A DNA stretch of 64,000 nucleotides from a virus. Numbering within the stretch: position 1 is the first letter of the stretch; each line of letters opens with the position of its first letter. Position numbers and translations under genes: made by a program. Shown here in pieces: positions 1-64,000 of this stretch. Where the stretch lies: positions 1 to 64,000 of IMG/VR virus record IMGVR_UViG_3300035670_000169; one strand, written 5' to 3'. Under the pieces are notes generated by a model. The model was not told the DNA's origin, made no database searches, and saw nothing but the letters and a program-made list of their open reading frames with translations.

Positions 1-447
1 ATCCCAATCGTTCAGGATATAGACGAGTGGGTTGTCCTTCGTGAAGCCGCTATGTGTATCAATCCCGATAGCGGAGAATGCTACTATAACTGGCATGCTG
101 TCGCTGACAAACGAGGACTTGCTCCCGAAGGATTCCACGTTCCGTCACATATGGAGTGGCTTGAACTTATTAGGTGCTGTGGGGGTGATGAGAAAGCGGG
201 TAACTTGTTGAAATCAACGAAGAAGTGGGGCGGAACTGGGCCTGTCAAAGGATTCAATGCCATCCCTTCAGGGTACCGAAGCGAACATGGAATCTTCAAC
301 TATGATGAGTTCTACGCGAGTTGGTGGTCTTCCTCCCCTAATGGTTCAGCGGCTTGGTACTGCTCCGTGAACTCTGGCTACTCGAATGTCTACCGAGGCA
401 GTGCCAACTTTCAAAACGGCTTCCCTATCCGCTTAATCAAAGACTGA
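1..447 (+). CDS. FISUMP-domain (C-type-lectin-like) protein, 5' end outside window
   Basis: The frame is open from base 1, so the ATG at 52 is probably internal and the gene starts upstream. The visible 148 residues match the Fibrobacter succinogenes major paralogous domain (TIGR02145 type): YYNWHAV, RGLAPEGFHVPS, EWLELI, KSTKKW, GFNAIPSGYR, WWSSS and a C-terminal NGFPIRLIKD. This family has a C-type-lectin-like fold and binds ligands at surfaces. In phages and Bacteroidota it is a known target class for diversity-generating retroelements. The codons between WWSSS and the end are mostly NNC or NNT, as expected if a template of AAC/AAT codons had been mutated at A. No reverse transcriptase or template repeat was seen in this window. 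A role in host binding is inference. The domain call is strong; the true start is not visible. Confidence 0.88.
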   Translation: MPIVQDIDEWVVLREAAMCINPDSGECYYNWHAVADKRGLAPEGFHVPSHMEWLELIRCCGGDEKAGNLLKSTKKWGGTGPVKGFNAIPSGYRSEHGIFNYDEFYASWWSSSPNGSAAWYCSVNSGYSNVYRGSANFQNGFPIRLIKD

Positions 448-450
448 ACA

Positions 451-645
451 ATGACAGAAAACAACGAACTAGATGAACTACGGGACATCTTCGATACCAT
501 CCACCCATTCCAAATAGAATTCGATGACTACTCATTCGAACGCAGATGGCAAGAGTTCAAGCGCAAGTACAACAACAGCGCCACGAACTACTACAACAAC
601 GTCACCACCAAATACAGGGAGAGATGCTCGGCATACTCATCGTAA
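451..645 (+). CDS. small acidic/aromatic hypothetical protein
   Basis: A 64-residue ORF begins 3 bp after the FISUMP gene stops. It has an acidic N-terminal half (ELDELRDIFDTIHPF) and a Tyr/Asn-rich C-terminal half. The overlapping frame in 524-682 reads as a Thr-rich low-complexity string, which marks that other frame as the shadow. The end of this gene overlaps the tiny membrane peptide gene that starts at 624. I do not recognise the family. Confidence 0.6.
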   Translation: MTENNELDELRDIFDTIHPFQIEFDDYSFERRWQEFKRKYNNSATNYYNNVTTKYRERCSAYSS

Positions 646-686
646 TATGCGCCCTAGTACTAATCGTCAAAGTCTCAAAGAGATGA
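624..686 (+). CDS. 20-residue transmembrane micropeptide
   Basis: The ATG at 624 opens a frame of 20 codons: MLGILIVICALVLIVKVSKR. It is one uninterrupted hydrophobic segment followed by a basic tail (KVSKR), as in a single-pass inner-membrane peptide with its C-terminus in the cytoplasm. AGGGAG just upstream is a good ribosome-binding site. Its TGA (684-686) overlaps the next ATG (683-685) as ATGA, so the next gene is probably translated by coupling. It starts inside the end of the preceding ORF. The role is unknown. Small phage membrane peptides can act in superinfection exclusion, lysis timing or membrane remodelling, but nothing here decides between these. Confidence 0.6.
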   Translation: MLGILIVICALVLIVKVSKR

Positions 687-898
687 TATACGGAATCAAA
701 TACACCTACACCACGGAAGTTGTGGACTACCTCGTGCAGAAGTACGGGATTGAAGTTGAACTGACCGAGACGGAAAAGGAATTCATCCTGAAGTCTGTGA
801 ACGAACAGGTCAGCAACCACGTGGATGCACTAGTGCACGCGGAGATCGTCCGCAACCTCGTCGAATACCAACTCCTCGACAGCCTTAACATCGATTAA
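683..898 (+). CDS. hypothetical protein, 71 aa
   Basis: The frame is open from 524, but the upstream part reads as a Thr-rich shadow of the preceding gene. The start chosen is the ATG at 683, which forms an ATGA overlap with the micropeptide stop. The 71-residue product begins MIYGIKYTYTTEVVDYLVQKYG and continues as a mostly helical, acidic protein (VELTETEKEFILKSVNEQV). No catalytic motif is visible and I do not recognise the family. Confidence 0.65.
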   Translation: MIYGIKYTYTTEVVDYLVQKYGIEVELTETEKEFILKSVNEQVSNHVDALVHAEIVRNLVEYQLLDSLNID

Positions 899-907
899 CA
901 TCCAAAA

Positions 908-939
908 TTTGGATTCAAGAAAACCTCGTCTAATCTTTG
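908..939 (+). promoter_or_regulatory. possible Bacteroidota-type promoter before the DUF932 gene
   Basis: TTTG at 908-911 is followed after 19 bp by TAATCTTTG at 931-939. The Bacteroidota consensus is TTTG/TTG, about 19-21 bp, then TAnnTTTG. Here the downstream box has one extra base between TA and TTTG. It lies 24 bp before the ATG at 963. Confidence 0.4.
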
Positions 940-962
940 TCTCATCAAACAACCAACAAACA

Positions 963-1823
963 ATGTCTAACTACAAGCAAATGGCGGAAGCCAACGGACT
1001 CGGATGGAATGTCATCAAGACCCCTATGTACACCAAGGTCGATGGTGTAGAACGTGAGACCCCATACTACGCCATCCAAAGGGATGACAATGGGGACGTG
1101 TTTCAGAGCGTTACGGGACGCTACGAAATCTTTCAGAACAGCGAGTTGTTTGAACTCGCAGACAGCGTTGCAAGTGCCACGTTGCTCCCAGTCGCAAAGG
1201 CAGGTGTCATCGCAGGTGGTCGCCTAGTGTACGTGCAACTGCTTCAGAACACGCTGTCGGGCATCGGAGCGAACAACGATTCAGTTCGTCAGTACATCAC
1301 CTGCCTGAACAGCCACGATGGAACCAAGTCTGTTTCGTGGGGTATCACCAACTTCACAATCTCATGTCAGAACACGTTCAACCGAGCGTACAAGGAGGCA
1401 TCCAACAAGGTCAAACACACGTTAACATCCATCAGCCGTCTGCGCGACGATGTTAGCAAAGTGATGGCCCTACAAGGCGAGAATCGCCGCCTAGAGGATA
1501 TGATCTTCGAGCTAGAGGCACAGCAGGTAGACAACGACTACATCGACAAGTTCCTCGAGAACATCACAGGCATCCGCATCCGCGATGGTCGTGAGGCACT
1601 CACAGATATCCACGGACGTGCCATCAATCGTGCAGAGCGCATCCTCGAATCGGTCGAGTCAGAGATGGCGCAGAAAGGACGCACCAAGTGGGGCTTGTGG
1701 AGCGGTGTAACCCACTACACCACGCACGTTGCAGGTCGTGAGTCTACACGCGGCATCTCCAAGATGTCAGGTACTTCGCAGATGCTCGACGAGCGGGCCT
1801 TGGAACTCCTGCAAACGATGTGA
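963..1823 (+). CDS. DUF932 family phage/plasmid-like protein
   Basis: The frame extends upstream to a TTG at 909. The ATG at 963 is the better start because the family begins near here and the extension is Lys/Ser-rich and unconserved-looking. The 286-residue product shows the DUF932 (TIGR03299-like) pattern: YYAIQRDDNGDVFQSVTGRYEIFQNSE, a central VRQYITCLNSHDGTKSV, and ITNFTISCQNTFNRA. The C-terminal third is helical and charged. The family is common on phages and plasmids and its biochemical role is not established. It is the first larger gene of the early block and may have its own promoter at 908-939. Confidence 0.85.
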   Translation: MSNYKQMAEANGLGWNVIKTPMYTKVDGVERETPYYAIQRDDNGDVFQSVTGRYEIFQNSELFELADSVASATLLPVAKAGVIAGGRLVYVQLLQNTLSGIGANNDSVRQYITCLNSHDGTKSVSWGITNFTISCQNTFNRAYKEASNKVKHTLTSISRLRDDVSKVMALQGENRRLEDMIFELEAQQVDNDYIDKFLENITGIRIRDGREALTDIHGRAINRAERILESVESEMAQKGRTKWGLWSGVTHYTTHVAGRESTRGISKMSGTSQMLDERALELLQTM

Positions 1824-1830
1824 TTGGAAC

Positions 1831-1852
1831 GGGGAGGGGGCAACTCCTCCCC
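1831..1852 (+). other. GC-rich hairpin after the DUF932 gene
   Basis: GGGGAGG (1831-1837) pairs with CCTCCCC (1846-1852) across an 8-base loop. It starts 7 bp after the DUF932 stop codon. No U-tract follows, so it is either a weak or factor-dependent terminator or an mRNA-stabilising hairpin. Confidence 0.5.
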
Positions 1853-1886
1853 ACCATCCCCTCAATGAGATACAAAACAAAATCAA

Positions 1887-2093
1887 ATGAGCTACATCTA
1901 CGCAGTTGAGGTTGTCCACTACAACAATGCAGTTGTGCGAGTGGCAGAACACACCAACGAACAGAGTGCGTTTGAAGAAAAAGTAAAGCAAACAAACAAC
2001 ATCAGAGAAGAATGGAAGCAAATCATCCACAACAAGAATCAGTTGCCCCAGGTTCGGATTGTGAAGTTGAGTTCGGAGGTTCTGTTCATGTAA
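1887..2093 (+). CDS. hypothetical protein, 68 aa
   Basis: This short protein reads MSYIYAVEVVHYNNAVVRVAEH, then a charged helical stretch. The pattern suggests a small alpha/beta protein. Its last 82 bases overlap the next gene in another frame. I do not recognise it. The ATG follows an A-rich leader with no clear Shine-Dalgarno, which is common in Bacteroidota. Confidence 0.6.
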   Translation: MSYIYAVEVVHYNNAVVRVAEHTNEQSAFEEKVKQTNNIREEWKQIIHNKNQLPQVRIVKLSSEVLFM

Positions 2094-2509
2094 ACATAGC
2101 CCCTGAAGAGATCGAGAAGATTCGAGGCATCTTCCTCTCCATCAACAAGCCAAACGAGAAGAGCGCAAAGCCGTACCTGATGCACGATATGGCCTTGGCA
2201 AATGCCCTGCTAGGCAAGTCAACCCTCACCAACATCGGAGCGGCATTCAAGAAGCACCACGCCACAATAATCTTCTACAGAAAGAATCACGATGGGAATA
2301 TGCGGTTTTGGAAGGGCTATTCAGAGATGTTCGATTCAGCGAACGTAGTTGTAAAGGGATACCTTGACTACCACGGGTCTGTAGCCCTCGAAGAACGTGC
2401 AGAGCGCATAGAGAGCACCATCGCATTCCTCACCAAGAGACTAGAACTGATTCGATCAGACATCGAGAGAGCAAACCGATTGGCAAAACTCCCAAAACAA
2501 AACCAATGA
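2012..2509 (+). CDS. DnaA domain IV-like DNA-binding protein (tentative)
   Basis: The 165-residue protein starts inside the previous gene at an ATG preceded by AGAGAAGA. Residues about 50-90 (ALANALLGKSTLTNIGAAFKKHHATI) resemble the C-terminal DNA-binding domain of DnaA, where a helix pair is followed by SLxxIGxxFGxRDHTTV. The match is to HHATI rather than the classic DHTTV. The C-terminal 50 residues (ALEERAERIESTIAFLTKRLELIRSDIERANRL) look like a coiled coil. It could mark a replication origin nearby or act as a regulator. The assignment is by eye only; a profile search against Bac_DnaA_C would decide it. Confidence 0.55.
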   Translation: MEANHPQQESVAPGSDCEVEFGGSVHVNIAPEEIEKIRGIFLSINKPNEKSAKPYLMHDMALANALLGKSTLTNIGAAFKKHHATIIFYRKNHDGNMRFWKGYSEMFDSANVVVKGYLDYHGSVALEERAERIESTIAFLTKRLELIRSDIERANRLAKLPKQNQ

Positions 2510-2691
2510 ACATCCTTCAGGATATGAATTCAATCGAATTGAATGAACTGCGTGACAAAGCGAAGCTATTCGACAAGATCGTCGCAGTGTACAAAAACAA
2601 CTCGAACGACATCAGCAACCACGGCAAGATCGTCAGCGAGATTATGCTAGTGATGAACGATGCTCACCAATACGGATTTATTAAAGACTGA
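2506..2691 (+). CDS. hypothetical protein, 61 aa
   Basis: A small helical protein (MNILQDMNSIELNELRDKAKLFDKIVAVYK) whose ATG overlaps the stop of the DnaA-like gene as ATGA. This indicates translational coupling. No motif was recognised. Confidence 0.65.
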   Translation: MNILQDMNSIELNELRDKAKLFDKIVAVYKNNSNDISNHGKIVSEIMLVMNDAHQYGFIKD

Positions 2692-2695
2692 AATT

Positions 2696-2893
2696 ATGTG
2701 GACGAAGAAGAGAGATTCATACAAGCCCACAGGGCCGAAGATTATGTCTACTGCCAAGTCAGAGAATATGGAGATGTCATTCAACGAATGGCAAGCACAC
2801 CTGTACAAGGAACGTCTCCGCTGTACTAACTGCGACAACGTAGACGAACGTGCAGAACTGCTGTTTAAGTTCCTTAACGGAGGCAAGAAGTGA
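2696..2893 (+). CDS. hypothetical protein, 65 aa, one CxxC pair
   Basis: The frame opens at 2660, but the ATG at 2696 lies 4 bp after the previous stop and is the likely start (MWTKKRDSYKPTGPK). A CTNCD motif near residue 45 could bind metal only with a partner, since no second pair is present. The stop overlaps the next ATG (TGATG). The function is unknown. Confidence 0.6.
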   Translation: MWTKKRDSYKPTGPKIMSTAKSENMEMSFNEWQAHLYKERLRCTNCDNVDERAELLFKFLNGGKK

Positions 2894-3288
2894 TGGCAAA
2901 GATCAAAGTCCGCTTCCACCTAGCCAAGGGCGAGAACTACCTCCATTGGCAAGTTAAAATTGGTGAAAATGTTGTGTACTATGACCCTTCTGAAGTATGT
3001 TTGATGATGACAAACGCACGGCTAGTGAACCACAAGTCTACAGCACAGAAGATCTTCGAAGGACAGAACAAGACGGTGTGTGCTTGGGTGTCGTGCGATG
3101 CACTGGGTGTCGTGGCTACGGGTTCTTTAGAGGCTGTTGGTTTGATCAATAATACTGACCTTGAAGATCAGATAGTGTACAACCCCAAACGTCAGCCCAA
3201 CTGGGTTAATGTGTACGGAGACATCTTGGATGGGACAACCCACAAGAAAATCATTTCAATCGAAAACCGCTTATACGTGCAAGTATGA
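2893..3288 (+). CDS. hypothetical beta-rich protein, 131 aa
   Basis: The GTG at 2890 and ATG at 2893 are both possible; the ATG overlapping the previous TGA is preferred. The protein (MAKIKVRFHLAKGENYLHWQVKIGENVVYYDP) alternates short beta-like strands and ends with ISIENRLYVQV. It has a few Cys residues (CLMMT, CAWVSC) but no clear metal site. I do not recognise the family, though the length and context fit a conserved early phage protein. Confidence 0.65.
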   Translation: MAKIKVRFHLAKGENYLHWQVKIGENVVYYDPSEVCLMMTNARLVNHKSTAQKIFEGQNKTVCAWVSCDALGVVATGSLEAVGLINNTDLEDQIVYNPKRQPNWVNVYGDILDGTTHKKIISIENRLYVQV

Positions 3289-3515
3289 CAGAAGAAATCA
3301 AATACCCCAACGGACTGCGAAATTACCTTGAGACACTCGTTATGATGTCAACTGAACTCGGAGATAGAGACCTGCCCATGCATCTCATCAACTACATAGA
3401 CCCCGCTATCGAATGGGCGGAAGAGTTCGAGCAAATACACAACGGCAGAGTGTGGGATGGTGATTGGTTTGATGCAATCCTAGATTTTATCGATAAAAAG
3501 ATGTTAGAGACATGA
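3285..3515 (+). CDS. hypothetical acidic protein, 76 aa
   Basis: It begins with an ATGA overlap with the preceding gene and ends with another to the following gene. The product (MTEEIKYPNGLRNYLETLVMMSTELG) is acidic and helical with several Trp residues (EWAEEFEQIH, VWDGDWFDAI). No known domain was recognised. Acidic small proteins of early phage regions sometimes mimic DNA or bind host proteins, but nothing here proves that. Confidence 0.65.
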   Translation: MTEEIKYPNGLRNYLETLVMMSTELGDRDLPMHLINYIDPAIEWAEEFEQIHNGRVWDGDWFDAILDFIDKKMLET

Positions 3516-3781
3516 AAACACCACTTCAACAAATGATCGACAGAATCCGCCAACGAGCGGCTCTGCTCGACACGGATGACAAGTTTGGTTACTACGGATC
3601 AGAGATTCTGTTGAGCGTAGCAAAGATGGGGGAGCAGATGCTAGCGGATGAGAAGGAGGCTTTCTGTAAATTTGCGATCTCACACGTCTACGATAAACGC
3701 AATGTAGTGGCCTTGTTCAATGAGGTATTTGAAGAGCAAGAACAATCCCTATCAGGTATAAATGCGCCCGAAGAGAGCTAA
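3512..3781 (+). CDS. hypothetical helical protein, 89 aa
   Basis: It starts in an ATGA overlap (MKTPLQQMIDRIRQRAALLDTDDKFGYYGSEILL). The protein is predicted helical with a few Cys/Met and an acidic C-terminus (EVFEEQEQSLSG). It is of the kind found next to MazG and other early genes in Bacteroidota phages. The family was not recognised. Confidence 0.65.
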   Translation: MKTPLQQMIDRIRQRAALLDTDDKFGYYGSEILLSVAKMGEQMLADEKEAFCKFAISHVYDKRNVVALFNEVFEEQEQSLSGINAPEES

Positions 3782-3827
3782 ACTATACCCTTTTGCCCCT
3801 ATTTTTAATTCACAGCACCCAAAAATC

Positions 3828-4370
3828 ATGATGACCGACGAAAGAAAAAGAGAACTGATTAACATCCTGACTAAAGGAAATGAGGATCAATTGAAATCAA
3901 TTGAGGAGAGCGAGTTCATTGAACTAGCGGAAGGTCCGAACAACGACATAGCTGATGCGGCTATGGTTGAATTGCATGAACGATTCGACACATCGTACGT
4001 TTGGTGTCCTCACCTTGATTATGCCGTAGTAAAACTACGTGAGTGTGTACGAATGCGAGACCACAGCACAGACAGCTTCGAACATATCGCCGATGATGTC
4101 CTTGACTGGGCAGAGGCAAGGGGTTTAATTTCACCTAACAACACAACAAGGCAGATGCTGAAGGTTATGGAGGAAGTTGGTGAGTTAGCGGGTGGTGTTG
4201 CAAAGAATAACGGAACTGAAATCCGTGATGCTATTGGTGACGTGATGGTCACCCTTGTAATCCTCTCTGCACAGCTGGGATACGCCCCTGTAGAGTGCTT
4301 CCGCGAAGCATATGATACTATCAAAAACAGGACTGGTGTCACAAAGAATGGTGTGTTTATCAAGGACTAA
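3828..4370 (+). CDS. mazG: MazG-like nucleotide pyrophosphohydrolase
   Basis: The C-terminal half carries the all-alpha NTP pyrophosphatase signature: KVMEEVGELAGGVAKN (the EExxE helix) and then EIRDAIGDVMVTLVIL (the ExxD helix), which coordinate Mg2+. The enzyme hydrolyses (d)NTPs to (d)NMP and PPi. In phages it is thought to adjust nucleotide or alarmone pools. The N-terminal 90 residues are an unrecognised acidic extension. The frame is open from 3762, but the paired ATGs at 3828/3831 are the first plausible starts; the upstream 66 bases read as intergenic. It acts with NrdJ and ThyX in nucleotide supply. Confidence 0.85.
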   Translation: MMTDERKRELINILTKGNEDQLKSIEESEFIELAEGPNNDIADAAMVELHERFDTSYVWCPHLDYAVVKLRECVRMRDHSTDSFEHIADDVLDWAEARGLISPNNTTRQMLKVMEEVGELAGGVAKNNGTEIRDAIGDVMVTLVILSAQLGYAPVECFREAYDTIKNRTGVTKNGVFIKD

Positions 4371-4373
4371 CGC

Positions 4374-4404
4374 TTGCAAATCGCCCGTACATTCACTATC
4401 TTTA
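4374..4404 (+). promoter_or_regulatory. Bacteroidota-type promoter
   Basis: TTG (4374-4376), a 20-bp spacer, then TATCTTTA (4397-4404), which matches TAnnTTTG at all fixed positions but the last. The spacing equals that of the promoter at 8916-8946. The next plausible start codon, at 4414, is only 9 bp downstream, so the transcript would have a very short leader. It would drive the recombination cluster. Confidence 0.6.
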
Positions 4405-4413
4405 TGATTCAAT

Positions 4414-4557
4414 ATGGATCAGATCGAGATCATCTATCACTACACACGTAGTGGACAATCGTTTATCACCCCGTCACTGCTAGTCGCGTCTTTGAGGGCG
4501 CACGGAGACATCCACTCGGAGGAATACCTTGTCTCCGAGGATGGCGCGGGCTACTGA
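4414..4557 (+). CDS. small hypothetical protein, 47 aa
   Basis: An ATG at 4414 opens 47 codons (MDQIEIIYHYTRSGQSFITP ... EDGAGY) directly behind a promoter-like sequence. It fills the otherwise empty gap between MazG and ERF. The product resembles a small beta-rich protein. No family was recognised. The start position and filled gap support it; there is no other evidence. Confidence 0.5.
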   Translation: MDQIEIIYHYTRSGQSFITPSLLVASLRAHGDIHSEEYLVSEDGAGY

Positions 4558-4587
4558 TATCGTCAAACAAACCTTCATTTCAATTTA

Positions 4588-5169
4588 ATGAACATTCAAT
4601 CAAAGTTGCTGGCTGTTCAGTCAGAATTAAAAGCCCCCAAGGGTCAGTTCAATTCCTTTGGTAAGTACAAGTATCGCTCCTGCGAGGACATCCTCGAAGC
4701 TGTGAAGCCCTTGCTCGTAAAACACAATCTGACCCTCACCATCTCCGACAAAATCGAAGAGTATGGGGGACGTGTATACATCATGTCGACGGTGACTGTC
4801 TTTGATCATGATGGGAACGCGCACAGCGTGAATGCCTATGCTCGTGAAGAGGATTCCAAGAAGGGCATGGATGCATCGCAGGTAACTGGTGCAACATCAT
4901 CCTATGCACGCAAGTACGCCCTCAATGGGATGTTCTTGATCGACGACACCAAGGACAGCGATGCCACCAACACGCACGGCAAAGAGGAAGCACCAAAGCC
5001 TGTAGAACAGCCACAGCAGGAACAGCAGGAGCCGTCCATCATGGACAAAGCTATAGCGTATATCAAGAGCGCATCGGACAAGCAGAAGGCATATGACAAC
5101 ATCATGTCCAAGTACGATGCTCAACTCTCTGCCGCACAGAAGACGGCAATCAAGAAGTTCGTTCGATGA
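4588..5169 (+). CDS. erf: ERF-family single-strand annealing recombinase
   Basis: The 193-residue protein has the ERF superfamily layout. The N-terminus is SKLLAVQSELKAPKGQFNSFGKYKYRS, followed by EDILEAVKPLLVKHNL. The signature end of the core is QVTGATSSYARKYALNGMFLIDDTKDSDA. ERF proteins form rings that anneal complementary single strands during phage recombination and genome circularisation. After a Pro/Gln-rich linker (about 135-155) there is a small helical C-terminal segment. Its stop overlaps the ATG of the PD-(D/E)XK nuclease, the usual exonuclease partner, so the two probably work as a recombinase pair. Confidence 0.93.
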   Translation: MNIQSKLLAVQSELKAPKGQFNSFGKYKYRSCEDILEAVKPLLVKHNLTLTISDKIEEYGGRVYIMSTVTVFDHDGNAHSVNAYAREEDSKKGMDASQVTGATSSYARKYALNGMFLIDDTKDSDATNTHGKEEAPKPVEQPQQEQQEPSIMDKAIAYIKSASDKQKAYDNIMSKYDAQLSAAQKTAIKKFVR

Positions 5170-5951
5170 AGAACTTGCCAGACATCCTATTCGAGCGTTA
5201 CGGAAAGTCACACCTTTCGTATAGCAGTATCAAGAACGCCCTCAATGACATGGCGTTGTTCGATGCCTACATGACAAGACAGATAACCTATACTTCAGAT
5301 GCCCTGAAGTTCGGTTCGCTGTACGATATGCTCATCTTCGATCGCGACAAGGCGATTGAGACGTACACAATTTTAGATCATGATTTAATCATGGGACGGT
5401 GTTCAGTAGCAACCCAGTCTACGAAGTCACCCAAGGCCACCAAGGAATACAAGGAGGTCAAGGAAGCACTTGAGTTTGAACTTGCGGAGAGTGGGAAGAT
5501 CATCTGCACAAAGGAGGAATACGATATTGCCAACGACATGGTCAATCGACTTGTTGAGTGCGGTTTGATGGACAGCTACCTCAAGGGCAAGTATCAGGTT
5601 CCCGTATACTTCACCCTCGATGGCGCAGAGATCAAGGGCGCATTGGACTGCCTAGGAGACGGGTTTATTTCCGACAGCAAGTCTAGCAAGTCCGTAGATG
5701 GCTTTAGGTACGATGTCAACAAGTTCTGCTACGACCTGCAAGCCTACCTGTACACACAGGCCACAGGGATAAAAGAGTTCTACTGGGTTGTGCAGGAGAA
5801 GACATTCCCCTACCTCCCTGCCCTAGTCAAATGCTCTGAAGAGACGCTCTTCAAGGGGGAGATGAAGTACCACACAGCACTGGCGAGGATCAAGCAATTT
5901 CTTGATTCAGGCAAGAGCTTTACAAAAGACTATGTCGAATACACAGTATGA
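5166..5951 (+). CDS. RecE/Cas4-like PD-(D/E)XK exonuclease
   Basis: This 261-residue protein resembles the putative exodeoxyribonuclease VIII (PDDEXK_12-like) family. Features are YSSIKNALNDMALFDAYM near the start, GSLYDMLIFD, the catalytic core GALDCLGDGFISDSKSSKS (Asp, then D-S-K), and YDLQAYLYTQATG after it, which is the conserved QxxxY helix. Such enzymes resect double-stranded ends to give single strands for an annealing protein. It starts in an ATGA overlap with erf, and its own stop overlaps a tiny membrane peptide gene. The pairing supports a Red-like recombination role. Confidence 0.85.
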   Translation: MKNLPDILFERYGKSHLSYSSIKNALNDMALFDAYMTRQITYTSDALKFGSLYDMLIFDRDKAIETYTILDHDLIMGRCSVATQSTKSPKATKEYKEVKEALEFELAESGKIICTKEEYDIANDMVNRLVECGLMDSYLKGKYQVPVYFTLDGAEIKGALDCLGDGFISDSKSSKSVDGFRYDVNKFCYDLQAYLYTQATGIKEFYWVVQEKTFPYLPALVKCSEETLFKGEMKYHTALARIKQFLDSGKSFTKDYVEYTV

Positions 5952-6022
5952 AGATTCACCACCTCATCCTACTTACAGGAATAATTTCAATCGCAATTCA
6001 CTATCTCATCTTTAATCTTTAA
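5948..6022 (+). CDS. 24-residue transmembrane micropeptide
   Basis: The ATG at 5948 overlaps the nuclease stop (ATGA) and opens 24 codons that begin MKIHHLILLTGIISIAIHY and end LIFNL. This is a single hydrophobic span after a short polar His/Lys start. It fills the gap before the SSB-like gene. It is the second such peptide in the early block, the first being at 624-686. The function is unknown. Confidence 0.55.
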   Translation: MKIHHLILLTGIISIAIHYLIFNL

Positions 6023-6025
6023 GAT

Positions 6026-6328
6026 ATGTCTGAAACAAAGAAGTATGACAGCGTAATCATGGGTTACGCAGAAGAGCCAATGGTTGGTATGGACGGCAAA
6101 ATCCAATCTTGGAAGATCCGTCTGAAGGAACACGAGGTCGCAGAGATCCTCAAGAACTACGTCACTGCAAAGCAGGAGGATGGAAAGGGTGGTAACGTAT
6201 TCCTCACCTTGCGAATCAGCAAGGGAGGTAAGCCGTACTGCACAGTCTATGACCCCCATAGTGCAGGGGCGAAGGAGCAGAAGACTAACAAGGCAAAGGC
6301 CAAGGCAGAAGAGGATCTTCCGTTCTAA
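6026..6328 (+). CDS. SSB-like single-stranded DNA-binding protein (tentative)
   Basis: The 100-residue protein has a beta-rich body (KYDSVIMGYAEEPMVGMDGKIQSWKIRLKEHE, GGNVFLTLRISKGGKPYCTVYDP). It then has a Lys/Ala-rich flexible linker and ends EEDLPF. That ending matches the acidic C-terminal tip of bacterial SSB (consensus DDDIPF), which binds partner proteins. Its place after ERF and the exonuclease fits ssDNA binding. The OB fold cannot be shown by eye, so the body is inferred from the tail and context. Confidence 0.62.
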   Translation: MSETKKYDSVIMGYAEEPMVGMDGKIQSWKIRLKEHEVAEILKNYVTAKQEDGKGGNVFLTLRISKGGKPYCTVYDPHSAGAKEQKTNKAKAKAEEDLPF

Positions 6329-6334
6329 AGGAAT

Positions 6335-6652
6335 ATGTTGAGTTCCAAGATCTTTGGACTCATCGCTGTAATAGAATGGGGGATGAGTGACCTTGAGTTA
6401 CTCACCCCCTATTCTTTTAGCGCGGTAGGCAAATACGGACGAAAGTCTTTCATGGCGCACATAACAGAGCACAAGGACTTCTATGTGGACATACCTGAAC
6501 ACACGAATGATTTCCTTATTCTTTTTATAACAAACAAACACGGGGACAACTGCGTGATCATGTCTCGGAAAAACACAGACCCAGGTCCAATGCATTTCAA
6601 AGACATCAGCACACGCATAATAAATAAGTTTAGACTTGAGTACACCAAATGA
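6335..6652 (+). CDS. hypothetical protein, start uncertain
   Basis: The open frame begins at ATG 6335, but 6373-6418 is a terminator-like hairpin, so an internal start is possible at ATG 6383 (MSDLELLTPYSFSAV) or ATG 6452 (MAHITEHKDFYVDIP). The C-terminal part (NDFLILFITNKHGDNCVIMSRKNTDPGPMHF) looks like a small alpha/beta domain. Its last bases overlap the next gene, which uses TTG. The family was not recognised. Confidence 0.5.
   Translation: MLSSKIFGLIAVIEWGMSDLELLTPYSFSAVGKYGRKSFMAHITEHKDFYVDIPEHTNDFLILFITNKHGDNCVIMSRKNTDPGPMHFKDISTRIINKFRLEYTK
6373..6418 (+). terminator. rho-independent terminator-like hairpin after the SSB-like gene
   Basis: An 18-bp inverted repeat runs from AGAATGGGGG through TGAGTGAC and back as GTTACTCACCCCCTATTCT, with two G-U pairs and one mismatch, around the loop CTTGA. 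It ends in TTTT. It lies 45 bp after the SSB-like stop and inside the 5' part of the next open frame. Confidence 0.6.
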
Positions 6653-6881
6653 GGTTTGGTACTTCGATCTTTCGGTAGAGTACCTGAACGTAAAGTCATG
6701 GGTGAGGAAGGATGTCTACTGCATCAGTGGCTCATCCATACCACAGGACATACTAACCGATAGTCTAGCACTATCCATAATCCTAAAACAATGCTACACA
6801 AAGAAAACACAGAAGGAACAAAAGATAAGGCTAAAGAAAGTAATCAAGAAGGTTCAGCTGGGGCTTCCACCTACGAGATGA
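6636..6881 (+). CDS. hypothetical protein, TTG start, 81 aa
   Basis: No ATG is available, and the best start is TTG at 6636 (LSTPNEVWYFDLSVEYLNVKSWVRKDVYC). The protein ends with a strongly basic tail (YTKKTQKEQKIRLKKVIKKVQLGLPPTR). Support for it as a real gene comes from its stop, which overlaps the DUF3310 ATG at 6878 as ATGA, the usual arrangement in this cluster. The basic tail could bind nucleic acid. The family is unknown. Confidence 0.55.
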   Translation: MSTPNEVWYFDLSVEYLNVKSWVRKDVYCISGSSIPQDILTDSLALSIILKQCYTKKTQKEQKIRLKKVIKKVQLGLPPTR

Positions 6882-7093
6882 TCAACAGCCCAACACACTA
6901 CAACGACTTCTCTGTTGAGACGTGGGACATGATGCTACGCATATGGGGCAAGGAGCATTTCATTGCCTTCTGTGAGATCAACGCGTTCAAGTACAAGATG
7001 CGGGCTGGATCAAAACCAACTGATTCCATAGAGCAGGATATCAAGAAGGCAAATTGGTATTTAAATAAAGCAAACGAAATAAGGAACAAATGA
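6878..7093 (+). CDS. DUF3310 family protein
   Basis: The open frame runs from 6791, but residues before MINSPTHYNDF are low-complexity and antisense-like. The ATG at 6878 is preferred because it overlaps the previous stop. The 71 residues show the DUF3310 pattern: HY near the start, ETWDMMLRIWG, a central CEINAFKYKMRAGSKP (the NAxKYxxRxGxK motif) and DIKKANWYLNKA. The family is widespread in phages and its function is not known. It lies upstream of the primase-helicase, with an ATGA overlap. Confidence 0.85.
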   Translation: MINSPTHYNDFSVETWDMMLRIWGKEHFIAFCEINAFKYKMRAGSKPTDSIEQDIKKANWYLNKANEIRNK

Positions 7094-8868
7094 TGGTAAC
7101 AATCTTCAAGGATATCTACAACAAGAACGAACCACACCACGTTCACCTTGATTCCGTTTTGAAAAGAATTCAGAACGGGGCAAGCAAGGCTGTTGTAGAC
7201 AGGGTCAGGGATGGGGATGCACAAGCGAAGCTGTTGTTGCCAGTAGTTCTGTTCAGTGGAACTTTTACATCGAGGATGGACTCTGCCCTGCAAGAACACA
7301 GCGGGTATATCGTCCTTGACTTCGATAAGCTAGATGCAGAGCAGTCGAAGGATCTGCTCTCCACTGACCAATATGTCTACTCGTGTTGGGTTTCCCCATC
7401 AGGAAACGGCATCAAGGTTCTTGTTCGCATAAGTAACCCAGAGAGACACAGGGATCACTTCAGGTCGCTGAAGAAATACTTTGACATTACCTACGGGCTA
7501 GCTGTAGACGAGTCAGGAATCAACGAGTCTCGTGCCTGTTTTGAATCCTATGACCCGCAGATCGTCATCAACGACGAGAGCAAGACGTATGGTGGTCTGA
7601 GCGGGGAAGAGCAGGAACAAGAGGCTGTTATTGAAGACAGCTACACGGACTACATGAAGCTGAACTTGGCCGCAAGGATGATTCGCCTAGCCAAGGATGG
7701 GGAGAAACACAGCACCCTGCTGAAGGCCGCAAAGCTGTGTGGTGGATACATCGGTGTAAAGCGCATGGAAGAGGAGGAGGTTATCCGCGTTTTGTTTCGA
7801 GAGATACAGAAGAAGGATATAGACTCCGAAGCAAATGCTATGGCCACCATTAGGGAGGGCATAGAATATGGGAAGACCACGCCCATTCACGAGCTAGTCA
7901 GCGACGAGAAGTCTATTGAAAGGGAGATCAGGATCAACGATGGAGATATGTCGTTCATCAGTAGCGACAACAACGACTTCCATCTAATCAACGAGTTTGC
8001 CGATGGTAACATCAAGCTAGGGTTGGATACTGGCGATGACAGGATGGACGAGTTCTTCAGGTACAAGAATGAGTTCGTCATCATCAACGGCCATAGCAAC
8101 GTGGGTAAGACGACCATGGCCCTGTACATGATGGTGAATGCTTCCGTCAGGCACGGATGGAGATGGATGGTATACAGCAGTGAGAACAGCACGTGGTCTC
8201 TGAAGGCTACGCTGATGGAGTTCTGCACCAACAGGAGACTACACGACATGACCTATGAGCAGAGGAAGGCTTCGTACAAGTACGTCAACGATCATTTTAT
8301 TGTAGTTAAAAACAACGAGACGTATTCGTATGGGGATCTGATCATGTTCATGGAGAAGGTGATGCGCTACGACAAGGTGCATGCAGTTTTTATTGATCCA
8401 TACAACAGCCTGAAGATATCGATGAAGTCCAACAACATCGGTGTACACGACTACCACTACGAGGCGGCTTCAGAGTTCCTTACGTTCAGCAAGGCACACG
8501 ATATAGCTGTGTGGTTGAACATGCACGCCGTAACAGAAGCACAGCGTAGGAAGGGTGACGATAACCTTCCTATAGCCCCGTATGCTGAGGACACAGAAGG
8601 TGGGGGCAAGTTTGTGAACAGGGCAGACTGCTTTCTTACCATCCACAGAAAGATTCAGTCACCAGACCCACACGTCCGTAGGCGTACTGAGATCCACGTC
8701 CGCAAGGTGCGTGAGGTGAAGACAGGGGGACAGCCAACTCCACTCGACGAACCCCTGCTGTTTAACATCAACTCCACAATGACTGGGTTCCTATCTCTAG
8801 AAACATCAAGTGGATTGTTTGAACCGATTGTGAATCAGTTTAATATCTATAGTGATTTCAACCTTTGA
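7090..8868 (+). CDS. primase-helicase: BT4734-like N-terminal domain plus RecA/DnaB-like helicase
   Basis: This 592-residue protein has two parts. Residues about 15-170 match the BT4734-like (VirE_N-type) domain seen in Bacteroidota mobile elements: HSGYIVLDFDKLDAEQ and YSCWVSPSGNGIKVLVRI. That domain has a primase-related fold. Residues about 310-560 are a RecA/DnaB-type motor with Walker A GHSNVGKTT (334-342), Walker B-like HAVFIDPYNSL (about 428-438), and a later WLNMHAVTEAQRR segment. The layout recalls T7 gp4, which primes and unwinds at the fork. It is likely the main replication protein of the phage. It starts in an ATGA overlap with DUF3310. No DNA polymerase gene is in the window. 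Confidence 0.85.
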   Translation: MMVTIFKDIYNKNEPHHVHLDSVLKRIQNGASKAVVDRVRDGDAQAKLLLPVVLFSGTFTSRMDSALQEHSGYIVLDFDKLDAEQSKDLLSTDQYVYSCWVSPSGNGIKVLVRISNPERHRDHFRSLKKYFDITYGLAVDESGINESRACFESYDPQIVINDESKTYGGLSGEEQEQEAVIEDSYTDYMKLNLAARMIRLAKDGEKHSTLLKAAKLCGGYIGVKRMEEEEVIRVLFREIQKKDIDSEANAMATIREGIEYGKTTPIHELVSDEKSIEREIRINDGDMSFISSDNNDFHLINEFADGNIKLGLDTGDDRMDEFFRYKNEFVIINGHSNVGKTTMALYMMVNASVRHGWRWMVYSSENSTWSLKATLMEFCTNRRLHDMTYEQRKASYKYVNDHFIVVKNNETYSYGDLIMFMEKVMRYDKVHAVFIDPYNSLKISMKSNNIGVHDYHYEAASEFLTFSKAHDIAVWLNMHAVTEAQRRKGDDNLPIAPYAEDTEGGGKFVNRADCFLTIHRKIQSPDPHVRRRTEIHVRKVREVKTGGQPTPLDEPLLFNINSTMTGFLSLETSSGLFEPIVNQFNIYSDFNL

Positions 8869-8915
8869 TGAAGCAATGGGGGGCTCGGTTTTTTTTAAAA
8901 AGACTGGGCTTCCCC

Positions 8916-8946
8916 TTGACTTTCGCGTTTTCGGAGTGTAACTTTG
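8916..8946 (+). promoter_or_regulatory. Bacteroidota consensus promoter
   Basis: TTG (8916-8918), a 20-bp spacer and TAACTTTG (8939-8946) match the TTG/TAnnTTTG consensus exactly. The ATG of the resolvase gene begins only 4 bp after the downstream box, so transcription would start at or next to the ATG (leaderless mRNA). A T8 run (8889-8896) lies shortly upstream but has no good stem. Confidence 0.8.
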
Positions 8947-8950
8947 CCAA

Positions 8951-9439
8951 ATGCCAAGGCAATACGGGGCTTCGAGATCGCGGCGAACTTCCCAAACAAG
9001 TTCGCAAGCAAGATCTCGCAAAAGAGACATCGGAAGATACAAGTCCTCTCTGGAAAAGTACTGCGCCGACAGGTTGAGTGAATTAGGGATAGCTTTTTCC
9101 TACGAGGAAATGGAGTTTGAGTTGCAAAGCGGTTTTAATTATAGTGGTACATACTATAAGATGACCCCCAAGGGAAAGGAACTGCTTAACAAATCAAACA
9201 TGAATGTGCTTCCTATAAGATACACCCCAGACTTTATCGGAAAGGATAATAACTGGATTATAGAAACAAAGGGATTCTCCCCGTCTCAGCACACCTTTCC
9301 AATGAGGTGGAAGCTGTTTCTCAAACATCTTGTAGACAGCGGAAAGCCACTGCCAGCTCTGTTCATGCCAAAGAACAAGATGCAAGTGGACGAATGTGTT
9401 GAAATAATTAAAAATCTTATTAAAAATGGACAAATATAA
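8951..9439 (+). CDS. T7 endonuclease I-like Holliday-junction resolvase
   Basis: The 162-residue protein has a basic Ser/Arg-rich start and then KSSLEKYCADRLSELGIAFSYEEMEFEL. The core is IRYTPDFIGKDNNWIIETKGF, which is the PD-x(n)-ExK active site of the phage endonuclease I family (T7 gp3). The following FPMRWKLFLKHL fits the helix after it. The enzyme cuts branched DNA and helps resolve replication intermediates before packaging. Its ATG sits 4 bp behind a consensus promoter. An overlapping frame at 8865-9077 is not coding. Confidence 0.85.
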   Translation: MPRQYGASRSRRTSQTSSQARSRKRDIGRYKSSLEKYCADRLSELGIAFSYEEMEFELQSGFNYSGTYYKMTPKGKELLNKSNMNVLPIRYTPDFIGKDNNWIIETKGFSPSQHTFPMRWKLFLKHLVDSGKPLPALFMPKNKMQVDECVEIIKNLIKNGQI

Positions 9440-9656
9440 AAAGTGGTTGTCTGAGATGTACTACCTGTCTACCAGCAGGATCATTGAAGAAACAGCCTCC
9501 ATGTACGAGCGAATGCATACAGACTCTGGTGATCCAGTTGAAGATGCTGATAAGTTGAAGAAGGAGATCAAGTACTATATGCTTACGATCGCCCTTGAGA
9601 TTGACCTTGCAAGAAGTTCTCTGAATGAGTTCCTTGAGGGAAAGAAAAAGAAATGA
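9426..9656 (+). CDS. hypothetical helical protein, 76 aa
   Basis: It starts 14 bp inside the resolvase gene. The product (MDKYKKWLSEMYYLSTSRIIEETASMYERMH) is almost wholly helical and amphipathic, ending in a Lys-rich tail (EGKKKK). It has no recognised domain. It may be a small DNA- or protein-binding factor, but that is a guess. Confidence 0.65.
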   Translation: MDKYKKWLSEMYYLSTSRIIEETASMYERMHTDSGDPVEDADKLKKEIKYYMLTIALEIDLARSSLNEFLEGKKKK

Positions 9657-10125
9657 ATTCAACAAAGGGCTTGTGGTGCAAAGGCGTTTTGTAGACGCTG
9701 CCGTAAGCCTTGGGTTCACGACTAAGGACGCTACAAAATCAGAGGACATCAACGACCACGTTGACGTTTGGTTGTGGCATACAGGCAAAGGGCCGTGGGG
9801 TGTAGATGTAAAGGGTGGAGTCAGTTCCAAACAGATCTGGGTAGAGTTTAAGAATGTTGCAGGAAACCCAGGATGGATGTTTGGGAAGGCTAAAATAATT
9901 GCATTTGAAATCCCAGAGATATGTGGATTCGCTATCGTAGATAGAATAGAACTGCTTCTGTACTCACTTGATCAGGTGGAGGATGAGTTCGTCGTGAAAC
10001 GTGACGACAGCTACAAGAAGAAGTACACCAGAGCGGGGAGGAATGATGTGATTTCTTTCCTTAACATATACGATATCAGGTCTTTAGAAAGTTTTCGTGT
10101 GTGGCCATACAGCACGGATTTTTGA
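9625..10125 (+). CDS. PD-(D/E)XK-like protein, 166 aa
   Basis: It starts 32 bp inside the previous gene (MSSLRERKRNEFNKGLVVQRRFVDAAVSLGF). A conserved-looking core reads DINDHVDVWLWHTGKGPWGVDVKGG, then IWVEFKNVAGNPGWMFGKAKIIAFEIP. D-x(n)-VDVK and VEFK fit the PD-(D/E)XK nuclease layout, in which the protein takes part in DNA cutting or recognition. I am sure of the pattern, less so of activity. It lies between the resolvase and ribonucleotide reductase genes. Confidence 0.6.
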   Translation: MSSLRERKRNEFNKGLVVQRRFVDAAVSLGFTTKDATKSEDINDHVDVWLWHTGKGPWGVDVKGGVSSKQIWVEFKNVAGNPGWMFGKAKIIAFEIPEICGFAIVDRIELLLYSLDQVEDEFVVKRDDSYKKKYTRAGRNDVISFLNIYDIRSLESFRVWPYSTDF

Positions 10126-10160
10126 GCTATCTTAGCTGCCTTTCCTAAAATATTTTCCTT

Positions 10161-12056
10161 ATGAAAACACAAGATTTGTCCACGATTCCGTGGGGCGAAG
10201 TAGGTTACCCTGTGTTCAAAAGAACCTATGCAAGGGCGCTTGGAGACAGAACAGAGGAGTGGCCAGAGACCGTTCAGAGGGTCATCACCGCGTGTAACGA
10301 ACAGCTTAATTGTGGCTTTACTCCAGACCAGCAGGAGGAGTTGAGAGAGATCATGCTGTCCTTGAAAGGCACAGTGGCGGGGAGATTCCTATGGCAACTT
10401 GGGACACAGACAGTAGACAAGCTAGGTCTACCATCGCTTCAGAACTGTGCCTTCGTGGTGGTGGATCATCCAATTAGGCCATTTACTTGGGCATTTGAGA
10501 TGCTCATGCTTGGCAGTGGTGTAGGATTCAACATCCAGAGAGAGAACGTAGAGGAACTTCCTCGTCCATGGGCAAATGTCAAGATCACAAGATTAGATCA
10601 GAACGATGCTGACTTTATTGTCCCAGATAGCAGAGAGGGTTGGGTTGAGCTACTCAGAAGAGTCCTTGAGGCTTCATTTATTTATGGGAAAGGATTTTCG
10701 TTTGCCACACATCTGATTCGTTCCAAGGGTTCTCCCATCAAGGGATTTGGGGGAACTGCCTCTGGCCCAGAAGATCTCGTATGGGGAATGATGGAGATAA
10801 ACAAAATTCTAAACTCCAAGAACGGCCAGTACCTCAAGCCAGTAGACTGTCTCGACATCATGAATATCATCGGTCGTATAGTGGTGGCTGGTAACGTTAG
10901 ACGTTCGGCACAGATTGCTATCGGTGATGCAGACGATGTGGAGTACCTGAATGCCAAGCGTTGGGATCTTGGTAACGTCCCTAACTGGAGAGCTATGTCG
11001 AACAACAGCGTTGTGTGTAGTAACATTGACAAGGTTCACGAATCGTTCTGGGACGGATACAACGGCAATGGCGAACCATATGGTATTATAAACCTGAGTG
11101 CTACTCGCCGTATGGGGAGAACTGGTGAGACGCAGTACCCAGATCCAGACGTACAGGGATTCAACCCTTGTGCAGAACAGGGACTTGCTAACTTCGAAAC
11201 TTGTTGCCTCGCAGAGATCTACCTTCCCAACATAGAATCATACGAGGAGTTGAAGAAGGTGGCAACGTACCTGTACAGGATCAACAAGCACAGCCTTGCC
11301 ATCAAGTGCGCTATAAAGGAAACAGAACACATCGTCCACAAGAACATGCGGATGGGGATAGGTGTAACTGGATACCTTCAGGCTACAGAAGAACAACGTT
11401 TGTGGCTTTCTGATTGTTATAACTACCTTAGAGAATATGACAAAGAATACTCTCGCCTTGCTGGATTCCCTAGAAGTATTAAGCTCACCACGGTTAAGCC
11501 ATCTGGAACACTTAGTCTTCTCGCTGGCGTTACACCAGGAGCACATCCTGCCTATAGTCAATTCTACATCAGGAGAATTAGGATGGCCTCAAATAGCCCT
11601 CTTGTTAGAGCAGCAAAAAATGCTGGTTATCCAGTAGAGTTTGTAAGGAACTTTGACGGCACAGAAGATCACAGCACAGAGGTTGTCAGCTTCCCCTGCA
11701 AGTTTCCCAAAGGGACAACCCTAGCTGCCGACATGTCTGCTATAGATCAGCTTGAGGTTATCAAGAGGTTGCAGAAGGAATGGTCAGACAACGCTGTGTC
11801 TGTGACAATCTATTACAGACTGGAGGAACTTGAAACTATCAAGCAGTGGCTGAGAGAGAATCTTGATGTAGTGAAGTCTGTTTCTTTCTTGTTGCATTCT
11901 GACCACGGCTTTGATCAGGCCCCTTTGGAAGAGATTACCGAGGAGGAGTACAACAAGATGTCAGCGATGGTGCAACCTCTTGTGTCTATTGACGGCATAG
12001 GATTTGATGACGTTGACATAGCTGATTGTGATACTGGAGCATGCCCAGTACGATGA
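10161..12056 (+). CDS. nrdJ: adenosylcobalamin-dependent class II ribonucleotide reductase (RTPR-like)
   Basis: The 631-residue protein matches the monomeric class II enzyme of Lactobacillus leichmannii. C96 in LQNCAFV corresponds to C119 there. N335-P-C337-A-E339 holds the thiyl cysteine and its glutamate (C408, E410). C348 in FETCCLAEI matches C419, with the same spacing of 11. GNVRRSAQIAIGD and TVKPSGTLSLLAGVTPGAHPA are family hallmarks. The C-terminal DCDTGACPVR has the CxxxxC shuttle pair (C623, C628). It reduces ribonucleotides using B12 and external thiols. It is about 100 residues shorter than the L. leichmannii enzyme. A weak promoter-like TATCTTAG lies at 10128. A terminator follows at 12117. 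Confidence 0.95.
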   Translation: MKTQDLSTIPWGEVGYPVFKRTYARALGDRTEEWPETVQRVITACNEQLNCGFTPDQQEELREIMLSLKGTVAGRFLWQLGTQTVDKLGLPSLQNCAFVVVDHPIRPFTWAFEMLMLGSGVGFNIQRENVEELPRPWANVKITRLDQNDADFIVPDSREGWVELLRRVLEASFIYGKGFSFATHLIRSKGSPIKGFGGTASGPEDLVWGMMEINKILNSKNGQYLKPVDCLDIMNIIGRIVVAGNVRRSAQIAIGDADDVEYLNAKRWDLGNVPNWRAMSNNSVVCSNIDKVHESFWDGYNGNGEPYGIINLSATRRMGRTGETQYPDPDVQGFNPCAEQGLANFETCCLAEIYLPNIESYEELKKVATYLYRINKHSLAIKCAIKETEHIVHKNMRMGIGVTGYLQATEEQRLWLSDCYNYLREYDKEYSRLAGFPRSIKLTTVKPSGTLSLLAGVTPGAHPAYSQFYIRRIRMASNSPLVRAAKNAGYPVEFVRNFDGTEDHSTEVVSFPCKFPKGTTLAADMSAIDQLEVIKRLQKEWSDNAVSVTIYYRLEELETIKQWLRENLDVVKSVSFLLHSDHGFDQAPLEEITEEEYNKMSAMVQPLVSIDGIGFDDVDIADCDTGACPVR

Positions 12057-12116
12057 AGCATATGTCTCAATGCTGGGTTAGCCAGCTGTATCATTTCGGT
12101 ACATGCAAATAAGACG

Positions 12117-12142
12117 AAAGGGGCGCAAGCCCCTTTCTTTTT
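12117..12142 (+). terminator. rho-independent terminator of the plus-strand early operon
   Basis: AAAGGGGC, loop GCAA, GCCCCTTT and then CTTTTT. It is a perfect 8-bp stem with a GNRA-type loop, 60 bp after nrdJ stops. The 60-bp spacer also holds a small GCTGG/CCAGC hairpin. Confidence 0.9.
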
Positions 12143-12182
12143 GCCCACAGGTTAAATAACGGGCAGGTATATTGAGGATAGA

Positions 12183-12323
12183 TTACTTTTCGGTTCTCTT
12201 TATCTTTCGTTCTTGCTTCAGCATCTCTGCCGTTGGTTTCTTCCCAGATCCTATGTTGGCCCTGATGTTATCCCACAGTCCCCTTCTGGAATATGTCCCG
12301 TCCTTTCTCTTTAGTAGCTTCAT
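12183..12323 (-). CDS. small conserved basic phage protein, 46 aa
   Basis: The frame opens at 12371, but the ATG at 12323 gives MKLLKRKDGTYSRRGLWDNIRANIGSGKKPTAEMLKQERKIKRTEK. I recognise the GLWDNIRA-x(n)-GSGKKPTxEMLxQExKI pattern as a recurrent small basic protein in Bacteroidota phages, usually in the structural region. It is probably virion-associated, with no assigned function. A TAGCTTTG box lies at 12369-12376 on this strand, about 45 bp upstream. It is the last gene of the minus-strand block. Confidence 0.75.
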   Translation of the reverse strand: MKLLKRKDGTYSRRGLWDNIRANIGSGKKPTAEMLKQERKIKRTEK

Positions 12324-12408
12324 GTGTATAAATGATTGTTGGTGTGAATTGGCCAGCTTGTATATTAGCAAAGCTAACGAGAATTAGCTTGTTTGTTTGT
12401 TTGTAATG

Positions 12409-12445
12409 AGGGAGGTCCCAACGGGGGTCTCCCTTATTTTCTTTT
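12409..12445 (+). terminator. second plus-strand terminator at the convergent junction
   Basis: AGGGAG pairs with CTCCCT around an inner CCC/GGG, followed on the plus strand by TTATTTTCTTTT. The minus strand lacks a U-run after the stem, so it stops plus-strand transcripts from running into the late genes. It overlaps the very end of the 12434-16543 gene. Confidence 0.65.
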
Positions 12446-15400
12446 CATAGGTGACACTCTACCTATTTTCCTTTGTTTGTTGACAGTAAACTTGCCACCC
12501 TGCTCAAACGATCTGTACTCTGCGTCTTTCCTTGAGAACTTCTCTGGTATATCAAACTCATACCATGGGACGTTATTTTCATCTGTCACAACCCTGACTT
12601 CGACACCAAGCTCCCGTTGAATCAGTTTTGGCCACTCTGAGTATGAATCCCTTACGTATTGATACCCGTTTTCTTTGAAATTAGGGGATAGATCCTCTTT
12701 ACCAGCGGCTTGTATTTCATCATCTGTAAATGGCCTTCCATCATAAACCACAGCACCAAGTCTGTCTGTACCATATCTTTGAATTATAGTTGTTGCTGCT
12801 GGAGTTGGTATTCGTATTGTTGTTTGACCCCCATTAACAGCCTGTTGTATCAGATTGTATAGTTGTGTTCTTTTATACACCCTTCCTCCAGGGACGTCTT
12901 TTTGAAAAAGTTTTTGTCCAGGCGTAAATGATTCTTGGGTAACACCTTGGAGCTTTCTCTGCTGAAGCATGTCTGATTGCAATTCTGTTGCCGTCATAAT
13001 CCACGGCTCATCTTGGGACACAAACACTCTAGTATGAAACATGTTGTTGACTACACTCTGAGATCCAAAGTCAGATTCATTTAGAGAGTAGTCTTGATCT
13101 TGCCAGTGATTTGCAATCCCCTGCTTAAGACCAAGATTTTTTGCAATCCATTCATTTGGAACACTTACAAGTGAAGAAACACCAACGTTGAATTTCTTTC
13201 CAACAAACTCTTTTTTTATTGGCTTTAGTGGTGACTTGGGTCTTGCCTTGTTGGCAGCATTTGCTATGTCAGACGACAGCATTAACGGACCTCTTATTGG
13301 ACCTGGTTTTTTGTTAAATGCTTTTTTAGCCGTTTCTGTAACAAGGCTTGCTGGTTTTTTTTCACCAGCAAATCCGTTTAAAGTTTGAGCATTCATAATA
13401 AAATCAATTGGCCCATACATGTTTAATCTCCTATAGTCTGTCATTGCCTTTGCATTGTTCTTTAATGCTATGGCAATATTCCTTTTCATCAATTCAATTT
13501 GAGCTGCCGTTCTGCTAACCCTCGCAGATGTCGCAATTCTGTAACTTGCTGCAAGGGTTACAGCTGGAGCGTAATTTCTTAAAGACGAATTCAACCATTC
13601 ATCACTTACTTTTACTCCAGATGCGTCAGCTAATGCAATTATTGAATAAATAAGCGAATTCACATTATCATCAGTCCATCCATCGCGCCTGCCATCAGGG
13701 TAAAAACTGGCAGGACTTGTTAATACGCGATCATACCAATGTTCGTTATCTCTGGTCTGGATATCATTCAATAATAGATGAAGATCGTCGTAATAGGCAG
13801 AACTAGCCTCTATGGATTCCGCTGTTAGCCTTGTTGAGAAATTCGACGCGCCTGGGGCCGAAGGATAGATAATTTGTTGCGCTAAATCTCTAGCCATTTC
13901 ATATGAAAACTCCCTGTTGTATGTTTTTGCATAAGAAATTGCATATGTGATTGGATCAACAACAGACTCAAATATGAGCAATTCACCATTCTTGTCAGGC
14001 ATATAGAATTTGTGTACAAGTCCACTTAAGTTTTCGCTGATGAACTCAAACATTTGTTTATCTACCCCCCCATAGTCAAGTTGCTCTGGTGTTATCTGGT
14101 CTATTTTTTCCCTAACAAATTCAAATGGAGTTACGCCGTCAATAATCTTTCTATAATTTACTTCGTCAATATCACTTGCATTATATAATTGAGCTATTGT
14201 GTCTCTATATCCTTTGGAAACAATCTCATCTGTACGCATCATTACATATTGATTTATTTCCTCTTGAGGGCGATCTAACCCATATTCAAGTTCAGCGTTA
14301 TTTTTATCCCCCCATCTTATTTCATCTGGATTTATACCAACATCAGAGAGTTTTTTAACTATATTGCCAGCTCTACGGCCTATTATGCCATTTAGCGAAT
14401 CGACCTCTGACATCATGTCGATCGCGTATTGTGTAGCATAGTCAATCTTTAATTCTATACCAGACGATGTTTTAGGAAAAACTAATTTGAAATCATCACT
14501 TAAATATCGAGCATCTTCCAAAGACTTTAATAACAAAAAACTTGAATTCAACAATTCAGTCATAACATTGATTTTTCTCTCCGCACCTATAAGCATGTTA
14601 TTTAAATTGGATGCGTCAATTGCTCTTTCGTCTATCCTTGAAGGCTGACCAGCTATAAATTGCGATCTGTCAATTGTTGTGTCTAGGTATTGACTAAATT
14701 CTGGGATTATTTCAAGCGGTTTTTCTCGATTAAATGATTCAAATGGAGTATAGTATAAAGAAGTTGATATGCTATCAATGTCATTTCCGTTAAATAAAGT
14801 ATCTGTTGCCTTTTGAAGCAACATGACAGACTCTCTCTTCGCCCTAGATAGTTGATCAAAATAACTTAAATCCATAGACATTATTTCATCTATACTTAGG
14901 TCCTCTATAGATGAAATTCGTCTTGTAATGTCACTAAACTCCATCCCTCTTGAAGCAAGAAAACTTTCAGCGTTCCCGTTAAAATCACTATCTATTATTT
15001 CTTTTACAAATGGAAGGTATAATGAAATACGATCGTCTTCAAATCCTGCTCTTGCGTAGATGGAAAACAAATTAGCTATATCTTCATCAGACGTTGCGTT
15101 CCAAGACCCAAGGGCAGCTTGAACAACACCGTCTACTTCAAAAGAGTTATTAGCTGATTCAGAGGGAAGAAGAAACATCCTTTGTTCAGGATCTATTTCA
15201 ATCTTTTTGTCCGAAAACATATTTTCCATCAGAAATGGCGCTACTGAATTTGAAGCACTGACTTCGCTTTTTGGATCATATGTCATAGGGAAAAGTTTCC
15301 CAAAATCAAGATTTGCTTCAGCGTTTGGTGACAGCTCTAATGTTTTTAAAAACAGATAACCCAGTGAACCGTAATAATCATCATCAATGCTTATTGCATT

Positions 15401-16543
15401 ATTTAAAATTACGCTAGACGTTGCCTCACCACGTCTTTGTAGACTGTTAGAATCAAATCCTATTCTTTCTAAGCCGTAATCAGAATATTTTTGTACTTGA
15501 GCATTTTCAAATGAATATGCACGAGAATATGCATCTCTTAACCTGTCGATATTGATTGACTTACCATCAGCAGACATAACATATTCTCTCAATGAATTAA
15601 CCCTCGCAGAATTTGCAAATTCACTTGGGACATCTGTTGTTGGGGTCTCTGATATTATCTCTTGTATTATCCTTCTATCCCCTTCCGTAAACTCGTCTGT
15701 ATTTAAAAGTTGGCTAAACTGTGCCAGTGACATAGTCCCATCTTCCTTAACCTGTTTGATGGTCTTACTGCCCTCTTGCAATCCTTTGGCCATAAAGACA
15801 CCCCCGCGTTCAATCGGTGCTGGTTGGTACTTTTTCTTTGGTGGCTTCTGTTGGTGTGACCCAGGACCAGGAGGTAAAGCACTTTGCTCTGCCGCCCATG
15901 ATGCCGCTTCTCCAGATCCCAACATGGGAACATCTATGTCTTGAGGGCCCTTCATCCTAGATGCTCTAGCATTTCGAATTACGGATGCAAGTCCAAATCC
16001 ACCAAGCAACACCTCTGGATCTAGAAGATTGTCAACTAAGAAGTTAACAACATCGTTGTCTGTGCCTATAAGCTGAGATGGATCTGTAATGCCTTGTGGG
16101 GCCTCACCGCTAGCTAATGATGTCGCAATAGATGCTGGGTTATAGTTTACCTCTTCTTCCCTACCAAGCATCTGGGCTAATGGTGCTGTGACCAAGAGTC
16201 TTTGAGCGTAACCCAACGGCTCTACAGCAGCAGCATACAAATTAAGGGCAGACATAGCCGCATTGTTAGTGGCTGTTCTAACTGCATTCTGCATTTCTAC
16301 CGCTTGTCCAAGCCCTTCTTCCCCAAGATTCTTGAATGCATAGTATCTATCCTTAGCCATCATGGAAGGAAATATGATCCTGCCATTATCGTCTCTTGGA
16401 TATTCAGTCCCAACCTCTGCTTCTGGAAGCATGAATAGGGCTGGCAAACCGCTAGCCCCAACCAAAGAGTCTTCTGGGGGAGTAAATGTCCCAGCTTGGG
16501 CTGCCTGTGATACAACCCGCTTTCCCTTCTTGCGTGGTATCAT
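12434..16543 (-). CDS. large virion-type polyvalent protein, 1369 aa
   Basis: This protein is likely packaged in or ejected from the virion. Its N-terminus is basic (MIPRKKGKRVVSQAAQ) and is followed by an Ala-rich helical region (AVRTATNNAAMSALNLYAAAVEPL). The middle 900 residues are acidic, AT-rich in coding sequence and unrecognised. Near residues 1165-1195 it has FHTRVFVSQDEPWIMTATELQSDMLQQ, and the end includes WPKLIQRELGVEVRVV. These look like large-polyvalent-protein modules, in which the ExQSD segment is a typical element. Its ATG overlaps the M43 protease stop. An ejection or anti-host role is inference. Confidence 0.7.
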   Translation of the reverse strand: MIPRKKGKRVVSQAAQAGTFTPPEDSLVGASGLPALFMLPEAEVGTEYPRDDNGRIIFPSMMAKDRYYAFKNLGEEGLGQAVEMQNAVRTATNNAAMSALNLYAAAVEPLGYAQRLLVTAPLAQMLGREEEVNYNPASIATSLASGEAPQGITDPSQLIGTDNDVVNFLVDNLLDPEVLLGGFGLASVIRNARASRMKGPQDIDVPMLGSGEAASWAAEQSALPPGPGSHQQKPPKKKYQPAPIERGGVFMAKGLQEGSKTIKQVKEDGTMSLAQFSQLLNTDEFTEGDRRIIQEIISETPTTDVPSEFANSARVNSLREYVMSADGKSINIDRLRDAYSRAYSFENAQVQKYSDYGLERIGFDSNSLQRRGEATSSVILNNAISIDDDYYGSLGYLFLKTLELSPNAEANLDFGKLFPMTYDPKSEVSASNSVAPFLMENMFSDKKIEIDPEQRMFLLPSESANNSFEVDGVVQAALGSWNATSDEDIANLFSIYARAGFEDDRISLYLPFVKEIIDSDFNGNAESFLASRGMEFSDITRRISSIEDLSIDEIMSMDLSYFDQLSRAKRESVMLLQKATDTLFNGNDIDSISTSLYYTPFESFNREKPLEIIPEFSQYLDTTIDRSQFIAGQPSRIDERAIDASNLNNMLIGAERKINVMTELLNSSFLLLKSLEDARYLSDDFKLVFPKTSSGIELKIDYATQYAIDMMSEVDSLNGIIGRRAGNIVKKLSDVGINPDEIRWGDKNNAELEYGLDRPQEEINQYVMMRTDEIVSKGYRDTIAQLYNASDIDEVNYRKIIDGVTPFEFVREKIDQITPEQLDYGGVDKQMFEFISENLSGLVHKFYMPDKNGELLIFESVVDPITYAISYAKTYNREFSYEMARDLAQQIIYPSAPGASNFSTRLTAESIEASSAYYDDLHLLLNDIQTRDNEHWYDRVLTSPASFYPDGRRDGWTDDNVNSLIYSIIALADASGVKVSDEWLNSSLRNYAPAVTLAASYRIATSARVSRTAAQIELMKRNIAIALKNNAKAMTDYRRLNMYGPIDFIMNAQTLNGFAGEKKPASLVTETAKKAFNKKPGPIRGPLMLSSDIANAANKARPKSPLKPIKKEFVGKKFNVGVSSLVSVPNEWIAKNLGLKQGIANHWQDQDYSLNESDFGSQSVVNNMFHTRVFVSQDEPWIMTATELQSDMLQQRKLQGVTQESFTPGQKLFQKDVPGGRVYKRTQLYNLIQQAVNGGQTTIRIPTPAATTIIQRYGTDRLGAVVYDGRPFTDDEIQAAGKEDLSPNFKENGYQYVRDSYSEWPKLIQRELGVEVRVVTDENNVPWYEFDIPEKFSRKDAEYRSFEQGGKFTVNKQRKIGRVSPMKRK

Positions 16544-17733
16544 TGCTTATTCAGTTTTTGAAGTAGTTCGTGTATGTCTTCTGGCTTTCTGCCAACCGAT
16601 TCAGGAATGAATATCTGATCACAATTGCATTGCTGTCCATATACACTTAAAAGCAGTTGCAAATCGTTTGTGGTGACCAAGTGATCTAGATCTAAATCTC
16701 CTTCTGTGCAGTAGTCACAACCAAAGAATGAAAGCATGTGCAAAAGATCAGCCGTACCCACAGCACAGTCTCCGTTGAAGTCACCAAAGCAAAACACTTC
16801 ATCTGAGAATAGCTCTGATCTTTGGTACTCAAGCATAGCATGCATCCTTTCTATCTGCCCAGGTGTAAACACATCCCTACATTCTTCAGCGCAATAATCC
16901 ATATGGTTGTTTGCCTGAAATAATACTCCTGAATATTGGACTTCTGGGCAATAATAACCTGGGACTCCAGGACATCCATAGCTTACTTTAGTAGGTGGTG
17001 TATCGCAGACGTAATCCCCAGTGTGCTCACACGGACCAATGTTCAAGCCACATCCTTGAACCGTTCCAGAATTGTTCTTGAACACATGATGCAACCCACA
17101 ATAGTGTCCCATCTCGTGGGTGAGTGTCTCGTTCTCAAATCTGAATGTAAGCTGTGGCCCATATGTCCCAAAGACCTCAGACTCTACCCATACCCCGTCA
17201 AGATCTGACCAAGGATAGAAGTTCACCCAAGCAAAGCCTAGTATGGAAGAACAGAAGTCTGGTGCTACATACACGTTGCAGTATTCTGCCGTATTCCATC
17301 TTACCGCATCCGTCCATTGAGCCATCTGTGTCCCATATTGAGGGAAGCACACGCCACCTTCGTTCCTGTATGACGTTGCCCATGAGAATGACCCAAGATG
17401 AGTATACGTCACGTCAACCAACTCAAATGATATGTTGGTCCCATCAAAGTCCACATTGAGTTGATCAAACGCGTCTATTATTATGTCAAGTCCTATATTG
17501 CTATTTGGAAAATATTGGTTGTCATGAAGCACATGCACAACACATTTAATGTTTTTGTCTGAATAGGTTCGATTAGCGTAATTAAATTCTCTTGGGAGTA
17601 TGTTCTCTTCAGAGCCCATTACAAAACACTCTTCTTGTGCTGGAGCTGGAGCAGAGCAAAACGAAAGAGTTACACAGGCAACTATAAACCAAAATAATTG
17701 GGATATGGTTTTGTTGTTAATAGTTAATATCAT
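16540..17733 (-). CDS. secreted M43 (pappalysin-type) metalloprotease with dockerin-like tail
   Basis: The protein has 397 residues. Residues 1-33 form a Sec signal peptide with a hydrophobic core (LFWFIVACVTLSF) and an A-x-A type end. The zinc site is H206-E-M-G-H210-Y-C-G213-L-H-H216, an exact HExxHxxGxxH metzincin motif. The Met-turn is N276-H-M278-D-Y, typical of M43. About 14 cysteines suggest disulphides. Residues about 315-370 form a dockerin/EF-hand-like tail (GDFNGDCAVGTADLLHML and GDLDLDHLVTTNDLQLLL). It overlaps both neighbours as ATGA: holin before, polyvalent protein after. A secreted protease in a phage late operon is odd. It could aid lysis, cut surface proteins, or be carried on virions. 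The family call is firm, the role is open. Confidence 0.93.
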   Translation of the reverse strand: MILTINNKTISQLFWFIVACVTLSFCSAPAPAQEECFVMGSEENILPREFNYANRTYSDKNIKCVVHVLHDNQYFPNSNIGLDIIIDAFDQLNVDFDGTNISFELVDVTYTHLGSFSWATSYRNEGGVCFPQYGTQMAQWTDAVRWNTAEYCNVYVAPDFCSSILGFAWVNFYPWSDLDGVWVESEVFGTYGPQLTFRFENETLTHEMGHYCGLHHVFKNNSGTVQGCGLNIGPCEHTGDYVCDTPPTKVSYGCPGVPGYYCPEVQYSGVLFQANNHMDYCAEECRDVFTPGQIERMHAMLEYQRSELFSDEVFCFGDFNGDCAVGTADLLHMLSFFGCDYCTEGDLDLDHLVTTNDLQLLLSVYGQQCNCDQIFIPESVGRKPEDIHELLQKLNKQ

Positions 17734-18194
17734 CTTCTATTCAGATTTACTTTCTCATACGACCTCCCAGCAAAGTATGCCGTGAAGGCAGTAGTCATAA
17801 GAATCTGAAGCATATCGATGTATGCATCCTTCAACTCAAAACTAATCTTTGTAATGCTGTCGATCGCAACAAATATAGTGAAGGATAAAATCAAAAAAAT
17901 CAACATCATCGGCCTGATATTCTTTGATAACCAAGAGTCTGACATCATATCAGACTTCCACCTTTCTGTAACATTATCCTGTGCGTTGGACTCGTAATCC
18001 ATCAGCATCTTCTGGAACTCCATCTTCTCTTGGGCCGACATGTTTGGCTCAAGATCTATGAGTCTCTTCACAACACCAAGGGCCCCTTGGTCTGGAAGCA
18101 GTTCTCCAACTGTGTCCAGAACCTCAGGGGCCTTCTCCTTCAACCATATCCCAACCTTGGTATCCTTAATCTTCTTCCGTCCCTCTCGTTTCAT
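17730..18194 (-). CDS. holin (3TM gene-transfer-release type)
   Basis: The 154-residue protein has a helical N-terminal region (EVLDTVGELLPDQGALGVVKRL) and the segment VTERWKSDMMSDSWLSKNIRPMMLIFLIL, which is characteristic of the Holin_3TMs family. Two or three membrane spans follow (MMLIFLILSFTIFVAI, and YIDMLQILMTTAFTAYFAG) and then a charged tail. Holins permeabilise the inner membrane and time lysis. It overlaps the giant polyvalent gene upstream by 29 bp and the M43 protease downstream by ATGA. Confidence 0.85.
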   Translation of the reverse strand: MKREGRKKIKDTKVGIWLKEKAPEVLDTVGELLPDQGALGVVKRLIDLEPNMSAQEKMEFQKMLMDYESNAQDNVTERWKSDMMSDSWLSKNIRPMMLIFLILSFTIFVAIDSITKISFELKDAYIDMLQILMTTAFTAYFAGRSYEKVNLNRR

Positions 18195-21100
18195 TGTAGT
18201 ACTTGTTGAATAAAAGCGTGACCTTAAACATTTCCTCCCTTATCCTAAATAACTCGTTCTGCTTTTTAGCATACGTCATAGTGTTTGAGTTCCTTATGGC
18301 CCTCTCCTGTGCCCTCAAGTCTCTGAGTCTAGAATCAACTTCCTTAATGGCTTGGTCAAGGCCCATTATGTTTTTGTATCGCTGCTTTGTTGGGTCTGGT
18401 TGTCTTGCCTCTGGATCTTCATACTCAGCAACCAACTGCTTTATCTCGAGTTTTCTTTCCCTGTACTTTCTTGGATGCCATGTCATAGCCTTCTTCCCAT
18501 ATACAGATGAGATAATTGGTATATCGTACGGAGTAATCTCAACAGCTTCATCGGCCATAACGTTGTTGTACCCCTTTCTTACGGCTGTATAAGACTTATC
18601 TACGAATCTACCAAGCCCACCATAGTATGCCTCGAACCAGTGCCACAACCTATCTGGGTTTACATCAACAACACCAGATCTTTCTGCACTTCCGCCCGTA
18701 ATGCTGTTGAGACTTCTGAATGTCTCTTGCATCCATTTTGGTGACCTATATGACATCTCTGACTCTGGGGTATAGTCGTTAGGCATTCTTTCCCTCAAGT
18801 ACTTCTCTCCCAGGTAGTTCTCATTTAACATATTCTCAAGTCCTGGCTTGGCCCACGTGGGTGCAAATGTCTTGGCAACTGTCCCTTCGAATGTCTCCGA
18901 TGTAGTTACGCTGAATGGTGAGAATCCAGCAAGCAGTGATTCCGCCCAGAATGCAGCAGCATCTGCCTCTGATCTCAGTCCAAGCGATCCTTCTGCCATA
19001 GCCACACCAAGATTATAGAACGGGCTAAGGCCATACGCCAGTGGCATTTGGATCCTGTCCTGTCCTTTCATCAAGATGAAGTTTCTAATCTTGTAGAAGT
19101 CATCCACTTGGCTGTACTCTTCTACACCAGCATCGTCCTCGTCGGACATATTCATGTTGTACAATGTAGCAAAGAACCCAAGTGTAGTCAGTGCCATCAA
19201 CGACTTCTGTCCACTGCTTATGCGTTCATGCCAAGCCCTAGAGTCTCCGTTAGGCTTCTTCGCTGGCTTCAGCTGGGTCAGCATCCTAAATGTGTTAGCC
19301 GCACCCTGAACAGCAGCGTTAAAGAATATGTAGTGCGATCCTAGAACGTGACCCATATCACCGTGCTCATTAAAGTTTACGGTAACATTCTTTGCGAGTT
19401 GTGCGGCCTTGTCTTTAGGAGCCCCAGCTTCTACGGCAGATATGTAAGTGGCCAGTCTTATAGTGTCTTCAAACCTGCTGTTCACCTCTTCGATCACACC
19501 AAGAGTAAGTTCATATACTTTGTCACCAACTCTCTTTGCCTTCATCAAGGTTGATGTAGAGCTGAGTTTGTTGATCTCATCAATTACATCCTTGAGTTCC
19601 TTGAAAGAGGAGAAGCCGCTCTTGCCACCCAAGGACATATAGTCAAGATAGTGCTGACCAAATGCGTCTTGACGGTCTCCTGGCCTTCTGGTTGTAAACA
19701 ACTTATATGCTGTTTCAGAGACAGTTTTGGCAAATTGCAGTGGAGAGAACTTAGATCCAAAGATGTAACCACCGCTAGTCTCCTGTTCGTTGATGGCGAA
19801 TATGATGGCCTGTTCAAAGTCTCTTGCATAGTTGGGGACAAAGAATGCTGGGTTCTGAGTGGTTATCGTCTTACGCATAATGTTGATCGTAAGACTTGCC
19901 ATCAACCTAGAGAACCTATCGACCTTGGCCACATCCATCTTCTGTAACGCTCTAGCATGGCTTTGGGCGTTGTCTCCTTTAAAGTGGACATAGTACTTGT
20001 TCCCTTTGAATCTAAACTCCACAGCACCCTTCTTTCCTTCTGAGTTGAGTGTGTTGAACTCGCCGTATGGGATAACCTTCCAGAAGTCTTTTGCTGGGTT
20101 GTTCTGCACCATAGCAGCAAGGGAGTTCATGACCTTGTTCTTTTCACCTCTGGCGATGGTGGACAGGGCTAGGTTGAATATGTTAGCTGGGACGTTGCTG
20201 ACCTCTGACTTTCTCCCTTTGATCCTGCTAAACATCTTTCCTTTAACGGCAAGCCCGCTTCCCCCACGTGGGTAAGCACTGACTATAGTGTTCTTTTCGT
20301 CTGATGCTATACCATCCAATGGGACATAGTTCTGGAACATGTTCGTCCAAGCATCAACTGATTCCTTTGTCTCAAGTCCATACGACACGATATTGCTTCT
20401 GGTCTCCGCAAGCAGTCCATAGAGCATATCGGCAAATGGCTTGATCTTATCCTCCTTCCCTTGGATCATAGAAGCCAACTCTGCTCTACGCTCTGAAGTC
20501 AGACCAGAACCAAATTCTCTCCCGTCTCTAGACAGAACTAGTGCATCCCTTTCATCTGCGTGAGCTAAGTACATGTAGGCATGGACATCCTCGTTAGTTA
20601 TGCCAGACTTCAGCAGTTTTGCAGAATAGTCTTTAAGCATGTCGTATATCCTATCCTGTCTGTAGTTTACGCGTTGTGGCATGAGATCCCTGAACATGCG
20701 GAAGTCTTGCTCTAGAGGCAGTTTCCCCTGTCTCTGTTCGGTTATTTGTGACTGTATGTCTAGTACCCTAGCCATTGAAGACTGGATGACCTTTCTGAAT
20801 ACAAGTACACTCTCTTGAACTGGTGTCCTCTCGCGTGGTATAAACTCTTGTCTAGACGACACACCTTGATTGAGAACTTTGTCCTGAACTACGTCCGTCT
20901 CTGACCCATACTCGTGGGTGACATTATCCACGTTGCTCTCGTTGAAGATGCGCTCATATATATCACGCATATTGTCATTCAACTCAAGCTCCAACGGACT
21001 GCCTTTGATGCCCATGTAAATCAACTCCAACCACTCCCTGAACTTCTCGAATATAGACTTAAGTTTTGGGTCAGCCGTAACACCTTCGTAGATATACTTC

Positions 21101-24100
21101 TCTGCCCCAGATGCGAACATCTCGCTGGTTTCTACCGTCCACTCTGAGTGACCAGCCCAGTCTAGAACCTGTTGTCTTTCTGCTGTGGTAAGCGAGTCCT
21201 CGAAGATGTGCGCCATCTCGTGGATAGGGGATGACACATCAGGATCGGTTAAAGCATACACAATGTACTTGGACTCCTTCATAACAACAGCAGCCCTTCT
21301 GTTCTGGAAGAACACTGGATTGCCGCTGACATCTGTTACGGTAGTTCTGTTGTCCGTCTCGACAGCACTCAAGTTCTCAAGAAGAGTAGGGACGCTGATC
21401 TCCTGACCGTTCTTCACAGCATCATATTGGGCTTTAACAGACTCTACTATAGGCATTGTAGTAGTGCTCAAGCCAATGCTTGGTGGGAACAGCCTAGAAG
21501 CCTTCTTCAAGTATTCCTGTCTTTTCTTTTGCTCTTTGGTGAGGCCACGCTTGCGTCTCTTTTCTTCAAAGTCTTTTTGTATAGCGTTGAGCTTATTCAG
21601 TTCAGATGCGTTAAATGGATCCTCTTTGCTGTACAGAAGTTCTTTTGTGACTGGATCACCGATAGAATCCTGCCAGTACATGTTGTCCTTAAGTATGTGA
21701 AGACGAACCTTTACGTCATCAGAAACAGTGCTGATGACATATGGGTACGATTCATGAACATCATTTCTAAGCACCCTTACCAGAGGTGCTTTTGCATCCA
21801 TACCCTGAGGTCTTACGACCTCAACAACAGAGTACACATATCCAGTGCCTTGATTGTTTCTTGATATGTCTCTGATGTATGGTTCTGCCAACATCCATGC
21901 AAATCCATCCTCCAAGGCACTCAACGGAACCGAGAAATCTTTTCTGTTCTCCCCCTGATATTTTGTTTTGAAATATGGGTTGTCCATTCCGTCCCTGAAG
22001 AACCCAATTATTTGATTTACAGAGTCCCTGTCCTTTACTGTTTTATTTATATTTCTAAATAAAACATCTATAAACTCTCTTCTCGCGGCGAAAGACAGTG
22101 GTGGGCGCAAGGCTTCCCTAAGTACAGTACGAGTTGTTTCGATGTCTGTGTCTATGGCCACCTCAAACCCATCTAGGGCTGCTTGAATAGCTTCCTTATC
22201 CTCTATTTCTATTTTGGGATCAGAGAGTTTCTTCACCAGGTTCTCCCTGAATGAGATAGCCGCATCATTTACCATGGTGGTAATGTTGTCTAGGCTTATG
22301 TTGAATGACTTCGAATTACCCCAGTATATCAATGTTTCTATAATACCCATAGACGACAGGTAGTTAGACAGGTTCTTTGTTCGTCCACCAGAAGTCAACA
22401 CCATCTTTCCATTTGCGTCTGGTGATGTAGTCGCTGACTCATTTATCATACTGGCCAACTTGTCTGCCGAACGCTTGTCACCCGCTGCCCACACGTAACC
22501 AAAGTCGTGGTCCCTCACAGCAAAAAACATCCCCCCTTTACCATTGACAATTGTTACTTGATTTTCATCAGTAATATCCAACGAACCCATGTCGTCTGGT
22601 TGATGGAGCACCACGTTGCCAGAGAAGTCAAGTATCGATCTATCTCTAGTTATAAAGCCATCTTCCTCCAGCTGTGCAAACTTCTCAGTATTCTTGTCGT
22701 AAGATATAGTTATACCGCTAGGAAGTGTAAGATTTGATTGGAACAGAGTTGCATCATCGTTTACTACCATGTTCAACTTATCTTCTCTAGCAGTCCAAGA
22801 GATCTTGTTGTACATGTCTTGAACACTGATCCCTTCCCTCTTCGCCTTATTGGAAATCATTCTGTGGATGATGGCTGCGGTTGCCTTGGCTTCGGCATCA
22901 CCAAGGCCAAACACCTCCCGCATCACCTTCTGCAACTGAGTCTTGTTCTGAGCAGTGAACACATCGTCCTCCACAATCATAGACTTCTTGGACCCTTTGT
23001 TTCCAACGCCAGTGTGGACTATGGCCTTGGCCTTCTTGACCTTCTCCCCGTCTTTCACAAGCTCTGGCTCTATAACAGCAGTGATGACACTCTTTCCAGT
23101 TGGGATATTATTTGAAGGCAGTTCCTTTACCTCCACGTCCATGTCTGGTGTATAGTCCATCCCTATACGAACCCCGTCATAAGTATAGCCCTTGTCCTGA
23201 AGATCCTTAAGGACAGAGTTATATACCCTAGTCACGTACTCTGGCGCAGTTGCTCCGTTGTAAATAAGTTCGTCATACTGGAACAGAGCCTTTGCTGTTT
23301 CCTCTGGATTCCTAGAGAAGATTAGCCTCTGGGCGATCTTATTGAATCTTGATGTAGTTGGTTTGTTCTCTACCCTCAGGTTTCTGTAGAGCTTATTTGC
23401 CTTAGGTAATGTATCTGCCTTTCTTTGGGAAGCAGGAACAACTTCTCTAGCCTTTGTTCTGGCGTTGAGATCTCTTTGTTGGATGTTTCGTTCATATTCA
23501 TTCTGGAATTCTTCACTGTTTAAAACCTCGTCTACTCTGGCCGCTTGTTCTGGGGATTGTGCCTTCATCAACAACGCCTGATATGCTATGTCTACGGCAC
23601 GCTGGCCCTCAAACATGACTGGTGAGCCGTTTTCTACGTCCATAAGGCTCACTCTGTATGGCAAGCCTTCTTGGTTGTATTCGATACCAAGATTTGGTAA
23701 CTGCTCCTGAACAGCGTACTTCTTGTTGTCTATATTGAACGCACCAGTAGCATCTATTTCTACTGTTGGTTTCTGCAAAGACAACCCAACCTCACTGAGG
23801 GGCTTGTCCATTACCTCTGCAATACTGCCAAGCTCATAGATCTTGTTGTCTGCCTCCAATACAAGTGACTGACCGTCTACATACAGGGCCCCAGTCACTG
23901 ATTCAGACAGTCTTGTTGTTCCAAAAGAATTCAATACAGCGACTCTGTTCTGATTCAAAGCCTCCCGAACCGTTACAGAGGCTGGTTCAGTGGCAACCTC
24001 CTGTGGCACGCTTGACACAGACAGTTTTTCTTCTTGGGACTTGTAGTATTTATTTAGAATCAGTTCTATCTCTGAGTCAATCTCTTCTATCTGCTTCTGT

Positions 24101-25860
24101 TCTATGCTATTGGTAGTGACGAACAACGGATCAACTGCCTTTCTGTTGACTTGAGTCTTTGCTAGCTTTGCCTTCTCCACCTCCAGCTGAGCTAGTCTTC
24201 TGAGATCCATTGGATCCATATCCTTCATCATATCCACGCTAGCCATGGACTCCATAAATCTAGCTTGAAGTCTTTTGGTGTCAACCAAATCTGCCAACTC
24301 CTTATCCTCCCCGAACTCAAGATTCAGCTTGGCAACGTTCTCTGGGGCGAGGTTCTCCACCATCTCCACCATCACCTCCCTGTCCACAGGGTTTCCGTTG
24401 ACTTTATATGGGTTGTTCTTATCTGTAGATGGGTTATTAGGTGTTCTGACAGACCCGTCTATATTGGCTCTTCTAGATCTTATGAGTTCAGACACACCAG
24501 CCACAATCCCCTCACCAGGTCCCCCAATCATCTCCAATGCAATTTCTTTTGGGGATATCTCCTGATCGGCAGAAAGCTGTGCAGCGAATTCCCCAGCCCC
24601 TTCACCAACGGTTCCTATACCTGCCGCCCCAATTCCAGACACTAGCGGGGAGACCCCTTTCGCCATCGCCGAGGCAACAAATGAAGCACCGAAGAGAGAA
24701 GTAAAGCCAGAAGCCAGACCGATAGCCATACCCCTGTTAGAAGCCTTATCATAGATCTCTGCGTAAAGGTTTGGGTCATTGAGTACTCTTGATATGTTTT
24801 CACTTGTGGGCTCGAGGTTCATCTCCTGAAGCGTCTCTGTGAGGAACTGTGAGAACGAAAAGCCCTTGTCGAGTACCCCAGCAGCCAGTGACGTTGCAAT
24901 TGGAATAGATTCGACCAAGCCAACACCAGCACCAGGTATAGCAGGAATACCTCCAGCCAAAGCACCTATACCAGCACCTACCCCCGCCCCAGCAGCAAGA
25001 GTGCCCCCAGCAGCTTTCATGCTTTCTTTATTGAACAACAGGGATGCCATCTGCGCTGAGTACAACGGAGCAGCAGTAGGGTGGTGGATCAGGCCCCTGA
25101 GTATCCCAAATGCAGAGTCTCCTTCAGAGTCAACTATATCCAAGAAGTTGCTCACCTCCTCTGACTCCCCATACAGATCTACAAATCTCTCCCTCCTCTT
25201 TGCTGCCTCCAAGTAGTTCTGAACTTCCTCACCATTGGGGTCTACAGCCCCCCTTTCTTTGGCCTTCATCAAATCAAACGAAGCTGACACAGCATCGTTG
25301 TTGACAAGACCATAAGACAGTTCCCTTGCAAGGTCGTCGATGTAGTCACCTACCACGGGCAGGTTTGCTGCAAGTATGGCTGCCCCAGCCAGAGCAGGGT
25401 TGTTAATGTTTTGAGCAGCCACAAGTGGGAGGAAGTCTCTCTCCACCTTACCACCACTGCTTACCTTACCGAGCTGTGCGTCTCTCCACTGACGTTCAGA
25501 ATATCCAGCTATCCTTGTTGCATCTGGCATAGACACGTTACGGAGGAACAGCTCATCCTTTGGGGACAACTCAACCTGAACATCCGCATTTAAAGACCTT
25601 TGCAAAGAATCTTGCAAATCTCTTGGTGAAGCCTGTAGAGTAGTCGGCTCTTGAGTGATTTTTTTTTTTGATGGGGGAAAGTACTCGTCCCTAAACTGAT
25701 CAGCTGTTATCGTTGTCATCCCATTGGATGCAAGATATCCGTGGAGTCTGTTCAGTCTTTCCTGATCCTCAGAATACAACCTGTAGAACTCATCTTTCGG
25801 GAGAGAAGTATTTCCGTTTTCATACAAATACTTATACAGTCTTTCAAACTTATCGTTCAT
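18166..25860 (-). CDS. giant polyvalent virion protein, 2564 aa, with HExxH domain
   Basis: This is the largest gene here. The N-terminus has two short repeats of the type YEN-GNTSLPKDEFYRLY and ASN-GMTTITADQFRDEY. Residues about 250-340 are Gly/Ala-rich and hydrophobic (AGAGVGAGIGALAGG), able to enter membranes. A metallopeptidase-like HEMAHIFEDSLTTAERQ lies near residue 1546. Around residues 1995-2015 there is ITTQNPAFFVPNYARDFEQAI, which fits large polyvalent protein domain 38 (LPD38). Such proteins are thought to be ejected with DNA. No RNA-polymerase motif was noticed. It ends inside the holin gene. Precise roles are inference. Confidence 0.75.
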   Translation of the reverse strand: MNDKFERLYKYLYENGNTSLPKDEFYRLYSEDQERLNRLHGYLASNGMTTITADQFRDEYFPPSKKKITQEPTTLQASPRDLQDSLQRSLNADVQVELSPKDELFLRNVSMPDATRIAGYSERQWRDAQLGKVSSGGKVERDFLPLVAAQNINNPALAGAAILAANLPVVGDYIDDLARELSYGLVNNDAVSASFDLMKAKERGAVDPNGEEVQNYLEAAKRRERFVDLYGESEEVSNFLDIVDSEGDSAFGILRGLIHHPTAAPLYSAQMASLLFNKESMKAAGGTLAAGAGVGAGIGALAGGIPAIPGAGVGLVESIPIATSLAAGVLDKGFSFSQFLTETLQEMNLEPTSENISRVLNDPNLYAEIYDKASNRGMAIGLASGFTSLFGASFVASAMAKGVSPLVSGIGAAGIGTVGEGAGEFAAQLSADQEISPKEIALEMIGGPGEGIVAGVSELIRSRRANIDGSVRTPNNPSTDKNNPYKVNGNPVDREVMVEMVENLAPENVAKLNLEFGEDKELADLVDTKRLQARFMESMASVDMMKDMDPMDLRRLAQLEVEKAKLAKTQVNRKAVDPLFVTTNSIEQKQIEEIDSEIELILNKYYKSQEEKLSVSSVPQEVATEPASVTVREALNQNRVAVLNSFGTTRLSESVTGALYVDGQSLVLEADNKIYELGSIAEVMDKPLSEVGLSLQKPTVEIDATGAFNIDNKKYAVQEQLPNLGIEYNQEGLPYRVSLMDVENGSPVMFEGQRAVDIAYQALLMKAQSPEQAARVDEVLNSEEFQNEYERNIQQRDLNARTKAREVVPASQRKADTLPKANKLYRNLRVENKPTTSRFNKIAQRLIFSRNPEETAKALFQYDELIYNGATAPEYVTRVYNSVLKDLQDKGYTYDGVRIGMDYTPDMDVEVKELPSNNIPTGKSVITAVIEPELVKDGEKVKKAKAIVHTGVGNKGSKKSMIVEDDVFTAQNKTQLQKVMREVFGLGDAEAKATAAIIHRMISNKAKREGISVQDMYNKISWTAREDKLNMVVNDDATLFQSNLTLPSGITISYDKNTEKFAQLEEDGFITRDRSILDFSGNVVLHQPDDMGSLDITDENQVTIVNGKGGMFFAVRDHDFGYVWAAGDKRSADKLASMINESATTSPDANGKMVLTSGGRTKNLSNYLSSMGIIETLIYWGNSKSFNISLDNITTMVNDAAISFRENLVKKLSDPKIEIEDKEAIQAALDGFEVAIDTDIETTRTVLREALRPPLSFAARREFIDVLFRNINKTVKDRDSVNQIIGFFRDGMDNPYFKTKYQGENRKDFSVPLSALEDGFAWMLAEPYIRDISRNNQGTGYVYSVVEVVRPQGMDAKAPLVRVLRNDVHESYPYVISTVSDDVKVRLHILKDNMYWQDSIGDPVTKELLYSKEDPFNASELNKLNAIQKDFEEKRRKRGLTKEQKKRQEYLKKASRLFPPSIGLSTTTMPIVESVKAQYDAVKNGQEISVPTLLENLSAVETDNRTTVTDVSGNPVFFQNRRAAVVMKESKYIVYALTDPDVSSPIHEMAHIFEDSLTTAERQQVLDWAGHSEWTVETSEMFASGAEKYIYEGVTADPKLKSIFEKFREWLELIYMGIKGSPLELELNDNMRDIYERIFNESNVDNVTHEYGSETDVVQDKVLNQGVSSRQEFIPRERTPVQESVLVFRKVIQSSMARVLDIQSQITEQRQGKLPLEQDFRMFRDLMPQRVNYRQDRIYDMLKDYSAKLLKSGITNEDVHAYMYLAHADERDALVLSRDGREFGSGLTSERRAELASMIQGKEDKIKPFADMLYGLLAETRSNIVSYGLETKESVDAWTNMFQNYVPLDGIASDEKNTIVSAYPRGGSGLAVKGKMFSRIKGRKSEVSNVPANIFNLALSTIARGEKNKVMNSLAAMVQNNPAKDFWKVIPYGEFNTLNSEGKKGAVEFRFKGNKYYVHFKGDNAQSHARALQKMDVAKVDRFSRLMASLTINIMRKTITTQNPAFFVPNYARDFEQAIIFAINEQETSGGYIFGSKFSPLQFAKTVSETAYKLFTTRRPGDRQDAFGQHYLDYMSLGGKSGFSSFKELKDVIDEINKLSSTSTLMKAKRVGDKVYELTLGVIEEVNSRFEDTIRLATYISAVEAGAPKDKAAQLAKNVTVNFNEHGDMGHVLGSHYIFFNAAVQGAANTFRMLTQLKPAKKPNGDSRAWHERISSGQKSLMALTTLGFFATLYNMNMSDEDDAGVEEYSQVDDFYKIRNFILMKGQDRIQMPLAYGLSPFYNLGVAMAEGSLGLRSEADAAAFWAESLLAGFSPFSVTTSETFEGTVAKTFAPTWAKPGLENMLNENYLGEKYLRERMPNDYTPESEMSYRSPKWMQETFRSLNSITGGSAERSGVVDVNPDRLWHWFEAYYGGLGRFVDKSYTAVRKGYNNVMADEAVEITPYDIPIISSVYGKKAMTWHPRKYRERKLEIKQLVAEYEDPEARQPDPTKQRYKNIMGLDQAIKEVDSRLRDLRAQERAIRNSNTMTYAKKQNELFRIREEMFKVTLLFNKYYNETRGTEED

Positions 25861-27314
25861 TAGTCAAATAGTTCTTTTTTTTGTGACTGAGTACCAAGAG
25901 ATGATTGCACCTGAGACATCTTAACCCCGTATATGTTCAAGAAGGCGTTGTCTATGTTCCTTATCTTATCTGTATCTGCGGCTGGTATAACTATCTCTTC
26001 TGGAAGGACAACCTCAGAATTTGATGAGATAGAATTCTTGAGCACCACGTCTCCGTTAGATCTGTATATTATTGTTGCTGGGCGAACATATACTGGCTTA
26101 GTTGACTTAACAGTGCCCCCCATGTATCCTTGACTAGAAACCTCAGAGTTGACATATTTGGAAACATCTATGCCTTCTGTCCCAGAAAGACCCGTAACCA
26201 TTTCTGGCACGTTGTATATAGTCTCTGTGATTGCCTCTGCTTGAATTTTCTTTTCTTGCAAAGGATCAGCTGTAAACGATGTAACAAGTTCAAGCGGTGC
26301 ACCTGGTATTGTGCGCTGCTCTATGTTTCTGAGCAAGTTGTTAAAATTCAGTTGTTGCTGGCTTGGATTTATGCGTGTAGCAGTTGTTGTAACCTTTGCC
26401 TTTGTTTGTATGTACCTCAATGCCTCATCGACGTAATAGGGTATAGGGGCAATTGCTGGATCTGTTTCTGTTGCTGGCATCTCCACCCTTCCACTTAAAT
26501 CAAAAATGTTTCTGGCTGATTGGATAAGCATCCCATCCCCATTTGTTTCATCAAGTTGAAGTTTCTGGGTCATTCCCATCCTAATTCTTTCAATCAGTTT
26601 ATTTCCAGTAACACCCCCTTCTATAAGGTCATCAACTGTCTTTGAATACAGTTGAGCAAACTCTTCTGGTGAGATGTCCCCCCTCTTCTCTAGGGCTGGC
26701 ATATAGACCGATGTGTCCCCTATGTGTGGATGCATAAGAACATCACCAGACACAACATTCCCTTCTTGATCTTTGATCTCAGCTCCATCCATCCCAACAA
26801 ACTGCCCAACAATAGACATCGAGTTTACGTCTGCCCGTGGATTCATCGTACCGATCCCAAAGTAGTAGTTGTCTTTCCTAGATAGATCCTCTGGGGTGTC
26901 AAGCACCTTTACTGTCTTGTCTAACCAAAGCCCAGGGTTACTAACTATTTTAGATGCCTGCACAAGAGAAGGTTTTCTCTGCTGGAAGTGGGTGTCTAGC
27001 CCAGAGTGAATACCAGACAGCTTTGACACATCTGCCAAAAACTCTTGAATGTTAGTGTACTTAGCCCCTGCAAGTTTCTCTGATACGTGAGACTGCAACT
27101 TCCCAAACTCAGCAATATATTGAGGGTTCCATCCGTCTAATTTAAACCCATATACTTTTTCTAGCTGCTTGTACTGGAATGCGTTGTTGCGTTCCTGCTG
27201 CTCGATTCTTTGAGAAAGAGATTCTTTTTGCTGCTGTCGGATTAGAGAAACTTGTTGACTAAGCCTGTCGGCTATAGACTCCCTTACTGGTATTTCCGCT
27301 ACGAATTGTCCCAC
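25860..27314 (-). CDS. putative internal virion protein, 484 aa
   Basis: The N-terminal 120 residues are Gln/Glu-rich and likely coiled coil (DRLSQQVSLIRQQQKESLSQRIEQQERNN). The rest is mixed alpha/beta with PVYVRPATIIYRSNGDVVLKNS near the end. It lies between two likely internal proteins and its stop overlaps the start region of the 2564-residue gene. By position it could be a T7 gp15-type ejection protein. No domain was recognised. Confidence 0.6.
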   Translation of the reverse strand: MGQFVAEIPVRESIADRLSQQVSLIRQQQKESLSQRIEQQERNNAFQYKQLEKVYGFKLDGWNPQYIAEFGKLQSHVSEKLAGAKYTNIQEFLADVSKLSGIHSGLDTHFQQRKPSLVQASKIVSNPGLWLDKTVKVLDTPEDLSRKDNYYFGIGTMNPRADVNSMSIVGQFVGMDGAEIKDQEGNVVSGDVLMHPHIGDTSVYMPALEKRGDISPEEFAQLYSKTVDDLIEGGVTGNKLIERIRMGMTQKLQLDETNGDGMLIQSARNIFDLSGRVEMPATETDPAIAPIPYYVDEALRYIQTKAKVTTTATRINPSQQQLNFNNLLRNIEQRTIPGAPLELVTSFTADPLQEKKIQAEAITETIYNVPEMVTGLSGTEGIDVSKYVNSEVSSQGYMGGTVKSTKPVYVRPATIIYRSNGDVVLKNSISSNSEVVLPEEIVIPAADTDKIRNIDNAFLNIYGVKMSQVQSSLGTQSQKKELFD

Positions 27315-27325
27315 GTTGTTTTGTT

Positions 27326-28336
27326 TTAGTCCTGAAATTGTGGTTGAGAGAAGACACCTCGAACTGCTTTATAGAGCATCATCAGATCGTCCATAGACAC
27401 CTTCTTCTTGGACCCCTGTTTCTCCTTTATCATTTCGTATGCGTCCTCTATTGCGTCAGATTGTTCTGGGTTGAGTATATATTCACCCCCAGTCATCTCA
27501 CCGATCTTCGTCCCGTCCTTCATGATGTCTATAGGGTTCTTCTTGTGGCTAAACTCCCCTGGGGTCTTCATAACGCCACCATCGTTAAAGCCAGGCATAA
27601 AGGCTGATGTCCCAACATTTATCACACCAGCACCGATATCACCCCACGCTTGCGCTTTAGATGCCCTGAGGTTCTCTATGTTTTGGGTTGCCATACGTTC
27701 AGCATCTAATGCCCTATTAAACATTTGCATTCCAAGGCCTCTCCTCATACCTATGTTTTCATCTAAAGCTGCTTGTTCAGCCTGAGCCAGCATCCCTTTA
27801 GAAGCAAGTTCTCTTTGAAGATCAGCCTGCTGCATTTGCATCCTCCCTGCCGCTTCGTTCCTCTGTATACTTGATATAGACCCAGCAAGCGCACGAGGGT
27901 CTGCCGACAAGGCTCTCATGGCCCCAGCAGAAGCCTCCTGCAATGCTGTTGTGTCTGATTTACGTAGCCCAGCTTGAGCAAGGTCTCTAGTTGCCTGAGC
28001 TACCCTTGAATCATATAAGCCTGAATGAAGTGCTGACGTAAAAGCCTGTTGACGGTCTCGGGCTTGCTTTTGTTCAGTCTCTTGTCTTTTTATTGCCTTG
28101 TTAGCGTATATAAGATCTGCTATACCCCCAGCAATACTGGCCAATCCTTGACCAGCCCCACCTCCTGGGGCATATCCAGGGACTGGTTGACCAAACATAT
28201 TTGTTCCACCACCAGTTGGGTTATATCCAGTCATAAAACTGAACCAATTAAATGGATTGCCTCCCGTAGCGCCTGCCGCACCTCCCGTAGAGCCCGTAGC
28301 GTCAGCCGTCCCTCCGTTGCTGTATTTTTTAATCAT
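27326..28336 (-). CDS. putative internal virion protein with Gly-rich N-terminus
   Basis: The 336-residue protein starts MIKKYSNGGTADATGSTGGAAG, then a Gly-rich region and a long Ala/Gln/Arg-rich helix (KAIKRQETEQKQARDRQQAF to LRASKAQAWGDI). Its C-terminus has GGVMKTPGEFSHKKNPIDIM and EMTGGEYILNPEQSDAIEDA, segments often seen in Bacteroidota phage structural proteins. The KKY-x-x-GG start is shared with the 62460-62711 product. Its size and helical makeup recall T7 gp14-type ejection proteins. A TAACTTTG box lies 14 bp upstream. Confidence 0.65.
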   Translation of the reverse strand: MIKKYSNGGTADATGSTGGAAGATGGNPFNWFSFMTGYNPTGGGTNMFGQPVPGYAPGGGAGQGLASIAGGIADLIYANKAIKRQETEQKQARDRQQAFTSALHSGLYDSRVAQATRDLAQAGLRKSDTTALQEASAGAMRALSADPRALAGSISSIQRNEAAGRMQMQQADLQRELASKGMLAQAEQAALDENIGMRRGLGMQMFNRALDAERMATQNIENLRASKAQAWGDIGAGVINVGTSAFMPGFNDGGVMKTPGEFSHKKNPIDIMKDGTKIGEMTGGEYILNPEQSDAIEDAYEMIKEKQGSKKKVSMDDLMMLYKAVRGVFSQPQFQD

Positions 28337-28350
28337 TAGATTATTTTCTA

Positions 28351-28358
28351 CAAAGTTA
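28351..28358 (-). promoter_or_regulatory. possible late promoter -7 box (TAACTTTG)
   Basis: On the minus strand TAACTTTG lies 14 bp before the ATG at 28336. A TTG lies only 12 bp further upstream, not at the usual 20, so this is at best a non-canonical promoter. Confidence 0.35.
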
Positions 28359-28364
28359 TCATAT

Positions 28365-29321
28365 TTAACCCAAGCTGGAGTCTAGTTTAGATTGTGCGTA
28401 ATCTACGTTGATACAGTACAGCTCAAATGGTTTGGTCTTCGACTCCTCTTTAGAGGATAGGAATATAGCAGCGTACTTTCCACGCAAGCTATCCCCGTGT
28501 GTCTCAGCATTTGATATTATAAATATAGGTCTGTTTATATCAAAGAATGCATCCAGTTCCTCCAACATCGTTTGGTTTGCTGGGGTCCCGTCTATCTTGA
28601 TCTTTACGCTATATATAGGTCCAGAACCACTTATGCTCTCTATATACAATTTAGATGCATCATACGCAGTATTCTTGTTGGCATACTGTATTTGAGCCAC
28701 GTTTACGTTGGGTAAAAATGCAAGCTGGTTCTGATCTCCTGTAGATACATATAGTCTGTTCTGTGGCCCAGTCTGAACCATCCCAGTAGGAAATATCATC
28801 TGCACCGTAAACCCAGTTATCAATGTCCCAATGAGCTCTGGCTGGAAGTATGTAGATATTCTGTTGCCAGTATATCTGATATTTCTAGTGGAGTTTCTTT
28901 TGCTAGATCCTATTGAGGCATACAAATTCCCCTCTCTTCTCGTAAAGTTCTTTACGTGAGAAGACTGTATCTCTTCTAAATCCTCCGCATTGGTGATCAC
29001 ATTAGCAAAGAAAGCATTGGGGTCACTGTTGTTTACCTCCAGTGATATAGAATTAAATGCCTTCTCTTTAGATGGATTTTCGTTAGAGACAACAACTATC
29101 TGGCTTGCCGTAGACACATCGTAGAATGTATTCATCTGTGGGTTTACGTTGTGGACCCAGCACACATTACTTCTAGCCCCAGATTGCAGAATAGATTCTG
29201 GTGTTTGCTCTCTCTTGTTTAGAGAAACAAAAATGTTATCTATAGATGCATAGCAGTCTGGCTCAAACGAGTATCTCGTTGTGAAATAGTTATCTGTTGT
29301 AGAGAATGCAAATGTCTTCAT
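28365..29321 (-). CDS. hypothetical structural protein, 318 aa
   Basis: The protein (MKTFAFSTTDNYFTTRYSFEPDCYASIDNIFVSLNK) is beta-rich with few charged runs. It lies directly after the tail nozzle and a 175-residue gene, whose stop overlaps its ATG. The fragment DNYFTTRYSFEPDCYASID suggests a virion component that co-occurs with nozzle genes in podovirus-like Bacteroidota phages. The function was not recognised. It could be a tail cap, stabiliser or receptor-binding part. Confidence 0.65.
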   Translation of the reverse strand: MKTFAFSTTDNYFTTRYSFEPDCYASIDNIFVSLNKREQTPESILQSGARSNVCWVHNVNPQMNTFYDVSTASQIVVVSNENPSKEKAFNSISLEVNNSDPNAFFANVITNAEDLEEIQSSHVKNFTRREGNLYASIGSSKRNSTRNIRYTGNRISTYFQPELIGTLITGFTVQMIFPTGMVQTGPQNRLYVSTGDQNQLAFLPNVNVAQIQYANKNTAYDASKLYIESISGSGPIYSVKIKIDGTPANQTMLEELDAFFDINRPIFIISNAETHGDSLRGKYAAIFLSSKEESKTKPFELYCINVDYAQSKLDSSLG

Positions 29322-29848
29322 TATATCAAGTTTTCATCACCCCATTGATCAGATCTAGAGGGAGGGTACATTACACCAAATTTACTTAATAGGTTAAGGT
29401 AGTCATCTATGCCTATCCAATAATCCACAGCATTGTTAATGCACACCATGTTTATCTTAGCTAAAAGATCATCATCAACATTCTCATTCCAGAAAAGAAG
29501 CCTGTTGTAAAAACTAGATATCTTTTCTTCGCTAAAAGAAACAACATTTAAAAACTGATTTTCTCTAGTTGAGTTGTTGCTTATCCCCTTTTCTGTTTGA
29601 GCTGGTATTTGAATCAATACAGTATAAGAGTTTTGGTATGCAATAAGTTCTTGAATTCCAGATATCAATCCGTTCATTGTATCAATTATCTGGTTTTGCT
29701 CAACAGTCGAGCCAGATGGAGGCGTTATAGAAATACTACCAACTGGCTGTGCAGCCAAGAAATCAAGCAAGTCGTTCACATTAGACGGGACGCTTGGTGC
29801 AGTAGACGGCTGCTGGGCTAAGTATTCAAGTAATTCAGCTACTGTCAT
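29321..29848 (-). CDS. hypothetical protein with repeated short N-terminal motif, 175 aa
   Basis: The N-terminus carries two near-repeats, ELLEYLAQQPSTAPSVPS and DLLDFLAAQPVGSISI. A similar NLLDFLSGY ends the neighbouring nozzle protein, so these may be matching interaction segments. The remainder is helical (QIIDTMNGLISGIQELIAYQNSYTV). It overlaps the nozzle gene as ATGA and its stop overlaps the next ATG. It probably attaches to the nozzle protein. Confidence 0.6.
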   Translation of the reverse strand: MTVAELLEYLAQQPSTAPSVPSNVNDLLDFLAAQPVGSISITPPSGSTVEQNQIIDTMNGLISGIQELIAYQNSYTVLIQIPAQTEKGISNNSTRENQFLNVVSFSEEKISSFYNRLLFWNENVDDDLLAKINMVCINNAVDYWIGIDDYLNLLSKFGVMYPPSRSDQWGDENLI

Positions 29849-32800
29849 GGCGTATATCCAGATAGGAAGTCTAGTAAATTTGTAACTGCCTCTGGATCAC
29901 TTGTGGATATTGAAGCGCCAGTTGCAGTAATCAACGATTCAGGAGGTCCTGACAAGCCAGCAAGATACAATAAATAATCAGAAACATTTACATCAACAAG
30001 CGGAGCCACTTGAGTTGTTGAATTTACATAGACCTGATTTAACAGCAATACTTTTTCAACTAATGCTTCTAGTTGCTGTGTTAAGGCTGGGCCACTGGGT
30101 TTGGATGGTGGTATTAAAAAGTTCTGATTTATATCAGTTTCATAGTAGGCGAAGAATTTATTGAAGTCGTCCACGTCTATCGTGCCATCATCATCAAAAT
30201 CATAGAGGTTGAACGCTTGGTGAAGGTTCAATGGTTTTGATTTTGTAAAATTGAACAATGCCTTTAAATCAGATAGCTTCAATCCATTATATTCAATAAA
30301 CTTTTCTATAGTGTTTATAACGACTGTGTTTGTGGGTACAAACGGATTCCCACCACCAACAACGTTTACCCCAGAGTTGCCACCAGCCGTTCCAACTTCA
30401 CCACCACCAACCGCCGCTTGGCCACCCTGTCCATTACCCCCAGCTGTCCCAACATCCCCACCACCAACAGCAACCTGTCCATCACCACCTTCAGAAAGCG
30501 TTGGGAATGAAACATTAAAGCACAAATACGCTCCTTTGTCAGAATATGGGTAGTTGGCATTTGGATCATAGTTGCTGTATGATGGATCCATACAGCCCCT
30601 AAATACTTTTTGGTCTATGCATACTGGTCCTATTGCAAACGGGGCCCCTGGCGCAGTCCCAAAGTTTGTTCCTGGGTGAAAGTCTGTACAGTTGTTATTG
30701 CAGTCGTATGGGTACTCTGCATATACGCATGAGTTATCGTCAGCGTTTGCAAGTGAATTATAGTTACATGCGTCAGGATCAGTGCACCCGTAGATTGGCG
30801 GATCTCTATCGTCACAGATATCATCTCCGTCTATGTCATCAATGCATTTCCCATCACAATCTCTCCCAGGTATTGGGAACTTGCATGTCCCATCATCAAT
30901 CTTTGCATCAGGATCATAGTTGCAAGCATTTATATTCTTACACCCTTTCTTGGGTGCATCGATAGAATCTACAACTACTCCAGGAGCACCAGTATTTCTT
31001 GTTGGATCAACGTCTATTCTTTTTACTGTAAACACATACTCCTCGTTGAGTGGATCATACCCACCGATAACTTTGATGTCAGCCTTGGATACAAGGGATG
31101 ATGTGTTTAGAATAGAATTAAACATCTCCCTCAGATAGGAGGACATTCCAGTAGATGACACGTCTTCAATCCCCGTAGACGTTAGCTTAAAGACCTTTGC
31201 CGTTGACTTGTGCACAAAGTAAACAGTCCCGTCTACATCAACAACTGACTCAGGATTGTTATCACATCCAGCTCTTCCAGCATAGAATTTGCTTGTACCA
31301 AGAACTTCTGTGGATGACACAAGGAACTCGCTATTTGCATTGTCACTCAAAAGGTTTCTAAGCACAGGTGAGTAGCTAACCTTGTCCTCCTGAATGACCA
31401 GTATAGAATCACCCCTGTCAATCATAAAGTTAATTGATCCGTATACCTCTGGTATGTCCTTGTAGTTTAACAGAGAGTAATTAAACGAGGAGTATTTGGG
31501 TCTGGTGGTAGACACAGCAGACTGGTCAGAATACGTTATGCTAGATTCGTTTCTTGTTTCCTTTGCATTCTTCAACACGCTATTTGGCCTACCTGTACCA
31601 ATAGAGTCAGCCCTAACAAGATCTGTAAATGTTTTTGATTCTAGATAGTAGTTTTTAAAGTTTGACTTTGAAGTATTGCTACCACCAGTACCTAATGTGT
31701 CTACAAGTATGTCTTGAAACAGAGAGTTTTGATATTCCCTGAAGTTGACAGCCACTTTTCTCCACCACACATCGCCTTCCGTAAGAAGCGTTGACTCTCC
31801 ATGAGTCAGTTGATTCCCTTGTGACAAAATTGGTTTTATAGGACCAATCTCGTAGTATATCTTCTGCTCTTGTTCGGATATCTTAGATGGTGTATAGATC
31901 TCTATGATGCAGTTGTTGCTCCATACATCTGTTCCGTTTTTTACTGAAGCAAAGTCAAACGGGCTTGCCGTTGGATTATTTTTTATGATCGCAAACTCCC
32001 CCATCTTGTTAAATGGAGGTGTTGTGCTTCCAGCGTGAAGTGGGTTATTTGAATCACCAATATTTACCACATCTACTATCTCGAAGTCATACTTGTTTGG
32101 ATATACAATCTGTTCGGACGTTGTCTTGTATGATATAACCCTGAGTCTATCCCCCTTCTTGAACTTGTATAGTTGCAAGCCTCCCTCAGGACTTCTAGCC
32201 CCAAAAGAACTGCTGTATGACACGATACTTGTCTGAAGATAGTTCAGCGAGATGTATATGTTTTGCTCTGTCTCAGTGTCACCAACACTTGTGAATGCGC
32301 CCCCAGCTGTATACTGAACAAAGTCTTGGATAGACGTTGATTTGGTATGTGCGAATTGATAGAATCTGGCCCATGGTGGTGGTGGACTGCTTACAGAAAT
32401 CTCTATGTCAACCTTTCCCTTTTGCTCCCCTTGAGGTCTTTCTTGACTTGAATACCCAGCAACATATACGCCGCCTATAGGATTCACAAACCCATGCCTG
32501 CCTCTTTCGTCATAATATATTACACCAAACTCATGAGATGATGCTGACTTAAATGATCTGTATTCGCTGTAGTCTTTTAGTGTGTCCCCAGAGAAAAGAG
32601 CATATATTGTTTCTATTTCAGAATACTTTATGTCGTCATTGTATTCTTGTTCTGATATATATCGAGAATTACTTAGCGGCGAGGGCAAAGTAAGGGGCAT
32701 AAACGTTGACTTTTCCTTACCACCAAACTGATTAAATCTAGCAATAGACACCAATGCCTCTGAGTCTTCAATGTGGTTAAACACGTCTCTAGGAACATGA

Positions 32801-35613
32801 GCTATTTTTAAATTTGTTCCAGTAAAGAAAACGCCACCAACAGCATATAAAAGACCGCCATTAGTTCCTATGTTGGCATCTGTTCCATAACTATAGCCAT
32901 TAGCCCAAGATGATAATTGAGACGGAAGAAAATATCTATTTACTTTTGATATAGACCCCATCTTTGAAAAATCACCATCATTATAATTTAAGCCCCCAAC
33001 TGCGCCACCAGCAGCAGACTCTCCATCAGTCAAACATATACCTACAATATTTATATCTGCTTCCTGTTCATCAAACTTATTTCTTTGAGAAAAATCTATA
33101 TTATTTAAGTTCTCTAAATATCCAAATTGTTTTGTGTAATTAAATATTCCATATAAGTTGTTTAAGTTGGGAAAATTTCCCCAGTCATTGTATTCGTCAC
33201 CAAATGCGTTTGGAGTTATTTGAAAAAATTTATCTGCCGTAGGGAATCCGATTTCATCTAAAAATGCTTGACGGGATTCTGCATTTGGCGTTCCAGCATC
33301 TCCGTTTAAAAAATCTTTTGTAAGAACATACCATGGCGCTTCTGCGTTCGCACTTCTCACACAAGTAACTAGATCAATGTTTTTTACTTCATTAGCACAC
33401 AATAATATCTCCACTACAGATCCACCAGACCCATCTGCACTTTTTACAAAGTCAAATGAAAAGTCAACAGTTGCTTTATTTACTATGAAGTAACCTATTG
33501 GAGGATTAAGTGTAATGTCGTCAATAGTTTCAAGAAAATCTTGTGGAACTCCAGTAGTAAAACTTGATGAATAATCGCCAATACTACATATAAGGTTGCT
33601 TCTATAATCTGGAGATAATCCTGGAGTTACTGCATTCCCAAGATTGTCAACACCAAGCATAGACCTTGATGTCGTTATTTCGGTGAAGTCTTCTAGCCCA
33701 AGATTAACTGAATGAATATAAGAATTATTCTGAGCCAATATAGATATTGGATATGTGAATTCACTATATCCAGCAAGCATTTGAGCAATAGTAGTTGCTA
33801 CAACGGCAGATGCCTCGTCATTTGTAACAGTATCCCCTTCATATTGAAACGATACATTAAATTCTAATTGTCCGCCTTGAATAATTAAAGGATTTTCCTC
33901 AGATGATCCAACAATAGACTTGGTAACTACTTTAGTGGTCCCAGATCTATCTACATATCTATAAACTAAATCATCTTTTATTGTTGTGCCCCATATGTTT
34001 GCTCCTTGAATAAAGTTTTCACCTGGTATTATGGTAGATATATATTCAAGATTTTGATTAGACGAGTTTGTTGGAAGATATGAATCATCCCCATTGAAAT
34101 ATGTGTCAGCCGTCCTTATAGTTGGGGCTGGCATGAAATGCTTTCTCTTGTAAATATGAAAGTTTCTATCTGGAGCAATACTGAGCTGTAAAGACACGAC
34201 ATCTCCAGCCGAAAGTTTTGGGATACCTCTGGCATCTATGATGTAGTTTGCCCCAGCATTGTACATCTTGTTTTTCTTTAACTTATCTTGCAGGGGCTCA
34301 TCTTCATCCCATATAGCATGAGGACGGATTCCAGAAATGACCTTTATGTCTATCTCCTCGTCTGTTGGTCGTGGGCTATACCGTGGGGTGATCTTTGCAG
34401 TAACCTTGACGTTGTCAAAGCTATCTACGTAGTTACCATAGAAGAGTCTGTTGTTTGAAACAACCTGACATTGGGCAATCTTTGGGACATTATCAAACTG
34501 CTTTGCAACCTCTTCAGCACTGACCCCAACAAGAATCTTGTTGTTATAAAAACTATAAACAGACTGAGTATGCAACCAGTTTTCAGAGGAATCTGTTGTG
34601 CTCACCTCGTCAACAACTAGCCAAGACCCATTGTCGCCTTCCCTAACAAGTATCTTTATGAAATCAACCTCTTTGTTTGTAGGTGGAAGCGTAAGAACGC
34701 ATACGTTATTTACGGTATAGTTTACATATGTCTGAGCCCCTTGCTCTAAGGTAACTGGGGGTACAGCAAGAGATGAGTAAGGAGATATGCTAGACTCAAT
34801 CCCATCCTTGTATATCCACTGATATGCAAACTGGAATCCACTTGTGTTCTTGAAGTTTGACTCTAGATATTGCGTGTCGTACCCAAACTCGAACTTGATC
34901 TTTTCAAGAGGAGTTCTTGGGCATGAGGAAACAAGATCTCTGAATTCTTGAATAGTGTATGAATAGTATCCAACTTGTTGGTTAGTTGTTTGTTGTGCGT
35001 TGTCTAATAATGCCCTGTAGGCATTTACCTTCTTCGGTTCGTTCTTGTTGTCAGTGAAGTATATGATGGCATCTGTGTTCATGTCATCGATATATCCCTG
35101 CTGTGTCATGTGGCTTTCTATGACAGGATACTTTTCAAACTCAGATCTGTTTATGTGTACTATGTCTGCACTTACAAACCCGTCTTCAGGGAAGTTGAAC
35201 TGGTTAGATTTGAGAATAAGTCTTACTGAGTTTTGCTTTCCTTGAGGTACAGTTTTGTTTTTAGGCAGTTTCCCATATGGATCATACGCGTAAATGCCAT
35301 GCTCGTTTCTGTCGCTAGACCAGACAAAGAAGTATATGATCTTGGACTTGTTGTCTACTACACTGCCTATAGTTCTATGAGTTATCCCAGCCTCTTCCTT
35401 TAGTTGATCAAACTCATTATAGAACGTTGCTCTTGAGTTACCCTTAACGTTCTTTAGTACTCCAGCATCACCAGAAGAATCATCCCCGTCTGCCCCAGAA
35501 GCCGTATCATTGCTGCTGTACCTGACATTCAGAGCATCCACCATAGCATTCTCTGCCGTCAGCTTGAGATCTGTAGTAGAGTCTAGCTGGCGTGGTATTA
35601 TTTTATTTATCAT
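29845..35613 (-). CDS. tail nozzle (T7 gp12-like) protein fused to calcium-binding and repeat modules
   Basis: The 1922-residue protein starts MINKIIPRQLDSTTDLKLTAENAMVDALNVRYSS, the pattern of podovirus tail tubular B/nozzle proteins. The first 1500 residues are beta-rich. From about 1550 to 1690 come host-type repeats: GCKNINACNYDPDAKIDDGTC, GCTDPDACNYNSLANADDNSC and GCMDPSYSNYDPNA, with the Asp-rich DIDGDDICDDRD between. A Gly/Val-rich linker (AVGGGDVGTAGG, repeated) follows. Near 1800 there is an EF-hand/dockerin-like loop, DFDDDGTIDVDDF. Such modules occur in secreted flavobacterial proteins. Here they probably sit at the tail tip and may bind Ca2+ or the host surface. The nozzle assignment rests on start pattern, size and position. 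Confidence 0.75.
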   Translation of the reverse strand: MINKIIPRQLDSTTDLKLTAENAMVDALNVRYSSNDTASGADGDDSSGDAGVLKNVKGNSRATFYNEFDQLKEEAGITHRTIGSVVDNKSKIIYFFVWSSDRNEHGIYAYDPYGKLPKNKTVPQGKQNSVRLILKSNQFNFPEDGFVSADIVHINRSEFEKYPVIESHMTQQGYIDDMNTDAIIYFTDNKNEPKKVNAYRALLDNAQQTTNQQVGYYSYTIQEFRDLVSSCPRTPLEKIKFEFGYDTQYLESNFKNTSGFQFAYQWIYKDGIESSISPYSSLAVPPVTLEQGAQTYVNYTVNNVCVLTLPPTNKEVDFIKILVREGDNGSWLVVDEVSTTDSSENWLHTQSVYSFYNNKILVGVSAEEVAKQFDNVPKIAQCQVVSNNRLFYGNYVDSFDNVKVTAKITPRYSPRPTDEEIDIKVISGIRPHAIWDEDEPLQDKLKKNKMYNAGANYIIDARGIPKLSAGDVVSLQLSIAPDRNFHIYKRKHFMPAPTIRTADTYFNGDDSYLPTNSSNQNLEYISTIIPGENFIQGANIWGTTIKDDLVYRYVDRSGTTKVVTKSIVGSSEENPLIIQGGQLEFNVSFQYEGDTVTNDEASAVVATTIAQMLAGYSEFTYPISILAQNNSYIHSVNLGLEDFTEITTSRSMLGVDNLGNAVTPGLSPDYRSNLICSIGDYSSSFTTGVPQDFLETIDDITLNPPIGYFIVNKATVDFSFDFVKSADGSGGSVVEILLCANEVKNIDLVTCVRSANAEAPWYVLTKDFLNGDAGTPNAESRQAFLDEIGFPTADKFFQITPNAFGDEYNDWGNFPNLNNLYGIFNYTKQFGYLENLNNIDFSQRNKFDEQEADINIVGICLTDGESAAGGAVGGLNYNDGDFSKMGSISKVNRYFLPSQLSSWANGYSYGTDANIGTNGGLLYAVGGVFFTGTNLKIAHVPRDVFNHIEDSEALVSIARFNQFGGKEKSTFMPLTLPSPLSNSRYISEQEYNDDIKYSEIETIYALFSGDTLKDYSEYRSFKSASSHEFGVIYYDERGRHGFVNPIGGVYVAGYSSQERPQGEQKGKVDIEISVSSPPPPWARFYQFAHTKSTSIQDFVQYTAGGAFTSVGDTETEQNIYISLNYLQTSIVSYSSSFGARSPEGGLQLYKFKKGDRLRVISYKTTSEQIVYPNKYDFEIVDVVNIGDSNNPLHAGSTTPPFNKMGEFAIIKNNPTASPFDFASVKNGTDVWSNNCIIEIYTPSKISEQEQKIYYEIGPIKPILSQGNQLTHGESTLLTEGDVWWRKVAVNFREYQNSLFQDILVDTLGTGGSNTSKSNFKNYYLESKTFTDLVRADSIGTGRPNSVLKNAKETRNESSITYSDQSAVSTTRPKYSSFNYSLLNYKDIPEVYGSINFMIDRGDSILVIQEDKVSYSPVLRNLLSDNANSEFLVSSTEVLGTSKFYAGRAGCDNNPESVVDVDGTVYFVHKSTAKVFKLTSTGIEDVSSTGMSSYLREMFNSILNTSSLVSKADIKVIGGYDPLNEEYVFTVKRIDVDPTRNTGAPGVVVDSIDAPKKGCKNINACNYDPDAKIDDGTCKFPIPGRDCDGKCIDDIDGDDICDDRDPPIYGCTDPDACNYNSLANADDNSCVYAEYPYDCNNNCTDFHPGTNFGTAPGAPFAIGPVCIDQKVFRGCMDPSYSNYDPNANYPYSDKGAYLCFNVSFPTLSEGGDGQVAVGGGDVGTAGGNGQGGQAAVGGGEVGTAGGNSGVNVVGGGNPFVPTNTVVINTIEKFIEYNGLKLSDLKALFNFTKSKPLNLHQAFNLYDFDDDGTIDVDDFNKFFAYYETDINQNFLIPPSKPSGPALTQQLEALVEKVLLLNQVYVNSTTQVAPLVDVNVSDYLLYLAGLSGPPESLITATGASISTSDPEAVTNLLDFLSGYTP

Positions 35614-35614
35614 C

Positions 35615-36454
35615 TTAATACTTTGGTACTTGCGTGAAGTTCTTTCTAATCGTCTTCAGGGCATTCTCTTTGGTGAAGTTGCTCAACCTTGCATTGGCAA
35701 GTCTTCTTTCGTTGTAGTATTCTGCTCTGGCCCTGGCCTTTTCTGAAGCTGGGACCGTAGCCTTCTTTTCAATCAGTTTGTAGTACATGTACGCACGCAG
35801 GGCTTCCTCGGCATATACGTGCACTGAAGGATCTGACGACCTAGCTTCGTCGGCAACGTACTCCAAAACCACCTCACTGATGTCAGAACGCTTCTGCAAT
35901 TCGATTCTGTTCTGGTCAAGGTTCATCCTGTACTCACCTCTGTGGTGTCCACCACCCATCCCGTATATCCTTCCTATGCCACCCTCGTACATGAAGTTCT
36001 CAAACACATACTCATAGAAGCTAGAAATAGTTGATGTTTGGTTCAACGTGGCAGTCTTGCTGTCCACGGTGTCCTCTATCTTATTCAGTTCTATGTTCAA
36101 CGGGTTGTTGTTGAACGTATTATATGTAGCCGTCTCACCAGTATCACTTACTTTCTTCTGAGAGTAGTTTAGGTTTTTGTTCTCTGCAAACACATACACC
36201 ATCCCGTCCTCTGCAACAACGCCGATCTTGATCAGATCAACAAAGTCATCTGGCAGCAATACCGTATCGTTAGTTTCAACTGACAACTTAAGTGACTTGA
36301 CCTTCTTGCCAATGTCAAACCCAATATCCCTGATGCCTCTCAGGGCTATGTTCCTGAGTTGTATGTCGGATACATTGCTTACGTAGTCATCAGAATCCAT
36401 TGAGATTCTGAAGTCACCTATTATATTCTTAAGACGTACTGTGTTGTGTGACAT
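35615..36454 (-). CDS. putative neck/tail-tube connector protein, 279 aa
   Basis: It begins MSHNTVRLKNIIGDFRISMDSDDYVSN and ends with a helix rich in Arg/Ala (YYKLIEKKATVPASEKARARAEYYNERRLANARLSNF). The middle includes SYEYVFENFMYEGG-like and Gly/His-rich GMGGGHHRGEYRMN sequence. The C-terminal YYNERRLANARLSNFTKENALKTIRKNF is a pattern I associate with head-tail connectors of podovirus-like Bacteroidota phages. It sits just before the nozzle and overlaps the upstream gene as TAATG. Confidence 0.65.
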   Translation of the reverse strand: MSHNTVRLKNIIGDFRISMDSDDYVSNVSDIQLRNIALRGIRDIGFDIGKKVKSLKLSVETNDTVLLPDDFVDLIKIGVVAEDGMVYVFAENKNLNYSQKKVSDTGETATYNTFNNNPLNIELNKIEDTVDSKTATLNQTSTISSFYEYVFENFMYEGGIGRIYGMGGGHHRGEYRMNLDQNRIELQKRSDISEVVLEYVADEARSSDPSVHVYAEEALRAYMYYKLIEKKATVPASEKARARAEYYNERRLANARLSNFTKENALKTIRKNFTQVPKY

Positions 36455-37218
36455 TATTCAGCTGCTGTTTTTGCTTGAGCGTAATTGTATACATCTGAAT
36501 CTCTGAGGTGAACCCCCACCATCTCGGCCATAACGCTGACCAGTTCTGGGACGTAATGCTCTGGAAGCATAAAGTTTCTTGTGTTAAATAGATCTGGTAT
36601 TTCTATTCCATTGGAAATAGTTGACGCATAAACTGGACTACCATCAAATAAAACATTTTGAAATGTAATTGACCCAGGCTGTCTGTAGTATGTCATCAGT
36701 ATGTCGTCTGTATCGGATGGGAAGACGTATATCTTATCTGCTATAAGGGCGACAGGGAAGTTTCTAGTTGGGCCAGACAGTCTACTGTTCCTGACACTCT
36801 CCAGTATAGACGCATCGTACAGGAGTTCGTATTCCCCAATCACATCGTTTTCATTGCCAGTATTAATTGGTGGGTCTTCATCTACTGGTGTTGCCGCCCC
36901 ATTCCTTATTGATATTATTTTGTATAGATTACCAGGTTTAGAGTACTGGTTATTACCCTGAGAGGTAATGGCATGATCTATTACAATAAACGGGGACAGA
37001 TCCTCTATCTTTCTTTCTCTGTACGACAACCTGTTCCCCACGTCTACAGATGCTTTAGCTAGTTTCTTTCCTTCAACCAGCTCAGTCATCATCTCATTAA
37101 ATATCTGTCTCTGAGCAATGTCTGCCAGAGAATTAAATACAGCAGAATTTATAAAGCCTTTTTGTTCTTTATTTACAAGATCTTTGAGGGCGTTGTAAAC
37201 TGTTATAGTACTAGCCAT
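36454..37218 (-). CDS. putative head-tail adaptor protein, 254 aa
   Basis: The frame is open to 37245, but that extension runs into the terminator. The ATG at 37218 (MASTITVYNALKDLVNKEQKGFINSAVFNSLA) is the likely start. The product has a helical N-terminus and a beta-rich middle (ALIADKIYVFPSDTDDILMTYYRQPG), similar in style to T7 gp11-like adaptors. A TATATTTG box (37223-37230) ends 4 bp before the ATG. It is followed by the connector and nozzle genes. Confidence 0.6.
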   Translation of the reverse strand: MASTITVYNALKDLVNKEQKGFINSAVFNSLADIAQRQIFNEMMTELVEGKKLAKASVDVGNRLSYRERKIEDLSPFIVIDHAITSQGNNQYSKPGNLYKIISIRNGAATPVDEDPPINTGNENDVIGEYELLYDASILESVRNSRLSGPTRNFPVALIADKIYVFPSDTDDILMTYYRQPGSITFQNVLFDGSPVYASTISNGIEIPDLFNTRNFMLPEHYVPELVSVMAEMVGVHLRDSDVYNYAQAKTAAE

Positions 37219-37222
37219 AGTA

Positions 37223-37230
37223 CAAATATA
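37223..37230 (-). promoter_or_regulatory. possible late promoter -7 box (TATATTTG)
   Basis: TATATTTG (minus strand) ends 4 bp before the ATG at 37218, the same spacing as TAACTTTG before the ATG at 8951. It sits right behind a terminator, which makes a new start of transcription sensible. No TTG is found 17-23 bp upstream. Confidence 0.45.
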
Positions 37231-37259
37231 AAAAAGAAAGGCCACCCGAATGGATGGCC
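37228..37259 (-). terminator. rho-independent terminator
   Basis: Minus strand: GGCCATCC, loop ATTC, GGGTGGCC, then TTTCTTTTTT. The stem has 8 pairs, one of them G-U. It ends the unit that finishes with the 37285-38118 gene. Confidence 0.9.
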
Positions 37260-37284
37260 TATCATTTGGTTATGAACCAGTTAT

Positions 37285-38118
37285 TTAGATCTTCTCAAGC
37301 TGTGCTTCGATAGAAGACAATGCCGTGGATCCACGCTCCGTAAGACAGAATCTAGTCATCACGTCTAAAGGTTGCTGGCCTACAGGAACGGCAACTATAA
37401 GGCTACCCGTGTCGAACCAGTAGCACCCGTTATCTGCGAACTTGATGATCTGATACTGAGACGCTTTGTTCAACACGCTTCTGACCTTCACCATAGGATC
37501 GTCAAAGGCGCTCATGAACTGCTTGGGCTTAGACTTTGCAATCTGCAACAGATCGTACTTGATCTCACTCACAGGTCTGTCTACGTTGACATTGTAGAAC
37601 ATAGCGACTGGAAGCAGTTCGTCAATCGTCTTCTCCCGAACCATAGCAACTGAATCGAAGATGCTGAACTCGTCTGTAAGTTCTTTCTCTACGTTTCTCT
37701 TTGTGTTTACCAGTCTGAATATACTGCCATTGTTCTCTTCATTGCCTGGGTGGAGGCGAAGGAACTCTTGCAGGTTTGGCTTCTCTCTGGGGACAAACAG
37801 ATTCCCATCTCTAAATATGATTGGTTCCTTTTTGGACGAAGGATTCTGTTCGTCGTAGAAAACGCTTGGTTCTCCAGGACAGTATCTTATCTGTCGTACA
37901 GACTTTGACTCCTCATCAAATATGTTGATGCTGTGCTGATTGAGCATATAGGTGACTCCATGGTCCCCAATAATCTCATACGTAGCATGTTCAACTGGCT
38001 TTGACTCGTCAAACTCGTAACGAACCAACGGCTTCTTCTTTGCGGTTGTTTGCACCTCAGCCACCTGTGGCTGATTAGCGGGTCTACCTGCGGACCGCTT
38101 TACTTGTGTTTCTTCCAT
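37285..38118 (-). CDS. hypothetical structural-region protein, 277 aa
   Basis: It starts with a basic/Pro-rich arm (MEETQVKRSAGRPANQPQVAEVQTTAKKKPLVRYEFDES), then the segment ESKSVRQIRYCPGEPSVFYDEQ and a helical C-terminal half with EELTDEFSIFDSVAMVREKT-like and ADNGCYWFDTGSLIVAVPVGQQP sequence. It is located between a LamG-like protein and the neck genes. It may be a capsid or neck accessory protein; the family was not recognised. A terminator follows. Confidence 0.65.
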   Translation of the reverse strand: MEETQVKRSAGRPANQPQVAEVQTTAKKKPLVRYEFDESKPVEHATYEIIGDHGVTYMLNQHSINIFDEESKSVRQIRYCPGEPSVFYDEQNPSSKKEPIIFRDGNLFVPREKPNLQEFLRLHPGNEENNGSIFRLVNTKRNVEKELTDEFSIFDSVAMVREKTIDELLPVAMFYNVNVDRPVSEIKYDLLQIAKSKPKQFMSAFDDPMVKVRSVLNKASQYQIIKFADNGCYWFDTGSLIVAVPVGQQPLDVMTRFCLTERGSTALSSIEAQLEKI

Positions 38119-38127
38119 TTAATATAA

Positions 38128-39447
38128 TTAACCAAGTGGTTTATATCTCTCGTACAATGCTATTGCCAGTCGTGCCGCCTCCGATGCACCAATATCTTTC
38201 TCTATAACACCAAATCTAGCCAAATGTCCTTTAAATGATTTTGACTTTGTGTCAGACCTGCCCATGCCTAATGACTCTATCAGCAAAGTTCCATCTGTTC
38301 TAAATGGTTTGGATATAGATCCTTCAGTCATAGATGGTATCAATCCTACTATATCACCAAGATGATTGTGTAGAAATATATTGAAGTTTTTGTCTCTTCT
38401 TATGATAAACACATAACACGTTTGGTCTTTATTTGGGAACGTGTATGGCGTAGTACCAAGAAGCCCAGCATTTGTCTTTGTTTTTGGTGGTACTCCACCA
38501 GGCTGTATTGTTCCGTTTTCAGCATATAAAGCATGCCTTGTGGAGAACGTTGAACCTTGGTCTGGATCAAATGGGCCAAAGTTCCATGTAGACCCATATA
38601 TCTCCGAGATAGAAACTAAAGATGATATATCGGTATCCTTATACCCAACAACAAGATATATCGTATAGTCTCCATGCCCACTAAATGCTTGAGCGATTTC
38701 AAGAGGTGGATCAGCAAATATATCCTCACCACCAGAGAAATCTACAGATCTAGTTGCAAGGCCGTTTGTGTCTCTGTAGCCATAGTCAATTTCAAGTTCA
38801 TCCCCTACTATTGTAGGAGAGGTTATTGCTGGACCAACTGAAAAATAGTAGGCTGTTGCCCCCGCAAGCTGGCTTGAGTTTTCCCACGTAGAAAAAGTCC
38901 CACCAGTTGCGCTGTATCCTGTAAAGTTTGATATGTCAGCAGCATCAAGATCTATGATGGGATATGTGTCTTCTTTGAACTGAATTCCGTTTACAATGAA
39001 AGACGTAAGACCAGATGGATTTATAAGTATATTCTTCTCGTTAAGGTCTTCTGGGGCACTGTGTATGCGTGCGAAGATGCTCTTTGGGGTCTGCAATTCT
39101 GCACTCAAGAAGCTGACAAACGAGTTGACAAAGTCAAACTTCATCACACGCTGATTCGTGTCTGTAGACGTTATAAAGTTCGTTATGTCCTCAACCAGTT
39201 TCGCCTCTTCCCCAACCACACACTGAACGTTTACAGTTGTCTTCTTAATCGATTCTCCATCAACAAGATCTACGTGCTCGAATATACCAGAGTTGTTGAA
39301 CACAAGATTCACAAAACCGCTTGTTGCAGTCATGTATGAGAGGCTAGACACAGGGATAGACAGTACACTTACTCCAACACCAGTGTCTGATGCATCGGTA
39401 CTGCTAGGCCCTACCTGCTCTTTGTTGAATAGGAAGTATTTATTCAT
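38128..39447 (-). CDS. LamG/concanavalin-like structural protein, 439 aa
   Basis: The N-terminal third (MNKYFLFNKEQVGPSSTDASDTG) is beta-rich and unrecognised. The C-terminal 280 residues look like a jelly-roll lectin domain: WENSSQLAGATAYYFSVGP, FSGHGDYTIYLVVGYKDT, KNFNIFLHNHLGDIVG and GHLARFGVIEKDIGASEAARL. That last part is typical of LamG-type modules ending in a helix and YERY. It could be a head fibre or decoration that binds sugars. Confidence 0.6.
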   Translation of the reverse strand: MNKYFLFNKEQVGPSSTDASDTGVGVSVLSIPVSSLSYMTATSGFVNLVFNNSGIFEHVDLVDGESIKKTTVNVQCVVGEEAKLVEDITNFITSTDTNQRVMKFDFVNSFVSFLSAELQTPKSIFARIHSAPEDLNEKNILINPSGLTSFIVNGIQFKEDTYPIIDLDAADISNFTGYSATGGTFSTWENSSQLAGATAYYFSVGPAITSPTIVGDELEIDYGYRDTNGLATRSVDFSGGEDIFADPPLEIAQAFSGHGDYTIYLVVGYKDTDISSLVSISEIYGSTWNFGPFDPDQGSTFSTRHALYAENGTIQPGGVPPKTKTNAGLLGTTPYTFPNKDQTCYVFIIRRDKNFNIFLHNHLGDIVGLIPSMTEGSISKPFRTDGTLLIESLGMGRSDTKSKSFKGHLARFGVIEKDIGASEAARLAIALYERYKPLG

Positions 39448-39462
39448 ATGAATTAAAGTGAA

Positions 39463-39486
39463 GCAAGGGGGCCGAAGCCCCCTTGC
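39463..39486 (-). terminator. hairpin terminator with UUCG loop
   Basis: Minus strand: GCAAGGGGGC, TTCG, GCCCCCTTGC, then TTCACTTTAATT. The stem is perfect (10 bp) but the U-run is interrupted. It follows the 39493-39855 gene. Confidence 0.7.
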
Positions 39487-39492
39487 AATTCA

Positions 39493-39855
39493 TTATACAA
39501 TAGCTATTGCTTCAGTAGAGCCAATAAACGCCCAACCAGAACCATTCCAAAACATTGTAACAGATTCGCCGACACCATCTAAGGTGGCAGCATCTATATT
39601 CCCTTCATTATATATGGTTGTTGTTGGGGTTACGAAAACAGACGTTGTTCCAGTATGAGTTATAACTATAGTAGTGCCAGGTATTGTAGCGTCTGGAACA
39701 GTAAATGTCAACGCAGCAGCGCCACTTCCAGTAACTGTTTTAACAAAACTAGAAGTACCATTCCACGATGATGTAGCGCCAGTTCCTCCTATGCCAGCAG
39801 CTGTTTGAACTGCCCCATCTAAAAACAGAGGAAATATGTGATTACTTCTTGCCAT
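39493..39855 (-). CDS. small beta-rich capsid-region protein, 120 aa
   Basis: It begins MARSNHIFPLFLDGAVQTAAGIGGTGATSSWNG and is rich in Thr/Val/Gly with almost no charge (TVTGSGAAALTFTVPDATIPGTTIVITHTGTTSVFVTP). This fits a surface or decoration beta-sandwich. It sits next to the major capsid gene and ends at a terminator. The role is inferred from position. Confidence 0.6.
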   Translation of the reverse strand: MARSNHIFPLFLDGAVQTAAGIGGTGATSSWNGTSSFVKTVTGSGAAALTFTVPDATIPGTTIVITHTGTTSVFVTPTTTIYNEGNIDAATLDGVGESVTMFWNGSGWAFIGSTEAIAIV

Positions 39856-39876
39856 GATTTCTTTTATTTGTGATTT

Positions 39877-39904
39877 AAGGGGAGAGGCCGAAACCCCTCC
39901 CCTT
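39877..39904 (-). terminator. GC-rich hairpin after the major capsid gene
   Basis: Minus strand: AAGGGGAG(GGG), loop TTTCG, (GCC)TCTCCCCTT, followed by AAATCACAAATAAAA. The stem is strong but the U-run is weak, so it may attenuate or stabilise the capsid mRNA. Confidence 0.6.
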
Positions 39905-39917
39905 TCCTCAGGTTATT

Positions 39918-41306
39918 TTATGCAGTCTTCAGGACAACGTGTTGGTTAGCCGCACGAGTGATCAGGTTGATCTCAGAACGGTAGTGGAACGTAGCAACGT
40001 CCTTACCGTTTGTACCGTTATTCGTGTAGCCAAGAACACCACCACCAGTTACCCAGTGCTCAAGCTCTCTGGAGTACCCGTTGGATGCCTTGTAGTTCAT
40101 CTCCAGTGCGGGAGACTTAACGCCAGTCCGAGCGTCAGCAACCTGCGACATGGGGATCATAACGCCAGCATACTTAGAGCCAGACAACAGAGTTGGATCG
40201 TTCAGGAGTTTCCAGCTATGCTTATGGAAAGTGTAACCACCTCTGGTGAACGATTTGAATCCAAGCTGTACAGCGAGGTCAGCGTTGTTGTTGAAAGCAC
40301 CGAACTGGCCAGGCAAACCAGCAGTAACCTGCGTAGCAAGTCCGCTAGCCAACATGTCATCGATATTCAACTCGAACGTTCTGTTCAGGTACATGGCATA
40401 CTCCATGGGAGCGCCCTGCTTGTCAAGTTCAGTAATGATGAGGTCGATGTCGGCAAAAGACTCAAAGCTGCCAGTATAAACATTACCTCTGTCTTCTACA
40501 GCAGAAATGTACCCTTCAGAACCAGCAAGACCGTCAGTTGAGCTAATCAAATTGTCTGCTTGTTTTGCAAACAGCATCATCAGCTCGCGCTTGTCCATGA
40601 ATCTGGCTCTTGCTTCGGACTCTCCGTACATAAACCATCTGTAATCACCATTACCAACGTTTATATATCCAACGTTGGTTGCTTGAGAACCAGTGACCTC
40701 GTACTTTTCCTTTACAATCATAAAGGGGTTCTTTCTACGAGTGTAACCAGGCTCAATGTAGGATGTTGGCTGATCAGTACCCTGTGGATACATATTCCCA
40801 AGAATTGCAAGCTCTTGGTTATTTGCAAGAGCATCAGTGTTTGTTGTATCACCAATTGCAGTCAGTTTTGTTACAGTAGTGTTAGTAGCAGTAGCGCTAG
40901 AAGTAGCCTCAACTAAATATCTTGTTCCTGTAGCAATGTTCATAAGAACGTCATATGTTTGGGGGATATATGCACTATCATCATTATTGAAAGTGACGTT
41001 AACAGCAGATCCACCAGCAAAAGTGAAGGCGTCAGAAGTTTTTGCTTTTCTATGTCTACGCTTTTCTTCAAACCATTCAATTTGGTCTGCCTGTCCAGCG
41101 TTTTTTACTGCACCAGTGAGTGTCAGAAATCCAGTGATACCCTGGTCTCCAAACGTTTTTACAAACAGTTCTCTTACCTGTGGTTTGTTAATGTCAGTCA
41201 GACCAACAAACTCGTTAAGTGCTGTGTACTTGTCTGGAGTAAGTTTAGTTGCGCCAACGCTATTTACGTTAGTAGTGCTGGCTGCTGTTGTTGCTGATAT
41301 AGCCAT
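39918..41306 (-). CDS. major capsid protein
   Basis: The 462-residue protein lies right after the scaffold candidate, as major capsid genes do. It starts MAISATTAASTTNVNSVGATKLTPDKYTALNEFVGLTDINKPQVRELFVKTFGDQG. The middle contains RKNPFMIVKEKYEVTGSQATNVGYIN and the C-terminus LEMNYKASNGYSRELEHWVTGGGVLG, typical of N4-gp56-like/crAss-like capsid proteins with an HK97-type fold. Gene order (portal, scaffold, capsid) and size support it. It forms the icosahedral shell. No protease gene is nearby. Confidence 0.82.
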   Translation of the reverse strand: MAISATTAASTTNVNSVGATKLTPDKYTALNEFVGLTDINKPQVRELFVKTFGDQGITGFLTLTGAVKNAGQADQIEWFEEKRRHRKAKTSDAFTFAGGSAVNVTFNNDDSAYIPQTYDVLMNIATGTRYLVEATSSATATNTTVTKLTAIGDTTNTDALANNQELAILGNMYPQGTDQPTSYIEPGYTRRKNPFMIVKEKYEVTGSQATNVGYINVGNGDYRWFMYGESEARARFMDKRELMMLFAKQADNLISSTDGLAGSEGYISAVEDRGNVYTGSFESFADIDLIITELDKQGAPMEYAMYLNRTFELNIDDMLASGLATQVTAGLPGQFGAFNNNADLAVQLGFKSFTRGGYTFHKHSWKLLNDPTLLSGSKYAGVMIPMSQVADARTGVKSPALEMNYKASNGYSRELEHWVTGGGVLGYTNNGTNGKDVATFHYRSEINLITRAANQHVVLKTA

Positions 41307-41311
41307 TTTTT

Positions 41312-42400
41312 TTAGAGTTTAAAGGTTAGTGTATTGTTTACCCCCATGATTTTTGATATCTGATCGAGTATGGGATCAGAGTCATTTGTTGCCTTCTGCT
41401 GGGGGGTAGCAGCAGATACATTAGCGGCCTTGTTGACTATGTTTCTCTGTCCATCCCCAAGACCTTGCTGATAAGCAGATCTTACAATGGAGTCAATGTT
41501 ATCAATGACTGCCATGTGGGATGACATGAGATCGTAGTCCCAAGTACCATCTCTTCTAACATATGTGTCAAAGTAGCTATCGATGTTGGCGTTCTTCTGC
41601 TTCAGGTAGTTTCGGTAGTTATCGTCAACCCCGTACTTAAACGACTTTCCGTTTCCAAGGTCGAACTCAACTCCCTCAAACGTATCAACTTCTTGATACA
41701 TGGTCCTGATCCAATTGTCATCGACAAAGCTCTGAGGCTCCTCAAAACCTTGGTCATAGACTGGGGCTTGGTACTGACTTCTAATCTCGTCAATAGACTG
41801 CCTAGCCTTCTGACCGTCGATCTTCAATTGAAGCGTTGACAGTCTAACGTCATTCTCATCGTATACGTCTGGATTCAGTTTGTACTTAGATGAGATCAGC
41901 ATGTTGATCTCGTCGTAAGCCAAGTTGGGATACTCCGCAGCCATTTGTATTCTGACGGCAGTCATGTCATCCATTTCGGATGGGTTAAGTGACTGATATC
42001 TGAACCAATCCTCTGGGGGTCTCCCCGTCTCCTGAACAAAACGGGCGATGGTTTCGATTCGCTCGTCTACTTGGTTCTGGCCAAAGTTTGCAAGGTCGTC
42101 GAGAGACTCGAATTGCGTACCAAGCCTTTCGCTTAGGTAGTTTACAATTGCTTGCTCAACTTCTTGGTCACTGTAGCTAGGGGCAGTAAACGTCTCCTCT
42201 ACATATGGTTGATTTTCTTCTTGTATAGTTTGCGGGGTTTCTTCCGTATTCTCAACAATTGGCTGAACTGGTTCTGCTGTTTCTTGCTCCCCAGAAAAGT
42301 CAAAGTCGAACTTAGGCTGTTCTTGTTCTAGAACCACCCCGTCTTTTTTCATGCTCTCCGCCAGTTCCTCTGGCGAGTTTACGATCTCAAAAGTTTCCAT
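41312..42400 (-). CDS. putative scaffolding protein
   Basis: The 362-residue protein is very acidic in its first 110 residues (EPVQPIVENTEETPQTIQEENQPYVEE) and helical later (DDMTAVRIQMAAEYPNLAYDEINMLISSKY). It ends SDPILDQISKIMGVNNTLTFKL. Acidic, helical, just upstream of the capsid gene: this is the usual scaffold position and composition. It would organise capsid assembly and leave or be cut. No sequence family was recognised. Confidence 0.7.
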   Translation of the reverse strand: METFEIVNSPEELAESMKKDGVVLEQEQPKFDFDFSGEQETAEPVQPIVENTEETPQTIQEENQPYVEETFTAPSYSDQEVEQAIVNYLSERLGTQFESLDDLANFGQNQVDERIETIARFVQETGRPPEDWFRYQSLNPSEMDDMTAVRIQMAAEYPNLAYDEINMLISSKYKLNPDVYDENDVRLSTLQLKIDGQKARQSIDEIRSQYQAPVYDQGFEEPQSFVDDNWIRTMYQEVDTFEGVEFDLGNGKSFKYGVDDNYRNYLKQKNANIDSYFDTYVRRDGTWDYDLMSSHMAVIDNIDSIVRSAYQQGLGDGQRNIVNKAANVSAATPQQKATNDSDPILDQISKIMGVNNTLTFKL

Positions 42401-42419
42401 TTAATTTATTGGTATTTAA

Positions 42420-42758
42420 TTACGCGTAGTATGCTATGGCTGCTCCTGAACCTGAAGCCAACGTAAAGCTGGTCCAACGTCCAAAGATCTCCGCAATGCC
42501 TCCTGTAACACCTCCAATCTGTAAGTTGCTTGATGTCACAGCATTATTCCCAGTTGTTCCAGCATGAGCTGTTGTTGCTATGCAAAAAGCCCCATTTGCA
42601 GCAGTAAGGTGTTGGAATGCCGTAAAGGCTGTTCCAACAGCTTGTATCTTGTAGAACTCTTTTCCTTCTGGAGCTATAGCGTTGGTTGTGGCAACAGCAA
42701 GTATGCTATTGGTTTGGCCAAGGTCAGCTCTAAGATGTTCGTGTGGTGAGTTGATCAT
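42420..42758 (-). CDS. small capsid-region protein, 112 aa
   Basis: It is Ala/Thr/Gly-rich and weakly charged (MINSPHEHLRADLGQTNSILAVATTNAIAPEGKEFYKIQAVG and SGSGAAIAYYA at the end). It precedes the scaffold gene and follows two paralogous genes. It is likely a decoration or minor capsid protein; that is inferred from position and composition only. Confidence 0.55.
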   Translation of the reverse strand: MINSPHEHLRADLGQTNSILAVATTNAIAPEGKEFYKIQAVGTAFTAFQHLTAANGAFCIATTAHAGTTGNNAVTSSNLQIGGVTGGIAEIFGRWTSFTLASGSGAAIAYYA

Positions 42759-42759
42759 T

Positions 42760-43164
42760 TTATGACAGTGTTACAGATGAACTATCCAAGCCGAATACCC
42801 CATACTCAATCATTTGGTCAACGATAGTCACATATGCCCTGAGGGTGATGTCATTCTTTATTGGCATAAATGCAAACTCTCCACCAGGGATTTTCAGGAA
42901 TACCGTGTCGTCGGTTGCAGTATCTGTGTATACGTATGCATAGTGTTCTTTCTCGACACCAAGGTTTCTGATAAAAACATATGCGTAGTCTAGCTTGTCA
43001 CTCGATTTATATATGGTTATAGCGCCGAGAGACTGTGTGGAAGCAACCTTTGACTTAGTAAGACTACCAGAGTCTATGTTGGCGTTTATACCAACGGCAA
43101 GGCCCAGAGCACTCGAAAGAACGTCTGGGCTATTTACCGTAATAGATGCGTTGAATACAGCCAT
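42760..43164 (-). CDS. small structural protein, paralog of its neighbour, 134 aa
   Basis: The N-terminus is MAVFNASITVNSPDVLSSALGL and the C-terminus GGEFAFMPIKNDITLRAYVTIVDQMIEYG. The next gene upstream (43164-43559) has the same plan and length, with AGDWAFMPWSAGPTSDIKITPSAVNMTLEY, so the pair arose by tandem duplication. Its ATG overlaps the upstream stop as TAATG. Both are probably virion decoration proteins. Confidence 0.65.
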   Translation of the reverse strand: MAVFNASITVNSPDVLSSALGLAVGINANIDSGSLTKSKVASTQSLGAITIYKSSDKLDYAYVFIRNLGVEKEHYAYVYTDTATDDTVFLKIPGGEFAFMPIKNDITLRAYVTIVDQMIEYGVFGLDSSSVTLS

Positions 43165-43559
43165 TATTCAAATATGATCATGTATTCGAGTGTCATGTTG
43201 ACGGCACTCGGAGTGATCTTAATGTCAGATGTAGGGCCAGCAGACCAAGGCATGAAAGCCCAGTCACCAGCGTACAGTCTACCAATCTCTTGGGTGTTCA
43301 CCTTCAACAAGAAGTAGTTTGCTGCTACAGAAGATGTGTTCTTCAGGTATACTTTATGAGCACCATCGTTTGCAAAGTTTGCATCAGATGCAAGTGTGTA
43401 TTCAGCAGTGGCAGCCGTGAACTTTCTACCAACACCAGTGGTCTGGTCAAGACCAGTCACAGTAGCAGCCTTGTTGAGCTGCGTGGTCTGAGTCAGAGCG
43501 AGAATATCATTTGTGAGATCCGCACTCGAAAGCGTGATTGTTGCGTTTGTGGTTGGCAT
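43164..43559 (-). CDS. small structural protein, paralog of its neighbour, 131 aa
   Basis: It begins MPTTNATITLSSADLTNDILALTQTTQLN and carries a beta-rich body with the FMPW motif shared with its neighbour. A TATATTTG box lies 18 bp upstream. It is probably a virion decoration or minor head protein, inferred from the pair and its position before the capsid genes. Confidence 0.65.
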   Translation of the reverse strand: MPTTNATITLSSADLTNDILALTQTTQLNKAATVTGLDQTTGVGRKFTAATAEYTLASDANFANDGAHKVYLKNTSSVAANYFLLKVNTQEIGRLYAGDWAFMPWSAGPTSDIKITPSAVNMTLEYMIIFE

Positions 43560-43577
43560 ATCTTATATGATTTTTTG

Positions 43578-43585
43578 CAAATATA
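43578..43585 (-). promoter_or_regulatory. possible late promoter -7 box (TATATTTG)
   Basis: TATATTTG on the minus strand, 18 bp before the ATG at 43559. The nearest upstream TTG is 11 bp away, not 20. Confidence 0.35.
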
Positions 43586-43588
43586 ATG

Positions 43589-43795
43589 TTATTCGTCAAT
43601 CTGTTTTCTTGCCAGAAGTATCTTGATCTCCTGTACATCCTTGATTAACTTATCTATACTACTCTGAAGCACAACAGTTTGCTTCTCGTGTATGTCGAGA
43701 CGCAGGGCAAGCCTGCTTATTTCTACGTTTAACTTTACATACACACCAACCAAACCAACGGCAAGTATGATTATTTGGTAGACGTTTATATCCAT
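43589..43795 (-). CDS. small membrane-anchored coiled-coil protein, 68 aa
   Basis: The frame opens at 43831, but the ATG at 43795 gives MDINVYQIIILAVGLVGVYVKLN, a single N-terminal membrane span. A charged helix follows (EISRLALRLDIHEKQTVVLQSSIDKLIKDVQEIKILL). This layout is common for small phage lysis-associated or spanin/holin-accessory proteins. A TATTTTTG box ends 7 bp before the ATG. Confidence 0.65.
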   Translation of the reverse strand: MDINVYQIIILAVGLVGVYVKLNVEISRLALRLDIHEKQTVVLQSSIDKLIKDVQEIKILLARKQIDE

Positions 43796-43802
43796 TGCCC
43801 TG

Positions 43803-43810
43803 CAAAAATA
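43803..43810 (-). promoter_or_regulatory. possible late promoter -7 box (TATTTTTG)
   Basis: TATTTTTG on the minus strand, 7 bp before the ATG at 43795, in the short gap between two genes. There is no clear upstream TTG. Confidence 0.35.
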
Positions 43811-43824
43811 GTAAAAGTCTATAA

Positions 43825-44109
43825 TCACCACTTTACTTTATTGGCCCAGTAGGCAGCACTCATAGGACCCTTATTTATGTTGCTGGCATGGCGTGCTTTA
43901 AAGGATTCTCGTCTGTTCTTATAGGACTGAGATTCCCCTTCTTTCTTTGGGGATCCAGACACGCCTTGCTGACCAAACCGAATCAGTTTAGTCTTGTCTC
44001 CAACCTTAGCCAGCACTACGTGAGACTTTGTGGGATGAGATGGAGTAGCCTTGGGTTGATTTACTCCAGACAATCCGTTCTTTTTGAGTATGTTTTTGTA
44101 GTCACTCAT
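43825..44109 (-). CDS. conserved small basic phage protein, 94 aa
   Basis: A basic, Gly/Ser/Lys-rich protein: HVVLAKVGDKTKLIRFGQQGVSGSPKKEGESQSYKNRRESFKARHASN and then KGPMSAAYWANKVKW. I recognise the KLIRFGQQGVxGSPKKEGES...RRxSFKARHxxNIxKGxMSAAYWANKVKW pattern as a widespread phage protein of the packaging/structural region. Its function is not established. It overlaps the upstream gene as ATGA. Confidence 0.8.
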   Translation of the reverse strand: MSDYKNILKKNGLSGVNQPKATPSHPTKSHVVLAKVGDKTKLIRFGQQGVSGSPKKEGESQSYKNRRESFKARHASNINKGPMSAAYWANKVKW

Positions 44110-44330
44110 TTTGTTATAGATTCTATGTTACCGTTTTTCCAATCGTCAGATAAAACAAACTCTAATGCTTCTTTGTGAGACAAGCCGATTTCTGTCTCTG
44201 TTGATACCAACTTCACAACAGCTATAGATCTTGTGGGGTTCATTCTCGGGTAATTATAATATAGACTTGAATCAACTTTATCTAGGTCTTCTAAAGATAT
44301 TATTAAATATCTGTTGTTGTTATAATCCAT
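44106..44330 (-). CDS. hypothetical protein, 74 aa
   Basis: The frame opens at 44381. The ATG at 44330 (MDYNNNRYLIISLEDLDKVDSSLYYNYPRMN), overlapping the end of the LamG-like gene, is the likely start. The product is a small alpha/beta protein (SIAVVKLVSTETEIGLSHKEALEFV). A link to the upstream fibre-like gene as an assembly partner is possible but not shown. Confidence 0.6.
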   Translation of the reverse strand: MDYNNNRYLIISLEDLDKVDSSLYYNYPRMNPTRSIAVVKLVSTETEIGLSHKEALEFVLSDDWKNGNIESITK

Positions 44331-45117
44331 ATCTTCCTTTTGTTCCGTTGTAAATGTCAGAAACCAATGTTGATGCGTCATATTGTTCTACAACACGTAA
44401 TGTATACAAAAACGCCTCAGATATTCTTCCAAGCCAAAAATCTGTTGTCACAGATGTTCCGCTTGCATTTCCTCCACCCATAACATATCTTTCTGCAGAA
44501 ACATTAATAGCTGGAATAGAACCATTTCCACCGCTACTGTACACTGAAGATCCATTTTTATATACAGTAAGTTTTTGATTGAAAATGTCGTGATGGAAAC
44601 ACAAAAAATTCCATGTGTTAGGCAATATGCTAGTTGTATAAGTAGGGCTAGATATACTATTTAAGAAAGCCATAACAGCATAATCAGTTCCAAGTGCATT
44701 AACATTAACACCAAAGTATATGAGGTCAGTAGATCCATTGTCATCAATTCCAAAAATCATTCTTCTTGCGGAAGAAGCGGTGTCATGCCACACCCAAGCA
44801 CCCCACACAACTTGATAATTTGAAAATATCCAGTAAGTGAAGTTTCCAGTTGTATTTATACCGTCTGCGCTAGAAGTCACCCCATCGTACTGGAAAAAAC
44901 TAGCATTGCCTACTGTAGTAAAAGTAGGGCTTCCGCTAGTTACCCATGGAACAGAAGTTGGTCCAAGGCTTGTAAGGCTAGTCCCTGTTCCTGGATAGCA
45001 TGCGGTATTGTTCATGTCTATCCTCCATAACATATTTGAATTATACGTACTCCAGTTATATGGAGTAAATGGAGCTGCTGTATTAGTTCTATGAACTGCG
45101 CTAAAAAATCCTGGCAT
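44320..45117 (-). CDS. LamG-like lectin-fold virion protein, 265 aa
   Basis: The body shows the jelly-roll pattern of concanavalin/LamG domains: FFQYDGVTSSADGINTTGNFTYWIFS, AWVWHDTASSARRMIFGIDD, NTWNFLCFHHDIFNQKLTVYKNGSSVYSSGG and FWLGRISEAFLYTLRVVEQYDAS. Such domains bind glycans or proteins. It follows the collagen-like fibre gene and probably belongs to the fibre. It is AT-richer than its neighbours by eye. Confidence 0.7.
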   Translation of the reverse strand: MPGFFSAVHRTNTAAPFTPYNWSTYNSNMLWRIDMNNTACYPGTGTSLTSLGPTSVPWVTSGSPTFTTVGNASFFQYDGVTSSADGINTTGNFTYWIFSNYQVVWGAWVWHDTASSARRMIFGIDDNGSTDLIYFGVNVNALGTDYAVMAFLNSISSPTYTTSILPNTWNFLCFHHDIFNQKLTVYKNGSSVYSSGGNGSIPAINVSAERYVMGGGNASGTSVTTDFWLGRISEAFLYTLRVVEQYDASTLVSDIYNGTKGRYGL

Positions 45118-45127
45118 ATTTATTTAA

Positions 45128-49089
<3,962 letters not shown>

Positions 49090-49091
49090 GG

Positions 49092-51479
49092 TTATATAGT
49101 TTTTCTCTGTTCAATCAGTCTGCTCTGCTCCTGTGCCTGTTTTACAACCCGAAGATCTTTTCTGTCCTCCTTGAATACCTCAAGTTTTTCTTTGAAGTCC
49201 TTTTCATCTGTCTTAAATCCAAGCATGGCCTGTGCCTTGAGCATCTCGACCTGCATTCTTCCCTGTTGTCTTATCTGTTCAATAGCTGCTTCAGCCTCTG
49301 CCTCTAACTGTATCTTACGTGCAACTAGTTCAGCTTCCAACTGCATCTCTTGCATCTTGGCCTGAGAGGCAGCCATAGCAGACTGTTGCTGAAGTTCTGC
49401 CTGTATCCTTGAGTTCTGCTCGGCCTGCTCCTGCATCTTCTGAAGACGCTTCTTGCGTCTGCTGATCAGAAGCAGTTCGGCTTGATTGACATCCTTCATG
49501 TTTCTTATGGCGATGGCATCTTCAATGTCAAGTTCGCGCTGCTGAAGAGATATCTGTATGTTCTGCTCAAGGTACTGTCTGTCCTTATCCTCCATATCCT
49601 TAACCACTTGTACGCCGAAGTTGTACATGGGAAGGTCAGAGAAAGACGACAACACGGACATATTCTCTGTTCCGATGGCAGTCTCGTATACCTTGTAGAT
49701 AACCGAATCTTTTGGAAGGATCTGAACGCACTTCACGATGTCCTCACAAACCTTCTTATATAGAACTATAGATGCGTTTGTGATATCGTAGATAGCATTA
49801 TTACCAGCTGCAAGGGCTTGCTCTCTAACTCCAACCAGAGCCTCACCCTTTGGTGAACTTGAGTCCATCACATCGTTGATGCCAGTGACATCACGTATCA
49901 TTCTGAGGTAGTGGTTATAGATACCAACCAACTCATTTATGTTACGTATAGTATTGTTTATCTCTCTGATGGGAGGGTTCTGGAATCCGCCCTCTGGGTT
50001 CTTGCTTCTATAGTAGAATATACCAGTCTGCTCATAAATGTCCTGCAAGTCCAGCGGCTGCATCTCCCCAGCTTTACCAAGCTGTACGTTCTCCAGTCCC
50101 TCGATATCAATCACAAGACCGTCTGGCTTAGCCTTGGCGATAGCTTGTTGGATCTTGAGGTGAGTCAGTTGGATCATATCAGCAAAGCCAATACAGCTGT
50201 CCACCATGCCCTTGGGCATCATGTTGGTCAGATTCGTGGCAATAACTGAATATGATAACCTAGCCCTACTGATGTCGTGTATGTTTCTAGGTACATTCAA
50301 TGTCCTGCCATACCCAAACAGATAGTCTTCGCACCCAAGTATATATGAACCAGAGTAAACTGTAGCTATGGTCATCATGCTAGGCTTGCGCTCGTATACG
50401 CTCCCAGCCTTGGGAGTATAGTCGAATCCCTTGTAGAAAAAGTTCTTGTTTCCGTATCTGTTCTCCTTCTCCTCAAAGTACATGTTGTCAACGGAGATGA
50501 ACTCGAAATCCATAACATCAACCATGTACTCGTCATATCCGTATACGTTCCTCTTAAGTCTATCGTCGTAGTGAAACTTGTCTATGCTGTACGGATCGTT
50601 ATTGTACTGGTTTCTGACCTTCGTAGCAATCTTCTTCAAATCCTCCTCTGTAAGGCCACCGTTTGATACTCTACGCAGTTCGTTGATGGTGATACGCTTT
50701 ATGTGACCAGCGTATACAAGGTCATCAAAATTAGGATCCTCCGTATAGCTATGCACGAATCTAGACGGATCGACATAGTCTATCTTAATACCGTAGTTAG
50801 GATCATTGCTACGCTTTGTCACAGCCATCCCCAAGCTGCTAATATCGTTTACGCAACGTCTGTATGTGTTGTCGTTGAAGTTGTTCCAAGAAAGCGTGAG
50901 GTTGGTGGCTATCTGCGCTGATACCTCAGCATCTGTCTTGATATTGCTCCCCATGAAGATCTCTGCCTCTTCAAGCGTTTCTGGGATAGTCTCTGGATCC
51001 ATGCCAAGAACTATTCCGCTTTGCTGTTTTAGTTGCAACAGTTGCTGTCTGGCCTGAACCTGCAACTCCACCACCTTCTTCTTCTCGTTCTTCTCTGATG
51101 ACGACAACGGATCAATTGCCTCAAGGTTTGGATACGGATCCCTCGACAGGATCTTGTTCACAACAACTCTATTAAACTTTGGGAGTATCGGAACTGGTGT
51201 ATAGTCTATGTTTACAAGGCTACCATCGTTGCTATTGGGATCTAGTGTATGGAGCAGCTTCTTGTATATCGATGTATCTTGAGTTCCATTGGCATAGTTC
51301 CTACATCTTTCAAACATCACGTTTCTTCTAGAGAAAAGTGAGTCTGTTGAGTTTAGCTTACCCCACTGATTCTCAATAGCCTTAGCATACTGAAGGCCGT
51401 ATTCTTTTGATTCCTTAACCTCCATCGGGGCCAAAGGATCTGGAAAGCCACCAGTATTCTTTTTGTCTTTGCTATACAT
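49092..51479 (-). CDS. portal protein
   Basis: The 795-residue protein starts at ATG 51479 (MYSKDKKNTGGFPDPLAPMEVKES); the frame's extension to 51521 covers a promoter-like box. It has the head-to-tail portal plan: an N-terminal helical region, LPKFNRVVVNKILSRDPYPN, a central wing (GLAMAVTKRSNDPNYGIKIDYVDPSRFVHSY-like), and the C-terminal crown helices VREQALAAGNNAIYDITNASIVLYKKV, then a long Gln-rich coiled coil. It follows the terminase gene and forms the dodecameric DNA entry ring. The length and layout match crAss-like/Bacteroidota podovirus portals. Confidence 0.85.
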   Translation of the reverse strand: MYSKDKKNTGGFPDPLAPMEVKESKEYGLQYAKAIENQWGKLNSTDSLFSRRNVMFERCRNYANGTQDTSIYKKLLHTLDPNSNDGSLVNIDYTPVPILPKFNRVVVNKILSRDPYPNLEAIDPLSSSEKNEKKKVVELQVQARQQLLQLKQQSGIVLGMDPETIPETLEEAEIFMGSNIKTDAEVSAQIATNLTLSWNNFNDNTYRRCVNDISSLGMAVTKRSNDPNYGIKIDYVDPSRFVHSYTEDPNFDDLVYAGHIKRITINELRRVSNGGLTEEDLKKIATKVRNQYNNDPYSIDKFHYDDRLKRNVYGYDEYMVDVMDFEFISVDNMYFEEKENRYGNKNFFYKGFDYTPKAGSVYERKPSMMTIATVYSGSYILGCEDYLFGYGRTLNVPRNIHDISRARLSYSVIATNLTNMMPKGMVDSCIGFADMIQLTHLKIQQAIAKAKPDGLVIDIEGLENVQLGKAGEMQPLDLQDIYEQTGIFYYRSKNPEGGFQNPPIREINNTIRNINELVGIYNHYLRMIRDVTGINDVMDSSSPKGEALVGVREQALAAGNNAIYDITNASIVLYKKVCEDIVKCVQILPKDSVIYKVYETAIGTENMSVLSSFSDLPMYNFGVQVVKDMEDKDRQYLEQNIQISLQQRELDIEDAIAIRNMKDVNQAELLLISRRKKRLQKMQEQAEQNSRIQAELQQQSAMAASQAKMQEMQLEAELVARKIQLEAEAEAAIEQIRQQGRMQVEMLKAQAMLGFKTDEKDFKEKLEVFKEDRKDLRVVKQAQEQSRLIEQRKTI

Positions 51480-51508
51480 TATTTGGGAAGATACTATACG
51501 TAACCCAG

Positions 51509-51516
51509 CAAATATA
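51509..51516 (-). promoter_or_regulatory. possible late promoter -7 box (TATATTTG)
   Basis: TATATTTG on the minus strand, 29 bp before the portal ATG at 51479, in the gap after the terminase stop. The nearest upstream TTG is 10 bp away, not 20. Confidence 0.4.
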
Positions 51517-51521
51517 CGCAA

Positions 51522-53639
51522 TCAACCAATTACATTATATTTCCTAAAGAACACCTTGTCAGTAAACTGTGGTTTTGGTTTAGCATTTGGTTTCTGTGCA
51601 GCAAGCAGCGCCAAACCAGAACTAATGGTCAAGTCAAACTTAGTTCTCTTGTCTATCTTAAATGCAATCCAGTCTTCAAGCGTTTTGTTGAAGTACATAT
51701 TCCCCATCTCTCCAGTCTCGTGGTTTATCCCTATGTGGTTGTGTACGTAGTGTTCTATCGCCTGAGCGTGCGCGTGTATCACATCCTGCGAGTTCGATGG
51801 TATGCCTTTGGTCTTTACGTTTACGTGAGACGAGGATGACTTCAGATGTTCTGGCCGATCCATGATATACCCATCGTATCCCCTGCTCTCGAAATGTCTT
51901 ACGATCCCGTACTTGTTGTTCTCTATAAGTAACGGATAACCATAGAAGAAAGCACACATAAGAACGTCCTCGTAGAATATCTTGGCCATGTCTGGACGTG
52001 AAGCGTACTCCACAACAAACATATTAGATGGCCTGTTCATGGAGAACTTGTTGTACATATGCATGGACCCCTTAGACCCCCTGCCATCTAGAGTAGCATC
52101 GATATCATACGAGTCAACACCACCACAACCATATTGACTAAAGGGGGCTATTCGCTGGCCCCTTTCCTCGTTGATGATACAGCGTTCGTCTTCTGGGGGC
52201 AACCAGGATACTCTGAAACGTCCGTTGATGTCTGGGGAAAACACAACCTTCTTGTCTTTCTCCTCCCATATAAAGTTCCCTTGAACCACAGGGTTTGGGA
52301 ATAGGTCTTGGTTGTGCTCTATCTGTTCATAGATCTTACCTACGTTGAAAAGACTCCCAGAGACGCTGTCACGGAACGCTTCGTCTTCGTTGAAGGGGAA
52401 CTGCCTGATAATCTCATTCATTTCTGAAGAGTCGTGTCTCAAGCTGTCGCGTTCATTCTTCAGGAACTCCTTAGCTCCAGTAGATATGTACATACCTTCT
52501 TCTATGCTTTCTACTGGCTTCTCTGGAGTCTCTACTACAGCATTCCCATACTTGTCAAAGAAACCTTCTAGGGCTTCGTAGGCTGGTATGATGATGCGAT
52601 ACATGCCGCTCTTGGTTCTGCCGTTGGCATTGCGTTCGGATGGGTCACTGTCTAGCCACAGTCTCTTGTACTCGTCTCCGCCCTTGTCCATTGGGTTTAC
52701 GGTAGAGCCCATAAGCACCTTCCCAATAATCTTGTTACCAACCAGCAGACACGTCCTTTCTATACGCCAAGCCTCTCTTATGTCCGATGGCTTCTCCCAC
52801 TTTCCAGCCTCATCCAGATATAGCAGGTGTACCTTCTCACCGTCATAGGCGTTGTTTGTCGTGTTCCTCCAGTTGATCACTGTGTTCAACGCCTCTCCCA
52901 CCATAGTGGTCTTGTTCTTCTTCGTAATCCTCTTTGCTGGCTCTCTGAACGCCAACTCCATCCTAGGGTTCGTGGTTCCATCCTGTATAGGCTTGAAGAA
53001 CCATGGGTAGTTTGTGAATATAGATACCACCTTCTTCATGAAGATGTTCTCCTGAGCATCCTTACCAGTCTTCGACTGAATGCCAAGGAGTTTGTCAGAT
53101 ACCTGCGTACCTTCATCCACAAGTATGCTGGAGCAAACGTTAGTATATCCTGAACGTCTGCACTTAACGAATAGCTGACCAAAGCACCTAGGGTCAGCCT
53201 CACACGCTGCAAAGTGTAGTAGTATCTCACGTTGGAATTGATAGAAGCTGGGGTATCCTACATCGATCTTAGACCACTGCAAGAACATATAGTGTCTCCC
53301 AGTTATATATGTTGGAACGCCGTTGTTGTAGAACCACAACCCGTTTCTCCTGCGTTCAAACTCCTTCTCAATATACGACGAGTACTTGTCCTTAAACTCC
53401 ACTGACCTCTCGTTCCACTCGTCTATACTTTTTATCTTAGATATTTCTACAGGTACTGGCAATCTTGTCCAGTACTGCTCAGACTTCTTTTTGTCATGAA
53501 ATAGGATCTGGTTTTTTGGGGGCATCTTGGGAAGGACAACAAGAAGACCGTGGAGTTCAAGAGTTTCCCCCTGTGTCCCGTTAGGATCTATCTTGATGCC
53601 CTTCTCCTTGTAGCCCTTTATGTCAACCAGTGACGACAT
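51522..53639 (-). CDS. terL: terminase large subunit
   Basis: The 705-residue protein shows the terminase ATPase/nuclease plan. FVKCRRSGYTNVCSSILVDEG (about 157-177) is the adenine/Walker A region with KCRRSGYT in the place of a deviant Walker A. HLLYLDEAGKWE is Walker B. GKVLMGSTVNPMDKGG is the coupling motif. The nuclease domain has GCGGVDSYDIDATLDGRGSKG with catalytic Asp residues. It packages DNA through the portal. The gene is preceded by a lipoprotein gene with a TAATG overlap and followed by the portal gene. No small terminase was recognised. Confidence 0.9.
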   Translation of the reverse strand: MSSLVDIKGYKEKGIKIDPNGTQGETLELHGLLVVLPKMPPKNQILFHDKKKSEQYWTRLPVPVEISKIKSIDEWNERSVEFKDKYSSYIEKEFERRRNGLWFYNNGVPTYITGRHYMFLQWSKIDVGYPSFYQFQREILLHFAACEADPRCFGQLFVKCRRSGYTNVCSSILVDEGTQVSDKLLGIQSKTGKDAQENIFMKKVVSIFTNYPWFFKPIQDGTTNPRMELAFREPAKRITKKNKTTMVGEALNTVINWRNTTNNAYDGEKVHLLYLDEAGKWEKPSDIREAWRIERTCLLVGNKIIGKVLMGSTVNPMDKGGDEYKRLWLDSDPSERNANGRTKSGMYRIIIPAYEALEGFFDKYGNAVVETPEKPVESIEEGMYISTGAKEFLKNERDSLRHDSSEMNEIIRQFPFNEDEAFRDSVSGSLFNVGKIYEQIEHNQDLFPNPVVQGNFIWEEKDKKVVFSPDINGRFRVSWLPPEDERCIINEERGQRIAPFSQYGCGGVDSYDIDATLDGRGSKGSMHMYNKFSMNRPSNMFVVEYASRPDMAKIFYEDVLMCAFFYGYPLLIENNKYGIVRHFESRGYDGYIMDRPEHLKSSSSHVNVKTKGIPSNSQDVIHAHAQAIEHYVHNHIGINHETGEMGNMYFNKTLEDWIAFKIDKRTKFDLTISSGLALLAAQKPNAKPKPQFTDKVFFRKYNVIG

Positions 53640-53812
53640 TAGAATCTAACCTCAAGACATGTAACGCAACAAGGCTTTTCACCAGGAAAAATTGGCCCAG
53701 AAGCATTCAATTGCTTGCGCTTGTAGTACCTATTGCTCTTTGCTACCTCTTGTGTTGGTGAGCAAGACGCGAAAACAACAGCAAGGCCCAAGAAGAAGAT
53801 GACTGACTTCAT
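53639..53812 (-). CDS. small lipoprotein, 57 aa
   Basis: The ATG at 53812 overlaps the thyX stop as ATGA, and its TAA overlaps the terminase ATG as TAATG. The product starts MKSVIFFLGLAVVFASCSPTQE, a signal peptide with a lipobox-like FASC, so it is probably lipid-anchored in the envelope. The mature part is short, with CCVTC near the end. Phage lipoproteins can act as outer spanins or block superinfection. Neither is proven here. Confidence 0.7.
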   Translation of the reverse strand: MKSVIFFLGLAVVFASCSPTQEVAKSNRYYKRKQLNASGPIFPGEKPCCVTCLEVRF

Positions 53813-54447
53813 ACCGTGAATTTAAGAGAATTAGACGTGACTGGAAGTTGTTCTGCAAAGATATGCTTGATCGTGTTTGCTATGACACGGATTTCTTTCT
53901 GAGCGTGGCGGTCATCTCTGATCTGTATGAAATGGATCCATGACCTTACGCTACCCGTCATGTGGATCGTTGTCTTTGTGGCCAATGGGAGGATAAACCT
54001 AGCCGTCTCACGAGATACCCCAGACTCGATAAGATTGTTATAAAGCTGTTCACAAGCGGCGAGAACCATATCTACCTTGCTGTTTAACACGGCAGAATTC
54101 ATTGATTCACTAGAAGACTGCCTATTTGATTCAGCTTGCCACCTAAGATCAATCGGTTCGAATATACTCCTACCATCAGACAGCAGGTTTACATCTTGGT
54201 ATCTCTGGCTGAACTCCTGAAATGTAAAGCTCCTGTGCCTCAATAGTTGTATGGCTATGGCCTTGCTCGTCTCTATTTCAAACGTCATGTATGAGTGCTC
54301 GAAAGGAGACCAGTGTTTGTTTACTATCAAGTACCTTATGAGGGACTCGTAGTTTTGCTTCTTGTTCTTTCTCGAACTAGATACACGAGCAACCTCAACA
54401 ATATGATGCTCAGCATTTGGTGTGATTGACAAAAGTTTTACTTTCAT
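53809..54447 (-). CDS. thyX: FAD-dependent thymidylate synthase ThyX
   Basis: The 212-residue protein carries the ThyX signature R70-H-R72-S-F-T75-F-Q-E78-F-S80-Q-R82, an RHRxxTxxExSxR motif. Other family features are NKHWSPFEHSYMTFEIE and ETARFILPLATKTTIHMTG. It makes dTMP from dUMP with methylene-tetrahydrofolate and NADPH via FAD. With NrdJ and MazG it supplies DNA precursors. It sits just upstream of the lipoprotein and terminase genes, so it is probably transcribed with late genes. Confidence 0.96.
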   Translation of the reverse strand: MKVKLLSITPNAEHHIVEVARVSSSRKNKKQNYESLIRYLIVNKHWSPFEHSYMTFEIETSKAIAIQLLRHRSFTFQEFSQRYQDVNLLSDGRSIFEPIDLRWQAESNRQSSSESMNSAVLNSKVDMVLAACEQLYNNLIESGVSRETARFILPLATKTTIHMTGSVRSWIHFIQIRDDRHAQKEIRVIANTIKHIFAEQLPVTSNSLKFTV

Positions 54448-54448
54448 T

Positions 54449-54979
54449 TTATTCCCAGTAGATTTCTTCTCCTCTTAAGTAGAGTTTTTTCTCCTCTGAT
54501 TTTTCTTCAGAGATAAAGTGTCTGTCTGTAAAAAGACAGTAGTTGTTTGGCATCAAGCAAAACTGACCACTTTCAAGATTCACAAGATTAAGTGGCTTGT
54601 GCTCTTGCGGATATATGCTATATCCGTCCTTCCAATCAACCATAATGCCTGTATGCCTTCCTTTACCAGCTTTGGTTTTTACCTCAAGGCCGTGAAGATA
54701 ATGAACGTGCCACACATCCATATCATCACCCATACATTTCCACGGCATCAGTTCTTTATGATCAAGTGAAAAATCTTTTGTAGTGGAGACCCCGTGAAGA
54801 GGAAGCCCGCTCCAATGAGCGCCAGTTTCAAGGACTACGTGACACAGCAAAACTTGATACTCACGACCATATACAGCATGCCATATACCCTTTGTAACGC
54901 CTTCTGGCATATTCGGGCCAAGCATCTTGTTATCTACGTTTATGTAGAAGTGATGCGGAAGATTTGCGTGCTTGCTCAC
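54449..54979 (-). CDS. hypothetical protein, GTG start, 176 aa
   Basis: The product is rich in His/Trp (LPHHFYINVDNKMLGPNMPEGVTKGIWHAVYGREYQVLLCHVVL, then GAHWSGLPLHG). It resembles proteins placed beside nucleotide genes in phages, but no family was recognised. The start is GTG at 54979. Just before it a 6-codon frame (ATG AAA GCA AAA CTC TCG TGA) ends in GTGA overlap and may act as a tiny leader. It stops 1 bp before thyX. Confidence 0.6.
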   Translation of the reverse strand: MSKHANLPHHFYINVDNKMLGPNMPEGVTKGIWHAVYGREYQVLLCHVVLETGAHWSGLPLHGVSTTKDFSLDHKELMPWKCMGDDMDVWHVHYLHGLEVKTKAGKGRHTGIMVDWKDGYSIYPQEHKPLNLVNLESGQFCLMPNNYCLFTDRHFISEEKSEEKKLYLRGEEIYWE

Positions 54980-55107
54980 GAGAGTTTTGCTTTCATTTGA
55001 TTTGCAACCGTGATGGTTTTTTACTTCATTGAATTGTTATTGCAGCTATAATGATGCATTTTTGCTTCATTTGCATCAACAATCAAGCATTATGTTCAAG
55101 GGTAATT

Positions 55108-55141
55108 CCCGAGTTTGGATCATTTTTACTCCCGAGTTTGG
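55108..55141. repeat. two 11-bp direct repeats CCCGAGTTTGG, 23 bp apart
   Basis: CCCGAGTTTGG occurs at 55108-55118 and again at 55131-55141, so identical faces repeat at about two helical turns. They lie in the largest non-coding gap of this region (54980-55176), upstream of the minus-strand 54449-54979 and thyX genes. Paired protein-binding sites are the simplest reading. The gap also has TTTTGCTT(T)CATTTG twice (about 54980 and 55056). Confidence 0.6.
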
Positions 55142-55142
55142 C

Positions 55143-55176
55143 TAGTCCTTTTTGTTGGCGTTAACAGAATGGTAAC
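55143..55176. repeat. duplicated leader copy A (TAGTCCTTTTTGTTGG...)
   Basis: Forward-strand TAGTCCTTTTTGTTGGCGTTAACAGAATGG matches TAGTCCTTTTTGTTGGTGTTAACAAAATGG at 55467-55496, with only a few changes. On the minus strand both read from just after a stop codon to AAAAAGGACTA. In the other copy this is followed by ATG, so this copy looks like an initiation region that has lost its gene. Confidence 0.65.
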
Positions 55177-55467
55177 TCATTGCTGTTTGTTTTCATAATT
55201 TTCAATTGACTCTGCAAGCCGACTATACATCTCTTTTATTCTCATCCCTAATTGATAAGGGTCTGCGTATTTAATTTCTTCCAATGTCAAAGCATGATTT
55301 GCCTTAAACCATTGGGGTGTTTTCGATTGCTTCTCTTGCCATAATAGGCCCTTGTATTTTTTGTAAGTCACTTCATGCATTGTAACTAAACACTCGAAGC
55401 GCATTTCGCACACTCGTCTTGTGTCAGCCACTGTTTCAGGGACTGGGGTTATTTGAAACTCGCTCAT
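55177..55467 (-). CDS. hypothetical protein, 96 aa
   Basis: The protein (MSEFQITPVPETVADTRRVCEMRFECLVTMHE) is mixed charge with a helical C-terminus (YQLGMRIKEMYSRLAESIENYENKQQ). AAAAAGGACTA directly before the ATG is a strong ribosome-binding site and part of a duplicated leader. The family was not recognised. Confidence 0.65.
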   Translation of the reverse strand: MSEFQITPVPETVADTRRVCEMRFECLVTMHEVTYKKYKGLLWQEKQSKTPQWFKANHALTLEEIKYADPYQLGMRIKEMYSRLAESIENYENKQQ

Positions 55468-55497
55468 TAGTCCTTTTTGTTGGTGTTAACAAAATGG
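55467..55497. repeat. duplicated leader copy B
   Basis: This copy of the repeated leader lies between the stop of the 55498-55722 gene and the ATG of the 55177-55467 gene and supplies that gene's AAAAAGGA ribosome-binding site. See copy A at 55143-55176. Confidence 0.65.
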
Positions 55498-55722
55498 TCA
55501 ATCATACCTTTCGTTATAGTAATCTAATCCACTTTTACATTCCCAGATACTACCATTGTAATCTCTTTCTTCTCTTCCTCCATTAAATGCCTCTTCAATC
55601 TGGTCTCGATGCATCTCTTTGGCCTGCTCTACTACCTTACTTATTTTTTCCCATTCGCTGGGGTATAACTCAAGAATATTGTCTAATGCGTCCCATAACC
55701 ACTCTACTGCTGTCTGTTTCAT
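55498..55722 (-). CDS. conserved small phage protein, 74 aa
   Basis: It reads MKQTAVEWLWDALDNILELYPSEWEKISKVVEQAKEMHRDQIEEAFNGG. The pattern TAVEWL...VEQAKEMxxxQIxxAxxxG recurs in many Bacteroidota phages, often as one of several small early proteins of unknown function. It overlaps the upstream gene as ATGA. Confidence 0.8.
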   Translation of the reverse strand: MKQTAVEWLWDALDNILELYPSEWEKISKVVEQAKEMHRDQIEEAFNGGREERDYNGSIWECKSGLDYYNERYD

Positions 55723-55970
55723 TTTTCTTTTTTGTAGGTGTCATGGTCATTAACAAGGTCAAATTGATCACCAATCTCCCTTAATGCACCCCCTAAAATC
55801 TTTGCAAGATTTCGAACTGCATCAAGTTCAAGAGATTCTAACCATTTGTCTTGTATTGCTACGGGACAATCCTCAAAGCAAGTGGGTTGTTTTTTCTCTT
55901 CATCTTCAAACTTGTGCAAGATGTACACTCCGCTAAGGTTCCTCCGTTTCAACTCATTCATAGTATCCAT
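55719..55970 (-). CDS. hypothetical protein, 83 aa
   Basis: The protein (MDTMNELKRRNLSGVYILHKFEDEEKKQPTCFEDCPVAIQDKWLESL) has a CFEDC pair and a helical end (AVRNLAKILGGALREIGDQFDLV). Starts at 55970 or, less likely, 55961. It is the first gene after the tRNA cluster on this strand. No family was recognised. Confidence 0.65.
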   Translation of the reverse strand: MDTMNELKRRNLSGVYILHKFEDEEKKQPTCFEDCPVAIQDKWLESLELDAVRNLAKILGGALREIGDQFDLVNDHDTYKKEK

Positions 55971-55988
55971 TGTGTTTCTGGATTTAGC

Positions 55989-56088
55989 AGTCAGGGCAGG
56001 ATTCGAACCTGCAATGTGGCCTCGTAAAGAGGATCATACCTTTTTGACTTACCGAGCTTGAGCCCGCTTACATATCCACTACCTGACT
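55989..56088 (-). tRNA. atypical tRNA-like gene, anticodon not assigned
   Basis: A 7-bp acceptor stem (AGTCAGG/CCTGACT) encloses 100 bases, with a canonical T-arm GCAGG-TTCGAAT-CCTGC. The central part does not fold cleanly into D, anticodon and variable arms. A loop CTCAAGC would suggest Leu(CAA) but its stem does not pair. GTAAG is repeated around a 19-base segment, hinting at an insertion. It may be a degenerate or long-variable-arm tRNA. Confidence 0.5.
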
Positions 56089-56094
56089 ATATAG

Positions 56095-56167
56095 AGCTTC
56101 TGAAAGGAGTCGAACCCTCAACCTACTGAGTACAAATCAGTTGCTCTACCAATTGAGCTACAGAAGC
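56095..56167 (-). tRNA. tRNA-Thr(TGT)
   Basis: 73 bases. Acceptor GCTTCTG/CAGAAGC is perfect. The D-arm is TAGCTCAATTGGTAGAGC. The anticodon stem ACTGA/TCAGT holds loop TTTGTAC, so the anticodon is TGT (reads ACA). The T-loop is TTCGACT. CCA is not encoded. Confidence 0.93.
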
Positions 56168-56168
56168 A

Positions 56169-56244
56169 TGGCACGTCAGGCAGGAATCGAACCTACAGCT
56201 TTCGGTTTTGGAGACCGACACTCTACCTATTGAGCTACTGACGT
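56169..56244 (-). tRNA. tRNA-Trp(CCA)
   Basis: 76 bases including an encoded 3' CCA. Acceptor ACGTCAG/CTGACGT is perfect. The anticodon stem TCGGT/ACCGA holds loop CTCCAAA, so the anticodon is CCA. The T-arm is GTAGG-TTCGATT-CCTGC with one weak pair. Confidence 0.93.
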
Positions 56245-56277
56245 GTTTCTTGTGATCACAGATTGTGATATCAAGAG

Positions 56278-56351
56278 TAGGGGCGACAGGAATCGAACCT
56301 GTAACCTTGATGATATAAGCATCCTGCTCTAACCAACTGAGCTACGCCCCC
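56278..56351 (-). tRNA. tRNA-Ile(TAT)
   Basis: 74 bases. Acceptor GGGGGCG/CGCCCCT (one G-U). The D-arm is TAGCTCAGTTGGTTAGAGC. The anticodon stem GGATG/CATCA has its outer pair mismatched and holds loop CTTATAT, giving anticodon TAT (reads the AUA codon). Confidence 0.88.
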
Positions 56352-56419
56352 AGTTAATCGCACCCGTTTAATCGTAGAGGTGCAGAACGCGAAATAAAGA
56401 CCAGTACGTCAAAGAATTG

Positions 56420-56493
56420 TACGCCCGACAGGATTCGAACCTGTGACCAACAGCTTAGAAGGCTGTTGCTCTATCCAGCTGAGCTACGAGCGC
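56420..56493 (-). tRNA. tRNA-Arg(TCT)
   Basis: 74 bases. Acceptor GCGCTCG/CGGGCGT with two G-U pairs. The anticodon stem ACAGC/GCTGT holds loop CTTCTAA, so the anticodon is TCT (reads AGA). The T-arm ACAGG-TTCGAAT-CCTGT is perfect. Confidence 0.93.
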
Positions 56494-56502
56494 GGGTTAT
56501 TG

Positions 56503-56569
56503 CGCCCTGTGCAGGAGTCGAACCTGCCGCGTCCGAGTATTAGTCGGGGCTCCCGTGAGCTTACAGGGC
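56503..56569 (-). tRNA. tRNA with apparent AAT anticodon (Ile?), very short D-loop
   Basis: 67 bases. Acceptor GCCCTGT/ACAGGGC and T-arm GCAGG-TTCGACT-CCTGC are perfect. D-stem GCTC/GAGC encloses only four loop bases (ACGG). The anticodon stem CCGA/TCGG holds loop CTAATAC, giving anticodon AAT, which is rare in bacteria. The variable region is short. It is a clear tRNA fold but the identity is uncertain. Confidence 0.75.
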
Positions 56570-56577
56570 TAGGCTAG

Positions 56578-56856
56578 TTAAGCCTTCTTTCTGTCTGGGA
56601 TGATCGCGTTGATCACAGAATCAAACAGGCCAAACACCTTGTTGTCTCTTTCGGTAGGGGCGAGGTTGACAACAACCTTAACCAACGCCAAGAAAGCAAT
56701 AAGAAGTTCGGTGATGATTCCAGGTGTAAACCACCCAGACTCGGCGGTCGCTTCGTTCGGTGCATTTTGAGCAACCGTTGTAGAATCTGCAACGGCTGTG
56801 AGGGTGTCCGCCACCAATGGCAGCGAATCAACCACATTTACAAGGGTATCAATCAT
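56578..56856 (-). CDS. small membrane protein, 92 aa
   Basis: The N-terminal half is Thr/Ala/Val-rich and weakly charged. Then ITELLIAFLALVKVVVNLAP is one membrane span, and DNKVFGLFDSVINAIIPDRKKA forms an amphipathic, basic-ended tail. The DNKxFGxxDxxINxIxPxxKK ending is one I associate with small phage membrane proteins. It may be a holin-like or superinfection protein. A promoter-like pair lies at 56886-56918. Confidence 0.65.
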   Translation of the reverse strand: MIDTLVNVVDSLPLVADTLTAVADSTTVAQNAPNEATAESGWFTPGIITELLIAFLALVKVVVNLAPTERDNKVFGLFDSVINAIIPDRKKA

Positions 56857-56885
56857 AAGTGGTGTTTTTTAGGAATTCTATTCCG

Positions 56886-56918
56886 TAAATGTACGGCCCG
56901 CAAGTCGATACAACCAAA
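56886..56918 (-). promoter_or_regulatory. Bacteroidota-type promoter before the small membrane protein and tRNAs
   Basis: Minus strand: TTTG (56918-56915), a 21-bp spacer and TACATTTA (56893-56886), seven of eight matches to TAnnTTTG including spacing. It could drive the 56578-56856 gene and the tRNA cluster. Confidence 0.5.
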
Positions 56919-56921
56919 TGT

Positions 56922-58004
56922 TTAGTCATCCATTTTGTACCATCCCCCATATCTCAGCCCGTCAACCATCTTGAAAACCTCGTCGTACCTGGCTCCACAT
57001 GCGCTCAAACTATACTGATCTCTAGCTAGTTTGGCAATGTTAGCCCTGTTAAGATCTTTTGAGGCATGTACAGCGTCGATCCACTGCTTTAGCGTCTTGC
57101 ATCTAAATCCATTTACGCCGTGGACAACGGTTTCAGTAAACGCCCCGTAGTCTACAGCGATCAGTGGTGTTCCGCACAGAAGCCCCTCTACCCCAGCACC
57201 ACCGAACGGCTCTACGTAAGAGGTCGGCATGAGCTGACATAGGGCATTGCCGATGAACTCGTCACGCTCTGTTCCAGATAGCACCCCAACATACTCTATG
57301 TTCTCATGGAGATACGGAGTTGGATCCCCCTGACCAGCAATCTTTACTGGTATGTCAATCCTCTTGGCTATCTCCACAATTGTGTCCAATCCCTTTATGC
57401 TGGAGATTCTCCCCATAAAGGCCACATACTCCCCTTGCTTTTCCCTGACAGTCCACTTATCTATGTCGTAGTAGTTTGGGATAACCCACATATAGTTGTT
57501 ACCACCTAGATTCTTTTGGCCAGACCAGTAATGCATCTTAGCATAGCTTTCAAAGACCTTGAAACTTGAGTCAATGCAATCTGGATAACCAATCCCTGTC
57601 TCTACATGGCTGTTTCTGTTGAACACTTCTACAACTTTAGTGTGCGCTATACCGAACGGATGACATATAATGTCACCGTCCTTCACATTCTCAAGCATGG
57701 CGATCAACAGCCTACGTTCAAACTCCGTATGGTGCTGTGTCCCCATAACAGCATCATTACCATAGAACTCCTCCTTCTCCTTTTTAGTGATCATAGAGAA
57801 TAGTTCTTCTTTGGTGAGCATGACATGCTTTTCATCTGCCGTACTCTCAGAACCCTCGTTGGAGTATTCCACTACACGATACCCATACTCTTGCATCATC
57901 TTCGGGAAGCGCAAAGCCTTCCCAGTAAATGCACAGTGTGAATGTTCATCTGAGTGGATTGTGTGGAATATCCCTATCAGATGAAGTGTTGGCTTATTGC
58001 TCAT
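56922..58004 (-). CDS. GT-B family glycosyltransferase (group 1/GT4-like)
   Basis: The 360-residue protein has the GT-B plan. The C-terminal half contains YVAFMGRISSIKGLDTIVEIAKRI (the nucleotide-sugar-binding start), IPVKIAGQGDPTPYL, and MPTSYVEPFGGAGVEGLLCGTPLIAVDYGAFTETVVHGVNGF, with the EPFG and Glu-rich donor-binding loop typical of GT4 enzymes. The N-terminal half begins LHLIGIFHTIHSDEHSHCAF. It transfers a sugar to an unknown acceptor. With three neighbours it forms a glycosylation cluster, perhaps for virion or host-surface modification. It overlaps the next gene. Confidence 0.88.
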   Translation of the reverse strand: MSNKPTLHLIGIFHTIHSDEHSHCAFTGKALRFPKMMQEYGYRVVEYSNEGSESTADEKHVMLTKEELFSMITKKEKEEFYGNDAVMGTQHHTEFERRLLIAMLENVKDGDIICHPFGIAHTKVVEVFNRNSHVETGIGYPDCIDSSFKVFESYAKMHYWSGQKNLGGNNYMWVIPNYYDIDKWTVREKQGEYVAFMGRISSIKGLDTIVEIAKRIDIPVKIAGQGDPTPYLHENIEYVGVLSGTERDEFIGNALCQLMPTSYVEPFGGAGVEGLLCGTPLIAVDYGAFTETVVHGVNGFRCKTLKQWIDAVHASKDLNRANIAKLARDQYSLSACGARYDEVFKMVDGLRYGGWYKMDD

Positions 58005-58698
58005 TTAATTTAACTAAGTCGTTTTTCATTCCGCCCTCCCAGATCTTTAGCAACGCTGATCTGATGTCTATTGGTCCATCTAGACGAACATTGTACTTTG
58101 CCATCAGAACCTTGAAGTTGTTTATGTCAGACTCTATTACACCGCTGACAAAACCTTCTTTGCTTGTGGTTGACATCTCTGTGTGCATCTCTATGGTAAG
58201 ACTCTTCGGGGAATCAAAGTTCAACCCCAAAACATCGTCGCCAAACCACACTCTAAATTCATCTGGTATCATAACGTAGTTGGATCGCTTCATATACATA
58301 AGTACACCCCAACCACTACCAACGTGCTTCCCATCTGTGATGTATGTCTCATCACCCATGTACATAAAAGACTCTGGGTGGATCCCTATGATCGATTCGC
58401 CTATGTTGTCTATAACTGCTTTGTTTGCCAGCTTGCAGTCAAACGTTATATCGTCATTGCATATGGCGATATACTCTGATTTTGCAACTGAAGCACCTAG
58501 ATTCCATGCTGGGTTGACATATATGTTCTTTTCCTGTGGGAGGTAGACAATCTTCTTGAAGCCAGAGATATCATACGTCTTTGTAGTGTCGTTGTCTATT
58601 AAAATAACTTCGGACACCATGTCATCCTCTTCATATCTGTGGAGCATCTCAAGAATTCTGAGGGATCTCCACATAGTCGGGATTATATAGCTAATCAT
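57994..58698 (-). CDS. GT-A (family 2-like) glycosyltransferase
   Basis: The 234-residue protein begins MISYIIPTMWRSLRILEMLHRYEEDDMVSEVILIDND, the GT2 nucleotide-binding start. It has NPAWNLGASVAKSEYIAICNDDITFD with the NDD acid pair in place of the DxD motif. Later WGVLMYMKRSNYVMIPDEFRVWFGDDVLG fits the acceptor side. It overlaps the two neighbouring transferase genes by a few bases. Confidence 0.82.
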   Translation of the reverse strand: MISYIIPTMWRSLRILEMLHRYEEDDMVSEVILIDNDTTKTYDISGFKKIVYLPQEKNIYVNPAWNLGASVAKSEYIAICNDDITFDCKLANKAVIDNIGESIIGIHPESFMYMGDETYITDGKHVGSGWGVLMYMKRSNYVMIPDEFRVWFGDDVLGLNFDSPKSLTIEMHTEMSTTSKEGFVSGVIESDINNFKVLMAKYNVRLDGPIDIRSALLKIWEGGMKNDLVKLNEQ

Positions 58699-59819
58699 TT
58701 TTCTTCGCAGTAGTGGCTATAGTTCTTTTGAATACGTTGCTTCTCATTGTCTGGTAGGGCCTCGTATATATCAGTCTTAAAAAACTGCTCCATATTTGTT
58801 TTTGCCAATTCTCTCTGACCAACATAATAAGCAGCCATACAGTACTCGTCTAAAAACATCCACTCATGTATTGGCTTCTCGTAAAATAAAGTGTCCTTTC
58901 CTGGATAGTTCGTAAAGTTCTGCATAGCCATGTTGGCGTATGTAAAGCCAAGGACATGCCTTTTATTTAGGCGTAAGATGCGGGCAAGGTGATATGCCGC
59001 CTCAAGTCTAAATGGTCTATTTTCCCACGCCTTGCTAAACGCATCGATTAGGACCTCATCTTTTTTCTTTAACTCCATGAGGCACAGGGCAATCTTATAG
59101 TGGCTTATGTATACCTCCTCATTCCACCCACCCATAGTAGTTCTCTTCTTGTATGCCTCTATTGCCTTTGCGTATTGTTGTGAATCAAAGTAAGACTGAC
59201 CTAGGTAGAACATATACCTGCTGTTGTTTGGATCTTCTTTTACAGCCTTAGCAAGTATTCTGGCATCGTTGGCGTACTTTTCTTTCTGCGATTTAGCCCG
59301 CTTGAGTGGGGATATGCATGCGTGTATTACGCACCCATTAACCATCCCAAGATTAGGGGTCTGTTTGTTCTTCGGAAATGGATATTCGTGCAGCACGCCT
59401 ACAAACTCCCAATCCTCATCAGACTTTATAAGCATACATCTATTGTACGATATACCACCAAGCTGAAGGTTTATTCCGAATCCAGACTTAGACGGGTCAA
59501 GATCTTCAAATGGATTGTCAACAAAAGATTCAAACGTATCGTCTGCATCCATAACCAACCTATAGTCACACTTGCCCTTTGCTAGTTCAAGACTTTCGGT
59601 TCTGTTGTGACCAAAATTCACCCACTTTCTTTCATGAATTTCTCCCTCTAGCCCAAGCCCTTCAGCAACCTCTTTGATCTTTGCTATTGTGTTGTCTTTA
59701 GACCCAGTATCAACAATTACATAGTAGTCGATATATTTTCTGAGACTAGTGATGCACTTTTCAATCGTGTCCTCCTCATCTTTTACTATCATGACGAGGC
59801 ATATAGTATTTTTTTTCAC
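58695..59819 (-). CDS. GT2 glycosyltransferase with C-terminal TPR-like repeats
   Basis: Residues 1-120 are a GT2 domain: ICLVMIVKDEEDTIEKCITSLRKYIDYYVIVDTGSKDNTIAKI, and YRLVMDADDTFE (the DAD metal site). The second half has TPR-like helices (NNSRYMFYLGQSYFDSQQYAKAIEAYKKR, EVYISHYKIALCLMELKKKDE), which could hold a protein partner or acceptor. This WaaE-like plus TPR architecture is known in Bacteroidota and phages. Confidence 0.88.
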   Translation of the reverse strand: MKKNTICLVMIVKDEEDTIEKCITSLRKYIDYYVIVDTGSKDNTIAKIKEVAEGLGLEGEIHERKWVNFGHNRTESLELAKGKCDYRLVMDADDTFESFVDNPFEDLDPSKSGFGINLQLGGISYNRCMLIKSDEDWEFVGVLHEYPFPKNKQTPNLGMVNGCVIHACISPLKRAKSQKEKYANDARILAKAVKEDPNNSRYMFYLGQSYFDSQQYAKAIEAYKKRTTMGGWNEEVYISHYKIALCLMELKKKDEVLIDAFSKAWENRPFRLEAAYHLARILRLNKRHVLGFTYANMAMQNFTNYPGKDTLFYEKPIHEWMFLDEYCMAAYYVGQRELAKTNMEQFFKTDIYEALPDNEKQRIQKNYSHYCEEK

Positions 59820-59830
59820 TGATATTTTAA

Positions 59831-60478
59831 TTAAAGATTTACTTCATAAGAATCTCTTAAGTGCCAGTTTGCTTTTATCTTATAGAGATCAATGCATTCA
59901 TGGTATTCTATAATTCTTTGAACACCATTTCCATACACATCACTAGGACCGTGTGTAACTGGAGCCTCCTTGCAATATGCTTTTGACTTGTATTCATTTA
60001 TTAAAAAGTCCTCCCACTTTACATTTAATTTTTTGTAATTCTGTATTGATTGTTCAGAATAGTCAATATTTTTTTTATCAAGTATTGACTGCTTTTTTTC
60101 TTGTATTAGTTTGTCTGAATACATCCCCATATTACTACTCATCCCAACATAAATAGGGGTGGCTAACTGATCCTTGTCAAAGTCTTTTATTTTAGAATAA
60201 AACTCTTTTCCAATAAAAACAGTATCGTGAATAACAAACCAATGGTCGGACTTTAGATCAAGTTCAACAATGCCAATTAGGCAAGTAAAATCTATTGAGT
60301 TGTTATCACACTTATACACATTGACTCCATCGTCAACAAATAAGTCATACTTTTCATATCCACCAACAAAAAAGTAAATGTCTTCTCTGTTAACACCAGA
60401 TTCAACTAGTCCGTCAACAACTTCGTTGTATGTAGACCCAAAATACTTCTTGTTTGAGTTTACGGCTATTTTAATCAT
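59831..60478 (-). CDS. glycosyltransferase-like protein of the sugar cluster, 215 aa
   Basis: The protein (MIKIAVNSNKKYFGSTYNEVVDGLVESGVNREDIYFFVGGYE) has a Rossmann-like start and FVIHDTVFIGKEFYSKIKDFDKD where a DxD-type site could lie. The gene is markedly more AT-rich than its neighbours, a sign of recent transfer. A sugar-transferase role is inferred mostly from context. Confidence 0.55.
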   Translation of the reverse strand: MIKIAVNSNKKYFGSTYNEVVDGLVESGVNREDIYFFVGGYEKYDLFVDDGVNVYKCDNNSIDFTCLIGIVELDLKSDHWFVIHDTVFIGKEFYSKIKDFDKDQLATPIYVGMSSNMGMYSDKLIQEKKQSILDKKNIDYSEQSIQNYKKLNVKWEDFLINEYKSKAYCKEAPVTHGPSDVYGNGVQRIIEYHECIDLYKIKANWHLRDSYEVNL

Positions 60479-60801
60479 TTCCTGAATTTCTCTGCGAATC
60501 CAGCCGAATAGTCTCTATCCTCTTTGGCAAGACCGTTTTCAGCCATCTGTTTCTTCATCTCATCAAGTTCTGCGTACTTCCTGATCAGCTCCTGACAGTC
60601 TACAGCCGTCTGTTTAATCGCCTGTAGCTCTGCTTTTCTGGCCGCACCCCCCGCTTCTGGGTCAACAGGCTTCCTGATCTCATCGATCATATTGTTTATA
60701 GCCTCCTGCATGCTGGACATAAGACGATCTATGGCGTCTACCGTGTCAAATCTCGACGTAGAGGAGGTCTTCAGTTCTGGTTCTGTAGTATTCCTTGCCA
60801 T
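60475..60801 (-). CDS. hypothetical helical protein, 108 aa
   Basis: The protein (STSRFDTVDAIDRLMSSMQEAINNMIDEIRKPVDP, then KAELQAIKQTAVDCQELIRKYAELDEMKKQMAENG) is a long charged helix pair. It starts 56 bp inside the end of the GroES-like gene and overlaps the next gene as ATGA. I associate such Ala/Glu-rich proteins with Bacteroidota phage structural genes. It may be a small terminase or scaffold-like factor, but this is a guess. Confidence 0.6.
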   Translation of the reverse strand: MARNTTEPELKTSSTSRFDTVDAIDRLMSSMQEAINNMIDEIRKPVDPEAGGAARKAELQAIKQTAVDCQELIRKYAELDEMKKQMAENGLAKEDRDYSAGFAEKFRK

Positions 60802-61330
60802 CGATCTTGAATCTATAGTCCATATTCTTCCTGAACCCTACGTGGTCACCTACCTTCAGACCCAGATCCTCCAGTTCCTGTGACAAGAACGCTACACTTC
60901 CCTTTGTTGGGAGCGGTTCCTCCAGAACCACCAGCTCTATGATGTCCGACTTGAGTTTTGGCTCTTCGTGAACAGCCTCCAACACCGCCCACCCAGACAT
61001 AGGGTGTATGTCCCCAGTCTCAGAGCACTTGTATGCTATGCACTGACTGTTTATCGTCTCCTTCTTCTGATACTTTACGAGGTAGTGGTCCTTGATATCA
61101 GCGAGAATCTGACCATCGTTGATCACAACGAGATGGTGGAAGTACAGTATGTCCCCCTTCTTTGCTCCTCCATCGTACTTGTATGGGACATTGACTATAA
61201 CCCCTTCATTCACCCTGTGCTTGAACTCGTCAAATTTGGTGTCTACGTAGAGTTCTTGACCATTGGATAGGGTAACCGTGTCATTGAAACGCTTTTCAAT
61301 GAACACGATAAAATTATCTAGTGACATCAT
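60746..61330 (-). CDS. GroES-like co-chaperonin fold protein, 194 aa
   Basis: The start is ATG 61330, overlapping the upstream stop in ATGATG. The C-terminal 90 residues resemble Cpn10: IIELVVLEEPLPTKGSVAFLSQELEDLGLKVGDHVGFRKNMDYRFKIDGKEYYRTRTEDLLYVEI. This matches the GDxVxFxKxxxxxxxxDGxEYxxxxxxDIL ending of GroES. The first half has a similar beta-rich run (GVIVNVPYKYDGGAKKGDILYFHHL), so it may be a double domain. T4 gp31 is a phage precedent that helps GroEL fold capsid protein. The mobile loop is not obvious. Confidence 0.72.
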   Translation of the reverse strand: MMSLDNFIVFIEKRFNDTVTLSNGQELYVDTKFDEFKHRVNEGVIVNVPYKYDGGAKKGDILYFHHLVVINDGQILADIKDHYLVKYQKKETINSQCIAYKCSETGDIHPMSGWAVLEAVHEEPKLKSDIIELVVLEEPLPTKGSVAFLSQELEDLGLKVGDHVGFRKNMDYRFKIDGKEYYRTRTEDLLYVEI

Positions 61331-61479
61331 CTCTTTCTGTATGGGAACTTCACGTTGAGGACCTCTCTCCTCTTGCTGCACCCACACTCCTCACCAACAA
61401 CTTTGTGCACTAGCTTATCTATGCCAGTAGCGTTGGTGATTTTGGCGATAGTATCGCCGAGACCTTTGCTTTCCTCCAT
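61327..61479 (-). CDS. conserved small phage protein with CGC motif, 50 aa
   Basis: MEESKGLGDTIAKITNATGIDKLVHKVVGEECGCSKRREVLNVKFPYRKR. The GLGDTIxKITxATGIxKxVxxxxGxxCGCxxRxxxLNxxFPY pattern is a family I recognise from Bacteroidota phages. The CGC may bind metal. The gene's TGA overlaps the GroES-like ATG. Its function is not known. Confidence 0.8.
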   Translation of the reverse strand: MEESKGLGDTIAKITNATGIDKLVHKVVGEECGCSKRREVLNVKFPYRKR

Positions 61480-61481
61480 GA

Positions 61482-61730
61482 TTAAAAGTTCAAATCGTAT
61501 TCAATTATGCAGGGCATCTCCTCTATAGTCTTCCAAACTATTTGTGATTTGTCTTGCTGTTGCAAATATACATGGTATCGTGTTCTTTGGAACCTGTACA
61601 TATATTCTTCGTCGAATACAATTGCAGTTACTGGGAGCCTGTTCTTCTCACCGACATACATCCCAACGAAGTATGCCATAGCGTTCTTTGGGTCCTTCCC
61701 AATAACTATCTTCCTTATAAGTCCATCCAT
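61482..61730 (-). CDS. conserved small phage protein, 82 aa
   Basis: It reads MDGLIRKIVIGKDPKNAMAYFVGMYVGEKNRLPVTAIVFDEEYMYRF and ends IVWKTIEEMPCIIEYDLNF. The GLIRKIxxGxDPKNxMAYxVG...WKxIxxMPxxxEYDLxF pattern occurs in many Bacteroidota phages near structural genes. The function is unknown. It stops 2 bp before the CGC protein gene and its ATG meets the stop of the upstream gene. Confidence 0.8.
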   Translation of the reverse strand: MDGLIRKIVIGKDPKNAMAYFVGMYVGEKNRLPVTAIVFDEEYMYRFQRTRYHVYLQQQDKSQIVWKTIEEMPCIIEYDLNF

Positions 61731-62032
61731 TAGTTCAATGATATTCCAAGGGGGTCCAAGAGATCATTCAACCCCTTGTCCATCCTGCTGTTGTTAAATG
61801 TGTCGTACATGTTGTACACCATCGTATCCAAGTCCTCGTCGTCACCGAGGTTAAAGCAGAAGAATGCGTTGTGTGCAACATCGTCATCATCCCTGTAGAT
61901 CTCGACACCAACACCACATGCCATGATAACCTCGTCCCGCAGGTTATATTTGTCTATCAGAGCATCAAGACTCTTCAGTATTTTTGATGCATCCCTGATA
62001 AAAGCATTCTTCAACTTATCTTCACTATTCAT
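61730..62032 (-). CDS. hypothetical acidic protein, 100 aa
   Basis: It begins MNSEDKLKNAFIRDASKILKSLDALIDKYNLRDEVIMACGVGVEIYRDDDDV and is acidic with an alpha/beta plan. Its ATG shares the CATG tetranucleotide with the divergent plus-strand gene at 62031. The stop touches the next gene's start. Confidence 0.7.
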   Translation of the reverse strand: MNSEDKLKNAFIRDASKILKSLDALIDKYNLRDEVIMACGVGVEIYRDDDDVAHNAFFCFNLGDDEDLDTMVYNMYDTFNNSRMDKGLNDLLDPLGISLN

Positions 62033-62465
62033 GGCAGTTAAGGTTTCGAGGGTTAAACGAGAGAGTATGTTCAGGGATTTCCTGCCTAAAGATAAGAAGT
62101 ACAGGCCGAAGAATCCGATGAAGAACTACAGGGTAGTTACAAACAAGTACTGTAAGAAATATACCCTAAGTCAGCCCATGCTTATGTTTATGGTGTGGGC
62201 ATATGACCTAGAGTTCTTTACGCTAGACTACGCGTCCAAGCAGATGAAGTGGAACAAGGGGATCATGTTCAGGAGATGCCTGACCCCTCTGAAGGCAAAG
62301 AACTTTGTGTACAAGTACTTTGATAAGCTGACACCATCGAACAACTATACTGCCAGCATGTTTCGGGAGGAGTATAAGATGAACTATAGGGTTCGATACG
62401 CCCTGACTGCTGAGGCTGTCCAAATAGTAAAGGAGTACTACAAGGAGCTTGCATCCAAGTTATAG
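62031..62465 (+). CDS. possible winged-helix (MarR-like) protein, 144 aa, divergent
   Basis: The frame opens at 61923, but ATG 62031 is the start; upstream it reads antisense to the neighbouring gene. The N-terminus is basic (MAVKVSRVKRESMFRDFLPKDKKYRPKNPMKN). Residues about 45-140 fit a winged helix: LSQPMLMFMVWAYDLEFFTLDYASKQM, FRRCLTPLKAKNFVYKYFD, YRVRYALTAEAVQIVKEYYKELA. It may regulate transcription or be a conserved structural-region protein. It is the only plus-strand gene in the right half. Confidence 0.65.
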   Translation: MAVKVSRVKRESMFRDFLPKDKKYRPKNPMKNYRVVTNKYCKKYTLSQPMLMFMVWAYDLEFFTLDYASKQMKWNKGIMFRRCLTPLKAKNFVYKYFDKLTPSNNYTASMFREEYKMNYRVRYALTAEAVQIVKEYYKELASKL

Positions 62466-62711
62466 GCCCTCGACACGCAAGTTGTTCTTCCCTGTGTATA
62501 TGGCTGCCATACCACCCTTTCCAGGCACAACGCGGCGACCTCTGTTCTGCTTGTCTGCCTCTTCGATCTTGCGTCTGTTTTCCTTTATTTCCACCTGACG
62601 TGGGGTAAGGCGGTCTGTTGCATTGTCCCAAGCCTTTTTCTCTTTCTTGAGTCTTTCCTCTCTGGTCTCCTTTACCTGGCCACCAGATCCGTATTTCTTC
62701 ATACACTTCAT
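62460..62711 (-). CDS. small basic phage protein with KKYGSGG start, 83 aa
   Basis: It reads MKCMKKYGSGGQVKETREERLKKEKKAWDNATDRLTPRQVEIKENRRKIEEA and ends GGMAAIYTGKNNLRVEGL. It is highly charged and helical. The KKY-x-x-GG start also occurs in the 27326-28336 product and in structural proteins of related phages. Its 3' end overlaps that of the convergent plus-strand gene by 6 bp. Confidence 0.7.
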   Translation of the reverse strand: MKCMKKYGSGGQVKETREERLKKEKKAWDNATDRLTPRQVEIKENRRKIEEADKQNRGRRVVPGKGGMAAIYTGKNNLRVEGL

Positions 62712-62726
62712 GATGCTAATATAATA

Positions 62727-62855
62727 TTATCTTCCCTGACCCCTGTATTTCTTCTCGTAGACCTTAGAGGATGGGTTGCTAGATGATGATTTAGAATGCT
62801 TTCCGTGGGTCTTCTTGCTGTTGAGTGTGACCTTAGATGATGATGACTTAGCCAT
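62727..62855 (-). CDS. conserved small Ser/Lys-rich phage protein, 42 aa
   Basis: It begins MAKSSSSKVTLNSKKTHGK and ends KVYEKKYRGQGR. The pattern MAKxxxxSKVxLNxKKxHGKxSKxxxSxxSKxYxKxYRGQGR is a very common tiny basic protein of Bacteroidota phages. It fills the gap between the endolysin and KKYGSGG genes, and its ATG overlaps the endolysin stop. Confidence 0.8.
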   Translation of the reverse strand: MAKSSSSKVTLNSKKTHGKHSKSSSSNPSSKVYEKKYRGQGR

Positions 62856-63312
62856 TATAGTTAGTGTATACTGTTCTTCCTTTACTCTTGAATGCCTTTA
62901 GAACCTGGTTTCTGTTCTTGTCTTTGTTGTACGACACGTGCACCCAGTCTGGATTCTTGTCTGTACCGAACTCCCAGATCAGCTGATCGAACTTCAGCTC
63001 TTTCTTGATGAAGTCAAAAATCTCTTTGTTTGTGACGCCACCGTAAATATCTCCATCAATGTCGAGCGCACGCCCTTCCATGTGATCGGAGGTCTTTGAC
63101 CCCCCGACTGCATCGTTGAGTCTTTTGCATCTGAAACCTGAGGAGATGCCGATCGGCGCATCAAAGTGTTCTCGTAGGGGCTGAAATACATTTTCTGCTA
63201 TATATATAAGGTTCTGTATCTGTTCCTCGTTGGGTATGTTCTTTATACCCTTCTGTATAGCCGTCTGAGATTTAATTACCTCCTGAAGGCTAAGGTTCTT
63301 GCTTAGGTTCAT
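62848..63312 (-). CDS. M15-family peptidase endolysin
   Basis: The 154-residue protein (start ATG 63312; the frame extends to 63345 inside the methyltransferase gene) has SGFRCKRLNDAVGGSKTSDHMEGRALDID, with the zinc ligands H77 and D84, and WVHVSY with H125, the SxHxxGxAxD...WVHxS motif of M15/VanY-type peptidases. E114 in IWEFG is the likely catalytic acid. It cuts peptide cross-links or stem peptides in peptidoglycan during lysis. No signal peptide is present, so it needs a holin, and one lies at 17730. Confidence 0.9.
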   Translation of the reverse strand: MNLSKNLSLQEVIKSQTAIQKGIKNIPNEEQIQNLIYIAENVFQPLREHFDAPIGISSGFRCKRLNDAVGGSKTSDHMEGRALDIDGDIYGGVTNKEIFDFIKKELKFDQLIWEFGTDKNPDWVHVSYNKDKNRNQVLKAFKSKGRTVYTNYNG

Positions 63313-63313
63313 G

Positions 63314-63850
63314 TCAATTATCTTTTTTATATATCCAGCAACCATTCATTACAATGACCTTATCACCGAACACCTCATCAATTGCTTTTACGACCCCAGG
63401 CCACCACGAAGCATAATCATGACCAGATATATAGCCACCATCTTTTACTTTGGGGAGCCAGGCTTTTACATCAGCTAAAACAGACTCATAATTATGCGTT
63501 GCATCAATAAACACAACATCGCAAGACTTGTCTTCAAATTGTTTTGAAGCGACAATGCTGTCTGATCTATATGGGGTAAATTCATACCCAGACATGTTGC
63601 TTAAGAATATCTCATATATATCTGTCTCTGTTGCGAGTTTGTGATAGGTATCAAGCTCATCTGGGCTTCCTTTCCACGTATCAACAATATGAATTTTTTT
63701 ATCGCCTGCCTTGCTGCACAAATATGAACTACTCTTACCAAGCCACGCACCTACCTCCACAAAAACACCCCCTTCTGGAACTGACTCCAACAAGAAATCA
63801 TATGTTTCTTCAAAATCAAACCACCCTTCGATTTCTTTGTAGCTTTTCAT
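63314..63850 (-). CDS. class I SAM-dependent methyltransferase
   Basis: The 178-residue protein shows motif I VFVEVGAWLGKSSSYLCS, then IHIVDTWKGSPDE, and CDVVFIDATHNYESVLADVKAWLPKVKDGGYISGHDY. This is a Methyltransf_24-type layout, often linked to polysaccharide or glycan gene clusters. The substrate is not visible. With the nearby glycosyltransferases it may act on a sugar. It lies just upstream of the endolysin and behind a terminator. Confidence 0.85.
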   Translation of the reverse strand: MKSYKEIEGWFDFEETYDFLLESVPEGGVFVEVGAWLGKSSSYLCSKAGDKKIHIVDTWKGSPDELDTYHKLATETDIYEIFLSNMSGYEFTPYRSDSIVASKQFEDKSCDVVFIDATHNYESVLADVKAWLPKVKDGGYISGHDYASWWPGVVKAIDEVFGDKVIVMNGCWIYKKDN

Positions 63851-63862
63851 GAGATTTTACTG

Positions 63863-63890
63863 AAAAAATTAAGGGGCCAGTGGCCCCCTA
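63863..63890 (-). terminator. rho-independent terminator
   Basis: Minus strand: AGGGGGCC, loop ACT, GGCCCCTT, then AATTTTTTC. It ends transcription of the gene at the right edge and separates it from the methyltransferase gene. Confidence 0.85.
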
Positions 63891-63910
63891 AATTACAACA
63901 AAACACCCTA

Positions 63911-64000
63911 TTAGTTTTTCTTTTTGCCCTTTGGCGTATTCCACATAGCGGGGTGCTGCTTTGGAGCCGCCTTACGTGGGGTTCTGTTGGCAGCGATGTT
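63911..64000 (-). CDS. C-terminal fragment of a basic protein, cut by window edge
   Basis: The minus frame reads ...NIAANRTPRKAAPKQHPAMWNTPKGKKKN and stops at 63911. It is Lys/Ala/Pro-rich. The PAMWNTPKGKKK ending looks like that of a small basic phage protein. The start lies beyond the window. Confidence 0.6.
   Translation of the reverse strand, partial: NIAANRTPRKAAPKQHPAMWNTPKGKKKN

Follow-up and report, generated by a model that had tools for sequence, protein, structure and literature searches.

A predicted secreted M43 (pappalysin) metalloprotease recurrently encoded beside lysis genes in several phage lineages

Why should a phage genome carry, in overlap with its holin gene, a gene for what appears to be an exported metalloprotease? 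The question is raised by open reading frame 16540–17733 (minus strand) in a stretch of viral DNA of 64,000 nucleotides (the window), which comprises bases 1–64000 of an IMG/VR virus record of 69,303 bp. The two ends of this record are identical over a 127-bp direct terminal repeat, so the phage genome of about 69 kb is read as complete. Its TerL is about 40–47% identical to those of the Flavobacterium elemo phages and Podoviridae sp. MW202828, and Cellulophaga phages were matched as well; moreover, the bacterial relatives of the protease are almost all from Bacteroidota, mostly Flavobacteriales, among the matches listed. Together these relationships point to a Bacteroidota host, probably an aquatic member of that group.

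Bacteroidota-type promoters follow the pattern TTTG-N17-23-TAnnTTTG; this consensus had no match within the window, and matches to sigma-70 promoters there were no more numerous than expected by chance. The window also encodes a collagen-like tail fibre protein of 1,170 amino acids (45128–48640, minus strand) in a stretch that is GC-rich by comparison with the rest, and a protein of 213 amino acids (60746–61387, minus strand) whose C-terminal half matches GroES (Cpn10).

An M43 metalloprotease gene in the late block

The reading frame is open throughout and encodes 397 amino acids. Its product scores 61.3 bits with Pfam Peptidase_M43, for which the cut-off is 23 (E 1.3e-16), and the best phmmer matches among PDB sequences are mirolysin (1.6e-15) and ulilysin. 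An AF2 model built on 87 sequences (mean pLDDT 74.5, with parts of residues 218–264 below 50) superseded one built on 24 phage sequences (pLDDT 59.6); in Foldseek it matched ulilysin at 2.7e-13, and the top 21 matches were all ulilysin, mirolysin (zymogens included) or PAPP-A/PAPP-A2, that is, proteins of the pappalysin fold. The zinc-binding motif HEMGHYCGLHH (amino acids 206–216; 17086–17118, minus strand) has ligands that are invariant in phage and bacterial relatives alike. Alignment of relatives places the Met-turn NHMDY at amino acids 276–280 (16894–16908, minus strand), including the tyrosine-switch residue Tyr280, the counterpart of Y286 in CPL1 (PMC11674741). Zinc ligands, Glu207, Met278, Tyr280 and Cys36 are unchanged in all 24 aligned phage proteins. 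The protein had no match of any kind in PHROG. The complete metzincin reported in the earlier note is therefore borne out by open frame, motifs and family profile: by sequence and modelled fold this is an intact M43 (pappalysin) metalloprotease, for which proteolytic activity is predicted.

Late genes lie on the minus strand, and near the end of their block the order is a 2,564-aa LPD38-bearing protein (18166–25860, minus strand; Pfam LPD38, 1.3e-20), the holin (17730–18194, minus strand), the protease and a 1,369-aa protein (12434–16543, minus strand). The last three genes are linked through ATGA overlaps, as had been claimed, with the holin gene overlapping the start of the M43 gene and the 1,369-aa gene its end; both overlaps were checked in the DNA. 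Identification of the holin was upheld by a match to PHROG 3427 (4e-21), with Pfam GTA_holin_3TM matched at 14.6 bits, under its cut-off of 24.8; most close relatives likewise have a holin 5' of M43. The description of the 1,369-aa protein as virion-type found no support: it had no match in Pfam or PHROG, is unassigned to any family and has relatives, about 35% identical, only in loci L008 and L012.

A position in the late block beside very large late proteins could suit a virion-associated protease acting at entry. This is very improbable, since the protein begins with a predicted signal peptide and its gene, in other lineages, has lysis genes rather than tail genes for neighbours.

The endolysin candidate of the window phage, an M15 peptidase (62848–63345, minus strand; Pfam Peptidase_M15_3, 5.5e-20; PHROG 894 endolysin, 2.4e-40), is encoded far from the M43–holin pair. 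A 68-aa TM and coiled-coil protein (43589–43795, minus strand), encoded within the structural block, has a weak match to the Rz-like spanins of PHROG 739 (0.0039). Its relatives in other phages adjoin M43, holin or amidase genes, and in lineage II phages the gene stands beside an amidase gene, a position that favours its classification as a lysis gene; with weak PHROG matches to both kinds, it is a candidate antiholin or holin, or a candidate i-spanin. A 57-aa lipoprotein (lipobox FASC; 53639–53812, minus strand), encoded just before the terminase gene, is a possible o-spanin; of 15 other phage records, 2 contain relatives of it. A simple loss of spanins offset by M43 is unsupported, as the genome has both of these candidates.

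Predicted export, latency and the C-terminal tail

A Sec signal peptide is predicted at amino acids 1–32 (17638–17733, minus strand) from a hydrophobicity scan and from reading the sequence by eye: a hydrophobic stretch is followed by an AxA site, A30-P31-A32, before Q33. N-termini of relatives are divergent and hydrophobic, and end in Q ahead of a conserved Cys. These features agree with the Sec-type signal proposed in the earlier note, and we infer Sec export from them. That such use of Sec would be unusual for a phage was mistaken. Phages use Sec routinely, as in signal-arrest and Sec-dependent endolysins and in spanin lipoproteins.

Cys36 (17626–17628, minus strand), the fourth residue counting from Q33 and among those invariant in the phage proteins, is a candidate cysteine-switch. 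Promirolysin has Q20 and C23 at the same spacing as Q33 and C36 here, and its Cys23 binds the catalytic zinc to confer latency (PMC8259862). The prosegment of the window protein is short and AF2 residues 26–51 have a pLDDT below 50, so zymogen control is put forward by analogy. The lower pappalysins mirolysin, ulilysin and cytophagalysin share with the window protein the catalytic domain, Met-turn, tyrosine switch and cysteine-switch position; by comparison with them the window protein forms a separate clade, has the short prosegment and carries a tail with two Ca loops.

This tail, at amino acids 315–369 (16627–16791, minus strand), holds a pair of dockerin-like Ca-loop motifs whose residues D318/D322/D329 and D346/D357 are invariant across relatives. 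The motifs bear out part of the earlier description of a dockerin-like tail, but Dockerin_1 (PF00404) was absent from the window protein even at E<0.1 and NF041540 likewise gave no match, and membership of dockerin type I was rejected. In relatives, matches to Dockerin_1 or to the GC-type dockerin were sub-threshold only.

A different tail is found in clade 3, the M43 proteins of which are about 660 amino acids long. Their C-terminal stretch of about 37 residues aligns with the sorting domain that M43 proteins of Bacteroidota carry for T9SS (an HHalign probability of 92.7, where 30 column shuffles gave at most 1.4), although it is shorter than the full domain and has no Pfam or NCBIfam match; it may be functional or vestigial. 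Shortened tails of this type were seen in phage M43 proteins of other lineages (L045:7787–7921, L057:9522–9656 and L248:7222–7356), the L248 group scoring 53.6. It is possible, judging from these tails, that the phages carrying them use the host type IX secretion system. The window clade has Sec features only: the sorting tail was looked for there and was absent (probability 0.3), and the window protein was rejected as T9SS cargo.

Recurrence beside lysis genes in several phage lineages

Sixty dereplicated M43 loci, retrieved by M43 queries and not by lysis-gene queries, were scored with custom profiles for holin, M15, amidase and the TM/coiled-coil lysis-associated protein. Among the 53 loci with 700 bp on both sides of M43, a same-strand lysis gene directly adjoins M43 in 31 and lies within 2 kb in 41; for the other genes of the same loci, which served as control, a lysis gene is adjacent in 40 of 326 (12%). 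Related loci are not independent and kinship inflates the adjacency count, so the variety of arrangements is the stronger point. At least four distinct arrangements occur on several phage backbones: M15-holin-M43-GroES (L010, L013, L016 and L024), M15-M43 (L019 and L025), holin-TM-M43 (L033, L261 and L265), M43-TM-M15 (L045, L055 and L220) and holin-M43-amidase (L254), with holin-M43, as in the window phage, also among those found. Parsimony on the M43 tree requires 10 changes of arrangement, through which a lysis neighbour is mostly kept. The linkage that the earlier note proposed looking for in metagenomic contigs is thus general across several phage lineages, and this recurrence beside lysis genes suggests that the protease may help to open the envelope or free virions.

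Some loci are arranged otherwise. Seven loci of lineage II (L032, L035–L039 and L041) have M43 followed directly by GroEL-GroES, with the TM-amidase pair elsewhere; and in L248–L252 no lysis gene directly adjoins M43, L252 being a 152-kb contig. In the related phage MW202828, GroEL-GroES is present and M43 was not found. DUF5675 (PF18925) lies within holin-M43 cassettes at L269:5116–5592 and L275:6882–7343, and is possibly a further lysis-associated family.

A profile scan of IMG/VR viral contigs gave 239 viral relatives of the window protease. Phage relatives outside its clade are 37–49% identical to it, clade 3 about 33%; and bacterial relatives, which form a separate clade, only about 25–33%. 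The phages themselves range widely, with TerL identity to the window of 69–77% in lineage I, 47–48% in lineage II and 24% in lineage III, and no TerL similarity detected in further M43-bearing backbones. Among annotated phage records, tblastn with three M43 queries found only MT837139, an unannotated fecal record of 7.6 kb. In the phylogeny, 25 phage sequences are split from 61 Bacteroidota sequences (the bacterial side drawn from the best 80 loci) by a branch with a support of 98, which, subject to a long-branch warning, argues against repeated fresh capture from bacteria.

These data bear on whether M43 is a moron gene unrelated to lysis, giving an extracellular benefit or remodelling the host surface (matrix degradation, peptide nutrition or superinfection exclusion). 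M43 is abundant in the host group, with at least 593 Bacteroidota stretches matched; the GroEL-GroES linkage of lineage II fits such a gene, as does L252 with its M43 and no adjacent lysis gene. A moron would not be expected to rejoin lysis genes repeatedly across rearrangements, however, and the well-supported split from Bacteroidota M43, long-branch warning included, also counts against this explanation, which we consider improbable.

Where present, M43 is intact and under purifying selection: pairwise dN/dS was 0.04–0.14 for M43 pairs with dS below about 1.2, values near dS 1 being rough. The gene is absent from three near-full-length lineage I relatives (G030, G031 and G032; TerL 71–75%) that keep the holin, which makes M43 accessory and dispensable for lysis in general. 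It is a frequent yet dispensable companion of lysis genes. Absence from all close relatives together with disabling changes had been named as what would overturn the earlier note; absence was seen in these three, and disabling changes were not. The three relatives lacking M43 could point to host contamination or a decaying passenger, but the 127-bp terminal repeat, the conserved position of the gene in many other phage contigs, a dN/dS well under 1 and catalytic sites that are never disabled leave this scarcely credible, and the conservation across phage contigs refutes it.

Accessory status also fits an optimising role in which lysis itself is independent of the protease. Acting just after lysis, or before it from the surface, the enzyme would shave receptors and other surface proteins so that debris and infected neighbours do not capture progeny. 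A similar role has been proposed for the metallopeptidase of Maribacter phage Molly (PMC8776804), and the T9SS-like tail of clade 3 would place the enzyme outside the cell. That tail is missing from the window clade, however, and the close association with holin and endolysin genes, while it speaks for dosage at the lysis stage, is compatible with both readings. We regard this alternative as unlikely, though one to be kept in view.

Proposed role and comparison with known systems

The reading we prefer, with a probability of roughly 0.6, is that the M43 protein is an accessory protease of the lysis stage, coexpressed with the holin, exported by Sec, latent at first and cutting envelope proteins so that virions are freed. 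From its operon position, the protease would be produced late in infection along with the holin; host Sec would carry it across the inner membrane, and the cysteine-switch prosegment would hold it latent. The enzyme, dependent on zinc and probably on calcium, would then cleave host envelope proteins around lysis, and the outer membrane would yield together with its protein layers, releasing the virions. Two versions of this can be envisaged: rupture of the outer membrane, spanin-like in effect and not in kind, or release of virions held by surface proteins and debris. The observation in the earlier note is confirmed, and its interpretation is partly supported.

The most attractive role for the protease is the third, outer-membrane step of Gram-negative lysis, which spanins and disruptins perform. 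Unlike these it has no lipobox, TM-anchor architecture or short amphipathic peptide, and it would be an enzyme; membership of the spanins (Rz/Rz1 or u-spanin) was rejected on its AxA-type cleavage context and the lack of a PHROG match. More tentatively, and with the odds against it, such proteins could be outer-membrane lysis effectors of a class of their own: exported pappalysin zymogens of Bacteroidota phages that would replace or complement spanins and disruptins by proteolysis of the outer-membrane or surface protein layer, with T9SS routing in some lineages. Among tailed phages that infect Gram-negative hosts, about 13% have no spanin that can be recognised (Kongari 2018, cited in PMC12819732). 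For whatever replaces it there, M43 recurring in the lysis modules of Bacteroidota phages is a concrete candidate, and one that offers a one-residue catalytic knockout as control.

The only phage protein matching the window model in BFVD at E<=0.001 was the metallopeptidase of Maribacter phages Molly and Colly, described as a 199-aa matrixin-type enzyme with a lipoprotein domain (PMC8776804). It is likewise a secreted metzincin of flavobacterial phages, and differs from the window protease in its matrixin family and lipoprotein domain.

The earlier note knew of no standard phage module of this kind. Within the literature covered, chiefly papers outside subscription, this holds for Bacteroidota phages: no description of M43 or pappalysins in phage lysis modules was found there. 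A precedent exists in Listeria prophages, where Mtz-Tim, a Sec-exported metzincin with a TIMP-like lipoprotein, is accessory and often lies downstream of holin-lysin genes; expression of Mtz together with Tim raised sensitivity to phage lysis (PMC8235301). As a phage-borne, exported, accessory metzincin linked to lysis genes, Mtz is the closest functional precedent for the window protease; it is a metzincin according to that report. Mtz-Tim belongs to temperate phages of Gram-positive hosts and includes a lipoprotein partner, whereas neither neighbour of the window M43 (holin and 1,369-aa protein) has a lipoprotein signal; with no TIMP-like lipoprotein gene adjoining, membership of the Mtz-Tim pair was rejected. 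What is new is a secreted, lysis-linked metzincin in phages of Gram-negative bacteria with no adjacent lipoprotein partner. To the pairing with holin-lysin known before from Listeria prophages it adds one more case, from other phages and hosts.

A lipoprotein-like gene lies next to or near M43 in L248–L251 only. At L248:4095–7356, two tandem M43 genes follow such a gene, which is small, and L250:4082–7347 looks alike; the arrangement is reminiscent of the Listeria metzincin and lipoprotein pair.
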